NCBI RefSeq assembly: GCF_007655135.1
Contig: NC_045128.1
Location: forward strand, 18,260,811 to 18,324,810
Length of the DNA stretch: 64,000 nucleotides
Reading direction: 5' to 3'
From: Punica granatum
Lineage: Eukaryota; Streptophyta; Magnoliopsida; Myrtales; Lythraceae
Below, in pieces: positions 1 through 64,000 of the stretch (position 1 is its first letter; each line of letters starts with the position of its first letter). The position numbers were made by a program, and so were the translations under genes. The notes beneath the pieces are model-generated. The model was not told the origin of the DNA, ran no database searches, and saw only the letters and a program-made list of their open reading frames with translations.

Positions 1-1559
1 CTATGGGCAGGAAAGGGCAACCCGTTCGAGTGCGAGTTTCATTCGCACGGCCCATTCCATTCACTTTCGGTGTTTCTATCTTTCTACCGTAGATTCGGCG
101 GTGAACATTTCATTTCATTTACGAAACACGAAAAACCAGATTAATCATGCATTTGGCTTAATCAAACATTAGATAGTGAATAGGCGGAATGCTAGATTCC
201 AATCTAGAGTCAAAATACGAGTTTGGCTAATTCGGTGAAACCGCAGTGTCATCTCACTGAATAAGAATCTTAAAACAAATTCATACACATAATCAGCTTA
301 GAACCATATTCTAGCCCACCATCTATGTTTGCCTAGGATAGACGCATTGTTTTTTAATCAACCCCGGTTAATAACTGATTAAATCACGTACATTCAACTT
401 AACACACAACTTGTCTGTATTCACCTACATTTGTCAGTTGTTATCTGTCTTTCATCAGTTTTATCATTTTTCTTCTGTTTTCCATTGTCTTTTACTGATT
501 TGTTGCGATTCGGGTCCGAGCTCATAGGTTACGTGTTACACGGGGTCCAACACCCCAAATCACCGAACACGAGGTCCAACGCCTCCTAATTCACTCAGCG
601 CGTGCAACCTGAGTGCGGAATGGGATCTAGCCTTGAGTCACCATTGCGCTCCAAACATGGCCTATGTGGAAGGCAATTTGGATTGGATGCGTGAAACGTG
701 TTTAGATATCACCCGGGAGCTCAATCGGTCCAACGGTTGCAGTGGGAACTAATCGGTTCTCCTGCAAACCGTCGGTTCGATTGGACCCGACCCCCGGCTC
801 TTTGAGCCCGCGTTGCCTTAATTTATTTGTCGGTCATTAAAAACACACGGTGAGTCGGAGCGGAATATTGGCCCAATGCAAACCGATCGGGATCCATTTA
901 CTTATTCAGTTACACTTTGTAATTATTCGAGAGAACATTGTGAGGATTTTACTTGTATATTCACTCATTCACTTGTAAGGATCCCCGATCGGCGAGCGAG
1001 AGGTCCGAGTGTGGAACCGGTCAAGTCGGTCTATTGTCACCAAGAGATGAGTAAGCTCGAATACTCGTGGTCTCGATTCGCGCAGGGAATCGACCATCGT
1101 GGTTCGATGAACTGTAACGATAAGATAGTGAATCGATTCCTCGACTCACAAGCTTACTCATCTTTCGGATTTTTGGCCCAACTCAATCGATTCATCAACT
1201 TTACGGTGTCAAAACGGGCGAGTCAAGTGCAACCCTAAATCACGTGGTAAATAAACAAAAGGGCAAGCCTAGCAAACTAGAGTACCGAAAAGGCGTGCGG
1301 GATATAGGCCCGCACGTAATAGAACCCCCGAATTCGGAATTTTCGGTTCCGCATGACCATTGCCTTAGCATTTAGGTGTACCTTGTACCCCTAGACCCGA
1401 GCGACTCAACGGCCCTCGACCTACGAGTCGTAAACAGTAAGTGGTGACTCCTTCTCACGTGCGTCCGTCGGGCGTCCCCGGGAAGATGGATACTCCCAAG
1501 CCGCGTTGCATAAGCTTCGCGCATGTGTGCCCCGAAGAGATTAAATTCGGGTGCGCACA
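1..1559 (+). mobile_element. P-1: 3' part of a Tat/Ogre-type LTR
   Basis: This is the right-hand part of a plus-strand LTR; its left part lies outside the window. It ends in GTGCGCACA at 1551-1559, the same end as the P2 LTR at 41666, where a primer binding site follows. Its sequence also runs parallel, on the opposite strand, to 13087-14640 (M1). No primer site follows at 1560. Instead the sequence continues as the middle of another LTR (CCCGACTTAGAGGAG). This is therefore read as the end of a 3' LTR of an element inserted into P0, with CCCGA (1560-1564) a possible half of a target duplication. The short open frames inside it have no recognisable product. Confidence 0.75.
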
Positions 1560-4249
1560 CCCGACTTAGAGGAGCTAGGACTTTTACATTTTTGTTGTGT
1601 TTACGGAGTTATAAGCCATTTTTATGCAAGTTTTACTTTCGAACTCTAATATTATGCAATTTTCTTATTATATCATGCATGTTTATCATCGTTTAACGTG
1701 CTAGCATGTCGGGAAACATTTAAATCGAAGTCGAGGAGTCCGATTTAAATCCGAACGACCAAAGTGGCTCACGGGTTTCCTTTGAGGAAAGGTAACCGTG
1801 ACCCCTTTGTTGGTTTTTCGGGTTATAATCGGTTTCCTTATCCCGATTTGAGTTGATTCCCGAATTTTTATGTTTTTCCACATCCATGAAGTCGGTTTTG
1901 TTTTATCGATTCCCTAAATAACTTATTTGTGCATGTTTGCATGTTTGAATGTGTTATTTAAATCATGGTAATACCGACTTTCATTTAATCGTGTCATTTA
2001 TCGTGTTTGTTGCTTGAGTATGTGAGAAATGATTCGAAACGAGACGATGAAAACTCGTGGAACCCGATGTGGGCCACAAGACCTCTCGGTTTTCTCCAAT
2101 GAGAAATGGCCGAGAGTCTCTTAGACTTGTACGGGTTGCACGAGGCTTCCTCTACCCGTTTTAAGTCCGTTCTCAGATTTTGTGTAATTTGCAATCTACA
2201 TTATTGTCGCAATATCGCATGAAAATATCTTTTCCCAACAAAACATGCATGGATTCAGGTATCGATGACTCATTTAAGTCCATTCGGTTATGAGGGTAAT
2301 TTCGGTCATTGGACCAAATTATCCTCGATCCTTATGGAATCGTCTTGGTCGTCGAGTCACGAATCGTTTTCATAATTAATGCATTCGGCACAACTCTTAA
2401 GCATTAATTTCACGAACGGGTTAATCGGGACGCTCACACGGTTAATTCATTCAATTTAACAACTTTGCACAAATTGGACATTAATTTGTAACTCGCGTCG
2501 ACGAATTACAAAACGGTGTTAATGCCCTTTTCAAAATACGCATACTTCCAAACCCGAGACATGCAATACGAAGTAACATGGACATCTAGGAGAAACTTGT
2601 GTGTTTTGACTTGAGTTTCACTTGACTTCAGGTAATTCAGGTCGGAATACAGAAACTCCTTTTAGACCACTTCCGGATAGATCGACCAAATCTTTGGCTT
2701 TTACGAGATTCACGTATAACCCTGAAAGATCCAAGGAATTGGTCAACACCGGTTATAGGCCGAGGTGGCCCGTATTGCGTTGCTTTCCTTTTCTGAAAAT
2801 ACATTTTCAAGTCAAGGGTAAGAACATCATTTTGTGATTTGGCGACACCCCAGGGGTTAGTTTGATGGAGACACGATGGTATCAGAATAGGAACGGGCTA
2901 CCTGTTCAGGCGCAGGTTCATCTGCATAGCCTTTCTTATTCCCACTGGTGAGTTTCTATCATCCTAACATAGTTTAGGGTGCTAGTCGGGTATTATGTAT
3001 CAAAATACAATTACTTGACTAATCATTTCACTCGATCTAACCAAATGCTAGAAAATGGTTAGGTGGAACTCTAGGTTCCAAATCTAGAGTAAAAAATACA
3101 AGTTTGGATTAATTAAGTGTAACTTCAGTGTCACAACACCGAATCACTGTAAAAGCAATCCACACACACGAAACCTAATTACGGACACTCGATATGTCAG
3201 GTTTTCCAACCAAAGCTGAATGTTAAAACATTGGCACACGTTTGTTTGTCTAGGGTAGGATTTGCATGCCTAAATACCTCGGACTAACAATTTGTTAAAA
3301 CACGTACACTTGACAGTAACAAATACTTTGTCTGTTATTAACATGTTGTGTGTTACCTTTCGGCACCTGTTTGCCATGTGGGTCGAGCCTGATCCTTAGG
3401 CCGAATAATATTAGGGTTCAACGCCCTAATCATTGTTCAACAGGGTCCAACGCCCTAATCATCACTCACAGGGTCCGACGCCCTATTCAGTAAGAGCATG
3501 CATCGAGTTCCATTTCTTCGGTTTTTTCCCTAAACTCACGGTGAGTTGAAGCGGAATAATAACCGAACACGAATCAACTGGAATTTGACCCTTTTTTGTA
3601 ATTTGTATTTATTATTTTCGAGAGCATTATAAGGATTTTATTGTGTATATTCATTCTGTAAGAATTCCAGTGGGTAAGCGAACGGTCCGAGAGTCGAATT
3701 AATCGAGTCGGTCTAATGCTTGCCTAAAGGAAAATAAATCCAAGATCTCACGGTTCTGGTTCACGCAGGGATTCAACCTCCATGGTTTGATAAACTGTAA
3801 CGCAAGATTGTGAACCAATTCCTTGACACACAGATTTATTTCTCTCTCGGCTTTTCAATCGATATTGTTTGATTCGTCAAACTTATGGTGTCAAAACGTG
3901 CGAGCCGAGCACAACTTAATTCATGCGGTAAATAATAAAAAATACAAGCCTAGCAAACCAGAGTACCGAAAGGGCGTGCGAGATACAGGCTTGCACGTAA
4001 CATGAACCCCCGAACTCGGACTTTCCGATTCCGCACAGATCAATGCCTTAACAACAACTAGGTGTTTCATACCCCTAGACCCCGGGTAACTTATCCGCCC
4101 TCGACCTTCGGGTCGTAAAATGATAAGTGGCGACTTCTTCTCACGGGTGTCCGTCACGCGTCCCCACGGGAAGGTGGACACTCCCAAGCCATGCGATCCA
4201 AAAGCACGCATGCGGGCCCCGACGAGAGTTCACATTCGGGTCCGTACAT
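1560..4249 (+). mobile_element. P0: 3' LTR, left part displaced
   Basis: The sequence is collinear with P1 from about 19838 onward (CCCGACTTAGAGGAGCTAGG) and with P2 from about 39134. It ends in GTCCGTACA at 4241-4249. The following bases are the minus-strand gag start of M2, not a primer site, so this is a 3' LTR whose element inserted into M2. The left portion of the LTR is absent, being replaced at 1559/1560 by P-1. It contains short repeats of the GGTCCAACGCCCTAATCA type at about 3412-3485, found in every LTR copy here. Confidence 0.8.
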
Positions 4250-4303
4250 TAGCGTTGGCGGAGTATCCTGTTCATGAATGGCGGGTTGTTGATCTTCTAC
4301 CAT
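4250..4303 (-). pseudogene. gag, first 18 codons only (M2)
   Basis: A minus-strand ATG at 4303-4301 opens a short frame beginning MVEDQQPAIHEQDTPP. This matches the gag start of M3 at 35975 (MAEEQQPVISEQDAPP). The frame is cut at 4250, where the P0 LTR end begins. The match fixes the gag start of this family and shows that ORF1 lies upstream of gag. The fragment cannot make a capsid protein. Confidence 0.75.
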
Positions 4304-4610
4304 CCTTACTCGTGCACAAGTCAGATATCGATGGGACACCAGTTGTTATCACCTATATGTATAAATATGTAAGTGCGATTGTAGTATGTTGACAAAATTT
4401 TAACATGTAAATGACTAAGTGTTATGAAATGCATAGCTTCGAAAACACTAATGTCATTACATCAGTTCGATTTACGTTCCATAATTTATAAAGATAGTCT
4501 GTTTAAAATAAAGAAACATAAACATAAAATCGACATCCTACTACACCTGATAGCTGAGTGAGAGTTGCATAGGTCCGAGTAGGGTAAAAAGACGCCGTAG
4601 ACTGCTAAAC
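4304..4610 (-). other. ORF1-gag spacer (M2)
   Basis: This non-coding spacer separates ORF1 from gag. It is clearly related to the M3 spacer at 35976-36318: both carry GTTGTTA followed by a TATATGT-rich stretch, a GTAAATGAC motif and CATTACATCAG. No reading frame is evident. The conservation between two separate insertions marks it as a true part of the element, perhaps carrying signals for translation or splicing of gag, which is inference. Confidence 0.6.
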
Positions 4611-6107
4611 CTAAGGATGGGAGACCTTGCGCTTTTTCGCCCGCGCTTGGTCCAATGTAGCCCTCAAACGTGCTATCTCCCTATCTTGGTTTGCTACGCG
4701 TGTGCGAGTCTGAGCTCCCTCCCTCTGAAGCTTTTTGTGGTCAGTGAGCTCTGAACGTGTATCCACAAGCTCGCAACGGAGTCGATCTTGCTCCTCCCCG
4801 ATGGACTGCAACTCCGTGCGCATGGCCCCTTGGATGGAACTCTCTGCGTCTGGAATGTCTGCTTGTGGTGCCTGCGGAATTCGTGAATTGCGTACCCAAT
4901 GAATAGGTGCAAGTCTGTGCGGATGGAACTGAGCCACATATGCTGTAGTAGCTGAGAAAGCTCGCTCATCACCAGTGGGATGCTCCGGGAAGTAAAGTTC
5001 CCGAATGATACGAGTGTCCCACAAGCGTCGAACTTCCCGAACTAGTAAAAACCTGTCTGGAAGTGAAGCTGTCTTGTCTGCCCACATGAAGCGGTATGGA
5101 GTGTGATCCACCTCTATAGGGATATCCTGTAGACCACGGAGTTGTTTGATGACTTGGGCTGGAAAGATGAGTGTGCTCCCTAAATGACTGATCAAAGGGA
5201 GTCCTGTGACCGAAGGACATCTAATGGTCATGGGACCGCCGGGATTCCAACGAGCATACCATAGAAACTGTTCCGGGGTGAGACTTTCCATAAACTGCTT
5301 CCAATCGGTGTAATCACAGTCGGAAGGTCGAAACACCTGAAGTAGACGAGCGATGAGTGAATGCTCATCGGTAATGTAAGAAAAAGGATGGGATGAGCAG
5401 GATGGCCTAATGTGTGCAAGAAGCCAAATTCGCAGTAGATGCGGAGCTCCTCTCATTCTACCACGTCGAACCTCTCATACATAGTCAAGAGACCGAATGG
5501 TTTCAGCCAAGACGGCTTCCACATAACGATGGCCTCCTACCACTTGGATGATGACTTGGGCAAGCGCCCTGTCTATGAGGTTCGATGAGTACGGGAACAG
5601 AATAGTCCCGAAGATGAGCAAGAGGAACCCGTGACAAATGTCACGCTGATACAATTCTCCCCTGGCATTGAGAGAACGAATATGTATGAAGTCTATGAGC
5701 CATGCGGTCCTAACACTATGCTCCCATCCATACCGAAGTTCATGACGAATTTCTTCGTCGCGAAGATCTAAAAGAATGGCTAGTCTACTCTGTATCGTGG
5801 CAAATTGGTTGGGCACCACGATGTCGCGAGTCGGCATGGGCCGCTGGATTAATGCCGCATATTCCTCTACTGTAGGTACTAGCTCTATCCCCTGAAAGCT
5901 GAATACAGCCCGTTGAGTGTCCCAAAAATTGATAGTTGTTCTGAGCAAGGTCCAATCAATGGGGGAATCAGCAAGTAGTGGCAAGTCTCCTACGATGAGT
6001 TGGAGAAATGCGCGGTCAACAGGGCCGAATGTTCTCCAAAGGCGCATGATGTCCACTGTTGGAGTGACGATGGCATCGAGCCTAAGACAGGGATGCAAGC
6101 GATCCAT
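4611..6107 (-). pseudogene. ORF1, DUF7745-like plant retroelement protein, one in-frame stop
   Basis: Two open stretches in the same frame (6107-5475 and 5456-4611) form one 498-codon gene broken by a single TGA at 5477-5475. The start is the ATG at 6107, the first in the open frame. The N-terminal part has the pattern of the plant DUF7745-type family: a tryptophan-leucine-rich opening, then a FWDTQRAVFSF stretch and PTVEEYAALI. After the stop, reading continues through LLRIWLLAHI, a family-like helix. The last 80 or so residues are rich in E, R, Q and L in heptad-like spacing (likely coiled coil) and end in a basic KKRK cluster. Ogre elements are known to carry an extra ORF of unknown role between 5' LTR and gag, and position and strand fit that. 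Function is unknown. The family label is from memory of motifs and is less certain than the ORF itself. Confidence 0.7.
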
Positions 6108-6673
6108 CCTTACCTTAATGCAGAGAATGTCGGTTCAATGTTTAAAACCAAACCGATGCAATGTCCTAGGTTATTTTGAAAACATGCATGCAGTGCAGAA
6201 AAGTAAAGTATAACTATATTTGTTACAATGTACATCGCTCATTGTAGAAAAACAACAAAAGGCCCACCTAAAAGAAAACTAAGGGCCGACTCAAAGACCG
6301 AACTTTGGGTCGGTTGACGGCATGAAGGTTTATTTTGGTCCAGCATGACGGTCCCTGTTTATGCATGGTTTCAGTGTTCTACTGGGAAAACCAATAACTA
6401 AGGATGGGGGCTCCCGATTCAAGGGTATCAATTCCTTGAAATCGAGCGAGGATCTTTGGGGGCCGGTTCGATGGCAGAGCCGACTCGATCCGTTCCCTTA
6501 CTCGGAACCTCTGACTAACCTAGCTTCCTAGATCGGTGCCTGTGGGATTTCAGGCGTTTGGTACTTAAACTTGCTAGGATAATGCAATGCAAGTGCAGAA
6601 AAGTAAATGTGCGGAAAGCGATAAATAAACATGCAAGCAAAGCAAACGGATCGAGCTTGAACCCACTAAGTAT
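6108..6673 (-). other. M2 untranslated leader
   Basis: Leader between the primer site and ORF1. It matches the P2 leader at 41689-42010 in inverted orientation. Shared landmarks are GGAAGCTAGGTTAGTCAGAG, GGATCGAGTCGGCT-like and GATCCTCGCTCGATTTCAAG-like stretches. No coding frame is supported. The homology confirms that M2 and P2 are the same family although they lie on opposite strands. Confidence 0.65.
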
Positions 6674-6692
6674 GTCCCCAATGGAGTCGCCA
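6674..6692 (-). promoter_or_regulatory. Primer binding site, tRNA-Arg type (M2)
   Basis: The minus strand reads TGGCGACTCCATTGGGGAC, three bases after the LTR end at 6696. It starts with TGG, the complement of a tRNA CCA tail. The rest complements the 3' end of the plant tRNA-Arg that ends in CCCCAGTGGAGTCG, with one mismatch. A tRNA-Arg primer is typical of Ogre elements. This site identifies 6696-11193 as a 5' LTR. Confidence 0.8.
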
Positions 6693-6695
6693 AGA

Positions 6696-9600
6696 TGTAC
6701 GGACCCGAATGTGGACTCTCGTCGGGGCCAGCATGCTCGCTTTTGGATCGCACGGCTTGGGAGCGTCCACCTTCCCGTGGGGACGCGTGACGGACACGCG
6801 TGAGAGAATGAGTCGCCACTTATCATTTTACGACCCGAAGGTTGAGGGTGGATAAGTTACCCAGGGTCTAGGGGTACGGAACACCTAGTTTGTTCTTAAA
6901 GCATTGGTCTGTGCGGAACCGAAAAGTCCGTGTTCGGGGGTTCATGTTACGTGTGGGCCTATATCCCGCACGCCCTTTCGGTACTCTGGTTTGTTAGGCT
7001 TGCATGTTTTATTATTTACCGCGTGGATTAAGTTGCACTCGGCTTGCACGTTTTGACACCGGAGATTCGGTGAACTAAATAATGTCGGTGGAGAAGCTGA
7101 GAGAGAAGTAAACCCGTGTGTCGGGGAATTGGATCACATTCTTTCGTTACAGTTCATCGAACCATGGAGGTTGAATCCCTGCGTGAACCAGAACCGCGAG
7201 TTCTTGGGATTACTTTTCTTTGGGCAAGCATTAGACCGATTCGATTAATTCGACTCTCGGACCGTTCGCTTACCGACTTGAATTCTTACAGAATGAATGT
7301 TCAGAATAAAAATCCTTACAATGCTCTCAAAAACAATAAATACAAATTACAAATGGCCGAATTCCAGTCGACTCGCTTTCGGTTATTATTCCGCTCTAAC
7401 TCACCGTGAGTTTAGGGAAACACCGCAAAACTGAAATTCAATGCACTCTCTCACTGAATAGGGCGTTGGACCCTGTGAGTGTTGATTAGGACGTTGGACC
7501 CTGTGATCGATGATTAGGGCGTTGAACCCTAATATCATTCGGCCTAGGGATCAGGCTCGACCCGCATGACAAACAGGTGCAGAAAAGTGACACACAACAT
7601 GTTAATAACAAACAAAGTGTTTGTTACTGTCAAATGTATGTGTCTTAGCAAGTTTATTGACCCAGAGGTGTTTTTGCAAACAAATGCCATATGCTAAGCA
7701 AAGAATCATGCAAAACATTTTACATTCGACTTTGTTTTGAGAACTTGACAAAGAGAGTCAAATCTCGTGTATGTGGATTGTTTTTACAATGATTCGGTGT
7801 TGTGACACTGAATTACCACTGAATTGATCCAAACTTGTATTTTGACTCTAGATTTGGAACCTAGAGTTTCACCTAACCATTTTCTAGCATTTGGTTAAGT
7901 TGAGTGAAATGATTAGTCAGGTAATTGTAATTTTGATACAGAATACCCAACTGACATCTTAAACGATGCTAAGATGACGCCAAATCACAAAATGATGTTC
8001 TTGCCCTTGATTTGAAAATTTGTTTCAGAAAAGGGAAACAACACAATACAGATTTGAAAGTGTGAGAGTTTTGAAAATGTCATTAACACTGTTTCGTAAT
8101 TCGTCGACGCGAGTTACAAATTAATGTCCAATTCGTGCAAACTTATTTAAATTGAATGAATTAATCGTGTGAGCGTCCCGATTAACCCGTTTGTGGAATT
8201 AATGCTCAAGGTTATTGTCGAATGCATTAATTGTGAAAACGATTCTTGATTCGATAACCGAGATGGTTTCACAAGGATCGAGGATAATTTGGTCAAATAA
8301 CCAAAGATACCCTCATAACCGAATGAACCCAAATAAGTCATCGATATTCGAATCCATGCATGTTTGCTTGAAAGACATTTCATGTGAGGTTCTTGATGTA
8401 AAGAAGCTTGTAAATTGCATGGGATCCGAGAACGGACTTAAACCGGGAGGAGGAAGCCTCATGGAACCCCGAATAACTCCATGAGACTCTCGACCAATTC
8501 TCATTGAAGAAAGCCGAGAGGTCTCATGGCCCGTATTAGGTTCCACGAGGTTTCCACGTCGTATTTTGAATCATTTCTCGCATGCTCAAACAACAAACAC
8601 GATACATGACACGTTTTTGACAAAAGCCGGTATTGTCATGATTTGTTTAACGCATTCAAACATGGAAGTATGCACAAACATGTTATTTACGGAATCGATA
8701 AAACAACACCGACTTCATTCATGTAAGAAAACACGAGAAAACTCGGGAATCGAGCTTAGATCGGGCTAAGAAGGCCGATCTTAACCCGAGGAAAGCAAGC
8801 CAAGCCTCGGTCACCTCTTCTTGAGGCAAACCCAAGAGCTCTTTTGTTTGTTTCAGGTCGGGATGGTCTTCCGAGTGATGATCCAAACGTTTCCCGACAT
8901 GTTAGCACGTTAATTGAGGATAAACATGCATGACATAATGTGAAAATGCATAAAAATATAAACTTGCATATGGAATATGTCATATACTCCATATCACTCC
9001 ATAGCCATGCACAAATATAAAAAAAGCCCTAACTCCTCTAAGTCGAGAATATTTTATCTAGCCTCGGGATACGAGGAAAAAGTAGGGGAAGTGTTCGAGA
9101 GTTAGGTGACTCGGTTGAACGCTTGGAAGAGTGCTCGGGTTCAAAGGATGCACGTTCGGCAAGGATGGGCGCGCGAAAGGACGTCAGGCGCGCGGCAGGC
9201 GGGCGTGCACGCAGGAGCGCGCGGGCGGATGTGCGGTTGTGCGCGGGTACTGTTCACCCGAGACCACGGTCTTCGCCCGAAATGAATAAATCAACCTGAA
9301 ATGATGAGAAAATGACTTCAAACCAAAAATCTAAGTTCATAAATGAACTCCTTGGGTCCAAAACATGTGGTCCATGGAATTTGAGAATTTTTTAACTTAA
9401 GTCGGGATGATGAACATCGGCTTCCGACTTAAGAAACTCAAAGCTTTCTTTGGGTTTTCTTCGGTTTTTCTCTCTTGGTTTTGAAGTGTTGAAGCTTGCT
9501 GGTTTTGGCTATGGAGTTGAGAGCTTTTCTTAAGGGAGAAAGCTTGGAGAGAGTGTGCAAGAAGAGAAGTGATTAACTTAATCACTTTTTGCAATTTATA

Positions 9601-11193
9601 GGCAAATCTAATGACACAATTAGTGAAACAAAGCATCATTAGTGGGCATGCTTAGGGGGGGCGGTTTGATTAGGGAAATACCTAGCCCTATCCTCTTCCA
9701 TTTGCATTAATGAAGAAGAGATCAAAGCATTAATGGGCATTGAAGAAGAGTTGGAGTGTTGTCTTCAAACTCCTGGGATAATTTGGGCTAAGAATGAGCA
9801 AGAGTGGAAGAGGATAAGGCTTGGCAAATTTCGGCCATCCTTAGGCAAACCGTGGGGTCCCACAGCCGAAGACGAAAAACTGGGAGAAAGATCGGGTCTC
9901 GATTGGTCGCGTATTCGAAGTTCGTGGTTTAAATTGAACGTCGAATTGTCAATATACGCGAGAAAATGGATTTAATGAGTCCGAGATTGGCATTTTCCGT
10001 GAGAAATTTCCAAATGTCTGTATGGGGCTCGGAAGCCGGTTTTGCTCCTTTTACGCATTCAGAGCGAGGTTATCCACTTTTGACAGCATGTCTTGCATCT
10101 GCATCCCACGTCGGTCATTTTGACATAAATTGTGAAATTACGTGGGCACTTGACCCTTAAGCTGGTAATGCAAATATGGAGCTAGAGATGTCCTAGGAGG
10201 CCTAAACTGGATTTCTCATATTGCTTTCTGAGTTGCTTGGGCAATCCGGAGATCACTGTGATCTCTGTTTGTTGAGATTGGGCCTCTAAGGACATGAAAA
10301 GTGCATTTGAGACCCTTAAAGCACTCGGGGGGTCTAGATGAGTTGTGTGATTTATTCCGACGTTTTCACATTGAGCCTTGAGAAGGCTAGCACTGTGTAA
10401 GGTAGGCATCCAGCGTCAAGTTTCCTCAAAGAGGACCTCCGGATATGGATTTCCATTGAAAATGGCCTTTTGTGCTCCTCGGAGGTTACTCGGGAAACCG
10501 AGAAGGGTTTTGCTGTCTGATTTGCCCAATTGCGTCTGTTCGCTGGAGTTTTTGGGGCAATATAGGGTTAACTTCATTTGCCGTTATTCCATCAGACCAG
10601 TCTCCGGTTATGCTCTTCCGAAGAGGGGTATGCCCGTTTTGTGGCTCGGAAGTCATTCGGGGTGTCTGTATGGCTTCCAAAAGACAATTAGAAGCATTGC
10701 TCGTGCTCTGTATGATTGTGGGGCATGGCCGAATATGATATTTAGAATTAACTTTTCTCCGAGAAACCGGCATTTTTGGACTTCCACTGAAAAGTTGTCT
10801 GTATACAGAAAGTTATTCTGTATAGAGAAGATGATTTGTGAAATGCATTTGAAGACACTTTTCATCTGTTTGGCATTGATGTGGATTTTTGAAGTCCAAT
10901 ATTGGCTATCTTCCGACGGTCGAGCGAACTATCGGAAAATAGGACTATCCATGTGGTACATTGGAAATGCCGATTTTAGACATTGTTGATCTCTCTAGTC
11001 ACTTTGTTACTTTTTGGTGACCCCTGGAGTCCTTCTATCATATGCCTATGTCATCTGCTCAATTTTGCCGACTTGAGGATGAATAGTGATTTCTTGCTAT
11101 GTCGGGCCGTTTCCTGTATTCTTGCTCAAATTATAGTCTAGACCATTGCTGATATCATTGTTTGGAATGGTGAGCCAAAATGGGGTGCTAACA
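6696..11193 (-). mobile_element. M2 5' LTR, 4.5 kb
   Basis: Complete LTR of 4498 bp on the minus strand, from TGTTAGCACCCCATTTTGGC at 11193 to GTCCGTACA at 6696, with the usual TG...CA ends. It shares its order of sequence blocks with P1, P2 and M3. Landmarks are the AAGCCCTAACTCCTCTAAGTCG block near 9026 and a GC-rich G/C/A stretch with GGCGCGCG runs at 9165-9250. A 203-codon open frame at 10378-10989 on the plus strand is not kept intact in the other copies and is taken as chance. Confidence 0.85.
9594..9600 (-). promoter_or_regulatory. Putative LTR TATA box (M2)
   Basis: Minus-strand TATAAAT lies in an AT-rich stretch. About 100 bp downstream is a segment rich in CT and GAGAG that resembles the transcribed leader of plant LTRs. 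P1 (18842), P2 (38137) and M3 (25418) have TATA-like motifs at the matching place. The transcription start itself cannot be read from sequence. Confidence 0.45.
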
Positions 11194-11743
11194 GAGATAG
11201 AATAAATATGTTTCCGAACCCCTTCTTTAAAATTTAAAGTATATGTTCCCGTGCGAATCTCAACAATCACTTGTCCTGATTCTACATATTGATTATTTTA
11301 AACCAAAAGAAAACATTTTGGTGGAATAGTCACGTTATGTATAATATCTTCGCTCTCAATAGTTACATCCAAGTCTATAGAACATAGAAAGGTGGGATGC
11401 CCATGAAGCGTACGTGTAGGATGAACCAATTCCTCATTGAATTTGATTTTTCCATTAGAGGGGGCTCGTACATGTCCTGCAGTACACCGTATGAAAGGTT
11501 CTTAATGGTAGTTGAATCCCTGGTTCTCCAATAGGTTAACCCGGAATAATATTGACAGCTTCTCCCAATTTGACTAGGTCACCATGAGTGGGACTCCTAC
11601 CATAACATAATCGACAGATCCAAGATGGACTCCTACAAGAAAAGGGCGTTCGGATAGATATTGGTTGTGTTCGAAAGGTTATGAATCGATTGACAAGTCC
11701 AATTCCAATATCTTGGTTTTGAATGGCAATGCATCGTGAGCCC

Positions 11744-11779
11744 ATATATATATATATATATATCCATATATATATATAT
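11744..11779. repeat. (AT)n microsatellite within rpoC2
   Basis: Two runs of alternating AT separated by CC. They sit exactly where rpoC2 encodes the Asp-Ile-Tyr-Met stretch, whose codons are themselves AT-alternating. This suggests expansion of a native short ATATAT run after transfer to the nucleus. Confidence 0.8.
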
Positions 11780-11966
11780 CGCCGCTAATACACAACCAAC
11801 TAATGTTTGAATAAAAATTCATTCCGGCATCATCCCATTTTGAGGACTCATAGAAATCCCTCAGATGGTCCCACAATCTGTTCTACGTACAACAATGTGT
11901 TGAACTACTTCAACAAGTTTGCACGTAAGATATCCAGTATTTGATGTTCGGATAGCAGTATACACT

Positions 11967-12020
11967 ACTCCTTTGTGGGCTCCGTAGCAAGAAACTCCTT
12001 TGTGGGCTCCGTAGCAAGAA
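11967..12020. repeat. 27-bp perfect tandem duplication in rpoC2
   Basis: The unit ACTCCTTTGTGGGCTCCGTA plus GCAAGAA occurs twice head to tail. On the minus strand it repeats the nine residues SCYGAHKGV of the polymerase and keeps the frame. Plastid rpoC2 has this motif once, so the duplication is a later change in this copy. Confidence 0.85.
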
Positions 12021-12570
12021 ATGATATATTCTGTTAACGACAGTCCATCGCATAAATTGCTTTGAATAGGTAAATCAATCATTTGTCCTAGAGGATCCGA
12101 CATTAATCTTCTCATACCTACTAATTGGTGTACTTGAGATGCATTTCCTCTGGCTCCCGAAAAAGACATTATATGGATTAGATTAACAAGGTCGGTCATC
12201 CTAAAATTGGGATCATTTCTTGTCGTAAATATTCACTTGTAGCATACCATACCTCAATGGATTGGCATAATTTTTCTATTGCGTGTACATTCCCATAATG
12301 ATGGTGTTTTTCCAGAGTCAAACTTTGTGGTTCAACATCTTGTACTAACAATCCATTAGAGTGTATCATTAAAAGATCATCAATCCCTAATGAAATGGAT
12401 ACAGCAGCAGGTTGCTGGAAACCCAGTGTCTTTACTTGATCCAGAATGTGTGATGTATATGCCATTTCGAAGTGATCTATTAATCTGCTAATAAGTCTTT
12501 TAATGGCAGTTCCATCTATTACTTTATTGTGAAAGACTAAATTGACTCGTTCTGCCATAAGTACCTCCAT

Positions 12571-13012
12571 ATTCTGTTGAGTGGGATTTGACAATGAGTT
12601 TGACACAATGATTGGAAAACTTACCTTTTCTCGATCTTAATTCGCATAGAAATTCAGGAACTAGGGTCCAAGTTGAACAGGAAAGACCTGAATTCACATC
12701 GGTATCATAGAATTACTTAACTTACATATGATTAGGTACTATATGAGAAGGCTCAACAACACTCTGGTATAGCTTCTTCAATTTCTTGAAAAAGAGAAAT
12801 GTTATCGACAATTGTTCGAATGATTATACAAAGAATTTCTTTTTTTACACTTCTTACTGTTAGATAGTGCTCATAAATCTCATGATAGGTACCCAAAGAT
12901 TCATAGTGAACCTCAATGGGAACTTCTCTTGAAACAATAACGCATTGATCTAGTCACCACCGGAGCCGCAAAGGACTATCTTTTTTTTCTTGTGGAGAAG
13001 CCCCAATTGCAT
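12571..13012 (-). other. Organelle-like sequence upstream of rpoC2, unassigned frame
   Basis: This is not the rpoC1 end expected upstream of rpoC2 in plastid genomes. A minus-strand frame of about 65 codons (12951 to 12753), without its own ATG, contains [20 protein letters not shown] and [15 protein letters not shown] and ends in TGA. It looks like the C-terminus of a real protein, but I could not name it. The junction with rpoC2 suggests the insert was pieced together from separate organelle segments or rearranged later. Confidence 0.5.
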
Positions 13013-16000
13013 AATACGAATTACAAAAAAAAAAGGGTTCTTTTTTTTTTTTCAAGTTATTACCATAATTTTTTTCTTTTTGATAGTGTGCGCACCCGAA
13101 CTTCATCTCGTCGGGGCACGCATGCACGAAGCCTATGCAACGCGGCTTGAGAGTGTCCACCTTCCCGGGGACGCGCGTGAGAAGGTGTCACCACTTGCCA
13201 TTTTACGACCCGAAGGTCAAGGGCCGGCAAGTTACCCGGATCTAGGGATACGAGGTACACCTAAATGCTAAGGCAATGGTCATATGGTACCGGAAATTTC
13301 GAATTCGGGGGTTCTATTACGTGTGGGCCTATATCCCGCACGCCCTTTCGGTATCCTAGTTTGCTAGGCTTGCCATTTTGTTTATTTACCACGTGATTTA
13401 GGGTTGCACTTGACTCGCCCGTTTTGACACCATAAAGTCAATGAATTGATGAAGTTGGGCCAAGGATTCGAAAGATGAGTAAGCTTGTGCGTCGAGGAAT
13501 CGGTTCACTATCTTAGCGTTACAGTTCATCGAACCGTGATGGTCGATTCCCTACGCGAACCGAAACCACGAGTATTCGAGTTTACTCATCTCTTGGTAAC
13601 AATAGACAGACTTGACCGGTTCGACACTCGAACCTCTCGCTCGTCGATTGGGGATCCTTACAAATGAATTAGTGAATGTACAGATAAAATCCTCGCAATG
13701 TTCTCTCGAATAATTATAAAGTACGACTGAATAAGTAAATGGATCCCGATCGGTTTGCATTGGGCCAATATTCCATTCCGGCTCTCCGTGTATTTTGAAT
13801 AACTGATAAATAAATTAAGGCAACGCGGGCTCGAAGAGCCAGGGGTCAGGTCCAATCGAACTGACGGTTTGCAGGAGAACCGATTAGTTCTCACTATAAC
13901 CGTTGGACCGATCAAGCTCCCGGGTGATATCTAAACACGTTTCACACATTCAATCCAAATTGCCTTCCACATAGGCCACATTTGGAGTGTGATGGTGACT
14001 CGAGGCTAGATCCCATTCCGCACTCGGGTTGCACGCGCTCAGTGAGTTAGGAGGCGTTAGATCTCGTGTTCGGTGATTTGGGGCGTTGGGCCCCGTGCAA
14101 CACGTAACCTATGGGCTCAGACCCGAACCGCGACAAATCAGCAAAAGCAAATGGAAAACAGGAGAAAACTGATAAAACTGATGGAAAAACAGACGACAAC
14201 TGACAAATATAGATAAATACAGACAAGTTGTATATTAAGTCGAATGTACGTGACTTAATCAGTTATTAACCGGGATTGATTAGCAAACAATGTATCTAAC
14301 CTAGGCCAACAAAGAGGTGGGCTGGGATGTGGTTCTAGGCCAATTAAATGTGTGAATTTGTTTTGGAACTCTATTCTGTGAGGTATCACTGCGGTTTCAC
14401 CGAATTCGCCAAACCCGTATTTTGACTCTAGATTGGAATCTAGCATTCTGCCTATCCATTATCTAATGTTTGATTAAGCCAAATGCATGATTAATCCGGT
14501 TTTTCGTGTTTTGCGACAGAAATAAAATGCTCACCACCGAATCTACAATAGGGAGATAGAAACACCAAAAGTGAACGGAATGGGCCGTGCGAATGAAACT
14601 CGCACCCGAACGGGTCGCCCTTTTCTGTCCATAGATCGAGGTGTTTCCGATTCCCTATTGCCTAGGATATCGGTGAAGCGCGGAATGACGATTATGCCCT
14701 TGATCGGTAAAATGTGTGTAGTTCACATATAAATTAAAGATCGCGTGACACGAAGAGGTCTAAAAAGGACTCGCGCGTCTCGACTCGAGCCGCCTCAAAT
14801 TGGGCCCGGACTCGAGTCATAGTACGCGAGTACTTGCTAGACACCGATTCTATTCGTGTTACACGTCTCAGTGCTTTGAAATTGTGAGCTTTTAAAGAAA
14901 ATGGCATTTTCGCCGTTCCGTGAACCATCGATGTGCTTACGAATTAGCAATCAATTTATCCAATTATTTAGTCCAAGTGATTTAATTAACCGAATGATAC
15001 GTCCCGTTTCTCCCATTTGTGAAATTATTCGGTGGTAGTGATCTTATATCGAGGAATTGTGAACTTGACGGATAATCTTCTAAAAACTAACTCTCCTAGG
15101 AGGCGGCTAGCACATGATCAACGATAAAAATGCAAAATATGAATACACTCAATTCCAAGGGACGCTTCTGAAGCAACGAAGGAGACCGTCCTAAACCCAG
15201 GAAGGGTCAAAGGGCACTCGGCCATCTCTCCAAGGGTTAGGCCGAGAGCTCTCCTTGACCCAACTTGGGTTATAGAGAGTCTCCTACGTCGATTCTAGCC
15301 GTACCTTGCATACATAATACATAGATAATAATAATAACACATATTTCGGTGAAAATGGAAGGAAATTGACGCCGCCAAGATCTCGAAATACAACCGAACA
15401 CACAAACGAACACATACAATATATATATAAAGGAATCGGTAAAACGGCGTCGATTCATGCAATGGTAAAAGAGGTCTCCTTGGACTCGTGTGGTCCAAAG
15501 GAACTCTCGGCCACATCCCCTCAAGAGTGGCCGTGAGTTTCCATGGCTCACACGGGTCAAGACGAGCTCTTCAATTCCGATCTAAATCCTTTCCCGTCAA
15601 ACTAATACATTACACGAGATAAATGACGGAAAAAAACACGGGAACCAACTAACTTCGGGGAAGGAGAGGCCACCCTAGCCTCGGGTGAGCCAAGAGAGCT
15701 CACGGGTCCTTTCCTTGGGACTAGGCCGTGGGTTCCCTTGGTTCGACCGTAGCTTATACGTCTCTCCTACCTCGATCCTAGCCATTTCCCATCACGGTAC
15801 ATACGTTATATGGACGTGCAACGTGATAAACGACGTACATTTGCATGGGAATATATAAAAACTTGAACTTGCATGCATTTTGGTTTGTTAACCACCCTAA
15901 CCCCATAACAAACAAGTATCAAAGATCCTAGCTTCGCTAAGTCGTAGAGGAGTTTTACCTAGCCTCAGAACACGAGGACAGAGTCGGAGAAGTGGCAAAG

Positions 16001-16264
16001 GGAGTCGGGAGACTCGGCTGGAACGAACAGACCCGAACCGGTGCAGTCGGGTCGACTGGCAGACCCGACTGGCAGTCTGGCTTGTCGAGGCTGTACCGGT
16101 TGATCGGGATGGAATTTTCGCTCGGGGCCAGTTGCGTTGGATTCCCAAGAGACTAAGGATCGCGCCTGTGGTGGTTTCGGGAGGAGAGCATGCGTAGATT
16201 TTCTGGAAATCAAAAACAAAGTCGGGTCAGTAAAAAAGGACAGACCCAGTCGGGTCAAAATAGA

Positions 16265-16571
16265 CCCGACTGGCACCCGATGAAGAAACGTCTCCACATG
16301 AGGCTCCCAGTGGTCTTTGGATGCAAGGTCAGTGTCATTGGGCTCCTAACTGACTGAGGATCACGGTGATAGGTGGTTTAAAGGAAGATTCAACCCGATC
16401 TGACCTGTACGTTCCTGCAAAATTCGGGTTAGAAAAGAAAACCAGAGGAACAAACCCGACTAGCACCCGATGAAGAAACGACTCTACGGGAGGCTCCCGG
16501 TGGTCTTTTGATGCAAGGTCGGTGGCATTGGACTCCTAACTGAATGACGATCACGCCTGTGGTGGTTTCAT
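16265..16571. repeat. Tandem duplication of about 190 bp (M1 LTR)
   Basis: Two related copies start at CCGACTGGCACCCGATGAAG (16267) and the similar CCGACTAGCACCCGATGAAG (16456). They share the GAGGCTCCC..GTGGTCTTT..ATGCAAGGTC core. A partial third copy ends near 16170 (GGATCGCGCCTGTGGTGGTT). Each contains the words of the cognate P1 region at 19370-19690. Confidence 0.7.
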
Positions 16572-16841
16572 GAGGATTGCATGCCTATAATTTCCTGGAA
16601 GATGCAAAGAAAACCGGTAAAAACTGGAAAGTTCCGAGAAGGGAGAAAGGAGAGAAATGGCGGAGGTGCATGGTTGAACGGCTCTCGGCACGCAACCACC
16701 TTGTCACGGGGGAGAGTGAGGGTCATGAGGAACCCTTAGAAAGTGATGGCACGACTCGCCTTAGTCGTGAGATGGAGAAGACATCGAGGAAGCCCGGGAT
16801 GCACTCGTGAAACTCGATTCTGCTCAACTCTGGAACGCGGG

Positions 16842-17220
16842 GCTGGAGGGTTCAAATGCAAAAACTAAGCTCAGAAATGGACTTAGAAGGTCAAAAACAT
16901 GTGGGATATGAAGTTTGGTTGAGTTTGCTTAAGTCGAGAGGGAAGCACTCGCTTAGAAACTGGGAAAATGCTTAAGGGACTGTTTCTGGACAGAGGTGGA
17001 AAGAGGGCTGGGAGCTTCAAATGAAAATTCTAAGGTCGTAAATGGACTTAGGAGGTCGAAAACATGGGGGATATGAAGTTTGGTTGAGTTTGCTTAAGTC
17101 GAGAAGGAAGAACTCGTCTAGAAACCGGGAAACTCCCTAGGGACCCGATTCTGAACTGGGCTGGAACTGCATGCTGGAAGCTTCAAATGCCGAAACTAAC
17201 ACCGGAAATGGACTCGGGAG
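16842..17220. repeat. Tandem repeat of about 165 bp, 2.3 copies (M1 LTR)
   Basis: Units begin at about 16842, 17008 and 17170 with GGCTGG..(G)CTTCAAATG. Each carries GAAGTTTGGTTGAGTTTGCT, except the last, which is cut by the P1 LTR at 17221. P1, P2, M2 and M3 carry this segment once. Confidence 0.7.
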
Positions 17221-20200
17221 TGTCAGCACCCCATTTTGGCTCATCAATTCAAATTACATTATTAGCAATGATCCAAGCCACGACTTGAGCAGAATACAGA
17301 AAACGGCTCGGCAGAGCAAGAAATCACTATTCATCCTCAAGTTGGCGAAATCAGGCAAATGACACATGCATATGACAGAAGGACTCTAGGGGTCATCAAG
17401 AAGCAATAGAGTGACTAGAGAGCTCAACAATGTCCGAAACCGGCATTTCCAGAGTTCACACGAACAGGCCTATTTTCCGATAGTTCGCTCGACCGTCGGA
17501 AGATAGCCAATATTGGACTTCAAAAATCCACTCCAATGCCAAACAGGTGAAAAGTGTCCCCAAAGGCGTTTTGCTAATCATCTGCTCTATACAGAACAAC
17601 TTTCTATATACAGACAACTTTTCAGTGGAAGTCCAAAAATGCCGGTTTCTCGGAGAAAAGTTAATTCCAAATATCAAATGCGGCCATGCCCCACAATCAT
17701 ACAGAGCACGAGCAGTGCTTCAGATTATCTTTTGGAAGCCATACAGACACCCTGAATGACTTCCGAACGACAAAACGGGCATACCCCTCTTCGGAAGAGC
17801 ATAACCGGAGACTGGTCTGATGAAATTACGGCAAACGAAGTTCATACCGCATTGCCCTGAAAACTCTAGCGGACATTCACAATTGGGCAAAACAGACAGC
17901 AAAACCCTTTTTAGTTTCCCGAGTAAACTCCAAGGAGCGGAAATGACCATTTTCAGTGGAAATCCATATCCGGAGGTCCTCTTTGGGGAAACTTGACGCC
18001 AAATGCTTACGTTACACAATGCTAGCCTTCTCAAGGCTCAATGTGGAATCGTCGGAATAAATCATACGACTCATCTAGACCTCCCGAGCAGTACTTTAGA
18101 GGTCTCAGATACACTTTTCAAGTCCTTGGAGGTTTGATCTCGACAAACAGAGATTACAGTAATCTCCGGAGTGCCTAAGCAACTCAGAAATCATCTTGAG
18201 AAATCCAGTTTCGGCCTCCTAGGACGTCTCCGGCCCCACGTTAGCATTACCGGCTTAAGGGATAATTGTTCACGTTGTCTGACAATTTATGTCAAAATGA
18301 CCAACGTGAGATGCAGACACAAGATATGCTGTCAGAAGCGGACAACTTCGCTCTAGTCATCTGCAATGAGCAAAACCGGCTTCCGAGCCTCATATGCTTC
18401 CGGGGCATTTCTCCATGAAAAATGCCAATCTCAGGCTCATTAAACCCGTTTTCTCGCGCATATCGACAATTCAACGTTCAATTCGAATCACGAACTTCGA
18501 ATACGCGACCAATCGAGACCCGAGCTTTCTCCCGGATTCTTCTCTTAGGCCGTGGGACCCACGGATCAGGCCTAGCCGCCCCATCCTTGCCCTAGGTGTC
18601 CTCTCTTTTGTCTTCTTCATCTCCATGAAGATAAGAAGACAACTTGCACACTTATCCCCTAAAATATCTAAGTGTTTCATTCTTGCACTCCAACTCCCTA
18701 TCAATGCTCATTAATGTTTTATCTCTTCTCCATCAATGCCACTTGCAAGAATATCTTCTTCCTTCATTAAACAAATTCGGATCTCCTAATCCATGCCCCT
18801 TAATTGCACTTTTCTCCACTTAATTGCACTTAAGCATAGCCTATATATACTTTCTAAGTCATTAACTTAAGGATACACCTTCAAGCACTCTCTCTCTAGC
18901 ATTTCTCACTCTCCAAAAGCTCTCAAACTCCATAGCAAACTGCAGCAAGCTTCAGCCATTTCCAGCAAGCAAAACCAAGCAAAACCGAGCAAAGTCTTAA
19001 GTCGGAATCCATCCCGGCTTGAATCCAAACTTTACCAAACTTCATATCCCACATTTTTTCGAGCCCCTCTATCCATTTTTGAACTTAGATTTTAAGTTTG
19101 AAGCCTCTAAGCCAGAGAACCAGCCTTGAACAAAATCTGGACAGATTTGGTCCTTCTCGGGTAAAAAATGTCAAACTGGGTTTCAAGCCTTTCCAAGTCG
19201 GTTTGAGCTACCAAAACCCATCAAACACCTCCCCACACAACCCTAGGGTGTCAAGGAGTCAAGCAATCCAAGAACAACCCGTCGGTATAACCCCAGGAAG
19301 AAGAAACAGCCCGACTGCCCAGTCGGGTCGAAATTTCTGACTGCTTGTGCGGTTTTCTTGTAGATCGGGTTGATCCAGGACTCTTTTCAGAAAACGACCA
19401 CTACAGCCACCTCCGGAGGTGAGTTAGCAGTCGGGAGCCGTTTGCCTTGCTCAAAATTTTCATCGGGAGCCTCCGTGGTGACGTCCGACCCGACTTGTGC
19501 CAGTCGGGTCCGAAATTCCAGACGTGCTCTGTTTTGGGTGATTTTTGCAGGACTGTACGGGTCGACCCGACAACTCTGGGAACAAGCGACCACCACGGTC
19601 ACCTAGAGGGGTCCCTTGGCTACCCAAGGCCGTCGACCTTGCCTCAAAATTCCATCGGGAGCCTCCGTGGCGACGTCCGACCCGACTTGTGCCAGTCGGG
19701 TTTGTCCAGCATTCCAGCCGGATCTGTTTGGTGCCATTCGGGTCTGTTCAACGGAAAACAGCCCAAACCCGACCCATCAACGGCCCAACCCGACTCTTGA
19801 AGGTCCCATCCCGCATCTCGGGACTAGGTATGACCATTCCCGACTTAGAGGAGCTAGGACTTTTACATTCTCGTTGCGTTTATGGAGTTATAAGGGGTTT
19901 ATGTATGTTTTATTTTCAAGTTTTAATCTTTATGCATTTTCCATGTTATATCATGCATATTTATCCTTGATTTATATGCTAGCATGTCGGGAAACACTTG
20001 GATCGTAGTCGAGAAGAACATCCCGACCCGGGAAAGGCAAAGAGCTGACGGGTTTCCCTCCAAGCGAGGTGACTGAATGCTCTCTTGCTCCTTTCGGGCA
20101 AGGAACGATCTTCTTGACCCGATCCAAGTTCGATTCTCTAGTTTCATCGTATTTTCTCACGTGCATGAAGTCGGTATTGTTTTATCGATTCCTTAAATAA

Positions 20201-21590
20201 CTTGTTTGTGCATGTTTCCATGTTCGAAAGCGTTATTCAAATCATGGCAATACCGACTTTCGTTTAATCGTGTCATTTATAATGTTTGTCGTTTAAGCAT
20301 GCGAGAAATGATTCGAAACAAGACGGGGAAACCTCGTGGAACCCCATTCGAGCCATGGGACCTCTCGACTATCTCCAAGGAGAAGTAACCGAGAGCCTCT
20401 TAGACTCGTACGGGTTGCATGAGGCTTCCTCTTCCCGTTTTGAGTCCGTTCTCGGCTTTCGTGTAATTTGCAATTTACATTATCGTCACAATATCGCATG
20501 AAAATGTCTTTTCAAAACAAAGCATGCATGGATTCGGGTATCGATGACTCATTCGGGTCCATTCGATTACGAGGGTAGTTTCGGTCATTGGACCAAATTA
20601 TCCTCGATCCTTATGGAATCGTCTTGGTCTTCGAGTCGCGAATCGTTTTCACAATTAATGCATTCGGCACAACCCTTAAGCATTAATCCCACAAACAGGT
20701 TAATCGGGACGCTCACATGATTAAACCCACTTCACACTGATAAGGTTTACACGAATTGGCCATTAACTGATAACTCGCGTCGATGAGTTGTCAAATGACG
20801 TTGGTGCCCTTTTCAAACTTATCAATTTCAAAACCCGAAACGCGCTGTCCGATGTAGCATGGACGTCTGAGAAGGGCTTCTGTGTCTCAACTTGAGTTTT
20901 TACCGGATTCTAGGTAGCTCAGGTCAGGATACAAAAGATCTTTCTAGATCACTTCCGGGCAGATCGACCGGTTCTTTGGCTTTTTCGGGGTTCTTGCACA
21001 ACCCTGGACGATCCAGGGAATTGGTCGACACCGACTACAGGCCGAGGTGGCCCGCACTACGATGTTTCCCCTTTTCTGAAAATAATTTTCAAATAAAGGG
21101 CAAAATCGTCTTTTCACAATTCAGCGACACCCTTAGGGTTAACATGACAGAAACACTACAGTACGGGATAAGAATGGGCTACCTGTTCAGGTGCAGGTTC
21201 ATCTGCATAGCCTTTCTTATCTAACTGATGAGTTTCTGTCATCCTAACATAGACTCGGGTAACTAGAACAGTTATCTCTGTCAGAAAACATGCAAAATGC
21301 TGATTAACCTTTCACTCGACCTAACCAAACACTAGATAATGGTTAGGAGGAATTCTAGATTCCAAATCTAGAGTCAAAACATGAGTTTGGCTAATTCAGT
21401 GGAAATTCAGTATCACAATACAGAACAACTGTAAAAGCAATTCACACACACGAGATTTGACTCTCTTTGTCAAGTTCTCAAAACAAAGCCGAATGCTAAA
21501 ACGTTGGCACGTGCTTGTTTGTCTAGGGTAGGATTTGCATGCCAAAATACCCCGGATTAACAACTTGTTAAAACACGTACACTCGATAAT
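17221..21590 (+). mobile_element. P1: LTR, right end displaced
   Basis: Starts with TGTCAGCACCCCATTTTGGC and follows the family order up to CACGTACACTCGATAAT at 21590. There the M3 LTR end (TGTACGGACC) takes over. In P2 the same place continues AACAAACACC (about 40886), so roughly 0.8-0.9 kb of this LTR is displaced by M3. It contains repeated GACGTCCGACCCGACTTGTG segments near 19482 and 19672. Confidence 0.8.
18842..18849 (+). promoter_or_regulatory. Putative LTR TATA box (P1)
   Basis: TATATATA follows the repeated TTAATTGCACTT motifs. It is followed after about 40 bp by a CT-rich stretch (CTCTCTCTCTAGCATTTC). The position matches the TATA-like motifs of the other LTR copies. Confidence 0.5.
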
Positions 21591-24379
21591 TGTACGGACC
21601 CGAATGTGGACTCTCATCGGGGCCCGCATTGCGCGCTTTTGGATCGCGCGGCTTGGGGGTGTCCACCTTCCCGTGGGGACGCGTGACGGACACGCGTGAG
21701 AGAAGGAGTCGCCACTTATCATTTTACGACCCGAAGGTCGAGGGCGGATAAGTTACCCGGGTCTAGGGGTATGGAACACCTAGTTTGTTGTTAAGGCATT
21801 GGTCTGTGCGGAACCGGAAAGTCCGTGTTCGGGGGTTCATGTTACGTGCGGGCCTATATCCCGCACGCCCTTTCGGTACTCTGGCTTGCTAGGCTTGCAT
21901 GTTTTATTATTTACCGCGTGAATTAAGCTGCACTCGGCTCGCACGTTTTGACACCGGAGATTCGATGAACCAAACGATGTCGGTTGAGAAGCCGAGAGAG
22001 AAGTAAACCCGTATGTCAAGGAGTTGGTTCACAATCTTGCGTTACAGTTCATCGAACCATGGAGGTTGGATCCCTGCGTGAACCAGAACCGCGAGTTCTT
22101 GGATTTACTTGTGTCTGGGCGAGCATCAGACCGATTCGATCAATTCGACTCTCGGACCGTTCGCTCACCGACTGGAATTCTTACAGAATAAATGCATCAA
22201 ATAGAATCCTTACAATGCTCTCAAAACAATAAATACAAATTACAAAAGGGTCGAATTCCAGTCGTTTTGCGTTCGGTTATTATTCCACTCTAACTCACCG
22301 TGAGTTTAGGGAAAAGACCGAAGAACTGAAATTCAATGGACGCTCTCGCTGAATAGGGCGTTGTACCCTGTGAGTGTTGATTAGGGTGTTGGACCCTGTG
22401 CTCGATGATTAGAGCGTTGAACCCTAATATTATTCGGCCTAGGGATCAGGCTCGACCCGCATGGCAAACAGGCGCGGAAAAATAACACGCAACATGTTAA
22501 TAACAGACAAAGTGTTTGTTGTTGTCGTGTTTACGTGAATTAATAGATTATTAACCCAGGGGTGTTTTTGCAAGCAAATGCCATATGCTAAACAATCAAA
22601 CATGTGCCAACGTTTTAGCATTCGGCTTTGTTTTGAGAACTTGACAAAGAGAGTCAAATCTCAGGTGTGTGGATTGCTTTTACAGTTGTTCTGTATTGTG
22701 ACACTGAATCACCACTGAATTAACCAAACTCGTGTTTTGATTCTAGATTCGGAATCTAGAATTCCTCCTAACCATTATCTAGTGTTTGGTTAGGTCGAGT
22801 GAAAGGTTAATCGGCATTTCGCATGTTTTCTGACAGAGATAACTGTTCTAGTTACCCGAGTCTATGTTAGGATAACAGAAACTCATCAGTTAGATAAGAA
22901 AATGCTATACAGATGAACCTGCACCTGAACAGGTAGCCCATTCTTATCCCGTACTGTAGTGTTTCTGTCATGTTAACCCTAAAGGTGTCGCTGAATTGTG
23001 AAAAGACGATTTTGCCCTTTATTTGAAAATTGTTTTCAGAAAAGGGGAAAACATCGCAGTGCGGGCCACCTCGGCCTGTAGCCGGTGTCAACCAAATCCC
23101 TGGATCATCCAGGGTTATGCAAGAACCCCGGAAAAGCCAAGGAACCGGTCAATCCGCCCGGAAGTGATCTAGAAAGATCTTCTGTATCGTGACCTAAGCT
23201 ACCTGGAATCAGGTAAAAACTCAAGTTGAGACACAAAAGTCCTTTTTAGACGTCCATGCTACATCGAACCGCATGTTTTGGGTTTTGAAATTGATAAGTT
23301 TAAAAAGGGCACCAACGTCCTTTGACGACTCGTCGACGCGAGTTATCAGTTAATGTCCAATTCGGGTAAACTTTATCAGTGTGAAGTGGGTTTAATCATG
23401 TGAGCGTCCCGATTAACCCGTTTGTGGAATTAATGCTTAAGGGTTATAGCCGAATGCATTAATTAGGAAAACGATTCGCGATTCGACGACCAACATGAAT
23501 CCATAACGATCAAGGATAATTCAGTTGAATAACCGACAATATCCTTATAACCGAATGGATCTAACTGAGTCCTCGATACATGAATCCATGTACGTTAATT
23601 TTAAAAGAGTCTTTACACGATACTTTAACATAGGAATCGTAAAGACATTGAAGTAAAAATTCACACCATCCGATAAACGAATTAAACTTGAGATAAGGAA
23701 CTCATTCTTGACCCAAGGAAGGCCAAGAAGCCCTCGGCTTCATCTTATGAAAGGTGGCCGAAGGTTCTCATGGCTCTATCCGAGTCACAAATGATTTCCT
23801 AATCGTGGTTCAATTATTTTTCGCATGCTCAAACATCAACCGTGATAAATAGCACTCCTTTTTAATAAAGCCGGCGTTATCACGATTTGTTTAGCTCATT
23901 TAAACATATAAACATTCACAAACGTGTCAATTAAGGAAAAGGATAAAATAACACCGGCTTCATGCATGCAATAATGATAAGACAAACTCGGAAGCTAGCT
24001 TGAATAGGCTAAGGAGACCGATCTTAACCCGAAAAGAGCAATTTAAGTCTCAACCCTTTCATTTAGAGAGTTGGCCGAGAATTAATTTGCCGTAGTCGGG
24101 TCGGGATAGTCTTCTTTACGATGATCCAAGCCCTTTTCCGACATGATAGCAAGTCATAAGATAGTGCACATGCATAATATAACATAAACTTGCATAAAAA
24201 TTAAATCTTGCAAATGAAACATGCATGAAACACCATAATACTCCATAGCCATGCAAAAATATAAAAAGCCCTAACTCCTCTAAGTCGAAAATGTTTTACC
24301 TAGCCTCGGAATACGAGGAAAGAGTCGGGGAAGTGTTTGAGAGTCGGATGACTCGGTGGAACCCTTAAAAGGGTATTCG

Positions 24380-25095
24380 GGTGCACGGGTGGACGTGCAC
24401 GGGCGCGGTCAAGCACGGTGATGGGCGCTGGTGGGCACGAACGGGCGCTGGTGGGCACGGGCGTGCTCGATGACGGGCGCTGGTGGGCAACGGTGACGGG
24501 CACGAGCTGCACTGGTGACGGGCACGGGTGTGCTGGTGACGGGCGCGGACGCGCTGGTGACAGGCGCGGGCGTGCTGGTGACGGGCACGGACGCGCTGGG
24601 TGACGAGCGCTGGTGTCGCTGGTGACGGGCGCGGGTGGCGCTGGTGACGGGCACGGGCGTGCTGGTGACGGGCACGGGCGTGCTGGTGACGGGCACGGGC
24701 GTGCTGGTGACGTGCACGGACGCGCTGGGTGACGAGCGCTGGTGGCGCTGGTGACGGGCACGGACACGCGAAGTGATGGGCGCGGGTGGCGCTGGTGACA
24801 GACGCTGGTGACGGGCACGGGCGTGCTGGTGATGGGCACGGGCGTGCTGGTGACGGGCGCTGGTGGCGCTGGTGACGGGCACGGGCGTGCTGGTGACGGG
24901 CGCGGGTGGCGCTGGTGACGGACGCTGGGGTGCTCGGTGACGGACGCGGGTTGCGCTCAGTGACAGACACTGGTGACGCTCGTGGGTTGCGCTCGGTGAC
25001 GCTCGGTGACGGACGCGGGTTGCGCTCGGTGACGCTCGGTGACGGACGCGGGTTGCGCTCGGTGACGCTCGGTGACGGACGCTGGTGACGCGTCA
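24380..25095. repeat. GC-rich minisatellite in the M3 LTR
   Basis: About 0.7 kb of variable units of roughly 21 bp with the core GGTGACGGGCACGGGCGTGCT. Toward 24950-25095 they become longer units with GCTCGGTGACGGACGCGGG. It corresponds to the short GC-rich patch at 9165-9250 in M2. Because there are few stops, open frames run through it on both strands (for example 24365-25096 minus); they are compositional and not proteins. Confidence 0.85.
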
Positions 25096-25417
25096 CTGTT
25101 CACCCGAGAGCTCCAACTTCACCCGAAACGACCAAAACGATGAGCAAACGACTCCAAACTAAAAAACTGGGTTCAGAAATGGAATCCTTGGGTCCGAAAC
25201 ATGTCGTCTATGAAGTTTGAAGAATTTTGGATATAAGTCGGAATAGTGCTCGCTATGGATCCCGACCTAAACTCTAAAGATATTTGGCTTGGTTTTTGGT
25301 TTTCATGAAGTTCTTTGCTTGCTGCTGGTTCCTAAGAAGTTGAGAGCATTTTCTAGAGGGTGAAACTAGCAAGATCATGTGCGCTTCATGAGTGATTAGC
25401 TTAATGACAAGTAGGCA

Positions 25418-25425
25418 ATATATAT
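25418..25425 (-). promoter_or_regulatory. Putative LTR TATA box (M3)
   Basis: Minus-strand TATATATT lies just upstream of a segment like the R/U5 start of the other copies. It is supported only by sequence and position. Confidence 0.4.
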
Positions 25426-27028
25426 GTGAAGCTAATGAGCAATTAAGCAAAACAAAGCACCATTAAGGGCCTCATTAGCAAAAGTCGGTTGTCCTAATGA
25501 AGATGAGGATGAATGTCCTCCATGTATCTTGATGAGGAAGAGCCAAGAAGCATTGATGGAGGTGTAGTTAATGGTTTGAGTGTTGACTAGAAAGACCAAA
25601 GATATTTTGGGCTAGGTGAGGGCAAGAGAGAAAGGGGAAAAGGCCGAAAACTTTGGGGCAAAGGGCGGTTGCCCTTGGGCAGCCCGTGGGTCCCACGGCT
25701 TGTGAGGAGAAACCGGGAAAAGACTCGAGTCTCGATTGGTCGCGTATTCGAAGTTCGTGGTTCGAATTGAACGTCGAATTGTCGGTATACGCGTGAAAAC
25801 GGAGTTAATGAGCCCGAGATTGACATTTTCCATTGAGAAATGCCTCGGAAGCATATGAGGCTCGGAAGCCGGTTTTGCTCATTGCAGATGACCAGAGCGA
25901 AGTTGTCCGCTTCTGACAGCATATCTTGTGTCTGCATCTCACGTTGGTCATTTTGACATCAATTGTCAGACAACGTGAACAATCATCCTTTAAGCCAGTA
26001 ATGCTAACGTGGGGCCGGAGACGTCCTAGGAGGTCGAAACTGGTTTTCTCAGGATGACTTCTGAGTTGCTTGGGCACTCCGGAGATTACTGTAATCTCTG
26101 TTTGTCAAGATCAGACCTCCAAGGACTTGAAGAGTGTATTTGAGACCTCTAAAGCACTGTTCGAGAGATCTAGATGAGTTGTGTGATTTATTCCGACGAT
26201 TCCACATTGAGCCTTGAGAAGGCTAGCATTGTGTAACGTAAGCATTCGGCGTCAAGTTTCCCCAAAGAGGACCTCCGGATATGGATTTCCACTGAAAATG
26301 GTCATTTCCGCTCCTCGGAGGTTACTCGGGAAACTGTGAAGGGTTTTGCCGTCTGTTTTGCCCCATTGTGAATGTCTGCTAGAGTTTTCTGGGCAATGCG
26401 GTATGAACTTCATTTGCCGTAATTCCATCAGACCATTCTCCGGCTATGCTCTTCTGAAGAGGGGTATGCTTGTTTTGCCGTTCGGAAGTCATTTGAGGTA
26501 TCTGTGTGACTTCCAAGAGACAATCTGAAGCATTGTTCATGCTCTGTGTGCTGATGGGGCATGGCCGCGTCTGATATTTGGCATTAACTTTTCTCCAGGA
26601 AACCGGCATTTTTGGACTTCCACTGAAAAGTTGTCTGTATACAGAAAATTGTTCTGTATAGAGCAGATGATTTGCAAAATGCCTTTGAAGACATTTTCCA
26701 TCTTTTTGGCACTGATGTGGATTTTTGGAGTCCAATATTTACTATCTTCCGACGACCGAGCAAACTATCGGAAAATAGTACCGTCCATGTGATATACTGA
26801 AAATGCCGGTTTTGGACATTGTTGAATTCTCTGGTCGCTCTGTTGCCCTTTGGTGACCCCTAGAGTCCTTCTGTCATGTCCATGGGCCGTTTGCTCAATT
26901 TTGCCAACTTGAGGATGAATAGTGATTTCTCGCTCTGCCGAGCCGTTTTCTGAGTTCTGCTCAAGTCGTGGCTTGGATCATTGCTAATATCATTGTTTGG
27001 AATGGTGAGCCAAAATGGGGTGTTGACA

Positions 27029-27045
27029 GCTTGCCCCTCTTTGAC
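27029..27045 (-). promoter_or_regulatory. Polypurine tract (M3)
   Basis: Minus strand GTCAAAGAGGGGCAAGC ends directly at the LTR start TGTCAACACC. A purine-rich run touching the 3' LTR is the standard primer site for plus-strand DNA synthesis. It fixes the orientation of M3. Confidence 0.8.
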
Positions 27046-27244
27046 TGCTTGCTCGAGTAGAGGATGCAATCAAAGATTTCAAAAGCACCCCAGTTTGATA
27101 GCAATGATCAAGGTGGAATTTCCTATATGTCCCTCTCCTTTTTGCTTTGGATATGTAGGATGTTGTACCTAATAAAAGGGAATACGGTGAGATGCGCACA
27201 ATAGACATGTAGAGTTCGGAACAAAGCTGAAACAGGCAATTAAA

Positions 27245-27640
27245 GTCGGGACTGACCCGACGGGGATTGACCCCAATGCAAGAAAAGTAGTCGGGACTGA
27301 CCCGAAGGGGACTGACCCCAATGCAAGAAAAGTAGTCGGGACTGACCCGAAGGGGTTTGCAATATGCACGGGGCGCATACCGAATGAACTGCATGGTTCA
27401 AAGGCGCCTACCCGGTGGACTTGCGAGGTGCATGAGCGCTTGCTCGGCGGGTTTGCAATATGCACGGGGCGCATACCGAATGAACTGCATGGTTCAAAGG
27501 CGCCTACCCGGTGGACTTGTGATGTGCACTGCAATCCTGAGAGGGTGCACGCTAATTAAAGTGCATTGCGGAAATAAATGTGCACTGCAATCCTGAGAGG
27601 GTGCACGCTAATTAAAGTGCATTGCGGAAATAAAGGTGCG
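27245..27640. repeat. Three different tandem repeats in the M3 3' UTR
   Basis: Three repeat families follow one another. A 45-bp unit (GTCGGGACTGACCCGA start) lies at 27245-27354, about 2.4 copies. A 96-bp unit (GTTTGCAATATGCACGGGGC start) lies at 27355-27523, almost two copies. A 56-bp unit (GTGCACTGCAATCCTGAGAG start) lies at 27524-27635, two copies. The hypervariable 3' UTR of Tat/Ogre elements is known for such repeats. Confidence 0.85.
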
Positions 27641-28742
27641 CGAAGTAAACGCAAACACTGAGGAGTAGTGTGAGGTGTGGAAGGAATCATTGTGTTTCTT
27701 CCCTCGTTGATTTCGTCCATGTCGCAATCGATGCTGTGGTAGGACGTTTCATTGCTCGCCAACTGATTGCGATGTAACTGAGTGCCTGGAGTGTTATCCT
27801 GAAGGTCTCTCTTCGGATTTAGACTGTAGTCTTTGGCATAAGACAGACATGCATTCGTCGAAGAGAAACTCTTTTCGGGGTTCAAATCCTGCTTCCTGCA
27901 TCTAGAATCAAAAGGGCTAATAGTGGTTGTCAATCCTACTCTATAGCCATAATGAAGATGTATAAAGAAGTCTGAATAATAATGCTTTGGGGATTTGAAC
28001 ATGATGACCATTTAAAGGGGTGGTCGTCTCCCGCTAAATTGTGACTCGACAAAAAGGCTTATGTTTACAGAACGGGCATGACCCGTAGAGTTTGCATTAG
28101 GGAAAACGGCGGGATTTTGGGATCCTCCACATCAAGGATACGACGATTCGACTGCATGTCGAAACGTGTCTTGTGCTGTGAGAGTCAAAGAGAGTTTGCT
28201 TGCATCGGAGACCGCCAAACTACTACTTGTTGTCGCTTCACACTGGGTGTAGCTGTCATTTCATAGTCGAGCTGCCGAAGGCCCCTAACTTTTGCCTAGG
28301 TCGCAAGATGCGTGACGACCTAGCGGGGTATTCTTTTAGACTCTTCTCTCATTTAGAGCTCACCTTTTGCTATGACCGTCCCACTTGGATCTGGTCATAC
28401 CTCTCGGTTCCTCTAATTTTTGCCTAGAGCACCCTTTCGGGTTTTCACTCTAGCGAGGATTTCGTTTTGTACTCTCCTTTTGCCACGGTCCCCCTTTGGC
28501 GGGATTTTAAACCGTGCCCCTCATTCCCTAATTTTTGCCCAGGCCGCCTCAAAGTGGTTTTCAACCTAGCGGGAGATTTATTATTTTTCTCTCAGGACAA
28601 GTTCAGAGAAAGGGGAAGAGCAGAAACGGGGAGTGTATTAATAAGCAAAAATGAAAGTGCTGGGAGATTGTACATGCGAAGAAAGTTAAAAATGTAATGT
28701 GCATTTGAGGAAAACGTCCACAGTGGAATGAGAGAAACACCA
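27641..28742 (-). other. M3 3' UTR, non-repetitive part
   Basis: Non-coding stretch between the integrase stop and the UTR repeats. It contains a series of related lines on the minus strand with TAGGTTGAAAACC (28570-28557) and GACCGTGGCAAAAGGAGAGT (28490-28471). The same words occur in P2 at 45270-45430, which shows that P2 there is also 3' UTR. No reading frame of note. Confidence 0.65.
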
Positions 28743-30500
28743 TCACGGATAGTATTTCTTGAGTGTATCAGCGTTGACCGGAAGAGCGTTCTCGTTCTCG
28801 TCCATATCATTGAGAATGATTGCCCCCCCCCCCCCGTCAAAGACTTCTTTAACAATGAAGGGACCGTCGTATTTGTAAGCAAACTTGCCCCTGAAATCAG
28901 GGGCGATATGCAAAACTTTCCGCAGGACGAGGTCGCCGGGGCTGAACTTGCGGGGACGAACTTTCTTGTTAAAAGCTCGGGCCATTCTTTGCTGATAGCA
29001 CTGACCGTGGCAAAGTGCTGTCAGCCGCCTCTCATCAATGAGATTGAGCTGTTCGTAGCGTTGCTTCGCCCACTCTGCTTCCTTGAGCTTGGACTCGGCA
29101 AGGATCCTCATAGAGGGAATCTCTACTTCGATTGGAAGAACTGCTTCCATGCCGTAGACCAAAGAATATGGGGTTGATCCAGTGGACGAGCAGATAGAGG
29201 TCCGATACGCCAAGAGTGCGAACGGGAGCATCTCGTGCCAGTCTCTGTAATTAACTGTCATCTTTTCAATGATTTTCTTTATGTTCTTGTTTGCTGCCTC
29301 TACCGTGCCGTTCATTTGCGGACGATACGGAGAGGAGTTGCGGTGTAGAATCTTGAACTGTGCACAGAGCTCGTCGATGAGCTTATTATTCAAATTCTTG
29401 GCGTTGTCTGTGACAAGTGTCGCAGGGACCCCGTAACGTGCGATAATGTCGCGTCTGAGGAAGCGTGCCATGGTTTTTGCAGTGACCGATGCAAGGGTGA
29501 TAGCTTCGATCCATTTGGTGAAGTAATCGATAGCTACCAGTATGTACAAGTGCCCATTGGATGCTTTGGGGTTAATAGGACCAATCACGTCCATGCCCCA
29601 CATTGAAAAAGGCCACGGAGCAGCCATTGGATGCAGCTCGTTGGGTGGTGCTCTGATCTGATTTGCGTAAACTTGACACAAGTGACAATGCCTGACATGT
29701 TTGACGCAGTCAGTCTCTATGGTGGACCAGAAATACCCAAGTCGCATGAGCTTCTTTGCTAGCATGAGCCCGTTCATGTGAGGTCCGCAATTTCCCTCGT
29801 GCACTTCTTCCATGAGGCGTTGTGCCTCATTCTCATCAACACACCGAAGCAGTGTGGCATCGAATGAACGGCGGTAAAGGGTTTCACCACTCAGGAAGAA
29901 ATTTGCTGCAATGCGCCGAAGAGTCCTCCGGTCATGTCGATCGGTGAATGTTGGGAACTGACCCGTTTGTAGCAAGTGTTTAATGTCTGCGTACCACGGT
30001 TTGCCGTCGACAGCATCGATTACATCGCAATGGGCAGGACCCTGAGCAATCTCAAACTCGAGGGGCTCGATGAGATTCTCTTTTGTGATGCTAACCATGG
30101 AAGCAAGTGTTGCGAGTGCATCGGCGAATTGGTTCTTCATGCGCGGTGTGTATGTAAATGAGATGTCCTTGAAGTTTTCTGTCAAGTCTTCAAGGTACTC
30201 ATGATATGGCACCAGTTTTGGATCTTTCGTCTTCCACTGTTTGAGTGTCTGAAAGATTGTGAGCATGGAATCTCCAAACACTTCAAGCTCCTTGACTTTG
30301 AGGTCGATTGCCGCCTGCAAGCCGAGGATACATGCCTCATATTCGGCTATGTTGTTGGTGCAGGGGAAATCAATCTTCGCTGCAACAGGAAAATGACGCC
30401 CTTCCGGGGATATCAGCACTGCGCCAATCCCTGATCCGGTGGAATTGACTACCCCATCGAAGTACATCTTCCATCTAGTTACTTCCTCCTCACCACTCAT
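28743..30500 (-). CDS. pol C-terminal part: archaeal-type RNase H and integrase (M3)
   Basis: 585-codon open stretch in the same frame as the RT block and directly after its TAA (30503-30501); its ATG is at 30500. Residues 10-135 form a second RNase H of archaeal type: YFDG (D15), TNNIAEYEA (E53), GDS (D77) and FADALA (D127). This extra domain is typical of Tat-lineage elements. The integrase follows. Its zinc-binding HHCC is H234, H241, C272, C275; the catalytic triad is D304 (GMDVIGP), D365 (VTDNAKN) and E401, with the usual 35 residues between the last two. The C-terminus ends in LPVNADTLKKYYP, a normal family end, with no chromodomain. A run of 13 G (plus-strand C at 28823-28835) encodes four glycines near the end and is prone to slippage. 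The ATG may be only an internal Met of the polyprotein. Confidence 0.9.
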   Translation of the reverse strand: MSGEEEVTRWKMYFDGVVNSTGSGIGAVLISPEGRHFPVAAKIDFPCTNNIAEYEACILGLQAAIDLKVKELEVFGDSMLTIFQTLKQWKTKDPKLVPYHEYLEDLTENFKDISFTYTPRMKNQFADALATLASMVSITKENLIEPLEFEIAQGPAHCDVIDAVDGKPWYADIKHLLQTGQFPTFTDRHDRRTLRRIAANFFLSGETLYRRSFDATLLRCVDENEAQRLMEEVHEGNCGPHMNGLMLAKKLMRLGYFWSTIETDCVKHVRHCHLCQVYANQIRAPPNELHPMAAPWPFSMWGMDVIGPINPKASNGHLYILVAIDYFTKWIEAITLASVTAKTMARFLRRDIIARYGVPATLVTDNAKNLNNKLIDELCAQFKILHRNSSPYRPQMNGTVEAANKNIKKIIEKMTVNYRDWHEMLPFALLAYRTSICSSTGSTPYSLVYGMEAVLPIEVEIPSMRILAESKLKEAEWAKQRYEQLNLIDERRLTALCHGQCYQQRMARAFNKKVRPRKFSPGDLVLRKVLHIAPDFRGKFAYKYDGPFIVKEVFDGGGGAIILNDMDENENALPVNADTLKKYYP

Positions 30501-32198
30501 TTAGAGGATTTTTTCGTCTGGGAAGTCAGAGTCGATCGGTGTGTCATCGACAATCGGGAACTCTGCTAGATGATCTGCTATCGCTTGGCCCTTGACTGAT
30601 GTGCGCGACACATATTCGATGTCGTACTCCGTCAGTTGGCAACCCCATTTTGATATATTCCTCATGGAGGACGGAGTGCTAAGTAGATATTTCAAAGGAT
30701 CTGTCTTCGACAGCAGGCGAACAGTATGGTAGAGAGTGTATTGCCGGAGCCTTTGCATGACCCACACAAGTGCGCAACACATTTTCTCTATCTCAGGGTA
30801 GTTGGACTCCCCTTCAGTGAACTTTTTGCTTAAATAATAAATTGCTCGCTCTGCGTGAGAGGACTCGTCCTTTTGCCCTAACATGCATCCGATGGATTGT
30901 CGGCGCACCGTCAAGTACAAAATGAGAGGACGATCAGGTGAAGGTGGAACTAACACCGGCGGCTGAATTAGATATGCCTTGATGGTATCAAAAGCTTTCT
31001 GACACTCATCATCCCATTCGACCGCTGCATTTTTGCGAAGCAGACGGAAGAGTGGTTGGCACTTGTCTGTCAAATTTGCAATGAAACGCGCGATGTAATT
31101 CAGCCGTCCTAAGAAGCTCCTCACTTCGCGCACTGTCGACGGAGGGGGCAATTCCATGATCGCTTTAACTTTGTCAGGATCGACCTTGATGCCTTCCTCA
31201 CTAACTATAAACCCTAACAATTTCCCTGACTTGACGCCAAATGTGCATTTTGCTGGGTTAAGTCGGAGTTTGTATTTCTTGAGGCGGTTGAACAATCGTT
31301 TGAGGTTAACCAAATGATCTTCTCCTTCTTTGGACTTCGCGATCATGTCGTCGACATAGACCTCGATCTCTTTATGCATCATGTCATGAAAGAGAGTGAC
31401 CATTGCCCGTTGATAGGTTGCCCCGGCATTTTTGAGACCGAAAGGCATGACCTTGTAGCAAAATGTACCCCACATCGTGATGAATGTGGTCTTGACTTTG
31501 CCTTCTTCGGCCATCTGAATCTGATTGTATCCAGAGAAACCGTCCATGAAGGAGAATTGTGTGTGGCGCGCTGTATTGTCCACCAAGACATCGATGTGTG
31601 GCAGCGGAAAATTATCCTTTGGGCTAGCCCTATTGAGATCTCGGTAGTCGATGCGGACTCTGACTTTCCCATTTTTCTTCTCCACTGGAACAATGTTCGC
31701 TACCCATTCAGAGTAATTGCATACCTCCAAGAATCCCGCGTCTACTTGCTTGATGACTTCTTCCTTAATGCATAAGAGAAGGTCAGCTCGTTGACGTCGC
31801 AAGTGTTGGCGTTTGGGTGGGAATCTTTCAGTATCGAGTGGGAGGAAATGCCTCACGATTGAGGGGTCTAGGCCTGGCATATCGGCGTAGGACCAAGCAA
31901 AGACCTCCTGATATTCTGTCAAGAAGTCGATCATTCGGGCCCTCTGTGCAGGGTCGAGTCCCGTTCCGATTCTAAGGGTGCGTGGTTCGTCTGCATTGCC
32001 TATGTTGATGTCTTCGGTTGGCTCGACGGAAGTGAGTTGGTGGTTTTCGAGACGATGCAAACTCTCTTCTATCTCGGGCACGCGACCGTCCTCGTCAAGT
32101 CCTTCCCCGAAGTATATGGGTAGGGACTTTCCGAGATGTGTTTCGAGTGAATCCGAATCGTTATATCCATGATTTGGATTCGATTGGAGCCTGGACAT
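30501..32198 (-). CDS. pol: reverse transcriptase and first RNase H (M3)
   Basis: 565 codons. The RT core spans about residues 155-335, with RIDYRDLN, FSFMDGFSGYNQI (catalytic D219) and YVDD at 281-284. The first RNase H follows at about 430-550. It keeps the TDPLKYLL and GQAIADHLAEFP motifs, but its opening strand reads LYLTVRRQSIGCML, without the usual aspartate, so it may be inactive. The ATG at 32198 lies inside the predicted intron, so RT is more likely read from spliced RNA, starting with codons after 32190. The frame is the same as gag-protease upstream and RNase H-integrase downstream. The TAA at 30503-30501 would split RT from integrase. Confidence 0.9.
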   Translation of the reverse strand: MSRLQSNPNHGYNDSDSLETHLGKSLPIYFGEGLDEDGRVPEIEESLHRLENHQLTSVEPTEDINIGNADEPRTLRIGTGLDPAQRARMIDFLTEYQEVFAWSYADMPGLDPSIVRHFLPLDTERFPPKRQHLRRQRADLLLCIKEEVIKQVDAGFLEVCNYSEWVANIVPVEKKNGKVRVRIDYRDLNRASPKDNFPLPHIDVLVDNTARHTQFSFMDGFSGYNQIQMAEEGKVKTTFITMWGTFCYKVMPFGLKNAGATYQRAMVTLFHDMMHKEIEVYVDDMIAKSKEGEDHLVNLKRLFNRLKKYKLRLNPAKCTFGVKSGKLLGFIVSEEGIKVDPDKVKAIMELPPPSTVREVRSFLGRLNYIARFIANLTDKCQPLFRLLRKNAAVEWDDECQKAFDTIKAYLIQPPVLVPPSPDRPLILYLTVRRQSIGCMLGQKDESSHAERAIYYLSKKFTEGESNYPEIEKMCCALVWVMQRLRQYTLYHTVRLLSKTDPLKYLLSTPSSMRNISKWGCQLTEYDIEYVSRTSVKGQAIADHLAEFPIVDDTPIDSDFPDEKIL

Positions 32199-32379
32199 GA
32201 AAGTGAATTGTTTCAGAAATTAAAGGTGTTAGAAGCGAGTGCAAGAGAGAGTTTAGGCACAGGAAATCAAAAAACATGCAGAGATTCTATTAACAAGCCA
32301 TAACAAAAACCCCTATTCTGTCATGTGGCTTATGGCATTGCCGACATGCAGGTAGCATTATGTATAAAGACCGTCTTAC
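32191..32379 (-). other. Predicted intron between protease and RT (M3)
   Basis: The stretch has several in-frame stops, starting with TAA at 32378-32376. On the minus strand a strong donor GTAAGA begins at 32379, right at the end of the protease frame. A pyrimidine-rich acceptor ending TTTCATGTCCAG lies at 32191. The length of 189 bp is a multiple of three, and joining at these sites would keep the shared frame. An intron at this point is an established feature of Ogre elements. The splice sites themselves are predicted by eye. Confidence 0.6.
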
Positions 32380-35300
32380 ACATCGGCAACTATGGCCGAG
32401 TAGAGCGGAATTGAAGTCCAGTTGGTAAGCTCCTCATCCTCCTGTACAGGGCGGATATGAACCTTAGAAGATGTCTCCTCAGTGATGGCATATATGGCTG
32501 GCAAAGCCAAAAACGCTTCAACTGCATCCGAAGAGAAGTCATCTGTTTCCGTGATCGAGTTCTCTGAGGTGCCTCCCATGATTTGCGGTGGTGTTGCAAA
32601 AAACTGTGAGAGTGGTGGAAACGGCATGCTCCTATAGAGTTTCCCATAATATGCAGCAAGGCGGTGTAGATGTTTTCCACGACGAGCTTGCATGATCTCA
32701 TGGCAGGAGGAACGAAAGCCGAGTCCCCTCCTATTGCGGTATTCCTCCATTTCAATCGGTCGAAGGATTCCCTGTGCACGTGCCCCGAGTCCAGTTCCAG
32801 GGACATAATTGTTCTTCAAGAGAACCTTTCCAATCATGCGATCAGTTCGTGATGGACTGACCTCTCCGTAATCTCGAATTACGGAGATCATGTCGAAAGA
32901 ATGGAAGGGAAGATTCTGATCTTCTCCAATGCTGATATAAGGGATGGCCGTTTCCTTATAGACTGCATAATCTTCCTCGCCGTTGACAGTGATGAGTTTG
33001 CCTTCGGCAAAGAATTTCAACTTCTGGTGCAATGATGATGGAACGGCGCCGGCGGCGTGAATCCATGGCCTTCCAAGTAGGAGACTAAAAGCATTGGGTA
33101 TTTCCAGGATCTGGAAGGTAATAGAGAATGAGCAAGGACCCACATCGATTAGGAGATCAATTTCGCCGTTCACCACTCTCTTAGAGCCGTCAAAGGCTCG
33201 AACGGTGGTCTTGCTTGCATGAATGCGACTCATGTCCACGTTCATCTGTTTCAACGTGGAGACGGGGCAAACGTTAAGAGCAGAGCCGTTGTCGATCATG
33301 ACTCGACCAACGACGTGGTTGTTGCACTTGCAAACTATGTGCAATGCCCGCAAGTGTCCTTGTCCTTCCGTGGGAATTTCGTCTTCCGAAAAGGAAATCT
33401 GATTCAAGAAAATAGAATTCACCGTCTCCTCGATTCTATTCGGTGCAGTATCTTTCGGGACTTGTGCCGCAGTGAGAACTTTCAGCAAAGCGTTCCGATG
33501 AGGTTCGGAGTTTAAAAGCAATGCGAGCAACGATATATGAGTTGGTGACTTGCTCATTTGCTCGACCACTTTGTATTCGCTTGCTTTGATCACCTTCATG
33601 AAATCTTCGGCTTCTTGATCGGTGACCTTCTTTGTAGAGAATGACACGGCTTTTGGAGCGATTGAGAACTCAGTAGCGGGAGCCTTTCCTTTGTCAACAG
33701 GCTCTGGACCCTGATAAACCCGTCCCGAACGCGTGATTCCCATCGCGCTCATCTCCAGTTCTGCACTGGCAACCTCGCTCTCATATGTCCAGGGAACTCG
33801 ACTATCGTGATAAGGCTCCTTTGCAGGAACTTCGATAACGAACGGGACGGGAGCGAATGCGACTTCTACTGGAGCATAGTTAATGGCAAATGGAGTTGAG
33901 GCCTTTTGCGTGTCTTCTTCCTCCTCAATAGCAGCAATGCTAATCATGTTCACAGAAGGTCCTGAACCTGATCCATGATCAGGAAGAGGATTTGCACGGA
34001 CATTCGGCGGTTTCACCTCATTAAAGGAGATTTGTCTTGCATCAATCATCTCCTGAATTTTATCCCGGAGTCTCCAACAAGTGTCCAGGGTATGACCAGG
34101 AGCACCCTGATGAAATTCGCATCGAAGATTCTGGTTCTGCATGGACGGATCGAAACGGGGATTTGGTGCTTCTGTTTTGATCTTGTCGCCTACCAGGAGC
34201 TGTCTGAATATGTGAGAGGGAGGAGCCGGTAAATTGGTGTATTGCTTGCGTGAACGCGGTTGAGCAGCACTGTCTTGTTGAGTTCTAGGAGCTGGGACAC
34301 GTTGAGCCGGCTGAGGAGGTCTCGAAGCCGGGAGTCTAGCTTGTTGAACTTGAGCAGGAGGGTACGGTTGCGGAGGTTGCGACTGGATAACAGTGGGCGG
34401 GGTTGAGAAATAAGCTTGCGGCGTTTGATGAGGTTGCACATACTGCACGGGATGCGCATATGGATGAGAAATCGGTAATGCAGGGGTGTAGTCCACCGAC
34501 ATTGGGTGTGAAGCTTGATGTCCCGAATTGACGATGCCAATAGTTGCGTCTTTGCCTCTTCTGGATGTTCCGGCAGTTTGTTTCTTCGGTGTCTCTCTGT
34601 CTTTCTTCCTTGTCGGATCTTCAATTCTTCCTAACTTAACTCCCATATCCAACTTCTTTCCTGCCTCAATCAGGTCTGAGAAAGAGGAAGTATGAGCCAG
34701 GAGATGTGAGTAATATGCGCCTCTGAGCGTAGAATGAAACAGTTGAACTTGCTGACGCTCAGTGGTTGGAGGTATGTGCTTTACCGCTTTTCCCCTCCAT
34801 TACGTTGCGTATGCTTCGAAAGTTTGACTTTCTTTCATCTCTGTCATGCTAAGATCAAGAAGAGTAGGAGGTGTTTCTGCACAGAATCGGTATTGGTCGA
34901 GGAATTTCTGAGAAAGATCTGTCCATGTAGGGATGTCGCCGGCTTTCAGGGTCATAAACCAATCTAGCGCCGATCCCGTAAGACTGTCTTGGAAAGTCTG
35001 GATGACAAATTCCTCGTAATCCCAATACGGAAGCATTTTGCTGTGGTAGTGACGGAGATGATGCCGAGGGTCTTTAGTCCCATCGTACCTCTTAAAATCT
35101 GGAATTTTGATATTAGGGGGTAACAACATGCCCGGAAAGAGATTCCAGTCACTGTCACCGAAGTCAGGACGGGACGTGCCTGCTTGGAGAGTTTGAATGG
35201 TTTCCTCCATTCTCTTCATTCTTTTCTCCTGTTCATTTTCAGGAGGAATGCTCGTCGGTAGAACTGCAGGTGCGGCATGAGTAGGCGTGTTTGGCTCAGT

Positions 35301-35975
35301 GGGAGGAATATTTAGAGGCGGTGGAGTTTGGTAGGAGAAGCTCATTTGGGTTTGTGGAGCTTGGAAGGAAAAAGGTTCCGTAGTGGGAGCAGGGATTTGT
35401 GTGATCGCGACTGGAGGAAGCGTCGGTGGTGGAACGGTATAAATTGGAGATTGAGTAGGCATGGTGAGCGGCGGCAAAGTGATCATTGCGGGCTCTGTTG
35501 ATAGGAATGCCGCGGGTGGTAATGGCACTGATGTAGGAGCCGGTGGTGGTGGCATAGGATCACTGACTGGGCTGATTGTCGGCACATATGTCATTGCTGG
35601 AAAAGACATATCTTCGCTATCAGTCACATAAATAGGAGGGTCGATCGGATTCCGATGAACAGTTGTCCTGCGTTCAGGAGGCGGAGTGTGGCTCGAGGAA
35701 GCTCGGTTTTGATCCCGAAGCATAGCCATGAGCTCTGTCATATTGGTGTTCATGTTGGCAGCCAACTGATTAACGATCCCTTCAAGTGCAGCAAAACGCA
35801 CGGGATCAACAACATTGGATGACGCCTGTGCAGGAGAAGGGAAATGCGTTGGAATAGCACCGGAATACGCTGTAGATGCTGGGGATGATATCACGCGTGT
35901 GTCTTCCGGAATGGACTGTGCAGGCATCGGTGGCGCGTCTTGCTCCGAGATAACAGGTTGTTGCTCTTCGGCCAT
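32376..35975 (-). pseudogene. gag-protease with G-patch, one in-frame stop (M3)
   Basis: One frame of 1200 codons from ATG 35975 to TAA 32378-32376, interrupted once by TAA at 34802-34800. The first 391 codons begin with a proline-rich, low-complexity stretch. From about residue 275 they contain the retrotransposon gag domain (PDFKRYDGTKDP..., ALDWFMTL, FLDQYRF) and stop at FEAYAT. Beyond the stop the gag domain resumes in frame. Numbered from the internal Met at 34652, a CEFHQGAPGHTLDTC zinc-knuckle-like motif lies at 178-192, the protease at about 435-535 (MIDNGSALN with D454, and LLGRPWIH), and a G-patch at about 608-647 (NNYVPGTGLG, NRRGLGF). The G-patch after the protease fits the Tat/Ogre group. 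With the stop, only a truncated gag would be made without readthrough. Confidence 0.9.
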
Positions 35976-36318
35976 TTTTCCGCGTGCCCGAGTAGGGTAT
36001 CGATGCGACGCCAGTTGTTAGTACCTGTATATGTGTAAGTGTATAAGTGCAATTGTTGTGTGTTAACCATCTTCGAGATGTAAATGACAATATATAAATG
36101 CGTGAGATGTATGAGTTTAAAAAAACACTAATGCCATTACATCAGCTTGATTCACGTTTCATAATTTACAAAGGCAGTCTGTTCAAAAGGAAACATAAAC
36201 ATTAAACCGCCAACTGTTACGACCCGTAGCTGAGTGAGCACTACGCGGGTTCTATACAGGCAAAAACGCTCAGCAACTGAGCTCAAGGGTGGGAGATCCT
36301 GTGCGCTCTTGCCTGCGC
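35976..36318 (-). other. ORF1-gag spacer (M3)
   Basis: Non-coding spacer matching that of M2 at 4304-4610. Both contain GTGTAAGTGTATAAGTGC-like and CATTACATCAGCTTGAT-like stretches. It fixes the limits of ORF1 and gag. Confidence 0.6.
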
Positions 36319-36852
36319 TCAATCCAGCGTAGCGTTCAAACGCGCTATCTCCCTATCTTGGCCGGCTACGCGTGCACGAGTTTGAACCAACTCACTCTGA
36401 AGCTCTCTGTGATCAGTGAGTTCTGCACGAATATCCACTAGCTCACAGCGAAGACGATCTCGTTCTGCCCTAATAACCTGCAGCTCTGTGCGCGCGACTC
36501 CTTGGACTGAGCTCTCTGCATCTGAAATGTCTGCGTGCGATGTCGGCAGCATCTGTGGCATGCGTAGCCGACGAACAGGTGCGAATCCATATGGATGGAA
36601 CTGCATCACATACGCTGCTGTAGCTGCGAAAGCTCGCTCTTCGTCAGTGGGATGTTATGGAAAGTACAGTTCCTGGACGATGCGCGTGCTCCATAAGCGT
36701 CGGACCTCTCTAACCCGTAGAATCCTATCCGGGAGTGAAATTGTGGTGTTTGCCCACCTGAAGCGGTGTGAAGTGCGATCTGCTTCTATAGGAATATCTT
36801 GTAGCCCACCGAGTTGTCTGATGACTCGGGATGGAAAGATAAGTGTGCTCCC
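36319..36852 (-). pseudogene. ORF1 C-terminal part, one in-frame stop (M3)
   Basis: C-terminal 178 codons of the same ORF1 seen in M2 (4611-6107). The alignment starts at GSTLIFP and includes LQDIPIEADRT and the glutamate/arginine-rich likely coiled coil near the end. A TAA at 36657-36655 replaces the glutamate codon found in M2 (YFPEHPT). The N-terminal two thirds are missing because the P2 LTR begins at 36853. The frame running on past 36852 to 36984 is LTR sequence and not part of the protein. The two copies differ by many substitutions while keeping the frame, as expected for a sequence that was under coding constraint. Confidence 0.8.
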
Positions 36853-37855
36853 TGTCAGCACCCCATTTTGGCCCACCGGCTCCCCATGCGAGGATCCCCA
36901 ACCGAGGCCCGGGGCACTATTCATCACCCGGCAATTGGATGCAAATGGGCAGGCACGAGGCCATGGACAGTAAGAGAAGAGCACAATCCACTGAGAGAGA
37001 CGGAAGAGAGCAGTCAGAAGAACAGACGAACGAGGAATCCCGAAGACGGCGGAGCCGGCACTGTGGCACTATTCATCACTGAGTCACCGAAGCACCGAAA
37101 GGTGCCCAATATGGGGCTCCAAAAATCCCCCTCAGTGCCAAAACGACCAATGACGCGTCCGGACGCATTTCCGGGACATCCTGCTTGAGCCGGGACACCC
37201 CGATCCCCCACGGACGCCTTTTCTGACATAGCTCCTGGGGTTCGCCCCACTGACTAGCAAGCGGCCCCTCAAAATGGGCCTACAAGCACCCGGGGACCAC
37301 CAGGGCCGGGGAACAAGCTTCAGACAACCTTCCGGAGCTCGGCTCGGTCTCCCGAACTACGTTTCAGTGGTCACGAACGCCTCCCAGCGAGCCTTCGGGT
37401 ATTTCCACGAAAAGCAGAGACCACGAGGGTCTCTGAGTACCTCACAATAATCTCCAAGCACCTCAAGGCCTTCAGGGCACACTGAGAAAACCCCGGTCAA
37501 AGTCCCTAGGTCTTCCCGGGCCAACGGTCCCCGACCGAGGACGACGAGCCAACAATCACTCACGGGGCAATAGGATCGCCAAAACAAATGCAAGGATGCA
37601 CAAAGGTCAATCAGGGGTCGAGGGGCACTAAACTCCACTCCGAATGTCCAAACGAGGCAAAACCGACTCTCGAGGCGTCGAGTCGCCCGAACGTTCGTCC
37701 ACACGACGCATGGCGATATTGGGCTCATTCAAATCCTCGTAGTTCAAGCATTCCAAATCTTCAAATTAATTGGACATCGGAGGTCGGATGCAAGCTCAAT
37801 CGGGTCTCAAGCATTTTCCGGCTTTCTTCCTAATCAAGTGGAACCCTTGAGCTTG

Positions 37856-37902
37856 CCAAGCCGAGCCAAGCCGAGCCGAGCCGAGCCGAGCCGAGCCGCG
37901 AG
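37856..37902. repeat. (GAGCC)n microsatellite in the P2 LTR
   Basis: About nine imperfect units of GAGCC / CAAGCC / GAGCCGC. The other LTR copies lack it. Confidence 0.8.
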
Positions 37903-38136
37903 CCATGGCTCTCCTCTAAAGACAAGCCAAATGAGCCTCCACCACACATTTTCAAAATATCTTCTTACACCCATCACTTCCCTTCTCCCATCCATCACCT
38001 CCCATCCACTTTCCCCTGACTTCCCCTACACTCAACATGACAACTTCCCCACCCTAATCTTCCCTCCAAAAATTCGGATCCCCTAAGCACCACTTAATTG
38101 CACTTAACTCCACTTAATCTTGTCATTTAGTCTTCC

Positions 38137-38144
38137 TTTATAAG
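38137..38144 (+). promoter_or_regulatory. Putative LTR TATA box (P2)
   Basis: TTTATAAG follows TTAATTGCACTTAACTCCAC and precedes a CT-rich stretch (CTCTTGCACTCTCTCTTAG). The layout is the same as in P1 at 18842. Confidence 0.5.
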
Positions 38145-41100
38145 CCCATTGCATCATTAACTTAAACACAACTCCTCTTGCACTCTCTCTTAGTATTTCT
38201 CACTCAAACAAATGCTCTCAACCTCCCAAGAACTTCAGCAAAATCGCAGCAAGCAAGAACCACCCAAAAACCAAGCAAAACACTCAAGACTTAAGTCGGA
38301 ATCCATCCCGACTTAAATCCAAACTTCACCAAACTTCATATCCTACATGTTTTCGACCCCCTCTATCCATTTCCGAGCTTAGATTTCAAGTTTGAAGCCT
38401 CTAAGTTAGAGAATCAGCTCAGTACAGAACCGAGCACAGTTTTGGCCCAGCCGGGTCAAAACTTCCAACCCTGTTTTCTCACCTTCTCGAGTCGGTCTGA
38501 ACTTTCAAAACCCATCAAACACCTCCGGGGGTTCGTTAGGAGTCGGGAGCCACCGACCTTGCTCAAACATTCCATCGGAATCCACCGTTATGAATTCCGA
38601 CCCGAAAACTGCTCAGTCGGGCCGGCGTTTCTGACTGTCTGTTCGGTTTTCTTGCAGATCGGGTCGATCCGTGACCCTTTTCGATGAACGACCACTTCTA
38701 CTACCTCCAGGGGTCAGTTAGGAGTCAGGAGACGTTGGCCTTGCTCAAAATGTCCATCGGAATCCATCGTTATGAATTCCGACCCGAAAACTGCCCAGTC
38801 GGGCCAGTTTCCAGACGTGCTCTGTTTTGGGTGATTTTTGCAGGACTGTACGGGTCGACCCGACAACTCTGGGAACAAACGACCACCACGGTCACTTAGA
38901 GGAGTCCCTTGGCTATCCAAGGCCGCCGACCTTGCCTCAAAATTCCATCGGGAACCTCCGTGGCGACGTCCGACCCGACTTGTGCCAGTCGGGTCTGTCC
39001 ACCCTTCCATTCAGGTCTGTTTGGTGCCATTCGGGTCTGTTCAACGGAAAACAGCCCAAACCCGACCCATCAACGGTCCAACCCGACTCTTGAAGGTACC
39101 ATCCCGCATCTCGGGACTAGGTATGACCATTCCCGACTTAGAGGAGCTAGGACTTTTACATTATTGTTGTGTTTATGGAGTTTTGAGGGGTTTTAAGCAT
39201 GATTTTAATTTCGAACTTTAATATTATGCAATTTCCTTATTACACCATGCATGTTTATCATCGTTTAACTTGCTAGCATGTCGGGAAATATTTAAATCGA
39301 AGTCGAGGAAACTATCCCGACCCGGAAAAGCCGAGATCATTCGGGTTAACCTCTCCATGAGGTAACCTAGAGCTTTCTTGACCTTTTTGGGTCAAGACCG
39401 GATTCCTTTGCCCCGATTTAAATTGTTTCCTGAGTTTTATCGTTTTTCTCACATCCATGAAGTCGGTATTGTTTTATCGATTCCTTTAATAATATGTTTG
39501 TGCATGTTTGCATGTTTGAATGTGTTATTTAAATCATGATAATACCGACTTTCGTTTAATCGTGTTATTTAACATGTTTGATGTTTGAGCATGCGAGAAA
39601 CGATTCAAAACAAGACGGGGAAAACTCGTGAAACCAAATACAAGCCATGAGACCTCTCGGCTTTATCCAAGGAGAATAGGCCGAGAGTCTCATGGAGTTA
39701 TTCAGGTTCCATGAGGCTTCCTCTTCCCGTTTTAAATCCGTTCTCGGATTTCGTGTAATTTGCAAGTTCAATTACATCGAGAATTTCACATGAAATGTCT
39801 TTCCAAACCAAAATATGCATGGATTCGCAATTCGGAGACCCTTTCGGGCCTATTAGGACCAAAGGGTGTTTCGGCCATCGTTGGCCGAATCTTCCTCGGT
39901 CTTTCTTGACCCGTCTTGGTCGCCGAGTCACGAATCATTTTTACAATTAATGCATTCGGCACAACCCTTAAGCATTAATTCCACAAACGGGTTAATCGGG
40001 ACGCTCACATGATTAAACCCACTTCACACTGACAAGGTTTACACGAATTGGCCATTAACTGATAACTCGCGTCGATGAGTTGTCAAATGACGTTGGCGCC
40101 CTTTTCAAACTTATCAATTTCAAAACCCGAAATGCGCGGTCCGATGTAGCATGGATGTCTGAAAAGGGTTTCTGTGTCTCAACTTGAATGTTTACCTGAT
40201 TCCAGGTAGCTCAGGTCAGGATACAGAAGATCTTTCTAGATCACTTCCGGGCAGATCGACCGGTTCTTTGGCTTTTTCGGGGTTCTTGCACAACCCTGGA
40301 CGACCCAGGGAATTGGTCGACACCGGCTACAGGCCGAGGTGGCCCGCACTGCGATGTTTCCCCTTTTCTGAAAACAATTTTCAAATAAAGGGCAAAATCG
40401 TCTTTTCACAATTCAGCGACACTCTTAGGGTTAGCATGACAGAAACACTACAGTATGGGACAAGAACGGGCTACCTGTTCAGGTGCAGATTCATCTGCAT
40501 AGCCCTTTCTTATCTAACTGATGAGTTTCTGTCATCCTAACATAAACTCGGGTAACTAGAACGGTTATCTCTGTCATAAAACATGCAAAATGCTGATTAA
40601 CCTTTCACTCGACTTAACCAAACACTAGATAATGGTTAGGAGGAATTCTAGATTCCAAATCTAGAGTCGAAACATGAGTTTGGCTAATTCAGTGGAAATT
40701 CAGTGTCACAATACAGAACAACTGTAAAAGCAATCCACACACATGAGATTTGACTCTCTTTGTCAAGTTCTAAAAAATAAAGCCGAATGCTAAAACATTG
40801 GCACGTGCTTGTTTGTCTAGGGTAGGATTTGCATGCCAAAATACCCCGGATTAACAACTTGTTAAAACACGTACACTCGATAATAACAAACACCTTGTCT
40901 GTTATTTACATGTTGCGTGTTATCTTTCCGCACCTGTTTGCCATGCGGGTCGAGCCTGATCCCTAGGCCGAATAATATTAGGGTTCAACGCCCTAATCAT
41001 CGAGCACAGGGTTCAACGCCCTAATCAACACTCACAGGGTCCAACGCCCTATTCAGTGAGAACGTCCATTGAATTTCAGTTCTTCGGTCTTTTTCCCTAA

Positions 41101-41669
41101 ACTCACGGCGAGTTAGAGTGGAATAATAACCGAACGCGAAACGACTGGAATTCGACCCTTTTTGTAATTTGTATTTATTGTTTTCGAGAGCAGGGATTCA
41201 ACCTCCATGGTTCGATGAACTGTAACGCAAGATTGTGAACCAACTCCCCGACATACGGGTTTACTTCTCTCTCGGCTTCTCAACCGACATCGTTTAATTC
41301 ACCGAATCTTCGGTGTCAAAATGTGCGAGCCGAGTGCAGCTTAATTCATGCGGTAAATCATAAAACATGCAAGCCTAGCAAACCATAGTACCGAAAGGGC
41401 GTGCGGGATATAGGCCCGCACGTAACATGAACCCCCGAACACGGATTTTTCGGTTCCGCATGACCATTGCCTTAGCATTTAGGTGTACCCCGTACCCCTA
41501 GACTCAGGCGACTCAACGGCCCTCGACCTACGGGTCGTAAACAGTAAGTGGCGACTCCTTCTCACGTGCGTCCGTCGCGTGTCCCCGGGAAGGTGGACAC
41601 TCCCAAGCCGCGTTTGCTTAGGCGCGCGCATGCGTGCCCCGATGAGATTAAATTCGGGTGCGCACAGCT

Positions 41670-41688
41670 TGGCGACTCCACTGGGGAC
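41670..41688 (+). promoter_or_regulatory. Primer binding site, tRNA-Arg type (P2)
   Basis: TGGCGACTCCACTGGGGAC complements the 3' end, CCA tail included, of the plant tRNA-Arg ending CCCCAGTGGAGTCG, as far as I can recall that tRNA. It lies three bases after the LTR. It is one base different from the M2 site. Confidence 0.85.
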
Positions 41689-42030
41689 ATCTAGAGGGTT
41701 CGGGCTCAATCCCGTTTGCTTGCTTGCTTGTTTATTTACTGCTTTCCGTCGTTTACCGCTTATCTATTTACGCACATTTATTTCACGCATGCATTGCATA
41801 TCATACTAGTTTCTTAGGTACCTTGTCCGACATCCCACGGGCACCAATATAGGAAGCTAGGTTAGTCAGAGGTTCCGAGTAAGGGAACGGATCGAGTCGG
41901 CTATGCCACCGAACCGGCCCCCAAAGATCCTCGCTCGATTTCAAGGAATTCACACCCTTGAGTCGGGAGCCCCCATCCATAGATAGCACGGTCCCTGTAG
42001 CACCGAACCATGCATCGTGCTATGCCTCCA
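41689..42030 (+). other. P2 untranslated leader
   Basis: Matches the M2 leader on the opposite strand (AGGAAGCTAGGTTAGTCAGA, then AAGATCCTCGCTCGATTTCA). It also holds TTTACTGCTTTCC at 41735-41747, a 13-base word that recurs in every unit of the array beginning at 46794. The M2 leader differs here (TTTATCGCTTTCC). Confidence 0.65.
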
Positions 42031-43383
42031 TGCAAGCCTTCAACCCGACTCCGACAAATAGTCCATCAGGTCGGCCTGCGTGCCACTTTGAGTCTCTTCT
42101 ATTTCGAGAGTGATGTACATGTACCTTGTAATTTATATTAAGCCGTGGGCATTTACTCTCTTCGTACACATGCATCATGCAGTTTTTAAAATTAGGATGT
42201 CTTTCATGTTGACGAGTCCTAAACGGAGTTTCCTGTCGTCTTGGTAAGGGACGCCTTGCTTGGCCTCCTGCCCGCGCCTCGACAAAGTCCGCCAACACAC
42301 GAGGACCTCACCGACTCGCCACAGAACGCGAATGGGGTATATTCCGGGACAAAATGATCGACCTCATCAACACTAGGTTCGATCACCGAGAGGTCGCTGA
42401 GAGATGAAGAACTCGCCGGCCAACCACCTTAGAGGGATCTCTCCCAAACCCGTGCCAAGATGCAGAGATGCGGTCAGGAGCTTGCTTGAGCGAACGCCGC
42501 CCTAGAGAGGTCTAGGAAGAGGGCTCGAGGAGGCCCACACATGCACTCTAGGATAGATATCTCTGCAAGGCCCTCGCCTAGAACCGATGCTTTCTGGGGC
42601 CGCGCTCGCTCAAACCCTGAGTGTGGTGGCAAATCAGCTTAAGGCTCTATTTTACAAAATTTGCATTGTACTTTGAACCTTTCGAGTCAATGTGAACGAC
42701 AACATTAGCATTTGAAAACTCACGTACTGCATGCATCCTATCCATTTACTGTTTTACACGACAATTAACACTACCACACGGTAGACAAAGTTGTGACCGC
42801 CTTTGCAGGTGGACCTCTCGTGGTCCTCACCCTTCCTCCACGGCGAGACGATCGGTAGCTCAAGGGCCAACCATCCAGGCAACACTAACTCCCCATTAAT
42901 CCCGCGCAATCGATTATGTCATTGCATGGTTGAGCACACGTCCCTCTATGCTACAAGTTCTTCCATCAGCACAACTGAGCGTGCCATTTCCGCGTCGTGC
43001 GAGCACACCCCTACCTTGCCCATGCACGCATCCTCGACACACCTTGTGCATATTTCTCAGTGCGCTCGCACGACGCCTACCAGCCTAGTTCAATCCCCTA
43101 CGCCCTTACGCTGAAATCGCAAATATAGTTCGCTCCTTCATTGTTTTCTTTTCCCATTGTAGGAAATTCTACACAAGAAGACAGCATGAATACTGATCAA
43201 CCACAATTGAGACAACAAACGTCTTCCATCCATCCAGCTCCTTGGGATTTCAACACTGAGTCCCCATCCCTACTCCACAAAGCAAGACCGCAAGCAAATC
43301 AGCGTCACCGTATCGCAGCGCCTCACGCTATTCCTCAGCATTGACCTTTGCTTTCGCATTTCTTGCACTTTCCTATCAACCCC
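42031..43383 (+). other. P2 internal DNA, nothing recognised
   Basis: About 1.35 kb without a gene that I can support. Two short plus frames (42803-43114 and 43141-43344) are rich in Ser, Thr, Pro and His, resemble no family I know and have no sister copy here. The place is where ORF1 and gag would be expected. Confidence 0.5.
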
Positions 43384-43750
43384 GCATTTATTGCATCAGG
43401 CTTCGGCCCCACACCGGGCTTTAGCCCTGCATCGGGCTCCAGCCCTGCATTTACTGCATTGGGCTTCGGCCCCGCATTTATTACATTGGGCTTTGGCCCC
43501 GCATTTATTACATTAGGCTTTGGCCCCGCATCGGGCTTCAGCCCTGCATCGGGCTCCGGCCCTGCATTTACTGCATTGTGCTTCGGCCCCGCATCGGGCT
43601 CCGTCCCTGCATTTTTTGCATTGGGTTTCGGCCCCGCATCGGGCCCTGGCCCCGCATTTACTGCATCGGGCTCCGGCCCCGCATTTACTGCTTTTGGGCT
43701 CCGGCCCCGCATTTACTACTTTCAGGTTTTGACACATCGCATTTACTGCT
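43384..43750. repeat. Minisatellite of GGCTTCGGCCCCGCATTTA type
   Basis: About 0.37 kb of units of roughly 18 and 27 bp built from GGGCTTCGGCCCCGCA(T), with or without TTTA(T/C)T(A/G)CATT. Toward its end the units change to CATTTACTGCTTT and CATTTACTACTTTCAGG. These words (GGGCTTCGGCC, TTTACTGCTTT, TTTACTACTTTC) are the same as those that build the large array from 46794. Confidence 0.85.
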
Positions 43751-44770
43751 TTCAGGCTCAACTAAAATCCAAAATCGACTTGGATTCAAATTCATCCAAG
43801 CGATACTCCGAGGAGCAAGTCTAATCCTTCAACCGCAAAGATCACAAGCGACAGCTCCGATGAACAGAACATGGCCCTGCCCACCCGCCGCGAAAGTCAT
43901 TAGCACGGTCACATCTCCGACCGGAGAATGATCCCTGCCCACCCTCCACTGTGGCCAACAACCAGCCACTGGGGCAACATGCACTATTCCCTAAACTCTC
44001 TTTTACATTTATATGCATTCTCAAACAAGCTCCAGGCATGAACGAACCCTTCACGGGCGCACTATGATAGCCCCGAAGATGCCCTGTTGGTTCTGTCGGA
44101 ATTGTTCGATTCGTCTGTCCTCATGGGATCCGACTTCTCGAGCCTTCCCTAGGACGGCTGCGCATGCTAACCAGCAATAGGGGAAAGTACACCTATGTGG
44201 CCCCTAGCCACGGTCTGCCCACTCCAGGGTGGCGATGACTAAATCTCGGAATTGAATGTCCCCTACGTGCGGCACCCCATGGGTCGCGCGCTGGACGAAG
44301 GAATTTCCCATGGGTCCACCTTACATTTCTTACCACATATTCCACCGCATAATCGCCTAATGCATCATCCTCTTTGTCATCCTTCATAGGGACACGCTAG
44401 TCGCGGGCGAAGAGCGATGCGCGGGTTCACACCTCCTCGAGAACTCCTATCGGGTCTTTCTTCCTATACTTTAGTAGGGAAGGGCCCGACAAGGAGGTAC
44501 CCCCTATGAAGCCGACGACGGAAGCATCCGAACGAGCCGCATGCCTTCAGCGCAACCGTCTCAATCGACAAACAAACATGCCTATCGGCTTCGAGAGCAC
44601 ACCTTTCCGGCGTACAACTGATGCTGGAGCCACAAGCACGATCGGGGACGATGATTGTACAAGACGCCCGACACAAATCACAAAGACCGGGGCATCCCCG
44701 TCCAACATTCACGCGAAGCAACCTTGGTCACCCACACTCCTGGGGAAATTTTGTTTTCTTTTTAGACAAT
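43751..44770 (+). other. P2 internal DNA, nothing recognised
   Basis: One kilobase without repeats or a supportable gene. Open frames up to about 88 codons occur on both strands, but none shows a known motif. Confidence 0.5.
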
Positions 44771-46793
44771 AGGGGAAAGGACTTGTAAAGTTTGCAAGGA
44801 CAAAAGACGCGAAGTTCGGCTTTTGAGTGCACAAGCATCAGACTTCTGGGAAAACCAACCCTCACAAAATTGGGCTAGGACTACAAAGTACATCAAGTCT
44901 CCATGGGGCGAAGCAAACAAAAGCAGCCTCGATGATGCAAAGTCGAGGAGTTTCAAACAAATATAAGGGGCACAATACAGACCCCAGCTGCAAGAAAAAA
45001 ACAGAGTGAAAAGACGCGGGAAAAACCCGCCAACAAAGAAGAGAAGAGAGAGAGAAAAGAAGCGGAAAAACCCGCCAACAAAAAATGGGGCAATGCCGAG
45101 GTTCACCAAAAGCACCGGCACCCCCAATCCAAAAGAAATGAATGAATCCCAACAAATAGGGAAGCAGCAGTCGCAACTCCTCGACGGAGACAGAACGTAA
45201 CGCACTCGGAGGTCGAATTATTCGAAACCGTCGCCCTTGCAAACACGAGAGACAAAAGAATCGAGCCTGCTAGGTTGAAAACCCCATGGGGCGATCTAGG
45301 CAAAAGTTAGGGCAAAAGAGAGGCACGACTGAAAATCCCGAGGCGGGCGGTCGTGGCAAAAGAAGAGTTCATCCTCTTTAGGTTGAGAGGTACGGCCCCG
45401 AGGCGGGTGACCGTAGCAAAAGGAGAGTAAAATGAGAGATAAACAAAATAGTCCCCTAGGCCTTCGCACACTGTGCGGACCAGGGATCCCCAAGGGAAAT
45501 GGCCAGGTTATCTACTCCAACACGATCCCCGATCGGCTCTCCTACCGAACTCAACCGTCCAAGGCGGATTCTTCTTCAAGCACAGCGGGCGACCAAGCAC
45601 GCAATCCAAACAGTTCAAGACAGCCAACACCAACCGAAGGGCGGAACAGAAGGGGGTACATCTCACTGCAGACGTGAACCCGTGTATCCTTTTAGCCTAG
45701 GGCAATGTGCTCCCCAAGCTTTCTCTTTTTCCTTTGTCATTCACATAACTCTAACGGGTCACGGCCACCCTTCAATCGGCTACCGCAAAGCCAAAATCCT
45801 AGACATTTCTTTCCGGGAGTCTAGTCATAACACTCTGGAAATGACTAGACCGAGGTCTGACCAAATTTGAACGAAATTCCGCATGCGGGTTACAAATGCA
45901 GCCGCCCTACGGTACCCTAATGAGAAGGGTCCTAAGTTCACGGGCGCGTCGAACAACCGATAGAGCCACTTGGGCACCTTTGAGAACGTCTCGATATGCC
46001 CATGTAAGGCCAACAGGAGCCCCGGAGGCCTTGCATCGAGGCCTCTGAAAGCGAGATCCCATTCGCATCGCTAAAACAAAAACTCTTTGCGGGTCGCTCA
46101 GGCGACCCGAAACTAAAGAGTGTGCGTCTCAAAGACATCTTTTTATCCGCGCTTACACGTTGTTAATAACCCCCATGACTTACTAATGATGTCAGGATCA
46201 CACTTACAACAAACGCGGGAACTACGACAGACTCTGATTCTTGACTCCTCGGGATACGTAGGCACTCTACCCCAGAGTCCGAGTCCCTTATCGCACGACC
46301 GGGCATCCCAAGCGAACTACAATCGCCACTGCGACAGAGCTGACATCCGGCAAAGCAACGACTAACCGCCCCAGCAGCAAAGCCGGCTTCCGGCAGATCA
46401 AACAAACCGCCACCCCAAGGGAAAGTATAGACGAAGCAACTTTATCGCAGCAGCAACGCTAATCTACAGCAGATCAACACCTTTGGGACAGCATCAGCCC
46501 TGTACACTTGGCGCGCACCACTGTCCACATGGCTAACGAAGAGTTATGCTCTTCTTTGCAGATACGCATGGAACCCCAAGGGGCATCTCCTTCTTGACGA
46601 ATGCACGATTGGCTTGCGCGACAGATCAGGGTTTTGAACCAAACGGAGGGCATGACAAAGAATCCTCTTGGCCCTAGTTCGAGGGAACGACAAATAACAA
46701 GCTCGACTCGGGGCGGGACAATCTGCCTCTGCCAACACCTCCGGCACATCACCTAACGCGGATCCCCGCCTCTACTCCCCCTTGCATATCGTT
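44771..46793 (+). other. P2 3' UTR-like region before the array
   Basis: From 45270 the plus strand reads CTAGGTTGAAAACC, then GGCAAAAGTTAGGG and ACCGTAGCAAAAGGAGAGTA (45411-45430). The M3 3' UTR has the same words in the same order on its strand (28570-28470). A weaker internal repetition of the GAGGCGGG..CGT.GCAAAAG..GAG motif is visible at 45340-45425. The remaining bases up to 46793 show no gene and end in a C-rich stretch before the first array unit. Confidence 0.6.
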
Positions 46794-49700
46794 CACTTTA
46801 CTGCTTTCCACGGGCTTCGGCCTATTAACTTTACTGCTTTCCACGGGCTTCGGCCTAGTAACTTTACTGCTTTCCGGACTTCGCGTCCATGGACTTCGCG
46901 TCCACTTCACTGCTTTCCACGGGCTTCGGCCTAGTAACTTTACTGCTTTCCACGGGCTTCGGCCTAGTAACTTTACTGCTTTCCGGACTTCGCGTCCATG
47001 GACTTCGCGTCCACTTTACTGCTTTCCACGGGCTTCGGCCTAGTAACTTTATTGCTTTCCGGACTTCGCGTCCACTTTACTGCTTTCCACGGGCTTCGGC
47101 CTAATAACTTTACTGCTTTCCGGACTTCGCGTCCACTTTACTGCTTTCCACGGGCTTCGGCCTAGTAACTTTATTGCTTTCCGGATTTCGCGTCCACTTA
47201 ACTGCTTTCCACGGGCTTCGGCCTAGTAACTTTACTGCTTTCCACGGGCTTCAGCCTAGTAACTTTATTGCTTTCCGGACTTCGTGTCCAATTTACTGCT
47301 TTCCACGGGCTTCGGCCTAGTAACTTTACTGCTTTCCGGACTTCGCGTCCACTTTACTGCTTTCCACGGGCTTCGGCCTAGTAAATTTACTGCTTTCCAC
47401 GGGCTTCGGCCTAGTAACTTTATTGCTTTCCGGACTTCGCGTCCACGGACTTCGCGTCCACTTTACTGCTTTCCACGGGCTTCGGCCTAGTAACTTTACA
47501 GCTTTCCACGGGCTTCAGCCTAGTAACTTTATTGATTTCCTGACTTCGCGTCCACGGACTTCGCGTCCACTTTACTGCTTTCCACGGGCTTCGGCCTAGT
47601 AACTTTATTGTTTTCCACGGGCTTCGGCCTAGTAACTTTATTGCTTTCCGGACTTCGCGTCCACTTTACTGCTTTCCACGGGCTTCGGCCTAGTAACTTT
47701 ACTGCTTTCCACGGGCTTCGGCCTAGTAACTTTATTGCTTTCCGGACTTCGCGTCCACTTTACTGCTTTCCACGGGCTTCAGCCTAGTAACTTTATTGAT
47801 TTCCTGACTTCGCGTCCACGGACTTCGCGTCCACTTTACTGCTTTCCACGGGCTTCGGCCTAGTAACTTTATTGTTTTCCACGGGCTTCGGCCTAGTAAC
47901 TTTATTGCTTTCCGGACTTCGCGTCCACTTTACTGCTTTCCACGGGCTTCGGCCTAGTAACTTTACTGCTTTCCACGGGCTTCGGCCTAGTAACTTTATT
48001 GCTTTCCGGACTTCGCGTCCACTTTACTGCTTTCCACGGGCTTCGACCTAGTAACTTTATTGCTTTCCGGACTTTGCGTCCACGGACTTCGCGTCCACTT
48101 TACTGTTTTCCACGGGCTTCGGCCTAGTAACTTTACTGCTTTCCACGGGCTTCGGCCTAGTAACTTTATTGCTTTCCGGACTTCGCGTCCACGGACTTCG
48201 CGTCCACTTTACTGCTTTCCACGGGCTTCGGCCTAGTAACTTTACTGCTTTCCACGGGCTTCGGCCTAGTAACTTTATTGCTTTCCGGACTTCGCGTCCA
48301 CTTTACTGCTTTCCACGGGCTTCGGCCTAGTAACTTTATTGCTTTCCGGACTTTGCGTCCACGGACCTCGCGTCCACTTTACTGCTTTCCACGGGTTTCG
48401 GCCTAGTAACTTTACCGCTTTCCACGGGCTTCGGCCTAGTAACTTTAATGCTTTTCGGACTTCGCGTCCACGGACTTCTCGTCCACTTTACTGCTTTCCA
48501 CGGGCTTCGGCCTAGTAACTTTACTGCTTTCCACGGGCTTCGGCCTAGTAACTTTATTGCTTTCCGGACTTCGCGTCCACTTTACTGCTTTCCACGGGCT
48601 TCGGCCTAGTAACTTTACTGCTTTCCACGGGCTTCGGCCTAGTAACTTTATTGCTTTCCACGGGCTTCGGCCTAGTAACTTTATTGCTTTCCGGACTTCG
48701 CGTCCACGGACTTCGCATCCACTTTACTGCTTTCCACGGGCTTCGGCCTAGTAACTTTACTGCTTTCCACGGGCTTCGGCCTAGTAACTTTATTGCTTTC
48801 CGGACTTCGCGTCCACGGACTTCGCGTCCACTTTACTGCTTTCCACGGGCTTCGGCCTAGTAAATTTACTGCTTTCCACGGGCTTCGGCCTAGTAACTTT
48901 ATTGCTTTCCGGACTTCGCGTCCACTTTACTGCTTTCCACGGGCTTCGACCTAGTAACTTTACTGCTTTCCACGGGCTTCGGCCTAGTAACTTTATTGTT
49001 TTCCACGGGCTTCGGCCTAGTAACTTTATTGTTTTCCACGGGCTTCGACCTAGTAACTTTATTGCTTTCCGGACTTCGCGTCCACGGACTTCGCGTCCAC
49101 TTTACTGCTTTCCACGGGCTTCGGCCTAGTAACTTTACTGCTTTCCACGGGCTTCGGCCTAGTAACTTTATTGCTTTCCGGACTTCGCGTCCACGGACTT
49201 CGCGTCCACTTTACTACTTTCCACGGGCTTCAACCTAGTAACTTTATTGCTTTCCGGACTTTGCGTCCACGGACTTCGCGTCCACTTTACTGTTTTCCAC
49301 GGGCTTCGGCCTAGTAACTTTACTGCTTTCCACGGGATTCGGCCTAGTAACTTTATTGCTTTCCGGACTTCGCGTCCACGGACTTCGCGTCCACTTTACT
49401 GCTTTCCACGGGCTTCGGCCTTGTAACTTTATTGCTTTCCGGACTTCGCGTCCACGGACTTCGCGTCCACTTTACTGCTTTCCACGGGCTTCGGCCTAGT
49501 AACTTTATTGCTTTCCGGACTTTGCGTCCACGGACCTCGCGTCCACTTCACTGCTTTCCACGGGTTTCGGCCTAGTAACTTTACCGCTTTCCACGGGCTT
49601 CGGCCTAGTAACTTTAATGCTTTTCGGACTTCGCGTCCACGGACTTCTCGTCCACTTTACTGCTTTCCACGGGCTTCGGCCTAGTAACTTTACTGCTTTC

Positions 49701-52700
49701 CACGGGCTTCGGCCTAGTAACTTTATTGCTTTCCGGACTTCGCGTCCACGGACTTCGCGTCCACGGACTTCGCGTCCACTTTACTGCTTTCCACGGGCTT
49801 CGGCCTAGTAACTTTACTGCTTTCCACGGGCTTCGGCCTAGTAACTTTATTGCTTTCCACGGGCTTCGGCCTAGTAACTTTATTGCTTTCCGGACTTCGC
49901 GTCCACGGACTTCGCGTCCACTTTACTGCTTTCCACGGGCTTCGGCCTAGTAACTTTACTGCTTTCCACGGGCTTCGGCCTAGTAACTTTATTGCTTTCC
50001 GGACTTCGCGTCCACGGACTTCGCGTCCACTTTACTGCTTTCCACGGGCTTCAACCTAGTAACTTTATTGCTTTCCGGACTTTGCGTCCACGGACCTCGC
50101 GTCCACTTTACTGCTTTCCACGGGTTTCGGCCTAGTAACTTTACCGCTTTCCACGGGCTTCGGCCTAGTAACTTTAATGCTTTTCGGACTTCGCGTCCAC
50201 GGACTTCTCGTCCACTTTACTGCTTTCCACGGGCTTCGGCCTAGTAACTTTACTGCTTTCCACGGGCTTCGGCCTAGTAACTTTATTGCTTTCCGGACTT
50301 CGCGTCCACGGACTTCGCGTCCACTTTACTGCTTTCCACGGGCTTCGGCCTAGTAACTTTACTGCTTTCCACGGGCTTCGGCCTAGTAACTTTATTGCTT
50401 TCCACGGGCTTCGGCCTAGTAACTTTATTGCTTTCCGGACTTCGCGTCCACGGACTTCGCATCCACTTTACTGCTTTCCACGGGCTTCGGCCTAGTAACT
50501 TTACTGCTTTCCACGGGCTTCGGCCTAGTAACTTTATTGCTTTCCGGACTTCGCGTCCACGGACTTCGCGTCCACTTTACTGCTTTCCACGGGTTTCGGC
50601 CTAGTAACTTTACTGCTTTCCACGGGCTTCAGCCTAGTAACTTTATTGCTTTCCGGACTTCGCGTCCACTTTACTGCTTTCCACGGGCTTCGGCCTAGTA
50701 ACTTTACTGCTTTCCACGGGCTTCGGCCTAGTAACTTTATTGTTTTCCACGGGCTTCGGCCTAGTAACTTTATTGCTTTCCGGACTTCGCGTCCACTTTA
50801 CTGCTTTCCACGGGCTTCGGCCTAGTAACTTTACTGCTTTCCACGGGCTTCGGCCTAGTAACTTTATTGCTTTCCGGACTTCGCGTCCACTTTACTGCTT
50901 TCCACGGGCTTCGACCTAGTAACTTTATTGCTTTCCGGACTTTGCGTCCACGGACTTCGCGTCCACTTTACTGTTTTCCACGGGCTTCGGCCTAGTAACT
51001 TTACTGCTTTCCACGGGCTTCGGCCTAGTAACTTTATTGCTTTCCACGGGCTTCGGCCTAGTAACTTTATTGCTTTCCGGACTTCGCGTCCACGGACTTC
51101 GCATCCACTTTACTGCTTTCCACGGGCTTCGGCCTAGTAACTTTACTGCTTTCCACGGGCTTCGGCCTAGTAACTTTATTGCTTTCCGGACTTCGCGTCC
51201 ACGGACTTCGCGTCCACTTTACTGCTTTCCACGGGCTTCGGCCTAGTAAATTTACTGCTTTCCACGGGCTTCGGCCTAGTAACTTTATTGCTTTCCGGAC
51301 TTCGCGTCCACGGACTTCGCGTCCACTTTACTGCTTTCCACGGGCTTCGACCTAGTAACTTTACTGCTTTCCACGGGCTTCGGCCTAGTAACTTTATTGT
51401 TTTCCACGGGCTTCGGCCTAGTAACTTTATTGTTTTCCACGGGCTTCGGCCTAGTAACTTTATTGCTTTCCGGACTTCGCGTCCACGGACTTCGCGTCCA
51501 CTTTACTGCTTTCCACGGGCTTCGGCCTAGTAACTTTACTGCTTTCCACGGGCTTCGGCCTAGTAACTTTATTGCTTTCCGGACTTCGCGTCCACGGACT
51601 TCGCGTCCACTTTACTACTTTCCACGGGCTTCAACCTAGTAACTTTATTGCTTTCCGGACTTTGCGTCCACGGACTTCGCGTCCACTTTACTGTTTTCCA
51701 CGGGCTTCGGCCTAGTAACTTTACTGCTTTCCACGGGATTCGGCCTAGTAACTTTATGCTTTCCGGACTTCGCGTCCACGGACTTCGCGTCCACTTTACT
51801 GCTTTCCACGGCTTCGGCCTAGTAACTTTATTGCTTTCGGACTTCGCGTCCACGGACTTCGCGTCCACTTTACTGCTTTCCACGGGCTTCGGCCTAGTAA
51901 ATTTACTGCTTTCCACGGGCTTCGGCCTAGTAACTTTATTGCTTTCCGGACTTCGCGTCCACGGACTTCGCGTCCACTTTACTGCTTTCCACGGGCTTCG
52001 ACCTAGTAACTTTACTGCTTTCCACGGGCTTCGGCCTAGTAACTTTATTGTTTTCCACGGGCTTCGGCCTAGTAACTTTATTGTTTTCCGGACTTCGCGT
52101 CCACGGACTTCGCGTCCACTTTACTGCTTTCCACGGGCTTCGGCCTAGTAACTTTACTGCTTTCCACGGACTTCGGCCTAGTAACTTTATTGCTTTCCAC
52201 GGGCTTCGGCCTAGTAACTTTATTGCTTTCCGGACTTCGCGTCCACGGACTTCGCATCCACTTTACTGCTTTCCACGGGCTTCGGCCTAGTAACTTTACT
52301 GCTTTCCACGGGCTTCGGCCTAGTAACTTTATTGCTTTCCGGACTTCGCGTCCACGGACTTCGCGTCCACTTTACTGCTTTCCACGGGCTTCGGCCTAGT
52401 AACTTTACTGCTTTCCACGGGCTTCGGCCTAGTAACTTTATTGCTTTCCGGACTTCGCGTCCACGGACTTCGCGTCCACTTTACTGCTTTCCACGGGCTT
52501 CGGCCTAGTAACTTTACTGCTTTCCACGGGCTTCGGCCTAGTAACTTTATTGCTTTCCGGACTTCGCGTCCACGGACTTCGCGTCCACTTTACTACTTTC
52601 CACGGGCTTCAACCTAGTAACTTTATTGCTTTCCGGACTTTGCGTCCACGGACTTCGCGTCCACTTTACTGTTTTCCACGGGCTTCGGCCTAGTAACTTT

Positions 52701-55700
52701 ACTGCTTTCCACGGGCTTCGGCCTAGTAACTTTATTGCTTTCCGGACTTCGCGTCCACGGACTTCGCGTCCACTTTACTGCTTTCCACGGGCTTCGGCCT
52801 AGTAACTTTATTGCTTTCCGGACTTCGCGTCCACGGACTTCGCGTCCACTTTACTGCTTTCCACGGGCTTCGGCCTAGTAACTTTATTGCTTTCCGGACT
52901 TTGCGTCCACGGACCTCGCGTCCACTTTACTGCTTTCCACGGGTTTCGGCCTAGTAACTTTACCGCTTTCCACGGGCTTCGGCCTAGTAACTTTAATGCT
53001 TTTCGGACTTCGCGTCCACGGACTTCTCGTCCACTTTACTGCTTTCCACGGGCTTCGGCCTAGTAACTTACTGCTTTCCACGGGCTTCGGCCTAGTAACT
53101 TTATTGCTTTCCGGACTTCGCGTCCACGGACTTCGCGTCCACTTTACTGCTTTCCCGGGGTTCGGCCTAGTAACTTTACTGCTTTCCACGGGCTTCGGCC
53201 TAGTAACTTTATTGCTTTCCACGGGCTTCGGCCTAGTAACTTTATTGCTTTCCGGACTTCGCGTCCACTTTACTGCTTTCCACGGGCTTCGGCCTAGTAA
53301 CTTTACTGCTTTCCACGGGCTTCGTCCTAGTAACTTTATTGCTTTCCGGACTTCGCGTCCACGGACTTCGCGTCCACTTTACTGCTTTCCACGGGCTTCG
53401 GCCTAGTAAATTTACTGCTTTCCACGGGCTTCGGCCTAGTAACTTTATTGCTTTCCGGACTTCGCGTCCACGGACTTCGCGTCCACTTTACTGCTTTCCA
53501 CGGGCTTCGGCCTAGTAACTTTACTGCTTTCCACGGGCTTCGGCCTAGTAACTTTATTGTTTTCCACGGGCTTCGGCCTAGTAACTTTATTGCTTTCCGG
53601 ACTTCGCGTCCACGGACTTCGCGTCCACTTTACTGCTTTCCACGGGCTTCGGCCTAGTAAGTTTACTGCTTTCCACGGGCTTCGGCCTAGTAACTTTATT
53701 GCTTTCCGGACTTCGCGTCCACGGACTTCGCGTCCACTTTACTGCTTTCCACGGGCTTCAACCTAGTAACTTTATTGCTTTCCGGACTTTGCGTCCACGG
53801 ACCTCGCGTCCACTTTACTGCTTCCACGGGTTTCGGCCTAGTAACTTTACCGCTTCCACGGGCTTCGGCCTAGTAACTTTAATGCTTTTCGGACTTCGCG
53901 TCCACGGACTTCTCGTCCACTTTACTGCTTTCCACGGGCTTCGGCCTAGTAACTTTACTGCTTTCCACGGGCTTCGGCCTAGTAACTTTATTGCTTTCCG
54001 GACTTCGCGTCCACGGACTTCGCGTCCACTTTACTGCTTTCCACGGGCTTCGGCCTAGTAACTTTACTGCTTTCCACGGGCTTCGGCCTAGTAACTTTAT
54101 TGCTTTCCACGGGCTTCGCCTCCTAGTAACTTTATTGCTTTTCGGACTTCGCGTCCACGGACTTCGCATCCACTTTACTGCTTTCCACGGGCTTCGGCCT
54201 AGTAACTTTACTGCTTTCCACGGGCTTCGGCCTAGTAACTTTATGCTTTCCGGGCTTCGCGTCCACGGACTTCGCGTCCACTTTACTGCTTTCCACGGGC
54301 TTCGGCCTAGTAACTTTACTGCTTTCCACGGGCTTCGGCCTAGTAACTTATTGCTTTCCGGACTTCGCGTCCACGGACTTCGCGTCCACTTTACTGCTTT
54401 CCACGGGCTTCGGCCTAGTAACTTTACTGCTTTCCACGGGCTTCGGCTAGTAACTTTATTGTTTTCCACGGGCTTCGCCGCCTAGTAACTTTATTGCTTT
54501 CCGGACTTCGCGTCCACTTTACTGCTTTCCACGGGCTTCGGCCTAGTAACTTTACTGCTTTCCACGGGCTTCGGCCTAGTAACTTTATTGCTTTCGGACT
54601 TCGCGTCCACGGACTTCGCGTCCACTTTACTACTTTCCACGGGCTTCAACCTAGTAACTTTATTGCTTCCGGACTTTGCGTCCACGGACTTCGCGTCCAC
54701 TTTACTGTTTTCCACGGGCTTCGGCCTAGTAACTTTACTGCTTTCCACGGGATTCGGCCTAGTAACTTTATTGCTTTCCGGACTTCGCGTCCACGGACTT
54801 CGCGTCCACTTTACTGCTTTCCACGGGCTTCGGCCTAGTAACTTTATTGCTTTCCGGACTTCGCGTCCACGGACTTCGCGTCCACTTTACTGCTTTCCAC
54901 GGGCTTCGGCCTAGTAAATTTACTGCTTTCCACGGGCTTCGGCCTAGTAACTTTATTGCTTTCCGGACTTCGCGTCCACGGACTTCGCGTCCACTTTACT
55001 GCTTTCCACGGGCTTCGACCTAGTAACTTTACTGCTTTCCACGGGCTTCGGCCTAGTAACTTTATTGTTTTCCACGGGCTTCGGCCTAGTAACTTTATTG
55101 TTTTCCGGACTTCGCGTCCACGGACTTCGCGTCCACTTTACTGCTTTCCACGGGCTTCGGCCTAGTAACTTTACTGCTTTCCACGGGACTTGGCCTAGTA
55201 ACTTTATTGCTTTCCACGGGCTTCGGCCTAGTAACTTTATTGCTTTCCGGACTTCGCGTCCACGGACTTCGCATCCACTTTACTGCTTTCCACGGGCTTC
55301 GGCCTAGTAACTTACTGCTTTCCACGGGCTTCGGCCTAGTAACTTTATTGCTTTCCGGACTTCGCGTCCACGGACTTCGCGTCACTTTACTGCTTTCCAC
55401 GGGCTTCGGCCTAGTAACTTTACTGCTTTCCAGGCTTCGGCCTAGTAACTTTATTGCTTTCCGGACTTCGCGTCCACGGACTTCGCGTCCACTTTACTGC
55501 TTTCCACGGGCTTCGGCCTAGTAACTTTACTGCTTTCCACGGGCTTCGGCCTAGTAACTTATTTGCTTTCCGGACTTCGCGTCCACGGACTTCGCGTCCA
55601 CTTTACACTTTCCACGGGCTTCAAACCTAGTAACTTTATTGCTTTCCGGACTTTGCGTCCACGGACTTCGCGTCCACTTTATGTTTTCCACGGGCTTCGG

Positions 55701-58700
55701 CCTAGTAACTTTACTGCTTTCACGGGCTTCGGCCTAGTAACTTTATTGCTTTCCGGACTTCGCGTCCACTTTACTGCTTTCCACGGGCTTCGGCCTAGTA
55801 ACTTTACTGCTTTCCACGGGCTTCGGCCTAGTAACTTTATTGCTTTCCGGACTTCGCGTCCACGGACTTCGCGTCCACTTTACTACTTTCCACGGGCTTC
55901 AACCTAGTAACTTTATTGCTTTCCGGACTTTGCGTCCACGGACTTCGCGTCCACTTTACTGTTTTCCACGGGCTTCGGCCTAGTAACTTTACTGCTTTCC
56001 ACGGGATTCGGCCTAGTAACTTTATTGCTTTCCGGATTCGCGTCCAAGACTTCGCGTCCACTTTACTGCTTCCACGGGCTTCGGCCTAGTAACTTTATTG
56101 CTTTCCGGACTTCGCGTCCACGGACTTCGCGTCCACTTTACTGCTTTCCACGGGCTTCGGCTAGTAAATTTACTGCTTTCCACGGGCTTCGGCCTAGTAA
56201 CTTTATTTGCTTTCCGGACTTCGCGTCCACGGACTTCGCGTCCACTTTACTTTCCACGGGCTTCGACCTAGTAACTTTACTGCTTTCCACGGGCTTCGGC
56301 CTAGTAACTTTATTGTTTTCCACGGGCTTCGCCCTAGTAACTTTATTGTTTCGGACTTCGCGTCCACGGACTTCGCGTCCACTTACTGCTTTCCACGGGC
56401 TTCGGCCTAGTAACTTTACTGCTTTCCACGGACTTCGGCCTAGTAACTTTATTGCTTTCCACGGGCTTCGGCTAGTAACTTTATTGCTTTCCGGACTTCG
56501 CGTCCACGGACTTCGCATCCACTTTAATGCTTTCCACGGGCTTCGGCCTAGTAACTTTACTGCTTTCCACGGGCTTCGGCCTAGTAACTTTATGCTTCCG
56601 GACTTCGCGTCCACGGACTTCGCGTCCACTTTACTGCTTTCCACGGGCTTCGGCCTAGTAACTTTACTGCTTCCACGGGCTTCGGCCTAGTAACTTTATT
56701 GCTTTCGGGACTTCGCGTCCACGGACTTCGCGTCCACTTTACTGCTTTCCACGGGCTTCGGCCTAGTAACTTTACTGCTTTCCACGGGCTTCGGCCTAGT
56801 AACTTTATTGCTTTCCGGACTTCGCGTCCACGGACTTCGCGTCCACTTTACTACTTTCCACGGGCTTCAACCTAGTAACTTTATTGCTTTCCGGACTTTG
56901 CGTCCACGGACTTCGCGTCCACTTTACTGTTTTCCACGGGCTTCGGCCTAGTAACTTACTGCTTTCCACGGGCTTGGCCTAGTAACTTATTGCTTTCCGG
57001 ACTTCGCGTCCACGGACTTCGCGCCACTTTACTGCTTTCCACGGGCTTCGGCCTAGTAACTTTATTGCTTTCCGGACTTCGCGTCCACGGACTTCGCGTC
57101 CACTTTACTGCTTTCCACGGGCTTCGGCCCTAGTAACTTTATTGCTTTCCGGACTTTGCGTCCACGGACCTCGCGTCCACTTCACTGCTTTCCACGGGTT
57201 TCGGCCTAGTAACTTTACCGCTTTCCACGGGCTTCGGCCTAGTAACTTTAATGCTTTTCGGACTTCGCGTCCACGGACTTCTCGTCCACTTTACTGCTTT
57301 CCACGGGCTTCGGCCTAGTAACTTTACTGCTTTCCACGGGCTTCGCCTAGTAACTTTATTGCTTTCCGGAATTCGCGTCCACGGACTTCGCGTCCACTTT
57401 ACTGCTTTCCATGGGGTTCGGACCTAGTAACTTTACTGCTTTCCACGGGCTTCGGCCTAGTAACTTTATTGCTTTCCACGGGCTTCGGCCTAGTAACTTT
57501 ATTGCTTTCCGGACTTCGCGTCCACGGACTTGCGTCCACTTACTGCTTTCCACGGGCTTCGGCCTAGTAACTTACTGCTTTCCACGGGCTTCGTCCTAGT
57601 AACTTTATTGCTTTCCGGACTTCGCGTCCACGGACTTCGCGTCCCACTTACTGCTTTCCACGGCTTCGGCCTAGTAAATTTACTGTTTCACGGGCTTCGG
57701 CCTAGTAACTTTATTGCTTTCCGGACTTCGCGTCCACGGACTTCGCGTCCACTTTACTGCTTTCCACGGGCTTCGGCCTAGTAACTTTACTGCTTTCCAC
57801 GGGCTTCGGCCTAGTAACTTTATTGTTTTCCACGGGCTTCGGCCTAGTAACTTTATTGCTTTCCGGACTTCGCGTCCACGGACTTCGCGTCCACTTTACT
57901 GCTTTCCAGGGCTTCGGCCTAGTAAGTTTACTGCTTTCCACGGGCTTCGGCCTAGTAACTTTATTGCTTTCCGGACTCGCGTCCACGGACTTCGTCGTCC
58001 CTTTGCTGCTTTTCCACGGGCTTCAACCTAGTAACTTTATTGCTTCCGGACTTTGCGTCCACGGAACTCGCGTCCACTTTACTGCTTTCCACGGGTTTCG
58101 GCCTAGTAGTAACTTTACGCTTTCCACGGGCTTCGGCCTAGTAACTTAATGCTTTTCGACTTCGCGTCCACGGACTTCTCGTCCACTTTACTGCTTTCCA
58201 CGGGCTTCGGCTAGTAACTTTACTGCTTTCCACGGGCTTCGGCCTAGTAACTTTATTGCTTTCCGGACTTCGCGTCCACGGACTTCGCGTCCACTTTACT
58301 GCTTTCCACGGGCTTCGGCCTAGTAACTTTACGGCTTTCCACGGGCTTCGGCCTAGTAACTTTATTGCTTTCCACGGGCTTGGCCTAGTAACTTTATTGC
58401 TTTCCGGACTTCGCGTCCACGGACTTCGCATCCACTTTACTGCTTTCCACGGGTTTAGGCCTAGTAAACTTTACTGCTTTCCACGGGCTTCGGCCTAGTA
58501 ACTTTATTGCTTTCCGGACTTCGCGTCCACGGACTTCGCGTCCACTTTACTGCTTTCCACGGGCTTCGGCATAGTAACTTTACTGCTTTCCACGGGCTTC
58601 AGCCTAGTAACTTTATGCTTCCGGACTTCGCGTCCACGGACTTCGCGTCCACTTTACTGCTTTCCACGGGCTTCGGCCTAGTAACTTTACTGCTTTCCAC

Positions 58701-61700
58701 GGGCTTCGGGCTAGTAACTTTATTGTTTTCCACGGGCTTCGGCCTAGTAACTTTATTGCTTTCCGGACTTCGCGTCCACTTTACTGCTTCCACGGGCTTC
58801 GGCCTAGTAACTTACTGCTTTTCACGGGCTTCGGCCTAGTAACTTTATTGCTTTCGGACTTCGCGTCCACTTACTGCTTTCCACGGGCTTCGACCTAGTA
58901 ACTTTATTGCTTTCCGGACTTTGCGTCCCGGACTTCGCGTCCACTTTACTGTTTTCCACGGGCTTCGGCCTAGTAACTTTACTGCTTTCCACGGGCTTCG
59001 GCCTAGTAGTAACTTTTTGCTTTCCGGACTTCGCGTCCACGGACGTCGCGTCCACTTTACTGCTTTCCACGGGCTTCGGCCTAGTAACTTATTGCTTTCC
59101 GGACTTTGCGTTCACGGACCTCGCGCCACTTACTGCTTTCCACGGGTTTCGGCCTAGTAACTTTACCGCTTTCCACGGGCTTCGGCCTAGTAACTTTAAT
59201 GCTTTTCGGACTTCGCGTCCAAGGACTTCTCGTCCACTTTACTGCTTTCCACGGGCTTCGGCTAGTAACTTTACTGCTTTCCACGGGCTTCGGCCCTAGT
59301 AAACTTTATTGCTTTCCGGACTTCGCGTCCACGGACTTCGCGTCCACTTTACTGCTTTCCACGGGCTTCGGCCTAGTAACTTTACTGCTTTCCACGGGCT
59401 TCGGCATAGTAACTTTATTGCTTTCCACGGGCTTCGGCCTAGTAACTTTATTGCTTTCCGGACTCGCGTCCACGGACTCGCATCCACTTTACTGCTTTCC
59501 AAGGGCTTCGGCTAGTAAATTTACTGCTTTCCACGGGCTTCGGCCCTGTAACTTTATTGCTTTCCGGACTTCGCGTCCACGGACTTCGCGTCCACTTTAC
59601 TGCTTTCCACGGGCTTCGGCCTAGTAACTTACTGCTTTCCACGGGCTTCAGCCTAGTAACTTTATTGCTTTCCGGACTTCGCGTCCACGGACTTCGCGTC
59701 CACTTTATGCTTTCCACGGGCTTCGGCCTAGTAACTTTACTGCTTTCCACGGGCTTCGGCCTAGTAACTTTATGTTTTCCACGGGCTTCGGCCTAGTAAA
59801 CTTTATTGCTTTCCGGACTTCGCGTCACTTATGGCTTTCCACGGGCTTCGGCCTAGTAACTTTTACTGCTTTCCACGGGCTTCGGCCTCCTAGTAACTTT
59901 ATTGCTTTCCGGAATTCGCGTCCACTTTACTGCTTTCCACGGGCTTCGACCTAGTAACTTATTGCTTCCGGACTTTGCGTCCACGGACTCGCGTCCACTT
60001 TACTGCTTTACACGGGCTTCGGCCTAGTAACTTTACTGCTTTCCACGGGCTTCGGCCTAGTAACTTTATTGCTTTCCGGACTTCGCGTTCCACGGACGTC
60101 GCGTCCACTTTATGCTTTCCACGGGCTTCGGCCTAGTAACTTTATTGCTTTCGGACTTTGCGTCCACGGACCTCGCGTCCACTTTACTGCTTTCACGGGT
60201 TTCGGCCTAGTAACTTTACCGCTTTCCACGGGCTTCGGCCTAGTAACTTTAATGCTTTCGGACTTCGCGTCCACGGATTCTCGTCCACTTTACTGCTTTC
60301 CACGGGCTTCGGCCTAGTAACTTTACTGCTTTCCACGGGCTTCGGCCTAGTAACTTTATTGCTTTCCGGACTTCGCGTCCACGGACTTCGCGTCCACTTT
60401 ACTGCTTTCCACGGGCTTCGGCCTAGTAACTTTACTGCTTTCCACGGGCTTCGGCCTAGTAACTTTATTGCTTTCCACGGGCTTCGGCCTAGTAACTTTA
60501 TTGCTTTCCGGACTTGCGTCCACGGACTTCGCATCCACTTTACTGCTTTCCACGGGCTTCGGCCGTAGTAACTTTATGCTTTCCACGGGCTTCGGCATAG
60601 TAACTTTATTGCTTTCCGGACTTCGCGTCCACGGACTTCGCGTCCACTTTATGCTTTCCACGGGCTTCGGCCTAGTAAATTTACTGCTTTCACGGGCTTC
60701 GGCCTAGTAACTTATTGCTTTCGGACTTCGGTCCACGGACTTCGCGTCCACTTTACTGCTTTCCACGGGCTTCGACCTAGTAACTTTATGCTTTCCACGG
60801 GCTTCGGCCTAGTAACTTTATTGTTTTCCACGGGCTTCGGCCTAGTAACTTTATTGTTTCCGGACTTCGCGTCCACGGACTTCGCGTCCACTTTACTGCT
60901 TTCCACGGGCTTCGGCTAGTAACTTTACTGCTTTCCACGGGCTTCGGCCTAGTAACTTTATTGCTTTCCACGGGCTTCGGCCTAGTAACTTTATTGCTTC
61001 CGGACTTCGCGTCCACGGACTTGCATCCACTTTACTGCTTTCCACGGGCTTCGGCCTAGTAACTTTACTGCTTTCCACGGGCTTCTGGCCTAGCCTAGTA
61101 ACTTTATTGCTTTCCGGACTTCGCGTCCACGGACTTCGCGTCCACTTTACTGCTTTCCACGGGCTTGGCCTAGTAACTTTATGCTTTCCACGGGCTTCGG
61201 CCTAGTAACTTTATTGCTTTCCGGACTTCGCGTCCACGGACTTCGCGTCCACTTTACTGCTTTCCACGGGCTTCGGCCTAGTAACTTTACTGCTTTCCAC
61301 GGGCTTCGGCCTAGTAACTTTATGCTTTCCGGACTTCGCGTCCACGGACTTCGCGTCCACTTTACTACTTTCCACGGGCTTCAACCTAGTAACTTTTTGC
61401 TTTCCGGACTTTGCGTCCGGGATTCGCGTCCACTTTACTGTTTTCCACGGGCTTCGGCCTAGTAACTTTACTGCTTTCCACGGGCTTCGGGCCTAGTAAC
61501 TTTATTATTTCCGGACTTCGCGCGTCCACGGACTTCGCGTCCACTTTATGCTTTCCACGGGCTTCGGCCTAGTAACTTTATTGCTTTCCGGACTTCGCGT
61601 CCACGGACTTCGCGTCCACTTTACTGTTTCCACGGGCTTCGGCCTAGTAACTTTATTGCTTTCCGGACTTTGCGTCCACGGACCTCGCGTCCACTTTACT

Positions 61701-64000
61701 GCTTTCACGGGTTTCGGCCTAGTAACTTACCGCTTTCCACGGGCTTCGGCCTAGTAACTTTAATGCTTTTCGGACTTCGCGTCCACGGACTTCTCGTCCA
61801 CTTTACTGCTTTCCACGGGCTTCGGCCTAGTAACTTTACTGTTCACGGGCTTCTGCTAGTAACTTATTGCTTTCCGGACTTCGGTCCACGGACTTCGCGT
61901 CCAATTACTGCTTTCCACGGGCTTACGCCTAGTAACTTTACTGCTTTCCACGGGCTTAGGCCTAGTAACTTTATTGCTTTCCACGGGCTTCGGCCTAGTA
62001 AACTTTATTGCTTTCCGGACTTCGCGTCCACGGACTTCGCGTCCACTTTACTGCTTTCCACGGGCTTCGGCCTAGTAACTTTATGCTTTCCACGGGCTTC
62101 GTCCTAGTAACTTTATGCTTTCCGGACTTCGCGTCCACGGACTTCGCGTCCACTTTACTGCTTTCCACGGGCTTCGGCCTAGTAAATTACTGCTTTCCAC
62201 GGGCTTCGCTCCTAGTAACTTTATTGCTTTCCGGACTTCGCGTCCACGGACTTCGCGTCCACTTTACTGCTTTCCACGGGCTTCGGCCTAGTAACTTTAC
62301 TGCTTTCCACGGGCTTCGGCCTAGTAACTTTATTGTTTCCACGGGCTTGGCCTCGCCTAGTAACTTTATTGCTTTCCGGACTTCGCGTCCCACGGACTTC
62401 GCGTCCACTTTACTGCTTCCACGGGCTTCGGCCTAGTAACTTTACTGCTTTCACGGGCTTCGGCCTAGTAGTAACTTTATTGCTTTCCGGACTTCGCGTC
62501 CACGGACTTCGCGTCCACTTTACTGCTTTCCACGGGCTTCAACCTAGTAACTTTATTGCTTTCCGGATTTGCGTCCACGGACCTCGCGTCCACTTTATGC
62601 TTTCCACGGGTTTCGGCCTAGTAACTTTACCGCTTTCCACGGGCTTCGGCCTAGTAACTTTAATGCTTTTCGGACTTCGCGTCCACGGACTTCTCGTCCA
62701 CTTTACTGCTTTCCACGGGCTTCGGCCTAGTAACTTTACTGCTTTCCACGGGGGCTTCGGCCTAGTAACTTTATTGCTTTCCGGACTTCGCGTCCACGGA
62801 ACTTCGCGTCCACTTTACTGTTCCACGGGCTTCGGCCTAGTAACTTTACTGCTTTCCACGGGCTTCGGCCTAGTAACTTTATTGATTTCAACGGGCTTCG
62901 GCCTAGTAACTTTATTGCTTCCGGACTTCGCGGTCCACGGACTTCGCATCACTTACTGCTTTCCACGGGCTTCGGCCTAGTAACTTTACTGCTTTCACGG
63001 GCTTCGGCCTAGTACTAGTAACTTTATTGCTTTCCGGACTTCGCGTCCACGGACTTCGCGTCCACTTTACTGCTTTCCACGGGCTTCGGCCTAGTAAATT
63101 TACTGCTTTCACGGGCTTCGGCCTAGTAACTTTATTGCTTTCCGGACTTCGCGTCCACGGACTTCGAGCCACGGACTTCGCGTCCACTTACTGCTTCCAC
63201 GGGCTTCGACCTAGTAACTTTACTGCTTTCCACGGGCTTCGGCCTAGTAACTTTATTGTTTTCCACGGGCTTCGGCTTAGTAACTTTATTGCTTTCCGGA
63301 CTTCGCGTCCACGGACTTCGCGTCCACTTATGCTTTCACGGGCTTCGGCTAGTAGTAACTTTACTGCTTTCCACGGGCTTCGCCTAGTAACTTTATTGCT
63401 TTCCGGACTTCGCGTCCACGGACTTCGCGTCCACTTTACTACTTTCCAAGGGCTTCAACCTAGTAACTTTATTGCTTTCCGGACTTTGCGTCCACGGACT
63501 TCGCGTCCACTTTACTGTTTTCCACGGGCTTCGGCCTAGTAACTTTACTGCTTCCACGGGCTTCGGCCTAGTAACTTTATTGCTTTCCGGACTTCGCGTC
63601 CACGGACTTCGCGTCCACTTTACTGCTTTCCACGGGCTTCGCCTAGTAACTTTATTTCTTTCCGGACTTCGCGTCCACGGACTTCGCGTCACTTTACTGC
63701 TTTCACGGGCTTCGACCTAGTAACTTTATTGCTTTCCGGACTTTGCGTCCACGGACCTCGCGTCCACTTTACTGCTTTCCACGGGTTTGCCTAGTAACTT
63801 TACCGCTTTCCACGGGCTTCGGCTTAGTAACTTTATGCTTTCGGACTTCGCGTCCACGGACTTCTCGTCCACTTTACTGCTTTCCACGGGCTTCGGCCTA
63901 GTAACTTTACTGCTTTCCACGGGCTTCGGCCTCCTAGTAACTTTATTGCTTTCCGGACTTCGCGTCCACGGACTTCGCGTCCACTTTACTGCTTTCCACG
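46794..64000. repeat. Satellite-like tandem array, over 17 kb, runs past the window
   Basis: Built from three unit types. The 33-bp unit is TTTACTGCTTTCCACGGGCT followed by TCGGCCTAGTAAC. The 28-bp unit is TTTATTGCTTTCCGGACTTC followed by GCGTCCAC. A 43-bp form of the latter carries an extra GGACTTCGCGTCCAC. Usually two or three 33-bp units are followed by one 28- or 43-bp unit, giving blocks such as 94, 109 and 142 bp. Variants (TTTACTACTTT, GGCTTCAACC, GGACTTTGCG, TTTACCGCTTT, TTTAATGCTTTTCGG) recur in fixed order and mark larger blocks. The 33-bp unit has no stop in several frames, so the array yields many short open frames of FTAFHGLRPSN or its reverse; I regard none as genes. Single-base indels are rare before about 51.7 kb and common after about 55 kb. 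Confidence 0.95.

Follow-up and report, generated by a model that had tools for sequence, protein, structure and literature searches.

The Tat lineage (Ogre/Retand) of Ty3/gypsy retrotransposons is marked by a second RNase H domain (aRH) between RNase H (RH) and integrase (INT) (Neumann 2019, PMC6317226). The closest described case of satellite formation from such elements is that of Lathyrus sativus, where 9 of 11 abundant satellites are also found in Ogre elements, some of them pol-less, in the form of short arrays. These satellites are argued to have arisen there, a view that comparison across species backs for three of them (Vondrak et al. 2020, PMC7004042). In that work the path from repeat to satellite was inferred from reads by a method that does not tell individual arrays apart, and single loci could not be followed. 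In soybean, Gmr9/GmOgre carries several interleaved minisatellite units, in variable order, between the coding region and the LTR (Mogil et al. 2012, PMC3305785). Among Retand elements with recent activity, about half bear such arrays in a long region between pol and the 3' LTR, and some of these elements are non-autonomous (PMC11963269). Tandem retrotransposons that share an LTR are also described (PMC12628747).

Here we analyze P2, an Ogre-like element of pomegranate (Punica granatum) that extends to the right edge of a 64,000-bp window (C2:18260811-18324810; coordinates without prefix are window positions). As in L. sativus, short tandem repeats of an Ogre 3'UTR have given rise to satellite arrays, some hosts are non-autonomous, and short, intermediate, and long arrays are found side by side; in addition, pomegranate P2 elements in tandem resemble the Lathyrus FabTR-58 arrays, which are interlaced with Ogre at fixed intervals. 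Unlike the Lathyrus case, P2 is one element with an LTR pair and a target site duplication (TSD), and whereas the monomer is the longest period in the nine Ogre-derived Lathyrus satellites, P2 has interleaved units, a 109-bp higher-order repeat, and kilobase-scale blocks (PMC7004042). P2 also shares with GmOgre the interleaving of several units and with Retand the long region before the 3' LTR. The likeness to GmOgre is one of layout. The longest unbroken GmOgre array is 4,760 bp (PMC3305785), versus at least 25.1 kb in P2, and Retand LTRs measure 315 to 1,194 bp, versus 4.8 kb in P2 (PMC11963269). The LTR-sharing layout (PMC12628747) has a counterpart on contig C379, where array, polypurine tract (PPT), LTR, primer binding site, and the next body follow in one line; this is a trait of P2 sister elements and not of the giant array.

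A preliminary description of the window had called this tract a direct view of satellite birth. The locus supports that reading, but there is precedent for it in L. sativus: Ogre 3'UTR repeats as a source of satellites are already published, and P2 adds a new case, resolved at a single locus. What is new is not the kind but the completeness of the locus and its record of block-wise growth. Searches of the literature on pomegranate satellite DNA and Punica Ogre elements returned nothing on this repeat in titles and the opening parts of abstracts, and the words "centromer," "satellite," and "Ogre" are absent from the text of the 2025 "Sanbai" genome paper (PMC11979328). P2 is a single mapped insertion that shows satellite DNA in the making. 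It offers an outside (the TSD and an interrupted host open reading frame [ORF]), a clock (the LTR pair), and an internal record (the unit variants), and its sister copies show the starting state, so that one can ask whether growth came before or after insertion, how large the copied blocks were, and how fast they accumulated. We consider it very probable that P2 is a complete, non-autonomous Ogre-like insertion in ORF1 of the element M3, and that its tract grew mostly in place, by blocks, to at least 25.1 kb.

The following features of P2 and its host were identified.

21591..36852, minus strand: M3, an Ogre-like element interrupted by P2 (3' LTR 27028-21591; 3'UTR 28743-27029; pol and gag frames 28743-36017)
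36848..36852, plus strand: TSD CTCCC, left copy, read from the letters (right copy G000:C356:8773-8777)
36853..41666, plus strand: P2 5' LTR (TGTCAGCACCCC ... GCGCACA), 4,814 bp, from self-comparison (partner 3' LTR at C356:3817 to ~8772)
41667..41985, plus strand: P2 5'UTR, common to element M1 (80% match to 6694-6395)
41669..41689, plus strand: candidate P2 primer binding site TTGGCGACTCCACTGGGGACA, placed by its position just past the LTR end
43380..43760, plus strand: first small minisatellite tract of P2, 27-bp units, whose length also varies in one sister copy
45234..45484, plus strand: 3'UTR block common to P2 and M3 (CTAGGTTGAAAACC ... GGCAAAAG), a DNA match
46560..46793, plus strand: P2 3'UTR running up to the array, 234 bp (40 genome matches scored among 398 candidates)
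46794..64000, plus strand: array of A, B, and C units, continuing to L009:4348, then a gap, then C356:1 to ~3570 (read in three places)

By self-comparison, elements in the window have LTRs of about 4.5 to 5.4 kb, and the LTR start TGTCAGCACCCC occurs 2,112 + 1,998 times in the genome, versus 3 + 8 times for a reversed control. The preliminary description had credited P2 with a 5' LTR, a primer site, and a leader; the LTR (36853-41666) and a primer-binding-site-like stretch at ~41669 are present, but the "leader" is mostly LTR. It had also begun its account at 44771. No boundary was found there, and 44771 is unsupported as an element border; P2 starts at 36853. The resemblance that it saw between P2 45270-45430 and the M3 3'UTR is borne out, the strongest part being 45247-45371 versus 28593-28468 (74%, E 2e-17), with weaker blocks up to 45484.

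P2 was described as lacking gag-pol, and we agree: between 41691 and 46793 there is no stop-to-stop frame longer than 168 amino acids, and a Pfam scan of three frames in this interval (151, 159, and 168 amino acids) gave zero matches, so the gag-pol of an autonomous Ogre was not found in these frames. P2-type bodies are frequent (40 scored among 1,380 candidates with 42100-42700 as the query, at 94 to 100% identity, P2 included), which indicates that P2 is, by its sequence, a member of a gag-pol-less family and not a lone wreck.

P2 inserted into ORF1 of M3, which lies on the opposite strand. This ORF is broken at 36852, beside the left edge of P2, and would continue at C356:9253 on an unplaced contig (82,533 bp). 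Pfam matches in the M3 frames are, in order, RT, RH, RVT_3 (the second RNase H), H2C2, and rve, along with G-patch; the gag match scores below the Pfam cutoff. An extra sense-strand ORF upstream of gag is an Ogre trait. Such an ORF is recognized in M1 by a DUF7745 domain and in M3 by DNA, in that the stretch adjoining the gag frame is 75% identical to M1 ORF1; it is through this match that ORF1 is identified in M3. An aRH between RH and INT was found in M3 and in an array-bearing copy near the window (L015), which encodes RT-RH-aRH-INT in one frame (4143-7400) followed by an array (~8605-9415), a PPT, and an LTR. The placement of P2 in the Tat lineage goes through these relatives, because P2 itself has no pol. 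M3 has 3'UTR repeats of its own (27244-27639), which are unlike the P2 array.

The array was reported to begin at 46794 and to run for more than 17 kb, and it is real. Its first unit starts at 46794/46795, and it fills the window to 64000 with 627 units (321 A of 33 bp, 163 B of 28 bp, and 143 C of 15 bp). Among 164 blocks, the types are A-A-B-C (109 bp; 80 blocks), A-B-C (34), A-A-A-B-C (23), and others. Past the window, the array runs another 4,348 bp (161 units) into a 100-N scaffold gap, for a total of 21,555 bp on C2 (46794 to window coordinate 68348).

The preliminary description had supposed that a 3' LTR lies beyond the array. On C2 the array stops at the gap; a matching LTR was found on C356. 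An exact word private to the P2 array is found 10 times genome-wide, 9 times in P2 and once at C356:116, and the first 260 bp of C356 differ from the P2 array by 1 mismatch and 3 gaps. Further along C356, array was read at positions 1500 and 3000, and P2-type LTR at 5000, 7000, and 8500, with 1 difference from the P2 5' LTR in the 150 bp read. A word from the subfamily 3'UTR, one of 12 genome matches, lies at C356:3604. C356:3817-8153 is the best non-self match to the P2 5' LTR, over the full query length and with no net length change (bit scores: P2 5' LTR against itself, 7822; C356 LTR, 7750; next best, 7590), corresponding to ~16 differences in 4,337 bp, or ~0.37%, as derived from the bit scores (+2/-3 scoring, gapless) and not from an alignment. 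Directly after this LTR comes CTCCC (LTR end with CTCCC, C356:8765-8777; CTCCC at 8773-8777), the same five bases that precede 36853; the genome contains 16 instances of LTR end plus CTCCC, versus 3 of the reversed word. Beyond it, C356:9253 aligns with M1 ORF1, oriented as expected, at window position 5656 (39/47). This position had been predicted beforehand as ~5660 (5656 when counted from the TSD), the M3 break matching M1 at 5181. A second, diverged LTR at C356:9880-10220 indicates that the region is further nested.

From these features we infer that C356 is the right flank of the P2 locus and that the array thus lies between the 3'UTR and the 3' LTR, as first supposed. P2 would then be an insertion with two matching LTRs and a 5-bp TSD, across an unclosed gap, measuring at least 40.3 kb (36853-68348 on C2 plus C356:1-8772), of which the array, C356 part included, would take up 25.1 kb or more. 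The preliminary description had named two outcomes that would speak against its reading, an array ending in unrelated DNA and a TSD that puts the end of P2 before 46794. Neither was observed: on C356 the array gives way to subfamily 3'UTR, LTR, and CTCCC, and the position of CTCCC places the end of P2 beyond the array. The join itself is unbridged by letters, only a small part of C356:1-3570 has been read, and C356 may represent a haplotig or a duplicate.

Consistent with a second copy of the same insertion, whether a segmental duplicate or the other haplotype, C356 is unplaced, and the P2 5' LTR is ~142 bp shorter than its C356 partner at 41190/41191 (the stretch is also present in the C379 LTR). 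The LTR pair is nevertheless only ~0.37% apart, and the 140 kb of C2 fetched rightward contain no ORF1 match adjoining the gap, ORF1-like stretches occurring only on L014, L016, and L022. We therefore regard a second copy as unlikely, and the border structure of the insertion would hold even then. The DNA of C2 immediately past the gap was rejected as the right border of P2, since it matches the M3 gag frame on the plus strand at 64% and so belongs to a different element.

Across 1-kb bins of the array, substitutions relative to the unit consensus are steady at 2.0 to 3.2%, and indels are at 0 to 0.2% up to ~53.8 kb and at 1.1 to 3.2% beyond. Array letters past 53.8 kb are of lower quality. 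Because indels climb toward the gap while substitutions hold steady, we infer that long reads thin out from the left flank toward the contig end and that the array outlasts them. A PacBio/Canu/Pilon/Hi-C build, if this assembly is "Tunisia" (PMC7061868), could have joined several short arrays into one chimera, and the rising indel rate would suit such an artefact. The error gradient, though, is the one expected of reads anchored in the left flank, five copies of the variant motif described below already lie in the clean first 7 kb, and the private word is confined to the P2 locus and C356; an artefact is thus very improbable.

Thirty-nine other places in the genome match the 234-bp stretch upstream of the array at 93 to 100% (40 scored among 398 candidates, P2 included), and 15 of the 40, again with P2, are at 97 to 100%. 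Thirty of the 40 were fetched, one being P2, and in all 29 relatives the same interleaved units follow at the same 3'UTR site, a link that, with 39 matching places, is not due to chance. The call to look for this junction in other copies was thus answered. In 26 relatives the array is closed at 84 to 1,853 bp, by a k-mer rule that may overrun by some bases; two arrays are long, and one is cut by a contig end (L037). Downstream of the 26 closed arrays, a polypurine word was found in 21 and an LTR-start word in 20, and among three nearby copies inspected by eye, PPT and LTR follow the array in two, the third being interrupted there. In family members the array lies between pol (or body) and 3' LTR and is mostly 0.1 to 1.9 kb long. 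One long array (C2:20279547 to ~20286787, ~7.2 kb, of which 2.7 kb are unread) is followed by 3'UTR, PPT, and LTR. The other runs downward on C3 from 22420111; it was read to 4.4 kb and beyond that at three probes only, 8, 12, and 20 kb away from the junction, all of which gave array letters.

The repeat unit is accordingly found both as a short array in relatives' 3'UTRs and as a long array, as described for Ogre 3'UTR-derived satellites. The long C3 array could be taken as a sign that the element family captured a pre-existing, free-standing satellite, or that P2 landed beside one. That order of events is extremely unlikely, given that 29 of 29 relatives have the array just after the element junction and that it is short in 26, that the C3 array too starts at an element junction (L036), and that the P2 array appears to be flanked by 3'UTR and LTR with the TSD outside.

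The growth of the P2 array was examined by coding array units by their variants and comparing P2 with its relatives, which defined two further features.

46794..47012, plus strand: inherited array head, eight units, from the variant map, occurring once in P2
48332 (first start) to 63722 (last start), plus strand: variant motif copies, 12 in the window and 16 with the extension

The first eight P2 units are those of L023, L025, L027, L029, and L035 except for one variant; the L028 head agrees with the same exception and one unit fewer, and the heads of L026, L031, L032, L033, L034, and L036 diverge more. Seven complete sister arrays were coded. The motif c-o-E-I-e-C-A-A ends three of them (L054, L053, and L025) and, with one difference, a fourth (L035); the other three (L026, L032, and L034) end without it. 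P2 has 16 copies of this right-end motif, most of them in a form private to P2, and successive copies lie 1,316 bp apart on average (median, 1,053 bp), which is about the length of one sister array. Larger blocks are also copied within the array, for example 50998-55073 and 55277-59317. Sister arrays are 83 to 91% identical to the P2 array with gaps counted (best row each; L030, at only 122 bp, apart), far below the 97 to 100% of the flanks, indicating a much faster turnover in the tract than in the DNA around it.

The LTR pair predicts ~1 difference per motif copy of ~268 bp. Of the five copies up to 53.8 kb, three are free of substitutions over 268 bp, one is off by 2, and the first is off by 4; five copies have no substitution relative to the copy at 50061. 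So few substitutions relative to the LTR pair make most of the growth compatible with the time since insertion, and the first duplication, the earliest step, may be older than the insertion. The longest block pairs differ by 1.1 to 3.4% in substitutions, more than the 0.37% of the LTR pair, a comparison confounded by shifted register and unpolished letters.

Together, the variant patterns suggest repeated duplication of a whole short array, mostly after insertion. P2 would have inherited a short ancestral 3'UTR array of 33-, 28-, and 15-bp units, whose left head it retained, and inserted into M3 ORF1, after which the array would have enlarged mostly in place. Duplication would have acted on blocks roughly the size of the ancestral array or larger (0.9 to 4.5 kb), as opposed to unit-by-unit slippage, either through out-of-register (unequal) exchange or through replication errors, two routes that the pattern would fit alike. 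We lean slightly toward the stronger statement that a satellite was born in situ in a young insertion (~0.1 to 0.3 million years) by whole-array block duplication, with the head frozen, the end motif multiplied to 16 copies or more, and a kilobase-scale higher-order repeat arising immediately instead of late, through homogenization. The age is based on a rate of 1.3e-8 per site per year.

The array might instead have enlarged before or during retrotransposition, by template switching in reverse transcription, so that P2 arrived large. A similar hypothesis for short 3'UTR repeats is cited in the Lathyrus study (PMC7004042), and the first motif copy does appear older than the LTR pair. Arrival at full size would, however, need an RNA of at least ~35 kb, and it sits poorly with a private word whose 10 matches are all in P2 (9) or C356 (1) and with the five motif copies identical in substitution terms to that at 50061. 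We judge it decidedly unlikely and favor growth mostly in place.

Hairpins in the array units were considered as a driver of growth and dropped, since the hairpin potential of unit A (z = -0.07) and of B+C (z = -0.89) showed no excess over shuffles. Scores were weak for the 27-bp unit of the first P2 tract (z = -1.97) and for the M3 repeat (z = -1.83). This 27-bp unit is similar in sequence to array unit A, a similarity scored equally high by 1 of 2,000 shuffles.

The array of P2, an Ogre-like element lacking gag-pol, continues rightward out of the window on C2 (stretch L009) until it meets the following feature:

C2:18329159-18329258 (L009:4349-4448), scaffold gap

The right neighbor of this gap in the present assembly begins within gag of another element, and no match to ORF1, the frame of M3 broken by P2, was seen beside the gap on its right side. 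The unplaced contig C356, which carries the presumed right end of P2, appears to belong at this gap. In the part of the array from 53800 to 68348, indels increase toward the contig end while substitutions remain flat; this combination is a simple sign of long-read quality loss in arrays.

P2-type elements were also found head to tail, at a spacing of 11.7 to 12.4 kb, on C379 (stretch L053), C356, C8 (15921287-15944377 and 15970462-15982809), and C44 of the genome (G000). On C379, two P2-type bodies have a single shared LTR between them; together with the head-to-tail order, this indicates that whole elements form a macrosatellite too. A second very long array, known from probes only, lies at C3:22400000-22420111 (minus strand) and starts at the same element junction as the array of P2.

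Within P2, the unit of the first minisatellite tract (43380-43760) is similar to array unit A, and this tract, too, is longer in a sister copy (L053:8607-9281). The 5' LTR is missing ~142 bp at 41190-41191 that are present in the presumed 3' LTR of P2 and in the C379 LTR. The stretch taken as the LTR of M3, the minus-strand element interrupted by P2, contains a G-rich tandem tract (24441-25091) with a 21-bp unit (GGGCGCGGGCGTGCTGGTGAC).
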